Below are positions 1 through 24,174 of a DNA stretch of 24,174 nt, piece after piece. Both the position numbers and the translations under genes were made by a program. This DNA comes from a virus: the IMG/VR virus record IMGVR_UViG_3300021373_002195, positions 1 to 24,174 of that record; one strand, 5' to 3'. Numbering within the stretch: the first letter of the stretch is position 1; every line of letters starts with the position of its first letter. A model generated the notes under the pieces. It saw nothing but the letters and a program-made list of their open reading frames with translations. It did not search any database and was not told the DNA's origin.

Positions 1-63
1 CTATATTTAGTTTATTTATGTTTAGATCTTATGTTTATTAACCTATACCTATTAATATCAACT

Positions 64-170
64 TATTAAGTATTAAGTATTAAGTATTGTTTATCTATAC
101 CTATTTATCTTTATATCTATTTATATCTATTTATATGTATATATCTTTATGTATATGTATATATCTTTAG
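64..170. repeat. AT-rich short tandem repeats
   Basis: Three repeat types follow one another: TATTAAG about three times from 64; a 10-bp unit TTATATCTAT twice with a partial third copy near 111-137; and a 20-bp unit (TATATGTATATATCTTTATG) at 132-151 repeated at 152-170 with one end difference. Iteron-like AT-rich arrays occur at phage and plasmid origins, but low-complexity drift is an equally good explanation. Confidence 0.6.
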
Positions 171-260
171 ATTGTAGATTAAAACCATGTGTTATATAAT
201 TAATTAATCAATCAATTAGTTGTTTCCGTTTTAGTATTGATTGAGTAACTATGATTATTG

Positions 261-289
261 ATTTTATCATGCTTTAGAAATTCTGTAAA
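261..289 (-). promoter_or_regulatory. degenerate early-type promoter
   Basis: Read on the minus strand: TTTACA (289-284), 17-bp spacer, TAAAAT (266-261). The sequence before the -35 (AATCAATATATCATAACA) closely resembles that before the four early promoters at 1775-2885, and TAGTTA follows the -10 as it does there. It would drive genes to the left of this window. Confidence 0.4.
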
Positions 290-316
290 TGTTATGATAT
301 ATTGATTATATTTAAT

Positions 317-340
317 ACTTTAGTCTTAAAGTGTTTTTTT
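317..340 (+). terminator. weak plus-strand terminator-like hairpin
   Basis: ACTTTA (317-322) pairs with TAAAGT (327-332) around a 4-nt loop and is followed by G then seven T. The stem has little G+C. The T-run touches the stop codon of the minus-strand 36-residue gene, so as drawn it would stop transcription entering that gene from the antisense side. Confidence 0.35.
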
Positions 341-449
341 ATCCATTGTTACAACCGCCCAAACCTATAAACATAACCATTAATGCCCCAATCATTATTA
401 AATTAACTGCTATAAATAAGTATGCCTGTTTTTTTGCTTTATTTATCAT
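339..449 (-). CDS. tiny lipoprotein-like membrane peptide (36 aa)
   Basis: Reads MINKAKKQAYLFIAVNLIM... and ends in LGGCNNG. There is a basic N-terminus (residues 1-8), one hydrophobic segment (about 10-32) and a lipobox-like LGGC just before the end, so signal peptidase II processing would leave a lipid-modified peptide of only four residues. A strong AAAAGGAG lies 8 nt before ATG. It follows the 38-residue gene by 23 nt in the same operon. Small lipopeptides of this shape include entericidins and colicin-type lysis peptides, but this similarity is of shape only. It could also be a plain one-pass membrane peptide. Confidence 0.65.
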   Translation of the reverse strand: MINKAKKQAYLFIAVNLIMIGALMVMFIGLGGCNNG

Positions 450-472
450 TTTTTAAACTCCTTTTATTACCT

Positions 473-589
473 TTACATATCGATAATCAAACTATCATCT
501 AATTTAGTGGGAAAATCATCCTCCCAGGTCGGCAATAGGTTAACATCCTCAAAAAATATTTCACCATTTATAATTTCTTTAATTTCCAT
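473..589 (-). CDS. small acidic protein (38 aa), unknown
   Basis: Begins MEIKEIINGEIFFEDVNLLP and ends LIIDM. It is strongly acidic with no membrane segment or recognised domain. AGGAG lies 8 nt before the ATG and the frame is intact, which supports a real gene despite its length. It sits between the 210-residue gene and the lipoprotein-like peptide, probably in one leftward early operon. Small acidic phage proteins are often inhibitors of host or defence proteins; that is a general observation, not evidence for this one. Confidence 0.65.
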   Translation of the reverse strand: MEIKEIINGEIFFEDVNLLPTWEDDFPTKLDDSLIIDM

Positions 590-618
590 TTTATTTTCTC
601 CTAACTTTTGTTATTGTT

Positions 619-674
619 AGGGTGTCCGATTGTTATTTTGCATGGATACTTAATGCAGTTGGGCACCCTTTTTT
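619..674 (+). terminator. branched hairpin with plus-strand T-run
   Basis: AGGGTGTCC (619-627) pairs with GGGCACCCT (661-669), one G:U pair. An inner stem TGCAT (639-643)/ATGCA (653-657) sits in the loop. T6 at 669-674 follows on the plus strand. On the minus strand there is no U-run after the hairpin, so as an intrinsic terminator it points rightward, opposite to the flanking genes. It may instead be an mRNA stability or processing structure between the 210- and 38-residue genes. Confidence 0.5.
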
Positions 675-686
675 ATTTGTTTAGTT

Positions 687-1319
687 TTATTGTTTCGGCA
701 TAATTGCCACACATAGATCGGGGGTACCGATAACTAATGGGGTTTTTTGACCTAAATAATACTTCTTATTGACTAATCCCGTGTAGGCTGTTGCCGTATC
801 ATATAATTTTTTATTAAAGATATTATTGGGAATTGAATCAAAGTAATACGCCTGTTCCAATGTTTTATAATTCATATATGGTTTCTGTTTAATCTCACCT
901 GTAAACAGTTGCGAATCTGAAAAATCGTATGGTTCCAACACTAAATTACCATCTGGTAACCGGCTAATATTTTCTATTTTTATTTTATTCTTATCGTATC
1001 GGCCAGGGGCTAGACTTAGATCATTAACTGATCGAACCAAAATAAACCCGTTTGTTGCGTATATATACTTTTTGTCTACCCATGGGGTATGAAAATATTC
1101 CTTAGTAGCATCTTTGCTGCAAAATGTGTTAATCCATGACCATTTATCTTTTTTCTGTGTTGTTGGCAATGAAAAAAAAGCGTATAAGTTTTTATATTCT
1201 CCAATAGATACATTCTTAATTGAATCTGACTGCTCAATAATTTTAATAATTGTATCAAATGCCATGTTTTTATTTTTTCTCTGCCCCATTGAAATTGTGG
1301 CTAATTCGTTTATGTTCAT
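687..1319 (-). CDS. early protein of unknown function (210 aa)
   Basis: Soluble protein with no signal or membrane segment. The middle carries HTPWVDKKYIYATNGFILVRS (about residues 77-97, quoted only to show the IYATNGFILVR core), a pattern I associate with phage proteins of sliding-clamp-like or single-domain clamp fold, where ATDGHxL-type strands occur. That link is tentative, because the protein is much shorter than a full beta clamp (~370 aa). The start is supported by AAAGGAG 9 nt upstream of ATG, the same GGAG-N9 spacing as its neighbours. It follows the 133-residue gene by about 19 nt, so both likely use the promoter at 1775-1803. Confidence 0.7.
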   Translation of the reverse strand: MNINELATISMGQRKNKNMAFDTIIKIIEQSDSIKNVSIGEYKNLYAFFSLPTTQKKDKWSWINTFCSKDATKEYFHTPWVDKKYIYATNGFILVRSVNDLSLAPGRYDKNKIKIENISRLPDGNLVLEPYDFSDSQLFTGEIKQKPYMNYKTLEQAYYFDSIPNNIFNKKLYDTATAYTGLVNKKYYLGQKTPLVIGTPDLCVAIMPKQ

Positions 1320-1338
1320 TTTTTTATTCTCCTTTTTT

Positions 1339-1740
1339 TTATTGAATTTCTGATAGCATTTCTAATTCAGAATCAGAATATAATAGGGATAAGTTTTTAA
1401 ATTCATCCGCAACCTTTTTATAAATTTTAAAAGCCTTGATTGAATCTTGGTCATAGCCGAATATATCGCAAAAATCTTCAAATGAACCTACGTCATTGCC
1501 TCCAAGACAAGCCAGAATTTGGTATTCAGTAGGCTTTTCCCCTCTTTTTGCCAATGATTGCCCAAAAGTAAACTTATATTCCCTATTTCGATGACGCAAT
1601 ATACGTTTTAATTTTATTTCGTATATGTCTCTCTTATACTTATCCCCATCAAAATAGTAATCATATTTGATATAATCCACATACATTCCACTTTCTGTCT
1701 GTGCTAGAAAACGCCTTGCTTGTTTATCGTATTCATTCAT
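1339..1740 (-). CDS. conserved phage early protein, unknown (133 aa)
   Basis: Begins MNEYDKQARRFLAQTESGMY. Key stretches are FDGDKYKRDIYEIKLKR, EYKFTFGQSLAKRGEKPTEY and FCDIFGYDQDSIKAFKIYK. I recognise this pattern (FGQS..., then ...YDVLACL..., then FCxxFGYDxDSxKA) as a small-protein family found in many unrelated phages, with no function I can name. An ATG 15 nt upstream (1755) would add MEFKK, but that ATG overlaps the GGAG ribosome site. The internal ATG at 1740 keeps the GGAG-N9-ATG spacing of the sister cassettes, so it is preferred. It has its own promoter at 1775-1803. Confidence 0.75.
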   Translation of the reverse strand: MNEYDKQARRFLAQTESGMYVDYIKYDYYFDGDKYKRDIYEIKLKRILRHRNREYKFTFGQSLAKRGEKPTEYQILACLGGNDVGSFEDFCDIFGYDQDSIKAFKIYKKVADEFKNLSLLYSDSELEMLSEIQ

Positions 1741-1774
1741 TTTTTTAAACTCCATTAATTTATTTGATAACTAT

Positions 1775-1803
1775 ATAATACCATTACGCTTTACACTTGT
1801 AAA
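1775..1803 (-). promoter_or_regulatory. early promoter cassette 1
   Basis: Minus strand: TTTACA (1803-1798), 17-bp spacer, TATTAT (1780-1775), then ATAGTTATCAAAT and GGAG. The -35 lies in a palindrome TTTACAAGTGTAAA (1790-1803), arms exact with a 2-nt centre, a likely operator. ATTAATAC precedes the -35 as in the other cassettes. Drives the 133- and 210-residue genes. Confidence 0.85.
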
Positions 1804-1851
1804 GTATTAATACATTGATTATTATGGATTCTTTTTTGCATTCCTTTTATT

Positions 1852-2019
1852 TTATAAATTATCGATGAAACCATAACTGAATTTAATTGCATTTAATTTA
1901 TTTTCAACGACCCCTTTGCACAAAGGCATTTCGCTTTCATTGGCAACTTTTAAGTGCCAAAATAAATCATTGATGTGCGTTTCTAGCTCCATCCATTTTT
2001 TTTCTTTTTCATTTGTCAT
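1852..2019 (-). CDS. small early protein, unknown (55 aa)
   Basis: Begins MTNEKEKKWMELETHINDLF: charged, helical-looking, no membrane segment, no family recognised. An ATG at 2034 would add MEKTK, but it lies on the GGAG ribosome site. The ATG at 2019 sits 9 nt after GGAG like the other cassette genes and gives a protein starting MTNE, the same first residues as the 71-residue gene at 2607-2822. It is transcribed alone from the promoter at 2053-2081; the next cassette starts only about 50 bases after its stop. Confidence 0.65.
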   Translation of the reverse strand: MTNEKEKKWMELETHINDLFWHLKVANESEMPLCKGVVENKLNAIKFSYGFIDNL

Positions 2020-2052
2020 TTTTGTTTTCTCCATTACTTATTTGATAACTAT

Positions 2053-2081
2053 ATAATAACAACTTAGTTTACACTTGTAAA
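2053..2081 (-). promoter_or_regulatory. early promoter cassette 2
   Basis: Minus strand: TTTACA (2081-2076), 17-bp spacer, TATTAT (2058-2053), ATAGTTATCAAAT after the -10. The palindrome TTTACAAGTGTAAA (2068-2081) covers the -35, identical to cassette 1. ATATATTAATAC precedes it. Confidence 0.85.
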
Positions 2082-2122
2082 GTATTAATATATTGATTAT
2101 TATTGATGCTTTTTTAAGTCCT

Positions 2123-2157
2123 AGTTATCCGGGAATCCCGGACAACTGATTTTTTTT
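2123..2157 (+). terminator. strong plus-strand intrinsic terminator
   Basis: AGTT (2123-2126)/AACT (2144-2147) encloses TCCGGGA (2128-2134)/TCCCGGA (2136-2142), with one A:C mismatch and a 3-nt loop once sterics are allowed. T8 begins at 2150. On the minus strand the hairpin has an A-run before it and no T-run after it, so it terminates rightward transcription, opposite to the surrounding genes. The T-run abuts the ancestral stop codon of the 111-residue gene. Confidence 0.65.
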
Positions 2158-2186
2158 AGTTAATAAATCCCATTGACCCGTTAACC

Positions 2187-2522
2187 TCAACAGCTATCGC
2201 GTCTTGCGTCATGTCTTTGCATAATTGCTTTGCATAATTGCTTTGCATAGTCTATTACTTGCATGATGTCGTTTGACGCTAGATTTTTTGCGTATGATTC
2301 AACGATTGTGACACTTTCCTGTACCAGTTTTCCATTTGATCCGTTCCAAGCTCCGACGGCTTCGTAACTTGTCGCACCACCGAATAGTTGCCCGAATAGC
2401 TTTAGAGTTCGTTCTACATGTTCTTTGTTGTCGATGGCCTCATTGATATTAACCGTTGACGGCACGTATAACCTAACCTTTTGACTTAGTGGAAATAATG
2501 ACCTTAATTCTTTATTATTCAT
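2187..2522 (-). CDS. early protein with shifted C-terminus (111 aa)
   Basis: Begins MNNKELRSLFPLSQKVRLYV and contains FGGATSYEAVGAW, then KLVQESVTIVESY. I recognise a family of small proteins (LFPLSQKVRLYVPSTxNVNE..., FGGATS..GxW, LVxExxTIVxxY) that usually end in a segment like MKQEAIALEINGxMYFI; the G-W-lvxE pattern is also reminiscent of DUF3574. Here the frame instead ends QRHDARRDSC. Two tandem 13-bp copies just before this point explain it: without one copy the frame continues TQDAIAVEVNGSMGFIN to a stop at 2156-2158, giving 117 aa and restoring the family ending. GGAG-N9-ATG start; private promoter at 2557-2585. The present product may be impaired or slippage-regulated. Confidence 0.8.
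   Translation of the reverse strand: MNNKELRSLFPLSQKVRLYVPSTVNINEAIDNKEHVERTLKLFGQLFGGATSYEAVGAWNGSNGKLVQESVTIVESYAKNLASNDIMQVIDYAKQLCKAIMQRHDARRDSC
2215..2240. repeat. 13-bp tandem duplication inside an early gene
   Basis: CTTTGCATAATTG occurs at 2215-2227 and 2228-2240, followed by a 9-nt partial copy (CTTTGCATA) at 2241-2249. Since 13 is not a multiple of 3, one copy more or less switches the reading frame of the gene at 2187-2522. Replication slippage is the simplest origin; a sequencing or assembly error must be excluded. Confidence 0.9.
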
Positions 2523-2556
2523 TTTTATTTACTCCGTTTATTTATTTGATATATCT

Positions 2557-2585
2557 ATAATACTATTTTAGTTGATACCTGTAAA
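2557..2585 (-). promoter_or_regulatory. early promoter cassette 3
   Basis: Minus strand: TTTACA (2585-2580), 17-bp spacer, TATTAT (2562-2557), then AGATATATCAAAT. The palindrome over the -35 is degenerate (TTTACAGGTATCAA), so repression may be weaker than at cassettes 1 and 2. Drives the 111-residue gene. Confidence 0.8.
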
Positions 2586-2606
2586 GTATTTATCTATCGA
2601 TCATTC

Positions 2607-2822
2607 TTAATGTTTGACTATCTCAAAATCATAAAACAGATTTTGTCCTTTATAATTTATCTTGATGGTGTTACGAGTGCCATAATATGATTTTTGTGTT
2701 AATTCCCATTGTACGTTTAATTTTTCTAAATATGTTTTCAATTGGCCGTATGTTGTGCAGTCAATAAGGTTATATAGCAACATTGGAGCGCTATCCGATA
2801 TAATTTTAGTTTCGTTTGTCAT
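2607..2822 (-). CDS. small early protein, unknown (71 aa)
   Basis: Begins MTNETKIISDSAPMLLYNLI and ends FYDFEIVKH. No membrane segment and no family recognised. An upstream in-frame ATG (2828) would add MK, but only 3 nt separate it from GGAG; the ATG at 2822 has the GGAG-N9 spacing seen in the sister cassettes and is preferred. It is the first gene leftward of the tandem RNA units and has its own promoter at 2857-2885. Confidence 0.65.
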   Translation of the reverse strand: MTNETKIISDSAPMLLYNLIDCTTYGQLKTYLEKLNVQWELTQKSYYGTRNTIKINYKGQNLFYDFEIVKH

Positions 2823-2856
2823 TTTCATTTACTCCGTTTATTCATTTGATAACTAT

Positions 2857-2885
2857 ATAATACCAGATTAGTTTATAGGTGTAAA
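2857..2885 (-). promoter_or_regulatory. early promoter cassette 4
   Basis: Minus strand: TTTACA (2885-2880), 17-bp spacer, TATTAT (2862-2857), then ATAGTTATCAAAT and GGAG. The -35 palindrome is partial (TTTACACCTATAAA). ATGCATTAATAC precedes the -35. Confidence 0.82.
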
Positions 2886-3002
2886 GTATTAATGCATTGA
2901 TTATTTTTGATGGGTTATTAATCTTTATTTACTAAAATCGATTTTTTTTCAAAGCCCTATACTTAACACATACAAAATAAAAACCCCTATAACATGACAA
3001 GT

Positions 3003-3088
3003 ATAAACCCCCCTAATTAGTTATAATGCGTGTACCCAAATTAAAAATCATGAAAGGATGCTGGGGTAGTTTTCGATTATAACTAACT
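3003..3088 (-). ncRNA. candidate small RNA, unit 2
   Basis: The segment just after the promoter at 3095-3123 begins AGTTAGTTA and contains no useful reading frame. AAAC-TA-CCCC (about 3072-3063) can pair with the GGGGGG-TTT run (3013-3005), enclosing a loop with AGCATCCTTTC and ending in TAACTAATTAG. Unit 1, 122 bp to the right, has the same order of conserved blocks but a different stem. The 3' end is uncertain: a second GGGG followed by TTTTTATTTT (2987-2974) could be the terminator instead. Confidence 0.4.
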
Positions 3089-3094
3089 ATAATA

Positions 3095-3123
3095 ATAGTA
3101 TAACGGCCTTATTGGATTGTCAA
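3095..3123 (-). promoter_or_regulatory. strong leftward promoter P2
   Basis: Minus strand: consensus TTGACA (3123-3118), 17-bp spacer, TACTAT (3100-3095), followed by TATTATAGTTAGTTA. TTTATAC precedes the -35. It shares ATCCAAT after the -35 with promoter P1. Expected start near 3088. Confidence 0.85.
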
Positions 3124-3126
3124 GTA

Positions 3127-3210
3127 TAAAGAGAGCATCTAATTAGTTAAGTCGTATTCATCTATCAATCGAGAAAGGAAGCGATGCTCTCAAAGGTGTA
3201 GTAACTAACT
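3127..3210 (-). ncRNA. candidate small RNA, unit 1
   Basis: The predicted transcript begins AGTTAGTTAC just after promoter P1. GAGAGCATC (3191-3183) pairs perfectly with GATGCTCTC (3139-3131), a 9-bp stem over a 43-nt loop, followed by TTTATAC. The loop holds a pyrimidine tract CTTCCTTTCTC resembling the anti-Shine-Dalgarno end of 16S rRNA. TTAGTTA at the 5' end can also pair with TAACTAA in the loop, giving an alternative fold or pseudoknot. There is no open frame longer than a few codons. Could instead be an operator array or untranslated leader. Confidence 0.45.
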
Positions 3211-3216
3211 ATTAGT

Positions 3217-3245
3217 ATAATAATTTAGCGGCATTGGATTGTCAA
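3217..3245 (-). promoter_or_regulatory. strong leftward promoter P1
   Basis: Minus strand: TTGACA (3245-3240), 17-bp spacer, TATTAT (3222-3217), then ACTAATAGTTAGTTA. TTTATACTTGACAATCCAA (18 shared bases plus one) is repeated exactly at P2, 122 bp to the left. Expected start near 3210. Confidence 0.85.
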
Positions 3246-3278
3246 GTATAAATTCAGAACGATTTATAATTATATCGG

Positions 3279-3308
3279 TTGACAAGTCTAATGTATAAAA
3301 TGTAATAT
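3279..3308 (+). promoter_or_regulatory. rightward promoter giving leaderless mRNA
   Basis: TTGACA (3279-3284), 18-bp spacer, TAATAT (3303-3308). Transcription should begin about 3314-3316, and the ATG of the next gene is at 3316. There is no Shine-Dalgarno in the preceding AT-rich sequence. The -35 flank (TTGACAAGT...TATAAA) resembles the leftward promoters' flank, so a shared regulator is possible. Confidence 0.7.
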
Positions 3309-3315
3309 TTAGTGT

Positions 3316-3789
3316 ATGCAAAAAATAATTCCATTAGAAGATTTTGATTTTGGCGTTAACTTAGAGAAAGATAAAGAGAAGTATGAGAAGTCTATGGGTG
3401 AGATAAAAAGGTATTTTTTGTCGTATTATGCGAAGAATCCTATGGTTGCTGAGGCGTGCAATGCTTCTGGATTATTAATTTCTCAGTTTAAAGATGCGTT
3501 ATATGATGATGAAAATTTTAGAAAAAAGTTTGAGCATTTGCAGGAGTTGCATTTAGATAAAGTTGAAAATCATGTTTTAAAGTTTATTAATATAGATCCT
3601 GTAATAGAGACGGAAGAAGGGTTCAGTGCTTCTCACCCTTTAGCGAGAGAGTCTTTAAAGGCGGCTGAGATACTTTTAAAGGCAAAAGCAAAGCATAGGG
3701 GTTATGGGGCATCAGATTTAAAGCAGGTCGAAGAAATTAAGGATAATAAGATAGAAATAATAGTTGTGAATAATGAAAGTAACAAGTAA
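3316..3789 (+). CDS. HTH protein, terminase-small-subunit-like (157 aa)
   Basis: Residues about 25-65 (YFLSYYAKNPMVAEACNASG, then ISQFKDALYDDENFRKKFEH) have the helix-turn-helix plus 'dpeF' pattern of many phage terminase small subunits. Residues about 95-125 (HPLARESLKAAEILLKAKA, then HRGYG) match the later part of that family, and the acidic C-terminus fits it too. The small terminase recognises phage DNA for packaging with the large subunit. However, no large subunit follows, the gene is alone on the plus strand with a ribbon-helix-helix gene, and it appears leaderless, as is lambda cI from PRM. It might therefore be a transcription regulator. No Shine-Dalgarno; overlaps the next gene by 17 nt. 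Confidence 0.6.
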   Translation: MQKIIPLEDFDFGVNLEKDKEKYEKSMGEIKRYFLSYYAKNPMVAEACNASGLLISQFKDALYDDENFRKKFEHLQELHLDKVENHVLKFINIDPVIETEEGFSASHPLARESLKAAEILLKAKAKHRGYGASDLKQVEEIKDNKIEIIVVNNESNK

Positions 3790-3931
3790 TAAACAAAAAA
3801 GTATAATAAATTTAACTCTTCCGGCTCATTTGCATCGGACATTTAAAATAATGTGTATAAAGCATGGGTATACCATGACCGATATTCTTCAACAGATGGT
3901 AAAGAATTTTGTTAAAGACCATAGAAAATAG
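3773..3931 (+). CDS. ribbon-helix-helix DNA-binding protein (52 aa)
   Basis: MKVTSNKQKSIINLTLPAHL followed by HRTFKIMCIKHGYTMTDILQ and QMVKNFVKDHRK. This is the layout of Arc/CopG/ParG-type ribbon-helix-helix proteins: a basic flexible N-terminus, a short strand (SIINLTLP) that inserts into the DNA major groove as a dimer, and two helices with the turn at KHGYTMT. Such proteins usually repress their own operon or act as partition adaptors (ParG). It begins inside the end of the upstream gene (translational coupling) and 3 nt separate its stop from the next ATG. The repeated CTAATTAG/TAACTAA motifs upstream of 3279 are natural candidate operators, by inference only. Confidence 0.75.
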   Translation: MKVTSNKQKSIINLTLPAHLHRTFKIMCIKHGYTMTDILQQMVKNFVKDHRK

Positions 3932-3934
3932 AGT

Positions 3935-4123
3935 ATGATTAATATTGATTACATTACAAATTTTGAAATTATTGATGTTTTAGTTGATGATAGCTATAAA
4001 AAAATGGATATTTCTAAAAAATTAAATTTATTAAAGCAGTGTATTTGTTTTTTTGAGGCAAAGTATACCTACGAAATGAATGAGTTACATAAAAATTATT
4101 TGAAAAATGATAAAAAAAATTAG
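3935..4123 (+). CDS. small helical protein, unknown (62 aa)
   Basis: Begins MINIDYITNFEIIDVLVDDS; mixed-charge, helix-forming, without membrane segment or recognised domain, ending in a lysine-rich tail. It starts 3 nt after the ribbon-helix-helix gene with no clear ribosome site, so it depends on coupling. It is the last gene of the plus-strand operon, which meets the minus-strand late operon tail to tail. A function linked to the two DNA-binding proteins is plausible from position only. Confidence 0.55.
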   Translation: MINIDYITNFEIIDVLVDDSYKKMDISKKLNLLKQCICFFEAKYTYEMNELHKNYLKNDKKN

Positions 4124-4136
4124 GTAGTTTTTATCC

Positions 4137-4153
4137 AAAGATCCATCATCTTT
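4137..4153. terminator. short hairpin between convergent operons
   Basis: AAAGAT (4137-4142)/ATCTTT (4148-4153) with a 5-nt loop lies between the plus operon end (4123) and the late operon end (4152). The stem is weak and neither flank has an ideal T-run, though the minus strand reaches ATTTTTTT about 20 nt later. Possible bidirectional terminator. Confidence 0.3.
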
Positions 4154-4373
4154 AGCTTACAAAAATACAAAATATAAGTATTGATAGCATTTGCAAAGAT
4201 ATTAATACAATAATTAATATGTAAAATTTTTGTATTATTATATCTATATTTTTCCATCTATTACTTGTTAATGTATTAATATTGTATAGTTTAGTGTTAA
4301 TTTCTTTATTTTCGTTTGTTAAACTTTGTAAATTTTCTTTTAGCTCTATAATTAAAGCATCTTCTGATCGCAT
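4152..4373 (-). CDS. XhlA-like coiled-coil membrane protein (73 aa)
   Basis: Residues about 5-45 form a charged heptad-like helix (IELKENLQSLTNENKEINTK), and residues about 48-72 are a single C-terminal transmembrane segment (FYILIIVLISLQMLSILIFC). This order, coiled coil then membrane anchor, is that of the XhlA hemolysin/holin accessory family, and it closes a lysis block. It overlaps the end of the holin-like gene by 68 nt in another frame. The ribosome site is weak (GGGAC). A spanin component or superinfection protein is possible. Confidence 0.55.
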   Translation of the reverse strand: MRSEDALIIELKENLQSLTNENKEINTKLYNINTLTSNRWKNIDIIIQKFYILIIVLISLQMLSILIFCIFVS

Positions 4374-4548
4374 AAGTTGTCCCTAAATTTATTATTTGTG
4401 CATAAATTACTATTTCCAATGATGTTGCAATTTTTATACCACGATATTTATATGCGAATATCATTAAAATAGCATTTGTTGCATTATCTTTTGCAAAAAC
4501 TGCAATAGTTTCTAATATGCTTTCTTTTTTACTTTGACCTTTTAGCAT
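4306..4548 (-). CDS. holin-like small membrane protein (80 aa)
   Basis: Two moderately hydrophobic segments (about residues 24-36 and 40-58) are separated by a short polar turn, followed by a very basic C-terminal tail (RRCFNYRAKRKFTKFNKRK). This is the usual holin charge pattern. Holins form inner-membrane lesions that release the endolysin. The start overlaps the upstream hydrolase gene by 20 nt (MLKGQSKKES lies inside its last codons), and its tail overlaps the XhlA-like gene, so translation is likely coupled. The family cannot be named from sequence alone. Confidence 0.55.
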   Translation of the reverse strand: MLKGQSKKESILETIAVFAKDNATNAILMIFAYKYRGIKIATSLEIVIYAQIINLGTTYAIRRCFNYRAKRKFTKFNKRK

Positions 4549-4990
4549 TTAACCCTAGACATATCATACGAACATCTTTTGGGCTTAAATTTGTTTTTAA
4601 ATAACGCTTGTTTATTCCATAAGCGTGTTTTAGTATAGGTAAAAACAATTCAGAACAAAAATATTTATTTGAATCATGCACTTTATAACCGAAAAACCCA
4701 AAAAGTACACCAAAAAAATCATATTTTTTGCCAAGCATTGACTCAAATTCATCAACAACTTTTGTTGTAATATGATAATCTAGGTCAAGTTCTATTGTAT
4801 AGGCAATGTCATTTCTTGGATTAATAAATTGATTAACCCCATTAAAAAATTCTGACTCATAATAAACTCTATCTATTTCAAAGCTGACATGATAATAAGC
4901 ATCATTTGAAAATATTTTAATTATGCTTGTCGTGTATTTCAATGGATTCCACCATTTGTATTCTTTTTTGTGAAAATGTACTTTTATCAT
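4529..4990 (-). CDS. permuted papain-like hydrolase, YiiX/C92 type (153 aa)
   Basis: His34 in YYHVSFEI, followed by YYESEFF (Glu45), and Cys112 in NKYFCSELF give the His-then-Cys order of circularly permuted NlpC/P60 (YaeF/YiiX, C92) enzymes. FFGVLFGFFGY lies between them as in the family. These enzymes cleave amide or thioester bonds, and in phages they are found near lysis or tail genes. It starts in an ATGA overlap with the upstream membrane protein and precedes the holin-like gene, so a second cell-wall or lipid-linked hydrolase for lysis is the natural reading. No signal peptide. An entry or host-modifying role is possible. Confidence 0.7.
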   Translation of the reverse strand: MIKVHFHKKEYKWWNPLKYTTSIIKIFSNDAYYHVSFEIDRVYYESEFFNGVNQFINPRNDIAYTIELDLDYHITTKVVDEFESMLGKKYDFFGVLFGFFGYKVHDSNKYFCSELFLPILKHAYGINKRYLKTNLSPKDVRMICLGLNAKRSK

Positions 4991-5253
4991 TTATCTATTT
5001 CTAATTTGCCAGCTATTTTATATAATATTTTTGTAATTTCTTTTAATTCTCTGTCATGGCTTTCTATTGTTTTGCTAATTTCTTCAATTTGCAATTCTGT
5101 TAACTTTTTTAGTTCTAAATTATTTTTCTCAAATAATTTTATTCTATACAAATTGTATATAGCAATAACATAAAAAGAAATTTGCGTTAGAATTATTAAA
5201 GATTCTAAACTTTTTATATCTTGTAAAGTTGTTAAAAATTCTAGCCATGCCAT
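4987..5253 (-). CDS. membrane-anchored coiled-coil protein, spanin-like (88 aa)
   Basis: A hydrophobic segment at about residues 18-38 (ESLIILTQISFYVIAIYNLY) is followed by a long charged helix (about 40-85: ELKKLTELQIEEISKTIESH). N-terminal anchor plus periplasmic coiled coil is the layout of inner-membrane spanins, which help disrupt the outer membrane of Gram-negative hosts. No nested or following outer-membrane spanin lipoprotein was seen, so a holin or antiholin remains possible. It begins 5 nt after the M15 peptidase gene with no clear ribosome site and ends in an ATGA overlap with the next gene. Confidence 0.55.
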   Translation of the reverse strand: MAWLEFLTTLQDIKSLESLIILTQISFYVIAIYNLYRIKLFEKNNLELKKLTELQIEEISKTIESHDRELKEITKILYKIAGKLEIDK

Positions 5254-5258
5254 TATAT

Positions 5259-5693
5259 TTAAATTATATTTAAATTTTGTTCAAAAGTCCATTGACAAGA
5301 AATGTGTAAGTGTTTTTTATTTTTTTCTTTTTTTAGTGTTGTTATATGTGAATCTTTGTAAAAAGAATTGTAATTATTTATAATATCTTCTTTTATTTCT
5401 TCTGGTGATAACCCTTTAATTTTTATATCAAGGGCTAAACCCTGCTTATGAGGTGACATAAAAGACCCTATTTTGCAAAATGGAGGACGATATCCGCTAT
5501 AATTGTAATAATACTCATTTTCAATGTAATTATGCCAATTATTGATTATAACTTTAGCATTAAATCGATTATAAATCGCCTCTGCCATATTAATTATTGA
5601 TGGGTTTATGAAGCGAATACTTTTCTCTTTGTATCGTTTAAATATTTCTTTTGGAATAAAGTCTTGCAGTGCAAAATGTGGGCTAATTTCCAT
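5259..5693 (-). CDS. M15-family peptidase endolysin (144 aa)
   Basis: The zinc-site motif SPHKQGLALD (residues 80-89, His82 and Asp89) matches SxHxxGxAxD, and HLH at 128-130 supplies the later ligand. SGYRPP upstream also fits peptidase M15 and VanY-like carboxy- or endopeptidases that cut peptidoglycan stem peptides. The length is typical of a single-domain phage endolysin; no signal peptide, so a holin is needed for release, and two candidates follow in the same block. TAATG overlap with the preceding gene. Confidence 0.85.
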   Translation of the reverse strand: MEISPHFALQDFIPKEIFKRYKEKSIRFINPSIINMAEAIYNRFNAKVIINNWHNYIENEYYYNYSGYRPPFCKIGSFMSPHKQGLALDIKIKGLSPEEIKEDIINNYNSFYKDSHITTLKKEKNKKHLHISCQWTFEQNLNII

Positions 5694-6073
5694 TATTTTG
5701 GTTTTGGGTATTTTTCTTTTACCTCTTTAATATGATCTTGCCATATTGTTGTACTATTTATTAAATCCCAGTATTGCATATCCTGTTGTTCCGCTAATGA
5801 TGCATAGCCGTCATCGGCATTGCATCGTGCATAGCAGTAATCGTACAATTTGTCGCTAGGATTAAAAAGTCTTTTCTTTTGAGTCGCATCGCTGCTATAC
5901 ATTACTTGGTTAATTTGTACATTACGCTCATAACTAGCTGCATTTTCTTCTCTGTACACTTCGTTTTCAAAACGTACACCATCATCATCGATATAGTATT
6001 TTTCGTTTGGCTCAAAATTTGTATCTGTTCGCTCACCAGTCATTACATCATTAATTTTATAGAATTTATACAT
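5693..6073 (-). CDS. fibre-associated small protein, possible chaperone (126 aa)
   Basis: Begins MYKFYKINDVMTGERTDTNF; acidic and tyrosine-rich, with QQDMQYWDLINSTTIWQDHI near the C-terminus. The aromatic MQYWDLIN motif resembles the end of small proteins encoded next to tail fibres. It directly follows the fibre gene (12 nt) with AAGGA 8 nt before ATG. Fibre-assembly chaperone or fibre-tip cap is inferred from position; no domain is recognised with certainty. Confidence 0.6.
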   Translation of the reverse strand: MYKFYKINDVMTGERTDTNFEPNEKYYIDDDGVRFENEVYREENAASYERNVQINQVMYSSDATQKKRLFNPSDKLYDYCYARCNADDGYASLAEQQDMQYWDLINSTTIWQDHIKEVKEKYPKPK

Positions 6074-6085
6074 TTTAATATCCTT

Positions 6086-7195
6086 TTATAATTTAGTTAC
6101 ATTTATTAATACTTGAGTATATATTTTAAGTATGAATTTACACGTAACAATTGATGAATTTGTTGCCTGTATAGTTAATACTCCACCGCCTGAATTAACT
6201 AAATTAATTGACATTCCATTTGTTGGTGTATAGATTTCCATTGTCTCAATGGCGTTAACAGATCCGGAATAACTTCTAATGCTATAAGTTCTCATTGCGC
6301 CTCTAGTAATGCCGGTAGATGTTGCAAATACTTCAATAAACCAGCTATGAAATCCTCCAGATGCGGATTGTAATTGTAAAACATTAGTTGTTGAGCTTAA
6401 TACATATTTAGAGTGATCATGAATATATAAATATTGATTAATTTTAGTACTTTCGCCAACAGTTATACGCTTAGTTATACCTGAACCTGAGTTCGTGTAT
6501 AGATTTAATTCGCCTACGCCGTTTCCTGTTGTGGCACCTTCAATTTTAGCGTAATTACCATCAATTGTCTCAAAATTAATTGATTGTGTTTCTGATGTGC
6601 CACCATTAGTATCTTTTAAATTTATATTAGGATTAGAATTTTCAATTTCTAAATTACGTGCCTGGTACTTGCTTTTAACATCTAAATTAATTCTGGTTGT
6701 TGATACCGCTACCCCTAATTCGACTTGATATGTTGCCGGTAATGTATTAGTAATACCACCACCTACACCTACATAATACGTGGTGCCAACGGTCAAAGCT
6801 GTAAAGGCATCGTAGAATCCATAGGCTATTGTTGCATTGTTGCCACTCGTTACTGCGTTTACATTTACACCTGCAACCGCTGTTATTCCTGCCTCAGTTG
6901 TATTATCTGCTTTAAATGCCTGTCCACCACTAATACGGACAATATCACCAGCGGATAGGTCTTCACCACAAGTTATGGTATATTCTTTTGACTCATCTGT
7001 TGCTATTTCAAGATATTCTAGCCATTCATAAATAGATTTAAATAAAAAATTTATTTCTTGATATGTTGGCTTTTCTGGAACGCCAGATGTTGCGGTGTAC
7101 CCTGTTGTTTTTCTTGTTACTGGCTCAACAACATTTGTTCCTATTGCCTCTGAACTTGCCCATTCTGGTAAATTTAGTGTTGGTTTAGTTGCCAT
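6086..7195 (-). CDS. tail fibre protein (369 aa)
   Basis: The N-terminus (residues 1-65: LNLPEWASS...NVVEPVTRKTTGY...YEWLEYLE) is the virion-attachment segment found at the start of many phage tail fibres. Residues about 70-175 form a beta-rich module (SAGDIVRISGG ... TVGTTYYVGVGGGI ... VELGVAVSTT) of the same kind as two modules in the 1744-residue fibre. The C-terminal half is glycine/serine/threonine-rich beta structure ending in a compact domain likely to bind the host surface. It follows the baseplate wedge genes as expected. AGGAG 7 nt before ATG. Confidence 0.85.
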   Translation of the reverse strand: MATKPTLNLPEWASSEAIGTNVVEPVTRKTTGYTATSGVPEKPTYQEINFLFKSIYEWLEYLEIATDESKEYTITCGEDLSAGDIVRISGGQAFKADNTTEAGITAVAGVNVNAVTSGNNATIAYGFYDAFTALTVGTTYYVGVGGGITNTLPATYQVELGVAVSTTRINLDVKSKYQARNLEIENSNPNINLKDTNGGTSETQSINFETIDGNYAKIEGATTGNGVGELNLYTNSGSGITKRITVGESTKINQYLYIHDHSKYVLSSTTNVLQLQSASGGFHSWFIEVFATSTGITRGAMRTYSIRSYSGSVNAIETMEIYTPTNGMSINLVNSGGGVLTIQATNSSIVTCKFILKIYTQVLINVTKL

Positions 7196-7206
7196 TTTTA
7201 TTCTCC

Positions 7207-7788
7207 TTAGTTAAATCCAAATAAATCATTCAAATATCCTCCTTGAGATGTATCAGTTAAGCTAGAAAACCCAAGTGCTTCGGAATCATTTTGAAATCCA
7301 AAATAATCAGTTTGAACGTTAATTAAATCAACGCTTACGCCTGTTGGCTTAGTGTTATTTATTGCCACAACAATATCACTTAATGGAATTAAAGGGCTAC
7401 TATTTATAGCATACATATTAATATGAGCTACAGATGGCTCAGATAAATTGATTGTATCTGCACTCATTAATATATTAAATATAGATAATAAGTCTTCAAT
7501 AGCTCCCTCTGAATTTAATTGTGTTATCTTATTATATATTAAGCCTCTGTATATTTCATCATTGTAGCCAAGGCGTAATTGATCTAATATTGTGCCAAAG
7601 TTGTCTAATTGTTGCCCCACACTATCTTTTAAAGATCGCTCGTTCAATAATTGAAAAAAAACTGTTTCTAATTCTTGAATTTGAGCGGTATATATCTTAA
7701 TTATTTCTTTTAAGTTTGAGCTGTCTGAATATTGTGTAATTAATCTAGTAAGAGCATCACTTTCATGAGTTGTTATTTCTGTAATCAT
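7207..7788 (-). CDS. baseplate wedge protein, DUF2612 family (193 aa)
   Basis: The ending FGFQNDSEALGFSSLTDT...GGYL and the helical start with LGYNDEIYRGLIYNKI match the DUF2612 phage wedge family. That family occupies the place of P2 gpI and forms the outer wedge where fibres attach. ATGA overlap with the J-like gene upstream; the fibre gene follows, consistent with this role. Length is normal for the family. Confidence 0.85.
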   Translation of the reverse strand: MITEITTHESDALTRLITQYSDSSNLKEIIKIYTAQIQELETVFFQLLNERSLKDSVGQQLDNFGTILDQLRLGYNDEIYRGLIYNKITQLNSEGAIEDLLSIFNILMSADTINLSEPSVAHINMYAINSSPLIPLSDIVVAINNTKPTGVSVDLINVQTDYFGFQNDSEALGFSSLTDTSQGGYLNDLFGFN

Positions 7789-8960
7789 GAATTAATTGTA
7801 ATCCTTGAGCTATCAAAAACAGCAATCTCAAAAACATTTATTGCGATATTGGTACTTGTAGTAGGGCTTGCACTTGTGCCTATAAATATTTCTATGCCAA
7901 TAACGCCTGAAACGTTATTAATTGGGGTATACAATTTATTTACAATGACATCATCACTAATATTTAAATTGGATGTGTAAGCTAATATTTCATTTTCAAT
8001 TTTAGTATCTCCATCGGTAGGATAAACGTCACCTTGTGATATGTCAGTGTTTTTAGTTATATTTACGATTAAATAAATATCTATTTCTGTTGATCGGCTA
8101 AAAGAAATGCTATGAGATTGTGCTTGTGAATCAAGAACTGTTTCAGTAATTGTTCCATAGGTTGAAATCCCTGCTGGCTTTGAATTAAATATAGACGATG
8201 CAATATCAGCATTTAATCCCCCTAAAACATAAACTTCAATACTTTTTGGCGGTCTCCCATTAGAATCAGTTGTTAATGTATTATTTTCAACAACTAAGGC
8301 ATTGGTAACATCGTCAACATTAGATATTAAATTATTTCTTATTCCCTCTATTGTTGCGGTTCCCGATCTTTGCAGTAAAAGTAATCTTCTAATTTTAAAA
8401 TCAGTATCAGTTTCAACATCTCGGCCTAATTCTGCATCTAATGCATTTGTAATGCTATCAATTCCACTTGTTGGAGTTTGTATTTCTGTTAATGTTCCTG
8501 AATAAGCAACTGTTTCACCTGTATTTGTAGCATACATTTCAACATCTACCGTTCCACCTGATCCAATAGTATATTCTTGTAATGTTTCAAATTCTGAACT
8601 TTCATTTCCATTAACATAAGCAATAAAGTTAGCTGGCACAATAGCATTTGCAGTGCCGGTAATTGTTGCTGTAACTTGTGACTTTGTAGCTTGTAACCTT
8701 GTTATATTATTAATACTTGCAATATTATCTAAAGAAGTTCCCTCTGCTGTATTAGGATATTGTGAATTATATATTGCTTCTGATAATTCCCATAATAAAG
8801 AAATTCTTTCGTCTAATACGCCTTTTATTTGCCCTAATGGCGAATTTCCTTCTAAATTAATAGCATCACCAAAAGACGTTTTAAATTCGGCTTCTGTCTC
8901 TAATATAATATCAGATAAAGTTTTTGTATTAAGCCCTGTTGTTGTTATTCCAAATGTCAT
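7785..8960 (-). CDS. baseplate wedge protein, J/gp47-like (391 aa)
   Basis: Begins MTFGITTTGLNTKTLSDIIL, with the typical N-terminal segment (SFGDAINLEGNSPLGQIKGV), VPANFIAYVNGN and DTDFKIRRLLLLQRSGTATI, all hallmarks of Baseplate_J-like proteins (Mu gp47, T4 gp6, P2 gpJ). It dimerises in the wedge ring and couples baseplate opening to sheath contraction. It lies between gp25-like and DUF2612 genes in the canonical order. GAGG 8 nt before ATG. Confidence 0.92.
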   Translation of the reverse strand: MTFGITTTGLNTKTLSDIILETEAEFKTSFGDAINLEGNSPLGQIKGVLDERISLLWELSEAIYNSQYPNTAEGTSLDNIASINNITRLQATKSQVTATITGTANAIVPANFIAYVNGNESSEFETLQEYTIGSGGTVDVEMYATNTGETVAYSGTLTEIQTPTSGIDSITNALDAELGRDVETDTDFKIRRLLLLQRSGTATIEGIRNNLISNVDDVTNALVVENNTLTTDSNGRPPKSIEVYVLGGLNADIASSIFNSKPAGISTYGTITETVLDSQAQSHSISFSRSTEIDIYLIVNITKNTDISQGDVYPTDGDTKIENEILAYTSNLNISDDVIVNKLYTPINNVSGVIGIEIFIGTSASPTTSTNIAINVFEIAVFDSSRITINS

Positions 8961-8981
8961 TTTATTACCTCTATATTAACA

Positions 8982-9332
8982 TTAAATAATAGAAATATCA
9001 TTTAAAACAATATCTCCTTTTTCGCTTTGTACTTTTACACTAACTATTATTGATCTACTATTTTTATATTCTAAATTAAATTCCAATACGTTTAAAACGC
9101 CATTGGTATTTATAATAGCATTAAGTAATACTGTTTCAATTGTATTTAAATTAAAATTTTTAATAAAAATATCAGCAAAATATGCAACCCCAATAGTTTG
9201 ATTTAAAAACCATTCACCTAAAAAAGTTTTTATGTTAATGACAATGTTTTGTGATGTTTCTTCAATGCCTGTTATTGTGCTTAAATTGTTGTTTTCAAAA
9301 TATAAATCGCTGTTTATTAATTCTAAGTCCAC
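8982..9332 (-). CDS. baseplate wedge protein, gpW/gp25-like (116 aa)
   Basis: Small protein with NIVINIKTFLGEWFLNQTIG (residues about 28-47), the GEWFLN...G(V/I) core of the gpW/gp25 family, and a mixed alpha/beta end. In contractile systems it links the sheath start to the wedges. The start is GTG in a TAGTG overlap with the preceding gene; no earlier ATG exists in frame. Normal length for the family. Confidence 0.88.
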   Translation of the reverse strand: MDLELINSDLYFENNNLSTITGIEETSQNIVINIKTFLGEWFLNQTIGVAYFADIFIKNFNLNTIETVLLNAIINTNGVLNVLEFNLEYKNSRSIIVSVKVQSEKGDIVLNDISII

Positions 9333-9550
9333 TATGATATTGTTCCTGTTCCAGGCCCAGATGGTGTGCTAACTGTAATTACCCCATAAGTTTTAATGTG
9401 ATCTATTATTGCTCCTGCATAGGCTTCTGCCATAGCATCTTTTTGAGCAGATGTCATTGATGCCCCCTCTGGATTGTTTGCAATGTCATCTAAAACAGTT
9501 TGTATTGCTGAATTTATTTGACTGCCAAGTAGTGTTGCGTTTAATGCCAT
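9332..9550 (-). CDS. small baseplate/spike-associated protein (72 aa)
   Basis: Begins MALNATLLGSQINSAIQTVL and continues to AGAIIDHIKTYGVITVSTPS, ending in a glycine/proline/threonine tail. Similar short proteins, sometimes as tandem repeats of the AGAIIDHIKxxGxVTV segment, occur next to spike genes in phages of this type. GGAGG lies 5 nt upstream of ATG, the best ribosome site in the operon, suggesting high output. Whether it is structural is not known; a spike-tip or baseplate role is inferred from position. Confidence 0.65.
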   Translation of the reverse strand: MALNATLLGSQINSAIQTVLDDIANNPEGASMTSAQKDAMAEAYAGAIIDHIKTYGVITVSTPSGPGTGTIS

Positions 9551-9559
9551 GATATCCTC

Positions 9560-10186
9560 CTATATTTTTAAATTACTAAATTTTGTTGCTAAAGATGTAA
9601 ATGTTGATACATTTGTTGGTGCTTGTGGCCCAATTTGCGTATTTGTTAATATTTGACTACATGCAGTTGCAAGTTGATTGCATAAATCGACCAATTCATC
9701 ACTCGTTCCTTTAATTTCAACACTTCCGTTTGATAATCTTATTTGTGAATTGCCATTTTTAATCATTAAATGATCTGAATCTGCTTCTAAACCACTTCCA
9801 TTATATTTTAAGGTTGGATAAGCTACCGCATCTGATAGATCAAATTTTCTTATGTCGTCTGGAAAAACAAGTCCTCCACTTTTACGCCACTTATCAATAC
9901 TTCTTTCATTAAAAATTAATTGTACTGAATCACCCTTTTGTAAAGGAAAGCTAAAAATAGCATTTTCAGATTGATAGTATGCAATAGGAACATTATTAAT
10001 TCTTTGTATCGTTTCAATCTCACCTGTAATCCTTTTTCTTTTAATGGCTGGAATAACATCTACTGTTTTATTTTGAGCGTTATACGCTTCAACAATAGCA
10101 GGAATACTGGTATGAATATTAACAAGTTTTGCATCAATTAATTGGTTTATTGTTTCGCCTAGTGTTGGCGTGTATCTAACTGTCAT
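9560..10186 (-). CDS. baseplate spike, gp138 N-terminal-domain type (208 aa)
   Basis: Residues about 20-125 (VNIHTSIPAIVEAYNAQNKT..., PIAYYQSENAIFSFPLQKGD, VQLIFNERSIDKWRKSG) match the OB-fold domain of phi92 gp138, the short membrane-piercing spike. IRLSNGSVEIKG later in the protein is the start of the beta-helical needle, and the needle is short here. The spike sits under the hub and is driven through the outer membrane. The start overlaps the hub gene by 11 nt with AAGGAA upstream. Confidence 0.88.
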   Translation of the reverse strand: MTVRYTPTLGETINQLIDAKLVNIHTSIPAIVEAYNAQNKTVDVIPAIKRKRITGEIETIQRINNVPIAYYQSENAIFSFPLQKGDSVQLIFNERSIDKWRKSGGLVFPDDIRKFDLSDAVAYPTLKYNGSGLEADSDHLMIKNGNSQIRLSNGSVEIKGTSDELVDLCNQLATACSQILTNTQIGPQAPTNVSTFTSLATKFSNLKI

Positions 10187-11021
10187 TTGAAATTCCTTCG
10201 CACTTCATAACCCATTGACCATCAAATGAATCTCCACTATAAGTAACTCTTTCCATTTTATAAAAAGAATTTGTATCTGTTAATGAATCTTCTATTTTTA
10301 TTAGTTTTGTTGGAGTTACTGCTGAATTAATTAAAGCCGTAAATTCTATTTTTTTATCTTTTTTTATTTTTAATTCTAATAACCCTGTATCCTCATTAAA
10401 AACATAAACTGATTCATTTTCATTAATTGATTGATCTGGTGAATAAATTGTAAATTCATTATTTTGAATTGACCATTCAAGCCCTTCTGTTTTTATTAAA
10501 TTATCAATTATTTCTTTAGTTCTACCTGATACTGAAATATCTGAGGCAACGTTAACTTTCTTATTGTTATCTATATGAGAAAGCGATAAGTCATTATATG
10601 ATATATCTAAATCTTTTATTAATAATTTTAATAATTCTTTTAGGTTTTTATTTTTTACAAATGTTCTGTTTGTAAATTTTTCTGTTAAATTAAAGTTTCC
10701 ATCCCCTGCTTCAATGTGTGTTACAATGTCTGCTTTCTGCCTAGTTGTATATGAATGTGTAATATCTCCACTAAATAATAATTGTAAAGGCTGAGTTGAT
10801 AATTGCCCTACATAGCCACACTTTAGTATTATTTTTGCATTATTTTCTTGAAATCTTTTATATACTTCTTTTTGCAAGTTATATATTTTTATGACTGCTG
10901 TATTTGATTCTGATGCACTTGTTTTTACAATATCAAAATTAATTCGATTATCTTGTACAATATAATTAGTATCATTAACTAATATTTGAAGTTGATAAGC
11001 TCTTAAATACTGTACTGTCAT
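10176..11021 (-). CDS. baseplate hub protein, gp27/gpD-like (281 aa)
   Basis: Begins MTVQYLRAYQLQILVNDTNY, with NTAVIKIYNLQKEVYKRFQE and ILKCGYVGQ... early, patterns of hub proteins whose first domain is tube-like, and GLEWSIQNNEFTIYSPDQS and KIEDSLTDTNSFYKMERVTY later. It forms the trimer between tube and spike. The plug gene precedes and the spike gene follows, as in Pam3-like baseplates. TAATG overlap at the start. Confidence 0.85.
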   Translation of the reverse strand: MTVQYLRAYQLQILVNDTNYIVQDNRINFDIVKTSASESNTAVIKIYNLQKEVYKRFQENNAKIILKCGYVGQLSTQPLQLLFSGDITHSYTTRQKADIVTHIEAGDGNFNLTEKFTNRTFVKNKNLKELLKLLIKDLDISYNDLSLSHIDNNKKVNVASDISVSGRTKEIIDNLIKTEGLEWSIQNNEFTIYSPDQSINENESVYVFNEDTGLLELKIKKDKKIEFTALINSAVTPTKLIKIEDSLTDTNSFYKMERVTYSGDSFDGQWVMKCEGISNDS

Positions 11022-11344
11022 TATGCAGCTTCATTATACATTAAAATTACTCTTGTTCCCAAATCGTCAATTTCTGCATCTTTATTTTCATTTTCCATAT
11101 CAATACAAAACAAATCTCCTTGAGGAATATTTAAATGATAATAATTTTTTAATAGGGGCATATTTGTTATCATTAAAATGCCATAAACAATTATTTCTTC
11201 TGATGTTGTAAGTATATTTATAAACCATTTATTTAATCTGTAATTAAATTTAAATTCAAAAATATATGCAATTCCATCCAAAGTCGTTGTCTGCTTTATC
11301 TTTTTATTGTCTATTGTATTTATTGGGATCTTTATTACTGCCAT
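11021..11344 (-). CDS. baseplate plug protein, Pam3 gp18-like (107 aa)
   Basis: Compact beta protein: IPINTIDNKKIKQTTTLDGI, then YRLNKWFINILTTS, PLLKNYYHLNIPQGDLFCID and EIDDLGTRVILMYNEA. The order D/G-Y-x-F, N-x-W-F and DDLG-x-V-L-Y at the end matches the plug family described for the Pam3 baseplate, which blocks the tube above the hub. It overlaps the Dit-like gene by 10 nt and ends in a TAATG overlap with the hub gene. Confidence 0.82.
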   Translation of the reverse strand: MAVIKIPINTIDNKKIKQTTTLDGIAYIFEFKFNYRLNKWFINILTTSEEIIVYGILMITNMPLLKNYYHLNIPQGDLFCIDMENENKDAEIDDLGTRVILMYNEAA

Positions 11345-12033
11345 ATTGAAATTGCCGAACTTATTCCTTTTGATAATATTGATTGGCTTACATTTTTTTG
11401 ATTATCATCTGGGGTTTCAATATTTTCTTTTCCATTATTAATTTTCGATTGCCCTGAATGTTTTATATTTTCAGCAAATTGACTAGGGTCTATTTTTTCA
11501 GTTTTAGTTGTCACAATTTTTACTTGTTTTACAGTCATTGTAAAATTTATACTTTGTAATGTACTGCTATTTTCTTTAAAATTTAAACTTTGAATAATAA
11601 CGTTATCATAAAGTTCTAATCCTGTTCTAACTTTAAATAATATTTTATTTTTATAAAGCTCATTTAATAAAAGATATCTTTGATTTTTTTTTGTATTATT
11701 ATTTGTAACGTTATTAATAATTCCACTTAATTGTGGAACAATTGCGGATACTAATTGATTTTTAGTTATTCCATATATTGCTGATTGAAATGCTGTTGTT
11801 TTTAATGTATCAATAATATTGCTTGATAAATTAGAAATAACACATTCTAAAGTTATTGTAGGATTTACATTAACCACATGATCTGTAATATTTATTCCTG
11901 ATTGTATAGGGTATGAAGTAATTGTATTTTCTTTTTGATGACTAATATTAGTAGTTGAGTCAATTTCTAAAATAATTGCATCTCCAATTAATAAACTTAC
12001 TTTTTCTTTATTTAATATGTTTAAAAAACTCAT
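11335..12033 (-). CDS. Dit-like baseplate/tube-initiator protein (232 aa)
   Basis: Begins MSFLNILNKEKVSLLIGDAI. The central part (TSYPIQSGINITDHVVNVNP TITLECVIS as two adjoining pieces) is the 'phi-x-P-I ... I-T-D-H-V ... P-x-I-x-L' signature of Dit-like N-terminal domains in myophages, followed by LNFKENSSTLQSINFTMTVK. Dit proteins start tube assembly around the hub. The last ~55 residues are polar and probably flexible. ATGA overlap with the tape measure gene. Confidence 0.78.
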   Translation of the reverse strand: MSFLNILNKEKVSLLIGDAIILEIDSTTNISHQKENTITSYPIQSGINITDHVVNVNPTITLECVISNLSSNIIDTLKTTAFQSAIYGITKNQLVSAIVPQLSGIINNVTNNNTKKNQRYLLLNELYKNKILFKVRTGLELYDNVIIQSLNFKENSSTLQSINFTMTVKQVKIVTTKTEKIDPSQFAENIKHSGQSKINNGKENIETPDDNQKNVSQSILSKGISSAISIWQ

Positions 12034-13529
12034 TGTGAGTAGGCACCTACATTACTTGTGCTTGTAACATTTAAAAAAGTATCAAATACATCTGAAACAT
12101 AATTTTTTACACTATTAGCTATATTATTGGCATCAGATCCTTCTGGAACAGTAACGTTAATGTTTGCAGTTACGTTATTATTATTGGGATTATTGGGATT
12201 ATTGAATCTGTTAACCATAGAATATGGGTTTGCACGATAAGCATTTGAAATATTATTTAAAGCTATATTCCTAGTTTCTTGTTTTTTTTCTTTGAATTTT
12301 TTAAAATCGCTAACTCCTTTATTAAAACTATCAATAATTTTTTGGAAAGGAATTAAAGTTTTCCCACCTTCTTTAAAAACTCTGAACTCGTCAGCAATTA
12401 ATAAAATACTTCCTGCAATAAGTCCTAAAAGTGCATTTATTTTAGACAAGGACGAAATAAATCCAGTCAGTTTTAATCCTGTCATAAATTTTTTTATTTT
12501 AGATAAAGATGAAATCAGCTTTAATCCTGTCATAAATTTTAAAGCAGTTCCTATTGCATTAAGTCCTGAAACAATTAATCTTGCTCCAAGTAAAAAGGAT
12601 AGTATTCTTAACGTGTTTTCTAGTCCTCCCAGCAAATCAACCAATGGCCTGACCATAAAATACAACGTTTTAAATGCCTGAATTAATATCTTTGCAGAAT
12701 CCCCCAATGCTCTAAAAAACTTAACTAAATTCTCTTTTATTAGTTTTTCATTTACTGTTACAAATTCTATTGCCTCTTTGACCATTTGTTTTGCTTCCGG
12801 TAAAAACTCTTGGCCAACTTCTTTAATTAATAAACGTATTCTGTTCATTAAAATAATTGTTGAGCCACCCAATGTGCCTGACATTTTTTGTAAAAGTTTT
12901 CCAAACTTACCTTCTGGTCCAGCCATTTTTTCTAATGAAGCATAAAATTTATCGAAAGTAACGCCTCTTTGAGATATCATTTTTTCTAACTTTTCACGAT
13001 CTCCACCTGTGTAATCCTCCGCTAATTGTTTCATAATTGGAATATTTAAGTTAATTAACTGCCTTTTTTCTTCTGCGCCCAAAGCTCCTTTAGATTGTAT
13101 ATCTGAAACAGCTTTTAAAAATCTCAGTGTTGTTTGAGAATCAGCCCCAAAAGCAGTTGAAACCGCAGACACTTTTTCTAACATGTCAATTAATGGAATA
13201 CCTTCAAATTGAAACGCTAATATTTGTTTCGAAGCGGATAAAACGTCGTTTAGGTGCATAGGAGTTTTTTTAGCAAACTCTAAAATGTCTTTCATGTTTT
13301 TCTTTGCTTCTTCTGAAGAATCTGCGAAGGCTTGCATTGCAATTTCTGTTTTCTCTAACGAATCCCCTTCTCTTGCAAGTCCAACAAATGCGGTTGCAAT
13401 GCTTGTTATAGCAAGTGATGCATAGCCTGCACTTCTTTTTACAGATAACATTCTATTATCTAAACGATTTAGCTTTCCAAAATCTACATTGAATCCCCAT
13501 GATGTAACAAGTTTTCTAACGGTTGCCAC
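12030..13529 (-). CDS. tape measure protein (499 aa)
   Basis: Residues about 25-240 carry the conserved tape-measure N-terminal domain (EFAKKTPMHLNDVLSASKQI, GALGAEEKRQLINLNIPIMK, YTGGDREKLEKMISQRGVTF). Hydrophobic helices follow at about 295-385, including an internal duplication (FMTGLKLISSLSKIK / FMTGLKLTGFISSLSKI), then a polar Asn/Pro-rich linker (NNPNNPNNNN). It fixes tail length; by the usual ~0.15 nm per residue rule the tail would be about 75 nm. Start is GTG with AGAGG 7 nt upstream, overlapping the end of the frameshifted chaperone by 14 nt. Confidence 0.88.
   Translation of the reverse strand: MATVRKLVTSWGFNVDFGKLNRLDNRMLSVKRSAGYASLAITSIATAFVGLAREGDSLEKTEIAMQAFADSSEEAKKNMKDILEFAKKTPMHLNDVLSASKQILAFQFEGIPLIDMLEKVSAVSTAFGADSQTTLRFLKAVSDIQSKGALGAEEKRQLINLNIPIMKQLAEDYTGGDREKLEKMISQRGVTFDKFYASLEKMAGPEGKFGKLLQKMSGTLGGSTIILMNRIRLLIKEVGQEFLPEAKQMVKEAIEFVTVNEKLIKENLVKFFRALGDSAKILIQAFKTLYFMVRPLVDLLGGLENTLRILSFLLGARLIVSGLNAIGTALKFMTGLKLISSLSKIKKFMTGLKLTGFISSLSKINALLGLIAGSILLIADEFRVFKEGGKTLIPFQKIIDSFNKGVSDFKKFKEKKQETRNIALNNISNAYRANPYSMVNRFNNPNNPNNNNVTANINVTVPEGSDANNIANSVKNYVSDVFDTFLNVTSTSNVGAYSQ
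12436..12540. repeat. imperfect tandem duplication in tape measure gene
   Basis: Plus-strand TTTATTTTAGA(C/T)AA(G/A)GA(C/T)GAAAT ... TTTTAATCCTGTCATAAATTTT occurs twice in succession, the second copy shorter by about 9 bases. The copies stay in frame and duplicate about 16-19 residues of a hydrophobic helix region of the tape measure. Confidence 0.8.
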
Positions 13530-14138
13530 GATTAGCCTCTTTCATTGCTTTTTCTTCATAATAACATTTTAAGTCTAATGCTTCGTGAGCATCTGCTAAG
13601 TCCATTAAATTCCACGATTGCAAAATTTCTTGCCTTGTAGCGATCTTTTCTATGACTGGTCTCCATTGATACCAATCGACTTGGAATTTTTGCTCATGCC
13701 CATTCCCTCCGTTTGCAGGTAAGCGAAACCGCTTTGGGCTTGTGTTAAAAAATCTTCGTAATTATATTTTATTGTTTGGATAACTACTTGAAACATTAAA
13801 CCTAATTTCCCTTGAAATTCATTATCAACATTTATCTTAATACGATTTCCTGTTGATTCGTCTATTCTTTTAACTGTCGATAGTAATGTTTTAATTGTAT
13901 CCCATGTCTCGGCTTCATCTAATCGAGTAGATAAAGCCTCACATGCTTTTCCTATTAATGCCATGTCAATTTCTTGATCTATGCTATTAAGGGAATTGAG
14001 TGATTCCCCTATGGTTCCACTAACAATTTTAGTAAGTCTCGTTAATATCTTGAGAGCTGTCGGTACTGGAAGTGTGAGCATACAATATTTATAGCTTTGG
14101 TTGTTTGCTTCTACCTCGAAATCTATTTCATTAATCAT
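13516..14138 (-). CDS. tail assembly chaperone, -1 frameshift product (207 aa)
   Basis: The -1 frame is open from the 3' part of the short chaperone to a stop at 13516-13518 and encodes FQVDWYQWRPVIEKIATRQE, ILQSWNLMDLADAHEALDLK and a charged tail. This is the conserved extension seen in long tail chaperones of related myophages (QVDWYxWRPVIEK..., SW.. DLADAxEALDL). It has no start codon of its own, so it must be reached by slippage, most plausibly at CAAAAAT (13692-13686), 12 nt after GGAGGGA (13710-13704). As in lambda G/GT, the long form would link tube and tape measure during assembly. Exact slip codon uncertain. Confidence 0.8.
13650..14138 (-). CDS. tail assembly chaperone, short form (162 aa)
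   Basis: Begins MINEIDFEVEANNQSYKYCM; helical, with GKLGLMFQVVIQTIKYNYED FLTQAQSGF near the end, typical of the gp14-like chaperone encoded between tube and tape measure. It binds tube or tape measure during tail assembly and is absent from the virion. The unshifted frame ends 12 residues after the slip site (SKSIGINGDQS). It starts 5 nt after the tube gene stop, ribosome site weak (AAGGCGG). Confidence 0.82.
   Translation of the reverse strand: MINEIDFEVEANNQSYKYCMLTLPVPTALKILTRLTKIVSGTIGESLNSLNSIDQEIDMALIGKACEALSTRLDEAETWDTIKTLLSTVKRIDESTGNRIKINVDNEFQGKLGLMFQVVIQTIKYNYEDFLTQAQSGFAYLQTEGMGMSKNSKSIGINGDQS
13686..13710 (-). promoter_or_regulatory. programmed -1 frameshift signal
   Basis: Minus strand: Shine-Dalgarno-like GGAGGGA (13710-13704), 12 nt, then C-AAA-AAT (13692-13686) where the zero frame decodes Lys-Asn and the -1 frame continues TTC CAA. 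The internal ribosome-binding sequence followed at 10-14 nt by an A-run is the arrangement of E. coli dnaX. The heptamer is not a perfect X-XXY-YYZ. Confidence 0.7.
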
Positions 14139-14143
14139 ATTAT

Positions 14144-14557
14144 TTAATTACCGCCTTCATATCCTATTAAAGTTCCACAAAGAATTTCCCAGCTATTTGT
14201 GCTTGTTTCTTTTTCTTTTGTAGTATCTGGGATACGTTTAATAATTGCATCCGTTGAAGTATATAGTGTTGCCCCATTTTGATCTCTAATTACTAATGGG
14301 TATTCTACTTGTCCACCTTCTTTAGCTGTAATATATAAGCCACTTAAATACTTATTTGATTCGGATGTTGATAATAAATTAAGTGTAACGGCTCCAGATT
14401 CGTTAGAATCTTGATTAATTGCAACCTCACCTTTTAGCCCAATAGTTTGAGTAAAGCCTTCGCCATTAAAAGAAATAGAAATGCCTTCTTCTGCAATTCC
14501 ACTTATTTCTTGGCTCCCAAAAATTATTGACCAGTCTTTAATGCTATGTAATGCCAT
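14144..14557 (-). CDS. tail tube protein, DUF3277 family (137 aa)
   Basis: Begins MALHSIKDWSIIFGSQEISG and continues GISISFNGEGFTQTIGLKGE, then SNESGAVTLNLLSTSESNKYLSGL. These are the features of DUF3277 tail-tube proteins of myophages. It forms the inner tube under the sheath. AGGAG 7 nt before ATG; it directly follows the sheath gene and precedes the chaperone. Confidence 0.9.
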   Translation of the reverse strand: MALHSIKDWSIIFGSQEISGIAEEGISISFNGEGFTQTIGLKGEVAINQDSNESGAVTLNLLSTSESNKYLSGLYITAKEGGQVEYPLVIRDQNGATLYTSTDAIIKRIPDTTKEKETSTNSWEILCGTLIGYEGGN

Positions 14558-14566
14558 GTTTAACTC

Positions 14567-16162
14567 CTATGCTGAAATATTTACCGTTAATGTTACTTTA
14601 TTAATTGCCCCTGCCCTTGTAACGTCAATGGTAATTCCTTTTAATTGTCTTGCCTCTTTATCGGCTGTACTTATTGAAGCGATTGTTGGCATATTAACCA
14701 CTAGGGCTGGTTCTGCTGAATAAATTCCTTGATTTATTGCAACCGCCATAACCTCATTAATTCCTGCTCTAATAATATCTAATCCAGCCTCAGTAAAGCT
14801 AATTTTATTGTTTGCAATTAATAAGCCGTAAATCTTTTCTTGAAGCCTCGCTGATGTAAAATCATCGCCTCTAATAATATCGATAAAATTTGGCGATTTA
14901 CTTACAAATCCGTATTGAGTAATATCTACTCCACCTAAACTTGTGTAAGTGTTAACTCTTTTGTTATGCAATATTGTTTTTACGCTTGAGCTAAGAACGT
15001 CTGCTGTAACACCACTTAATGTTTTGAATCCCCAATTAACTGATCCAGGCTCTAATCCAGCACATAATCCAAGTAAGGCTGATTCAATATTGTTATTTGA
15101 AGTAGAGCTATAAAACAAAGCTGTACGATTGTAATTTAGATTTGTAAGGGTTGTGCCGATATCGTTTGTTGGATCTTGTGTAGTAGCAAGTGTTGCGGTT
15201 GCTTGTGAAGCTCCATTTGCAACAATAAAATCAGTAATACTAACTAATACACCAAGATTTTGCCCAGTAATTGTAATTTCTCTAGCTCCTGTTACAGTTG
15301 CTGTTGAAATATCTGCATTTGCTTGAATTTCTGTTGCTAATAATCCCATTGTTGTAGATTGGTCAGTGTCAAAAGTAACTTCTGAAATAGCGGTTTCATT
15401 AATATTTAAATTAATTGTATTTAGTGATACAAAGTCCGCATCCATAGTTAATGTTTGAACATGAGCGATAGAAGTTGCTACGTTTGCATCGTTTGTTAAT
15501 GCAAAAAATATTTTTTGTTGAGTTTCAATATATTGTGATAATTGCAAAATATCAAATTTAGAAACACTTGTTAAAACAACAAAGTAAAAATCATCGTCTA
15601 AATCTTGAATTGCTTGTAATTCAGTAACAACGCTTTTATTTTCTGTTGTTGTTGTATATGCAAGATTAGCACTTGTGCTTATGCTAAATCCTTCCCCAGC
15701 GGTGTCTGCTGTAATATCCATGCTTGATGTGTTATCAGTAGTCGTAACGCTTTCATTCCCAGCATCAATAGCAAGGATTAAACCATCAATAATTAATTCC
15801 GCTGATGTTCCTACGCCTGAAACAAATTCAAACTCATTTCCATTAATGGTAATTTTATATGATGTTGAATCTGAAACAGTTGGAACGGTAACATTTACTA
15901 CTTGTGAAACATTTGCTGAACGTTTTCCAATCTTTATTTTTTCTGGCGAAATTTCTTGTGAAAACATTGCCAATGCTTTGTTGTATTCTAAATCACTTGT
16001 TTGAAAATCTTCTGCAACTTCATTTATATTCGCATAAGATTTTATTTTTTCTGATGTTCTAGTATGCTCTCCAAGAATTAGAGGCGTACCGAAACCAGCT
16101 TGTGTTAACCCAACAGATTCTCTGTTAATGTTAACAACAACAATTTCGTTTAATGCTGACAT
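14567..16162 (-). CDS. tail sheath protein, DUF3383 family (531 aa)
   Basis: The N-terminus (IVVVNINRESVGLTQAGFGT, LILGEHTRTSEKIKSYANIN, SPEKIKIGKR) and C-terminal part (NTYTSLGGVDITQYGFVSKS, FIDIIRGDDFTSARLQEKIY, NKISFTEAGLDIIRAGINEV) match DUF3383 contractile sheath proteins. The centre (about 80-330) holds two Thr/Ser-rich beta insertions that resemble each other (VNVTVPTVSDSTSYKITING; INLNINETAISEVTFDTDQS) and probably project outward. AGGAG 8 nt before ATG, high-output site. Confidence 0.92.
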   Translation of the reverse strand: MSALNEIVVVNINRESVGLTQAGFGTPLILGEHTRTSEKIKSYANINEVAEDFQTSDLEYNKALAMFSQEISPEKIKIGKRSANVSQVVNVTVPTVSDSTSYKITINGNEFEFVSGVGTSAELIIDGLILAIDAGNESVTTTDNTSSMDITADTAGEGFSISTSANLAYTTTTENKSVVTELQAIQDLDDDFYFVVLTSVSKFDILQLSQYIETQQKIFFALTNDANVATSIAHVQTLTMDADFVSLNTINLNINETAISEVTFDTDQSTTMGLLATEIQANADISTATVTGAREITITGQNLGVLVSITDFIVANGASQATATLATTQDPTNDIGTTLTNLNYNRTALFYSSTSNNNIESALLGLCAGLEPGSVNWGFKTLSGVTADVLSSSVKTILHNKRVNTYTSLGGVDITQYGFVSKSPNFIDIIRGDDFTSARLQEKIYGLLIANNKISFTEAGLDIIRAGINEVMAVAINQGIYSAEPALVVNMPTIASISTADKEARQLKGITIDVTRAGAINKVTLTVNISA

Positions 16163-16194
16163 TTTTTTACTCCTATATATAGTCTTATTATTAT

Positions 16195-16223
16195 ATTATA
16201 CATTTTTTTTTTATTATTATGAA
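16195..16223 (-). promoter_or_regulatory. possible internal late promoter before sheath
   Basis: Minus strand: TTCATA (16223-16218), 17-bp spacer rich in A, TATAAT (16200-16195). This 54-nt gap is one of the few in the late operon. The -35 matches consensus at 4 of 6 positions, and AT-richness makes chance matches common. Confidence 0.35.
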
Positions 16224-17014
16224 TTAATAACAATGTTGTTATTTTCTCCGATTGTGTCTATTGTTACGCTATCAATATTTGTTGAGGTAGAAGATATTGC
16301 GTTTTGAACATAAAACATAACATCTAAATTAGCTCTTGATTCATAAACTGTATCCATTAATGTTGCAATATTTGTTATTTCTGAACAATCATATTGAATA
16401 ATTAAAGAATTTCTAAAATATTCTCTAACTTCTGGTAACATAAGTGAATTTTCAAGCATTGATAAAACTTGTTGAGCATTTCCACCATACATATTAATAC
16501 TTAATGTAATTGATTTTGTTTGAAGATAATTAAATGTTTCATCTACATAATATTTATCTACTGTTAGCCCAATATCTGCTTCATTAATTATTTTTAATGT
16601 AATAAATGGTGGTTGTGGTTGTGGTGCATTTTGATCTGCCCATATAACATTACTTGATATACTGGGGTCTACTGTATTATCAATAGAATATGAATTTACC
16701 CAATCCCATATAACATTTTTAATTTCAAATATTGTTAACCCTATTTTATCACTAATAGCAGGTGTAGGGGCTGTAATATCTGGGGTAGATTGATTAGTAA
16801 AGTACCATACTTCTAAGGTATCATTTGCACTAGGAATAAAATCTAACTGAAAGCTAGTTGAACTTAACTCTGTAATAGAGCTTTGTGGAACAATAGTTGT
16901 ATTCCATTGAACTATAAAAAATGAATAAGATGACTTATTTGATTTATCATTAAATGAAAAAGAGCTATTTATTCCATCTAAGTTTTCAGTTAGATTTACG
17001 TATACTTGAATCAT
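16217..17014 (-). CDS. neck/tail terminator protein with extra N-terminal domain (265 aa)
   Basis: From about residue 90 on, VIWADQNAPQPQPPFITLKI, then SITLSINMYGGNAQQVLSML and ESRANLDVMFYVQNA, match the phage neck terminator family (gp12-like, also called LIC_12616 family), which caps the tail tube and joins it to the head. The first ~80 residues (VNLTENLDGINSSFSFNDKS ... DTLEVWYFTNQS) look like a separate beta-sandwich fused in front, making it longer than the usual ~170-190 aa. No clear ribosome site; 6 nt after the 78-residue gene. Confidence 0.75.
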   Translation of the reverse strand: MIQVYVNLTENLDGINSSFSFNDKSNKSSYSFFIVQWNTTIVPQSSITELSSTSFQLDFIPSANDTLEVWYFTNQSTPDITAPTPAISDKIGLTIFEIKNVIWDWVNSYSIDNTVDPSISSNVIWADQNAPQPQPPFITLKIINEADIGLTVDKYYVDETFNYLQTKSITLSINMYGGNAQQVLSMLENSLMLPEVREYFRNSLIIQYDCSEITNIATLMDTVYESRANLDVMFYVQNAISSTSTNIDSVTIDTIGENNNIVINS

Positions 17015-17020
17015 ATTTTG

Positions 17021-17257
17021 TTATGAAATTGCTTCTTTGTACCAAATCTCAATTTGTAATTTTTCTTCATTTGTTGATTGCGATTCATATTGACTATTTT
17101 CTTTAAGTTCTTCAATTTTTTCTTTTAATTTTAACTTGTATTGTTTTGTTAATTCATCAAAAGTTTTATCGATATTATCGTAGTCTCGCCCTGCCTCGAC
17201 AGCGTTCGTCCACAGCTCCTTTAGCTCAACATTATTTTTGTTTTGTTCTAGTGACAT
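17021..17257 (-). CDS. small coiled-coil protein, possible fibre partner (78 aa)
   Basis: Begins MSLEQNKNNVELKELWTNAV; almost wholly charged helix (FDELTKQYKLKLKEKIEELK), ending in EIWYKEAIS. No family recognised. It immediately follows the giant fibre gene with AAGGAG 9 nt before ATG. The small gene after a fibre is often its assembly chaperone or attachment partner; that role is inferred from place and shape only. Confidence 0.6.
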   Translation of the reverse strand: MSLEQNKNNVELKELWTNAVEAGRDYDNIDKTFDELTKQYKLKLKEKIEELKENSQYESQSTNEEKLQIEIWYKEAIS

Positions 17258-17270
17258 TTTTTATTTCTCC

Positions 17271-20200
17271 TTATGCTCCTATATATTGACACGTTATCCA
17301 GCTTCCTTCTAGTTGCAGCCCACTAAAATTACTACTAAAATTTGTTCCCGCCTTTGCACACGTTACTTTGATTTTAATGGCATCGTTTTGGTTCAATCTC
17401 AAAAACATACTTGCACTCAATGTTCCAAAATTACCAAAACGATCTTCTCTCACATAACAAAAAGAAATCCCCTCATTTTCTTGATTGTTGTTAATGTTTA
17501 AGTCGCCCCTAAAAGTAACTCTGTTTCGATACGAATTACTTTTACAGTTAACTTTGTAATAGATTTGATATGTTCCAGTGGCTAAAACTTTAAGTCCTGT
17601 TGAGGATGACTGAGCTGGCTGGCTCCATGAAAAGTAGTTAGTATCGTGTATGGTGGAATTTGAAAAATCAAGATATAAAGCAGTTGCGGTGTTGCTCGTC
17701 ATGGTATAGGCGTACCTTGAAGATATTTGCTTTGTTCCATCTCTATACATTTCGCCTGTGGCAATGACATTACCAGTAACCGTGCCACCAGTATTTGTTT
17801 GAAATGCGTTTATTATTCTTGAATCATTACCTTGTGCTACAGTGTCAACGGCTGTTCCAAAATTTTTGTTAAATGCTTTGTTCTCAGTAAAATCATCTTT
17901 TTTACCATTTATTTGATTTTGAATATTTGAAGTTACACCATTTAATCGGTCAAATTCTGAAGCGTCAACAAGTCCAATACCAATTCGAGTTGCACTTATT
18001 CCGTTTGGCAATCTTGCCTCTGCCAGTGTGCCAGTTGATATATTACTTGCATCAGTCGTATCAACATTTGGCACATTTGCCAAACCGACATCTGATTTTG
18101 TCAAACTTAACGCTGTTTTAAGAGTGGTGCTAATGTCTAAATCTTCGGGATCGCCTGTTCCAGCAGACGTTCTACCTTTAACAGTTCCCGTTGCAATATG
18201 AGATAGCTTTGCATTGGTCACTGCTTCATCAGTGATGGTTAAAGATGTTGCACCTGTAACTTCCCCCGTATGCGTAGCATTTGTATCTTTAGCGTTATTA
18301 GTAGCAATATCAGATTCCATAGTATCTAAATCAACAGCTTGACTAACTGAAATATGCCCTAACTTAGTTTGCTCGACACTTGTTATGCTTACTTTGGCGT
18401 TGTTAGCTGTAATATCTGTTTCCATTTGATCAAGATTGACTGCTTGAGTAACTGATATATGCCCTAACTTAGTTTGCTCGGCACTTGTTATTGTAGTTGG
18501 TTTATTCTGAATAAAAGCATCTGAATTAGTATCTGTTTCATTCCAATCGCTTTGAACATTGGCATCCCCACTACCAGTTGAATTGGTATCAATGTTATTG
18601 ACATTCACCCATATTTTACCGCTGGTGGCACTTGTTAAAACAATCCCTATTGATAATGCCTGATTTGTTCCTGTTGGTTTTGTCGCAGTAAACGGCATTG
18701 TAGATAACGAACTTTTTATGTACAAAGTATCGCCAACACTAAAAGAAGATGTATTCATTCCATCTAGTACGCCTAAGCGTACAGCCTTTCCTGACCCAAA
18801 TTTATTGATCATTTCCGAGGTAATGCCAATTAAATGAACAGGGTCAGTTGTTCCATTGGCAATAAATGGATATGTAACAGCAATGTTTCCAAAACTGGCC
18901 GTCGTTTTATACACAGGTTGGTAGGCTGGTATTGAGCCACCTGTGCCATTCGTTACATAAACCTCGTCAGTCTGGCCGATTTTGATTTCGCCTACACTAT
19001 TCTTTAGTTCTAATGTATCGCTACTAGAATTATAAATCATATCAGCAGTATTGGTTAACGTTGCCGTGGGGGTTGTGTCAAAATTAAGCAAGTCCGTATT
19101 TTCTATTTTTTTTGAATTTGCATCAAGATCTCCCCCTAATGTTGGCGAGGTGTCATCTTGAACACTGGCTATACCTCCACCACCTCCGCCACTTATATTA
19201 TTAATTTGAGTTTGAATATTTGAGGTTACACCATCTAGATATTGAAACTCGGTATTGCTAACATTTCCATTAGCAATGTTGCTTGCATCAGTCGCATCAA
19301 CATTTGGTACATTTGCCAAACCGACATCTGATTTTGACAAATTAAGAGCTGTTTTAAGCGTTGTGTCAATGGCTAAATCTTCGGGATCGCCTGTTCCAGC
19401 AGACGTTCGGCCTTTAACGGTTCCTGTTCCCATATGAGCTAATTTTGTATTGGTAACTGCTTCATCGGTGATTGATAATGTCGTTCCACCAATAACATCA
19501 CCCGTATGAAACCAGTTGCTAACCTTAATATTATTCGCTGCAACATCTTGCTCCATCTGGTCGAGGTCAACAGCTTGCGTAACTGTAATATTGTCAAGTT
19601 TTTGACCATCATTAGATACATTACGTCCGTCAACCGTTCCTGTAACACTGATATTCCCATTAAAAGTAGCGTCATTCGTCACTAAATCGTTATCACCTGT
19701 TGTTGTCTCAGTCATTCCCACCCATAATTTGGACGCTGAGTTACTTGCACGAACGCCAAAAATAGAGCCTACGGTTCCGCTAGCTTGAGTTCCATTAGAC
19801 GGGTTGGACGTTGTTCTAAACGTAATTCCTGCTCCTGTATCTCCCCCACGATCAGCCGTATTATCTTCAATTGAGACGTTCCCTCGCCCCACGTCAATAT
19901 TATCGCCTGTATCTGAACGTAAGAACTGACTAGCTTCTAGTCCATCTACTTGATCTGCATTAATATTCATTGCCTCAATTTCTGCTTTAGTTTGATCTTG
20001 GGTCGCATAGTCTTCAATCCCTATCAATTTTTGCAAATCCATTGCAGTTAAATGCTTATTATTTGCTGTTTCTGCAACATCATCTAGTGTTAAACCTCTA
20101 GTTTCAGCCTGATTTGAAGCATTGCCAATAAATACATTTCCGGAGTTCAAATTAGGAACGTCATTAGTACGTCCTGCCCCACCAACTTTGATTGATCCTA

Positions 20201-22505
20201 CAGTGGCATGACTTCTCATCACCTTGCCAATATTTTGTATAAGTGAAGATTCTCCAGTCGGCTTTGTTGCTGTTAATGTGCCTGTAGTTGAGATATACAA
20301 AATATCACCTTGATTAAAGGATGCCGTGGCTAGTCCACTCAGTGTCCCAAACGTCACCACGTTTACATTAGCGTTAATTTTAACCGTCTCTGCTGCCAAT
20401 CCAAAACAAGGCATTTTGCTTGCATTGTCTGAATCCGCAATTGAGACGATAGGTTTATTACCAGAAATATCGTCACCTGATATATACACTGGATCACCTT
20501 TAGTTAATGCCTCACCAGCCTTCGCCTGAAATATCGTTGCCCCTCGCATATCGCCAATAAACGTTGTGGCTGTGATCTCGCCCGTTATATCAATATTGCC
20601 CGTACCTGTAATATCATTCGAGTTTAAATCTAAATCTGCACCAAGTTGAGGCGTATTATCTTCAACAATGTTTTGCAAAAATCGCCCGTCTAAATCGACT
20701 GTGACGGTTGACGCATCATTTAATGTTAGTGTTAATACCCCATCACTTGTATTAAAACTAGCACTTGTTACATAAGTATTAGTATCGGGAATAACTGTGT
20801 TATCCACATAATCTTTAACTGCTGCACTTGTGGGAATTGTTGTATCGTTATCGTTACTTAATATTCCTTCCGTTTCAGTTACAATTGCACTCGATTTAAA
20901 ATTATCAACTTCTAAATTTGAAACGGTTACAACATCTGCATCTATTGAAGTGATTGTTGTTAAATATCGGCCATCAAGATTTACAGTAATTGTAGAGGTA
21001 TCATTTAATGTTAAAGTTACAATCCCACTTGATGTGCTAAAAGATGCCGTAGTTAAATATTTATCTTCAAAATTAGCAATATCTGCTTCCATTTGATCTA
21101 AATCGACGGCTTGAGTTACAGATATGTAACCTAGCTTAGTTTGCTCTTCATTTGTTATTGTTGTTGGTTTATTAAGTATTTGGGCATCACCACTAACCGC
21201 ATTCCAATCAGAATTAACATTAACTTCTGCCCCAGACGAAATTCCTGATAGTTTTGTTTTTTCACTATCCGTAAAAGCGTTTGTATTACTATTAGACTCA
21301 TAAAGCGTTTTTATGCTTGCAGCTTCTAAACTTTTGCTTACAATCGTCCAATCGCTCAATGATGATGAATTGTCAACTTCCGCAATTAATACATCCCCAA
21401 CACTTAAATCTTCTGTGTAAAATGTCCCTGCAACGATTACAGTGTACATATCCCCAACTTTAATCCCACTTGGAGATGTGTCTAAATCTGGGGTATTTGT
21501 TGATGCGTTGTAGCTACCTTTATAGGTCATTTCGCTTGATAATGCAGAATTAATTTCTGCATCCACATAAGCCTTAACGGATTGTTGAGTTGGGATTTTA
21601 CTCTCAGAATTTGAACTCATATTATCTTCATCAACAACAAAGCTCATGCTTACCGTTGATGTATCAGTATTCATCACTGCCCCAGCTAAATCTACATTAA
21701 CTGAATCCGTTAGATCTGCATTTTCTTCAATATTGTTTAACTTAATTCTTTCTGTGTTTGTTATTATTGAGCCTGACCCAGCATTTATCATATCTGACAA
21801 TTCCGTAACAGAATGAACAGTTAGATTTGTTAAGTCTGATGGTTTATTTAATATTTCGGATGCCCCAGTAATAGCGTTCCAATCTGCGTTTACGTTTACT
21901 TCTGCATTTTCTTGAATACTTGCCAGTTTATTTTTTTCTTCGAGTGTAAATATTTTTTTATTTGTAGTTTCAGAAACATCATCAAGGCTAATTTCTAATT
22001 CATTTTTTAATTCTGTAGTAGAAACTGATTCTAATCCTGTTGATGTAAATTTTGCAAATTCCCCACTAACAATACTTTCACTGCTAATTATTACAGAATT
22101 ATTATTTTCAATTCCAAAAGTTAATTCATTTTGATATTTTCCGTCCAAATTAATTTGAATAGTACTTAAATCATTTAATGTTAAAGTTAGAACTCCATTT
22201 GAAGTATTAAAACTTCCACTTTGAATATATTTATCTTCAAGTGCATTAATTATTGTCTCTACGTTATCTAAGTCTGTGTTTAATTGTAAGACCCCACGTT
22301 GTTTAGAATTAACAGTTGGAATATCATCATACCAATTTCCATTGTAGTCTGAATCTTTAATTTTATTTATTATAGATAAAATTGCTTGAATATCTGTTTC
22401 GATAGAGGTTGAACTTAATTCTAATTTACTTCCTATAGCCAAAGAATCATTATAAGTTTCAATATTATTAATTTGAGCATTTGGCCTAATTAAATTTTGA
22501 CTCAT
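17271..22505 (-). CDS. giant repetitive fibre protein with C1q-like tip (1744 aa)
   Basis: The N-terminus (MSQNLIRPNAQINNIETYND ... GNWYDDIPTVNSKQRGVLQL) looks like a virion-anchoring domain. Repeats follow: three beta units of the YIQSGSFNTSNGVLTLTLND type (near residues 93, 478, 577); 'IPTQQSVKAYVD'; TQAVDLDQME units (five or more); DWNAxxGxxxILNKP units; two barrel-like modules (about 655-780 and 1175-1300); and two copies of a GTVKGRTSAGTGDPEDL-to-DVGLANVPN block. Residues about 1595-1744 (LATGTYQIYYKVNCKS, FRGDLNINNN, FLRLNQNDAIKIKV) form a C1q/TNF-like jelly-roll, a typical trimeric binding head. It lies between head-closure and tail-terminator genes, so a neck or head fibre is possible. 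AAAGGA before ATG, TAATG overlap. The DNA is visibly richer in G+C than its neighbours. Confidence 0.85.
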   Translation of the reverse strand: MSQNLIRPNAQINNIETYNDSLAIGSKLELSSTSIETDIQAILSIINKIKDSDYNGNWYDDIPTVNSKQRGVLQLNTDLDNVETIINALEDKYIQSGSFNTSNGVLTLTLNDLSTIQINLDGKYQNELTFGIENNNSVIISSESIVSGEFAKFTSTGLESVSTTELKNELEISLDDVSETTNKKIFTLEEKNKLASIQENAEVNVNADWNAITGASEILNKPSDLTNLTVHSVTELSDMINAGSGSIITNTERIKLNNIEENADLTDSVNVDLAGAVMNTDTSTVSMSFVVDEDNMSSNSESKIPTQQSVKAYVDAEINSALSSEMTYKGSYNASTNTPDLDTSPSGIKVGDMYTVIVAGTFYTEDLSVGDVLIAEVDNSSSLSDWTIVSKSLEAASIKTLYESNSNTNAFTDSEKTKLSGISSGAEVNVNSDWNAVSGDAQILNKPTTITNEEQTKLGYISVTQAVDLDQMEADIANFEDKYLTTASFSTSSGIVTLTLNDTSTITVNLDGRYLTTITSIDADVVTVSNLEVDNFKSSAIVTETEGILSNDNDTTIPTSAAVKDYVDNTVIPDTNTYVTSASFNTSDGVLTLTLNDASTVTVDLDGRFLQNIVEDNTPQLGADLDLNSNDITGTGNIDITGEITATTFIGDMRGATIFQAKAGEALTKGDPVYISGDDISGNKPIVSIADSDNASKMPCFGLAAETVKINANVNVVTFGTLSGLATASFNQGDILYISTTGTLTATKPTGESSLIQNIGKVMRSHATVGSIKVGGAGRTNDVPNLNSGNVFIGNASNQAETRGLTLDDVAETANNKHLTAMDLQKLIGIEDYATQDQTKAEIEAMNINADQVDGLEASQFLRSDTGDNIDVGRGNVSIEDNTADRGGDTGAGITFRTTSNPSNGTQASGTVGSIFGVRASNSASKLWVGMTETTTGDNDLVTNDATFNGNISVTGTVDGRNVSNDGQKLDNITVTQAVDLDQMEQDVAANNIKVSNWFHTGDVIGGTTLSITDEAVTNTKLAHMGTGTVKGRTSAGTGDPEDLAIDTTLKTALNLSKSDVGLANVPNVDATDASNIANGNVSNTEFQYLDGVTSNIQTQINNISGGGGGGIASVQDDTSPTLGGDLDANSKKIENTDLLNFDTTPTATLTNTADMIYNSSSDTLELKNSVGEIKIGQTDEVYVTNGTGGSIPAYQPVYKTTASFGNIAVTYPFIANGTTDPVHLIGITSEMINKFGSGKAVRLGVLDGMNTSSFSVGDTLYIKSSLSTMPFTATKPTGTNQALSIGIVLTSATSGKIWVNVNNIDTNSTGSGDANVQSDWNETDTNSDAFIQNKPTTITSAEQTKLGHISVTQAVNLDQMETDITANNAKVSITSVEQTKLGHISVSQAVDLDTMESDIATNNAKDTNATHTGEVTGATSLTITDEAVTNAKLSHIATGTVKGRTSAGTGDPEDLDISTTLKTALSLTKSDVGLANVPNVDTTDASNISTGTLAEARLPNGISATRIGIGLVDASEFDRLNGVTSNIQNQINGKKDDFTENKAFNKNFGTAVDTVAQGNDSRIINAFQTNTGGTVTGNVIATGEMYRDGTKQISSRYAYTMTSNTATALYLDFSNSTIHDTNYFSWSQPAQSSSTGLKVLATGTYQIYYKVNCKSNSYRNRVTFRGDLNINNNQENEGISFCYVREDRFGNFGTLSASMFLRLNQNDAIKIKVTCAKAGTNFSSNFSGLQLEGSWITCQYIGA
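18045..18272. repeat. 228-bp diverged direct repeat, copy B
   Basis: Aligns without gaps to 19281-19508 at a constant offset of 1236 bp (412 codons). It encodes the block around GTVKGRTSAGTGDPEDL and SKSDVGLANVPN-type sequence. Differences are mainly single bases, many at third positions. Confidence 0.85.
19281..19508. repeat. 228-bp diverged direct repeat, copy A
   Basis: Partner of 18045-18272 inside the giant fibre gene. Identical stretches such as TCTTCGGGATCGCCTGTTCC and AGCAGACGTTC make it a substrate for in-frame recombination that would remove or add 412 residues. Confidence 0.85.
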
Positions 22506-22876
22506 TAAAATGATTCCTTTCTGTTTTCGTAGTAGTCTTCACGTTTGACTGCCAAACATTCGTAATGATCAATATCTGTACCAAACCAATGCTTAACATT
22601 GTGAACCTCAAACTCAATTCCTCTTATTTCTATGATATCACATTTTTCTTGCAACGATTGCATTTTTAATTGTGCGGTTGTAAATACTTTAATGCTTTCA
22701 GAATTTCTTCTTCCTTCTGGCAATAACATTAATTCATTTCCTGAAACTGGTTGAACAGATGCTTTTGCTGTAGTTGTTGTTTCTACGCCTTCTGTCCATA
22801 TCCCTTTTATATATTGCCCACCACTATATCTTTTAATAGTGATTGTATCAGTAGCAAAAGAATCAATTAATGTCAT
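22505..22876 (-). CDS. head closure / head-tail joining protein (123 aa)
   Basis: Begins MTLIDSFATDTITIKRYSGG; after TAKASVQPVSGNELMLLPEG, the end FEVHNVKHWFGTDIDHYECL AVKRED gives the G-x-x-Y-x-V ... W ... HY-x-A-x-A-x-R pattern of small beta-barrel stoppers that close the portal channel after packaging. ATGA overlap with the preceding gene. Exact family not certain. Confidence 0.72.
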   Translation of the reverse strand: MTLIDSFATDTITIKRYSGGQYIKGIWTEGVETTTTAKASVQPVSGNELMLLPEGRRNSESIKVFTTAQLKMQSLQEKCDIIEIRGIEFEVHNVKHWFGTDIDHYECLAVKREDYYENRKESF

Positions 22877-23343
22877 TTAAATTTTACTCCATACATTTTA
22901 CTTTTTATTGCATTTAACATTTGGTAAGTTTCTTGCAATGGCCTATCATGCCCTTTTTCCCTTATTCTGCGTTCACTTAAAGGTTTCCATGATGAATCCC
23001 CACTCATTATTTTTTCTTTATAGGCTTTTTCAAATATTTTCCCAGCTTTCAACATTGCTGTCTCAATACTTATTTTACCTGTTGCAACACTATTGCATAA
23101 CATTCTGGTATATCTTGTCCATAATCTAATTTTTTTATCAAATGTAGAACGTATAAATGACCGCTCTGGGGTTCGCCCCTCACCAAATTCATTTTCATAA
23201 GCGACCTGAATTACACTTTTATTTCCTTTTTTGCTATGCAATTCTTGAGTAATGAATCCTGTTTCAACTCTAGTGTTCTTTTTTATTTTTTTTAAATTTT
23301 TTAATATTTTTTGATAACCAAGATCATAATCTTTAGTACTCAT
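22873..23343 (-). CDS. tail completion protein, HK97 gp10-like (156 aa)
   Basis: IQVAYENEFGEGRTPERSFI followed by RSTFD is the 'A-x-x-x-E-F-G-t---P-x-R-P-F-l-R-p-a' motif of HK97 gp10-like and Mu virion-morphogenesis-like proteins. SWKPLSERRIREKGHDRPLQ ETYQMLNAI at the C-terminus matches the same group (PL...T..., ...L..ai). It sits between DUF4054 and head-closure genes. TAATG-type start coupling with no separate ribosome site. Confidence 0.78.
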   Translation of the reverse strand: MSTKDYDLGYQKILKNLKKIKKNTRVETGFITQELHSKKGNKSVIQVAYENEFGEGRTPERSFIRSTFDKKIRLWTRYTRMLCNSVATGKISIETAMLKAGKIFEKAYKEKIMSGDSSWKPLSERRIREKGHDRPLQETYQMLNAIKSKMYGVKFK

Positions 23344-23687
23344 TATATAATAGTTTTTAAAATACCTATTTTTGCTATTCTTTTAAATTCTTGCCCATAA
23401 CTTGTGCTATATAGTGACCCAGAACCCATTGATAAAACATTAAACTTTCTTGATAATTGGCCGACTTCTTCTTCTGTAATGCTTCCTGATCGGCCTTGTC
23501 TGTAAGCCCTTCCAAGCTCTAAAAAATGAGCTGTTAAAGCAAGCAAAGCATCAATATACAATTCATTTAATTGAGATTGGCTAACTTGTCGTGTTGCAGA
23601 AACAATAACAGCCGTAAAATACGTTGAATCTTCAATGTCTGAAAATTCTGGATAACGGTCAATTACGGCCTGTCTGTTTATGCTCAT
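23343..23687 (-). CDS. head-tail connector, DUF4054 family (114 aa)
   Basis: Begins MSINRQAVIDRYPEFSDIED, helical, with ALLALTAHFLELGRAYRQGR in the middle and YSTSYGQEFKRIAKIGILKT at the end; STxYGxxFxxL is the DUF4054 signature. Members form the ring attached beneath the portal. TAATG overlap with the preceding gene; normal length. Confidence 0.85.
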   Translation of the reverse strand: MSINRQAVIDRYPEFSDIEDSTYFTAVIVSATRQVSQSQLNELYIDALLALTAHFLELGRAYRQGRSGSITEEEVGQLSRKFNVLSMGSGSLYSTSYGQEFKRIAKIGILKTII

Positions 23688-24052
23688 TACTGATTTTCTA
23701 TTGATTCCACTTGTTCTTCAATTGCTTTTTTAACTCGTTTTCGGCTTTCGGTTTCAACCCATTTTTTGAGTTCTGATAAGTTGTAACAATCTTTGATAAT
23801 TTTAACAGCTTCTTTAACTGAAAATTCAGAAAGGGGAGCAGTTGCCCCCTCACTGATATTTTCTTCGATTGCTTTTTCGTCCAACACACTTGGAATTACT
23901 TGTATAATTCCGTTCTCAATCTTATTTTGAATTATTGGATGATTATCTGTTATAGATTTCCATTCATTTTCATCAATACCTAAGTTGTTCCCAGATATTA
24001 ATTTAATTTTTCCAATAGTCAAAATGTTTTGTCCGTTGTACTTAACAATCAT
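23687..24052 (-). CDS. head protein, Mu gp35-like (121 aa)
   Basis: An N-terminal beta segment (YNGQNILTIGKIKLISGNNL) is followed by an acidic middle and a C-terminal helical hairpin (EAVKIIKDCYNLSELKKWVE, ESRKRVKKAIEEQVE). The last part resembles the HeH/LEM-like end of Mu-like gp35 (ELxxWxxxExRxxVxxAIxEQ). In Mu-like phages this gene follows the major capsid gene and precedes the connector genes, as the position suggests. AAGGA about 8 nt before ATG. Confidence 0.65.
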   Translation of the reverse strand: MIVKYNGQNILTIGKIKLISGNNLGIDENEWKSITDNHPIIQNKIENGIIQVIPSVLDEKAIEENISEGATAPLSEFSVKEAVKIIKDCYNLSELKKWVETESRKRVKKAIEEQVESIENQ

Positions 24053-24054
24053 TT

Positions 24055-24174
24055 TTAAATTCCTTCTGCTTTACAAATCGATAATGGATAGTAAACAATT
24101 ACGCCTGCGGTAGATAATGTGCAAGGAATTGTAAAGTCTCCATTAATTTGAGTTACTGGCAACATTTCAAATGG
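24055..24174 (-). CDS. 3' end of an unrecognised gene (39 aa seen)
   Basis: The frame is open from the window edge and ends PLSICKAEGI at a TAA two bases before the ATG of the gp35-like gene. The visible part (PFEMLPVTQINGDFTIPCTL) is beta-rich with hydrophobic strands and two cysteines. From its place just before a gp35-like gene it might be a head decoration or capsid-linked protein, but no family can be assigned. The 5' part lies outside the window. Confidence 0.7.
   Translation of the reverse strand, partial: PFEMLPVTQINGDFTIPCTLSTAGVIVYYPLSICKAEGI

Follow-up and report, generated by a model that had tools for sequence, protein, structure and literature searches.

The window, by which we mean the whole stretch of DNA analyzed, is the 24,174 bp IMG/VR viral contig IMGVR_UViG_3300021373_002195. 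Its GC content is 31.5%, and its genes are those of a sheathed tailed phage; the baseplate, sheath and neck genes are carried by the minus strand. Small leftward genes are grouped at 690–2828. Between them and a terminase small subunit-like (TerS-like) gene lies a non-coding gap that accommodates two tandem units, each composed of a leftward promoter copy and, behind it, ~80 nt of structured non-coding sequence. As anatomy, this tandem arrangement of promoter-plus-structured-RNA units in the early control region has good support. The flanking genes and the two promoters are as follows.

3316–3789, plus strand: TerS-like gene, adjoining the units
3773–3931, plus strand: gene of a ribbon-helix-helix (Arc-like/ParG-like) protein, candidate repressor of the operator-like sites described below
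3217–3245, minus strand: unit 1 promoter, TTGACA (3245–3240), 17 nt, TATTAT (3222–3217), 11/12
3095–3123, minus strand: unit 2 promoter, TTGACA (3123–3118), 17 nt, TACTAT (3100–3095), 10/12

Both promoters were already described, as near-consensus and 122 bp apart, in a previous sequence-only reading of this DNA, and that description holds. They are contained in a 51-nt direct repeat of the minus strand, the copies of which are 122 bp apart and 76% identical, with the first 20 nt identical between the units. A third copy, at 3007, is truncated (only the first 13 nt of the repeat) and has no good -10 box. The two promoters belong to the leftward promoter family of the phage, ATAC-TT(G/T)ACA-17-TA(T/C)TAT, which is common to all six leftward promoters, both units included. 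Like a phage small regulatory RNA gene, each unit is therefore provided with its own predicted near-consensus promoter, of the phage's own family. The next gene had also been said to have its own promoter, and predicted promoters are indeed found both for the leftward gene 2607–2828 and for the TerS-like gene (TTGACA-18-TAATAT at 3279–3308, plus strand).

The predicted RNAs contain two stems each, S1 and S2, with the following elements.

3131–3211, minus strand: unit 1 predicted RNA, +1 at about 3210, arm order S1a-S2a-S1b-S2b
3211–3202 and 3149–3140, minus strand: unit 1 S1, UAGUUAGUUA/UAACUAAUUA
3191–3183 and 3139–3131, minus strand: unit 1 S2, GAGAGCAUC/GAUGCUCUC
3173–3188, minus strand: unit 1 conserved motif AGCATC(GCTT)CCTTTC, candidate seed whose CCTTTC is mostly unpaired when S2 forms
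3007–3089, minus strand: unit 2 predicted RNA, +1 at about 3088
3089–3076 and 3027–3014, minus strand: unit 2 S1, UAGUUAGUUAUAAU/AUUAUAACUAAUUA
3068–3064 and 3037–3033, minus strand: unit 2 inner helix, UACCC/GGGUA
3067–3063 and 3011–3007, minus strand: unit 2 possible S2, ACCCC/GGGGU
3052–3062, minus strand: unit 2 conserved motif AGCATCCTTTC, candidate seed that the predicted fold leaves unpaired

The shared blocks behave as had been proposed: AGTTAGTTA occurs at 3210 and 3088, TAACTAATTAG at 3149 and 3023, and neither is present anywhere else in the record. In both units AGTTAGTTA begins at the predicted +1, 7 nt past the -10 box, and is complementary to the shared block TAACTAATTA/TAACTAATT, which gives S1. 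The pairing of AGTTAGTTA with TAACTAATT, and hence the interleaving of the stems, was overlooked in the earlier description. The arms follow the order a-b-a'-b' in both units, S1 being interleaved with S2, which is the arm order of an H-type pseudoknot. The loops L1/L2/L3 measure 10/33/1 nt in unit 1 and 8/35/3 nt in unit 2; with such a short L3 the classic coaxial arrangement does not fit, which makes alternative hairpins as likely as a pseudoknot. The interleaved arms are predicted to give one or the other, a pseudoknot or a pair of competing hairpins. Outside the promoters, the blocks identical in the two diverged RNA parts are the two S1 arms and AGCATC.

For unit 1, S2 is predicted to form (-15 to -17 kcal/mol), S1 being weaker by about 7 kcal/mol. 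When the RNA was folded at growing transcript length, S1 was obtained at 68–77 nt, with S2 taking over at 79 nt. At the DNA level this S2 is a solid 9-bp stem, GAGAGCATC/GATGCTCTC (3191–3183/3139–3131). The minimum-energy structure of unit 2 consists of a 13-bp S1, AGUUAGUUAUAAU/AUUAUAACUAAUU, and the inner UACCC/GGGUA helix, and the CCCC/GGGG pairing is absent from it. The probability of the unit 2 S2 is 0.8% for a random 9-mer, but 15% of the shuffles of the C-rich inner segment reach its pairing. The proposal that the arms diverge between the units and yet stay complementary within each of them is consequently strong for unit 1, with its 9-bp stem, and weak for unit 2, where CCCC/GGGG lies outside the predicted fold. 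The AGCATC..CCTTTC motif, taken previously for a 5' arm, is no arm in unit 2, where it is unpaired. AGCAUC is kept in unit 2 though its partner from unit 1, GAUGCU, is gone, suggesting that it does more than pair in a stem.

The interleaved-stem score of either unit was matched by none of 400 dinucleotide shuffles. When the whole record was scanned, the two best scores on the minus strand were those of unit 1 (-29.8) and unit 2 (-28.4), and one interleaved pair inside a coding region had -28.2 on both strands. Among 172 promoter-like sites in non-coding gaps (57 loci), the units again take ranks 1 and 2. S1 includes one G-U pair on the transcribed strand, where the other strand would give an A-C mismatch, and the plus-strand interleaved-stem scores are lower than the minus-strand ones in both units. 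The nested folding energy alone is ordinary, within the shuffle range, with z of -1.8 for unit 1 and -1.0 for unit 2. The case for selected stem pairing, as suggested before, is stronger than had been claimed for the shared S1 and for S2 of unit 1, and weak for CCCC/GGGG of unit 2, given the 15% of shuffles; with just two paralogues, covariation can hardly be tested. Inside the RNA parts there is no frame of 20 codons, in agreement with the reported absence of a coding frame, and the few ORFs of 22–38 aa overlap only their edges or the promoter side. Small peptides from the units were rejected, as by reading of the sequence these frames have no ribosome-binding sites; so was a plus-strand transcript, for which the units offer no plus-strand -35 by the same kind of reading and lower-scoring stems.

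The -35 boxes of the units are covered by a 14-bp palindrome-like element, TTTACACTTGTAAA, searched for with up to three mismatches allowed.

3239–3252, minus strand: operator-like site TTTATACTTGACAA, over the -35 of unit 1
3117–3130, minus strand: operator-like site TTTATACTTGACAA, over the -35 of unit 2
2994–3007, minus strand: third operator-like site TTTATACTTGTCAT, at the beginning of the truncated third unit
3279–3292, minus strand: operator-like site ATTAGACTTGTCAA, covering the -35 box of the TerS-like gene's rightward promoter
2872–2885, minus strand: operator-like site and -35 of the promoter of gene 2607–2828
2572–2585, 2068–2081 and 1790–1803: same operator-like element, over -35 boxes of early promoters

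The record contains 11 such sites, 8 of them within the ~1.6 kb control region (1700–3320) and 3 elsewhere. Shuffles of 1700–3320 have 0.57 sites on average and at most 3, and the enrichment owes part to the -35 hexamer itself and to the duplication of the unit. All 8 control-region sites cover -35 boxes, except for the 3007 site at the truncated third unit, and the perfect palindrome TTTACA-AG-TGTAAA is found within two of the six leftward promoters. Judging by their sequence and placement, the 14-bp sites are probably the operator regulon of the phage, and the simplest reading would be that one repressor controls both units along with the early genes and TerS, the obvious candidate for it being the Arc-like protein. 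The placement of the units at a regulatory switch, an earlier suggestion, is thereby strengthened: the palindrome-like site lies over the -35 of the units and of the early and TerS promoters, and the Arc-like gene is nearby.

None of the Rfam covariance models, c4 antisense RNA included, matches the window at gathering score, and with E up to 5 the unit region gives two chance-level matches only (E 1.9 and 3.5, far below gathering). DNA patterns of the promoter and of the whole unit have no match in 2.9 million viral contigs, and blastn of the units finds no homologue among phages and plasmids. Single-protein scans with TerS, early-gene and baseplate proteins gave only one distant TerS, with no close TerS or early-gene relatives. 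Relatives at 53–65% baseplate identity were obtained from a scan of baseplate alignments. A covariance search with a two-unit model, which had been proposed as a check, yields no further member among the relatives examined. In two relatives, L006 and L008, the late genes are likewise followed by TerS and then by the Arc-like gene. Of the relatives, L006 alone continues beyond this last gene, L008 stopping within it or just after it. L009 and L010 carry other genes at that place, and L065 was discarded as an unrelated record with a DNA polymerase gene.

Beside the Arc-like gene of L006 there is a stem-rich stretch of ~480 bp (9738–10223) with no long frame. It contains an interleaved pair, GTGCCTTC/GAAGGCAC with TGGGT/ACCCA, and a promoter-like site (9809–9837) followed by GAAGCCTTG/CAAGGCTTC with a weaker overlapping AACAGAA/TTCTGTT. 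The 9-bp stem just past the promoter-like site has z of -3.1 (1 of 200 shuffles being as stable), and the promoter-anchored site ranks only eighth among 172. The stem region occupies the same place as the units, with unrelated sequences, and the comparison speaks for a position of structured RNA in this group of phages. A DNA methyltransferase gene (L006 7608–8921) follows TerS in L006 and is absent there in the window. A hairpin, CAGTTGTCCGG..CCGGATAACTG, is kept near early genes in both phages (window 2120–2170, L006 10157–10183), with a T-run after it on the plus strand of the window and on the minus strand of L006; from its sequence it may be either a shared terminator or a binding site.

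The small regulatory RNAs of phages are of similar length, with 68/69 nt for sar (P22), 77 nt for OOP (lambda) and 77 nt for c4 (P1/P7) (PMC12197685). The units resemble them in the predicted size of ~80 nt, the location in a phage regulatory region and the Arc-like repressor gene near them. P22 likewise pairs Arc with the sar/ant region. In contrast to sar, OOP and c4, the units have interleaved stems, have no antirepressor target that could be found, are not antisense to an annotated gene and match no described Rfam family; the features specific to each of these three families are not found in them. The RNA antitoxins of type III toxin-antitoxin systems (ToxI/CptI/TenpI) are repeated H-type pseudoknots, with ToxI repeats of 36 nt and a CptI pseudoknot of 45 nt (PMC4627078). 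The units share with them the repetition and a pseudoknot-capable arm order, but each has its own promoter and about 80 nt, and the loop lengths are not those of the classic H-type. No toxin of the ToxN/CptN/TenpN type was found near the units, as eight neighboring proteins and one from L006 gave no match of note in a defense library; a more distant toxin may exist, the record being only 24 kb long. The CI RNA immunity of P4 offers a further parallel, in that complementary segments recur in an early leader region and the units might pair with each other (AGCAUC/GAUGCU); unlike P4, the units have two separate promoters.

Taken together, we consider two repressor-controlled early small-RNA genes to be the most likely interpretation, with a probability of roughly 45%. 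On this reading, a small-RNA gene would have been duplicated within the early control region of a sheathed tailed phage, and a sigma-70 promoter of the phage's early family, with the repressor operator on top, would give an RNA of ~80 nt starting from the conserved AGUUAGUUA. S1 (AGUUAGUUA/UAACUAAUU) would pair first during transcription; once the 3' end emerges, S2 would replace S1 in unit 1, while in unit 2 it may add to S1 as a pseudoknot. The fold would expose the conserved, largely unpaired AGCAUC..CCUUUC segment, the CCUUUC seed of which might pair with Shine-Dalgarno-like GAAAGG of host or phage mRNAs in early infection or induction. We infer transcription, discrete ends and the role of the Arc-like protein as repressor, and regard seed and targets as speculative. 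The best duplexes between the units and the 34 gene starts of the phage are no better than those of shuffled sequence, and an exact AGAAAGGAA match at the start of a 1744-aa gene (22521, minus strand), considered as a target, is within chance.

No intrinsic terminator was found 3' of either unit, so that the transcripts may simply read on, and a cis-acting leader is the main rival, unlikely on balance but realistic. Both promoters would then drive one leftward early transcript into gene 2607–2828 and beyond, and the S1/S2 hairpins would act in its 5' leader, on stability, pausing or attenuation. The units are on the same strand as the early genes, no terminator separates them from gene 2607–2828, and S1 and S2 of unit 1 are mutually exclusive and predicted to swap at about 79 nt, all of which would suit such a leader. 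However, each of four early genes within reach has a promoter of its own from the leftward family, S2 lacks the downstream U-run typical of a terminator, and one attenuator needs no two repeated leaders in series. The region might also act as DNA, with AGTTAGTTA and CTAATTAGTTA as protein-binding half sites in alternating orientation, together with TTTATACTTG(A/T)CA sites, and the RNA pairing as a by-product. The half-site centers (3206, 3145, 3084 and 3019) are about 61–65 bp apart, and this near-even spacing, the exact conservation of the sites and the clear operator-like sites in the same region are in line with such a control array. We regard it as quite unlikely, since it leaves the 9-bp S2 stem of unit 1 unexplained, the wobble position and the higher score favor the transcribed strand, and the rest of the control region shows no enrichment of the TAATTAGTTA motif.

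If only the promoters had been duplicated, as tandem early promoters, the transcribed part would be neutral and its structure accidental. Conservation does peak in the 20 nt around the -35, the nested folding energies stay inside the shuffle range, and the sequence is kept in no relative, but the conserved non-promoter blocks coincide with the S1 arms and AGCATC, and the units hold the top two of 172 ranks, which renders this explanation improbable. A packaging site (cos/pac) beside terS, in which the repeats would be bound by terminase, would account for the adjoining TerS-like gene and for the repetition of the sites; it is nevertheless extremely improbable, because the elements are near-consensus promoters present also at early genes far from terS, and in L006 and L008 the gap from the TerS-like to the diverging Arc-like gene is short and has no such repeats.

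As two early small-RNA genes, the preferred interpretation, the locus is probably a new member of the broad kind of phage regulatory RNA, its regulatory function being putative. A narrower version, which we hold to be doubtful, is that of a paralogous, repressor-controlled early RNA pair of a new fold class, with interleaved stems anchored at the 5' end and fast-diverging stems around a fixed loop motif, the function being kept with unrelated sequence in the syntenic relative; it would allow either a pseudoknot or a co-transcriptional switch from S1 to S2. If transcribed, the units would yield two orphan small RNAs of a phage, discovered from sequence alone in a group that has no close database relatives, and a testable case of tandem paralogous RNAs, with stems that diverge while pairing is kept and with a repressor site shared with the early genes. 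The 8 operator-like sites and the neighboring Arc-like protein offer a testable model of early control in the group.

In respect to the gene order of the record, the TerS-like gene is on the strand opposite to every late gene (4152–24052) and at the end farthest from the head-tail connector genes, and this opposite orientation recurs in L006 and L008. The 1744-aa gene (17271–22505, minus strand) is situated between connector-type genes and sheath-side tail genes, an unusual position for a large repetitive fiber-like protein, and parts of it match L008.
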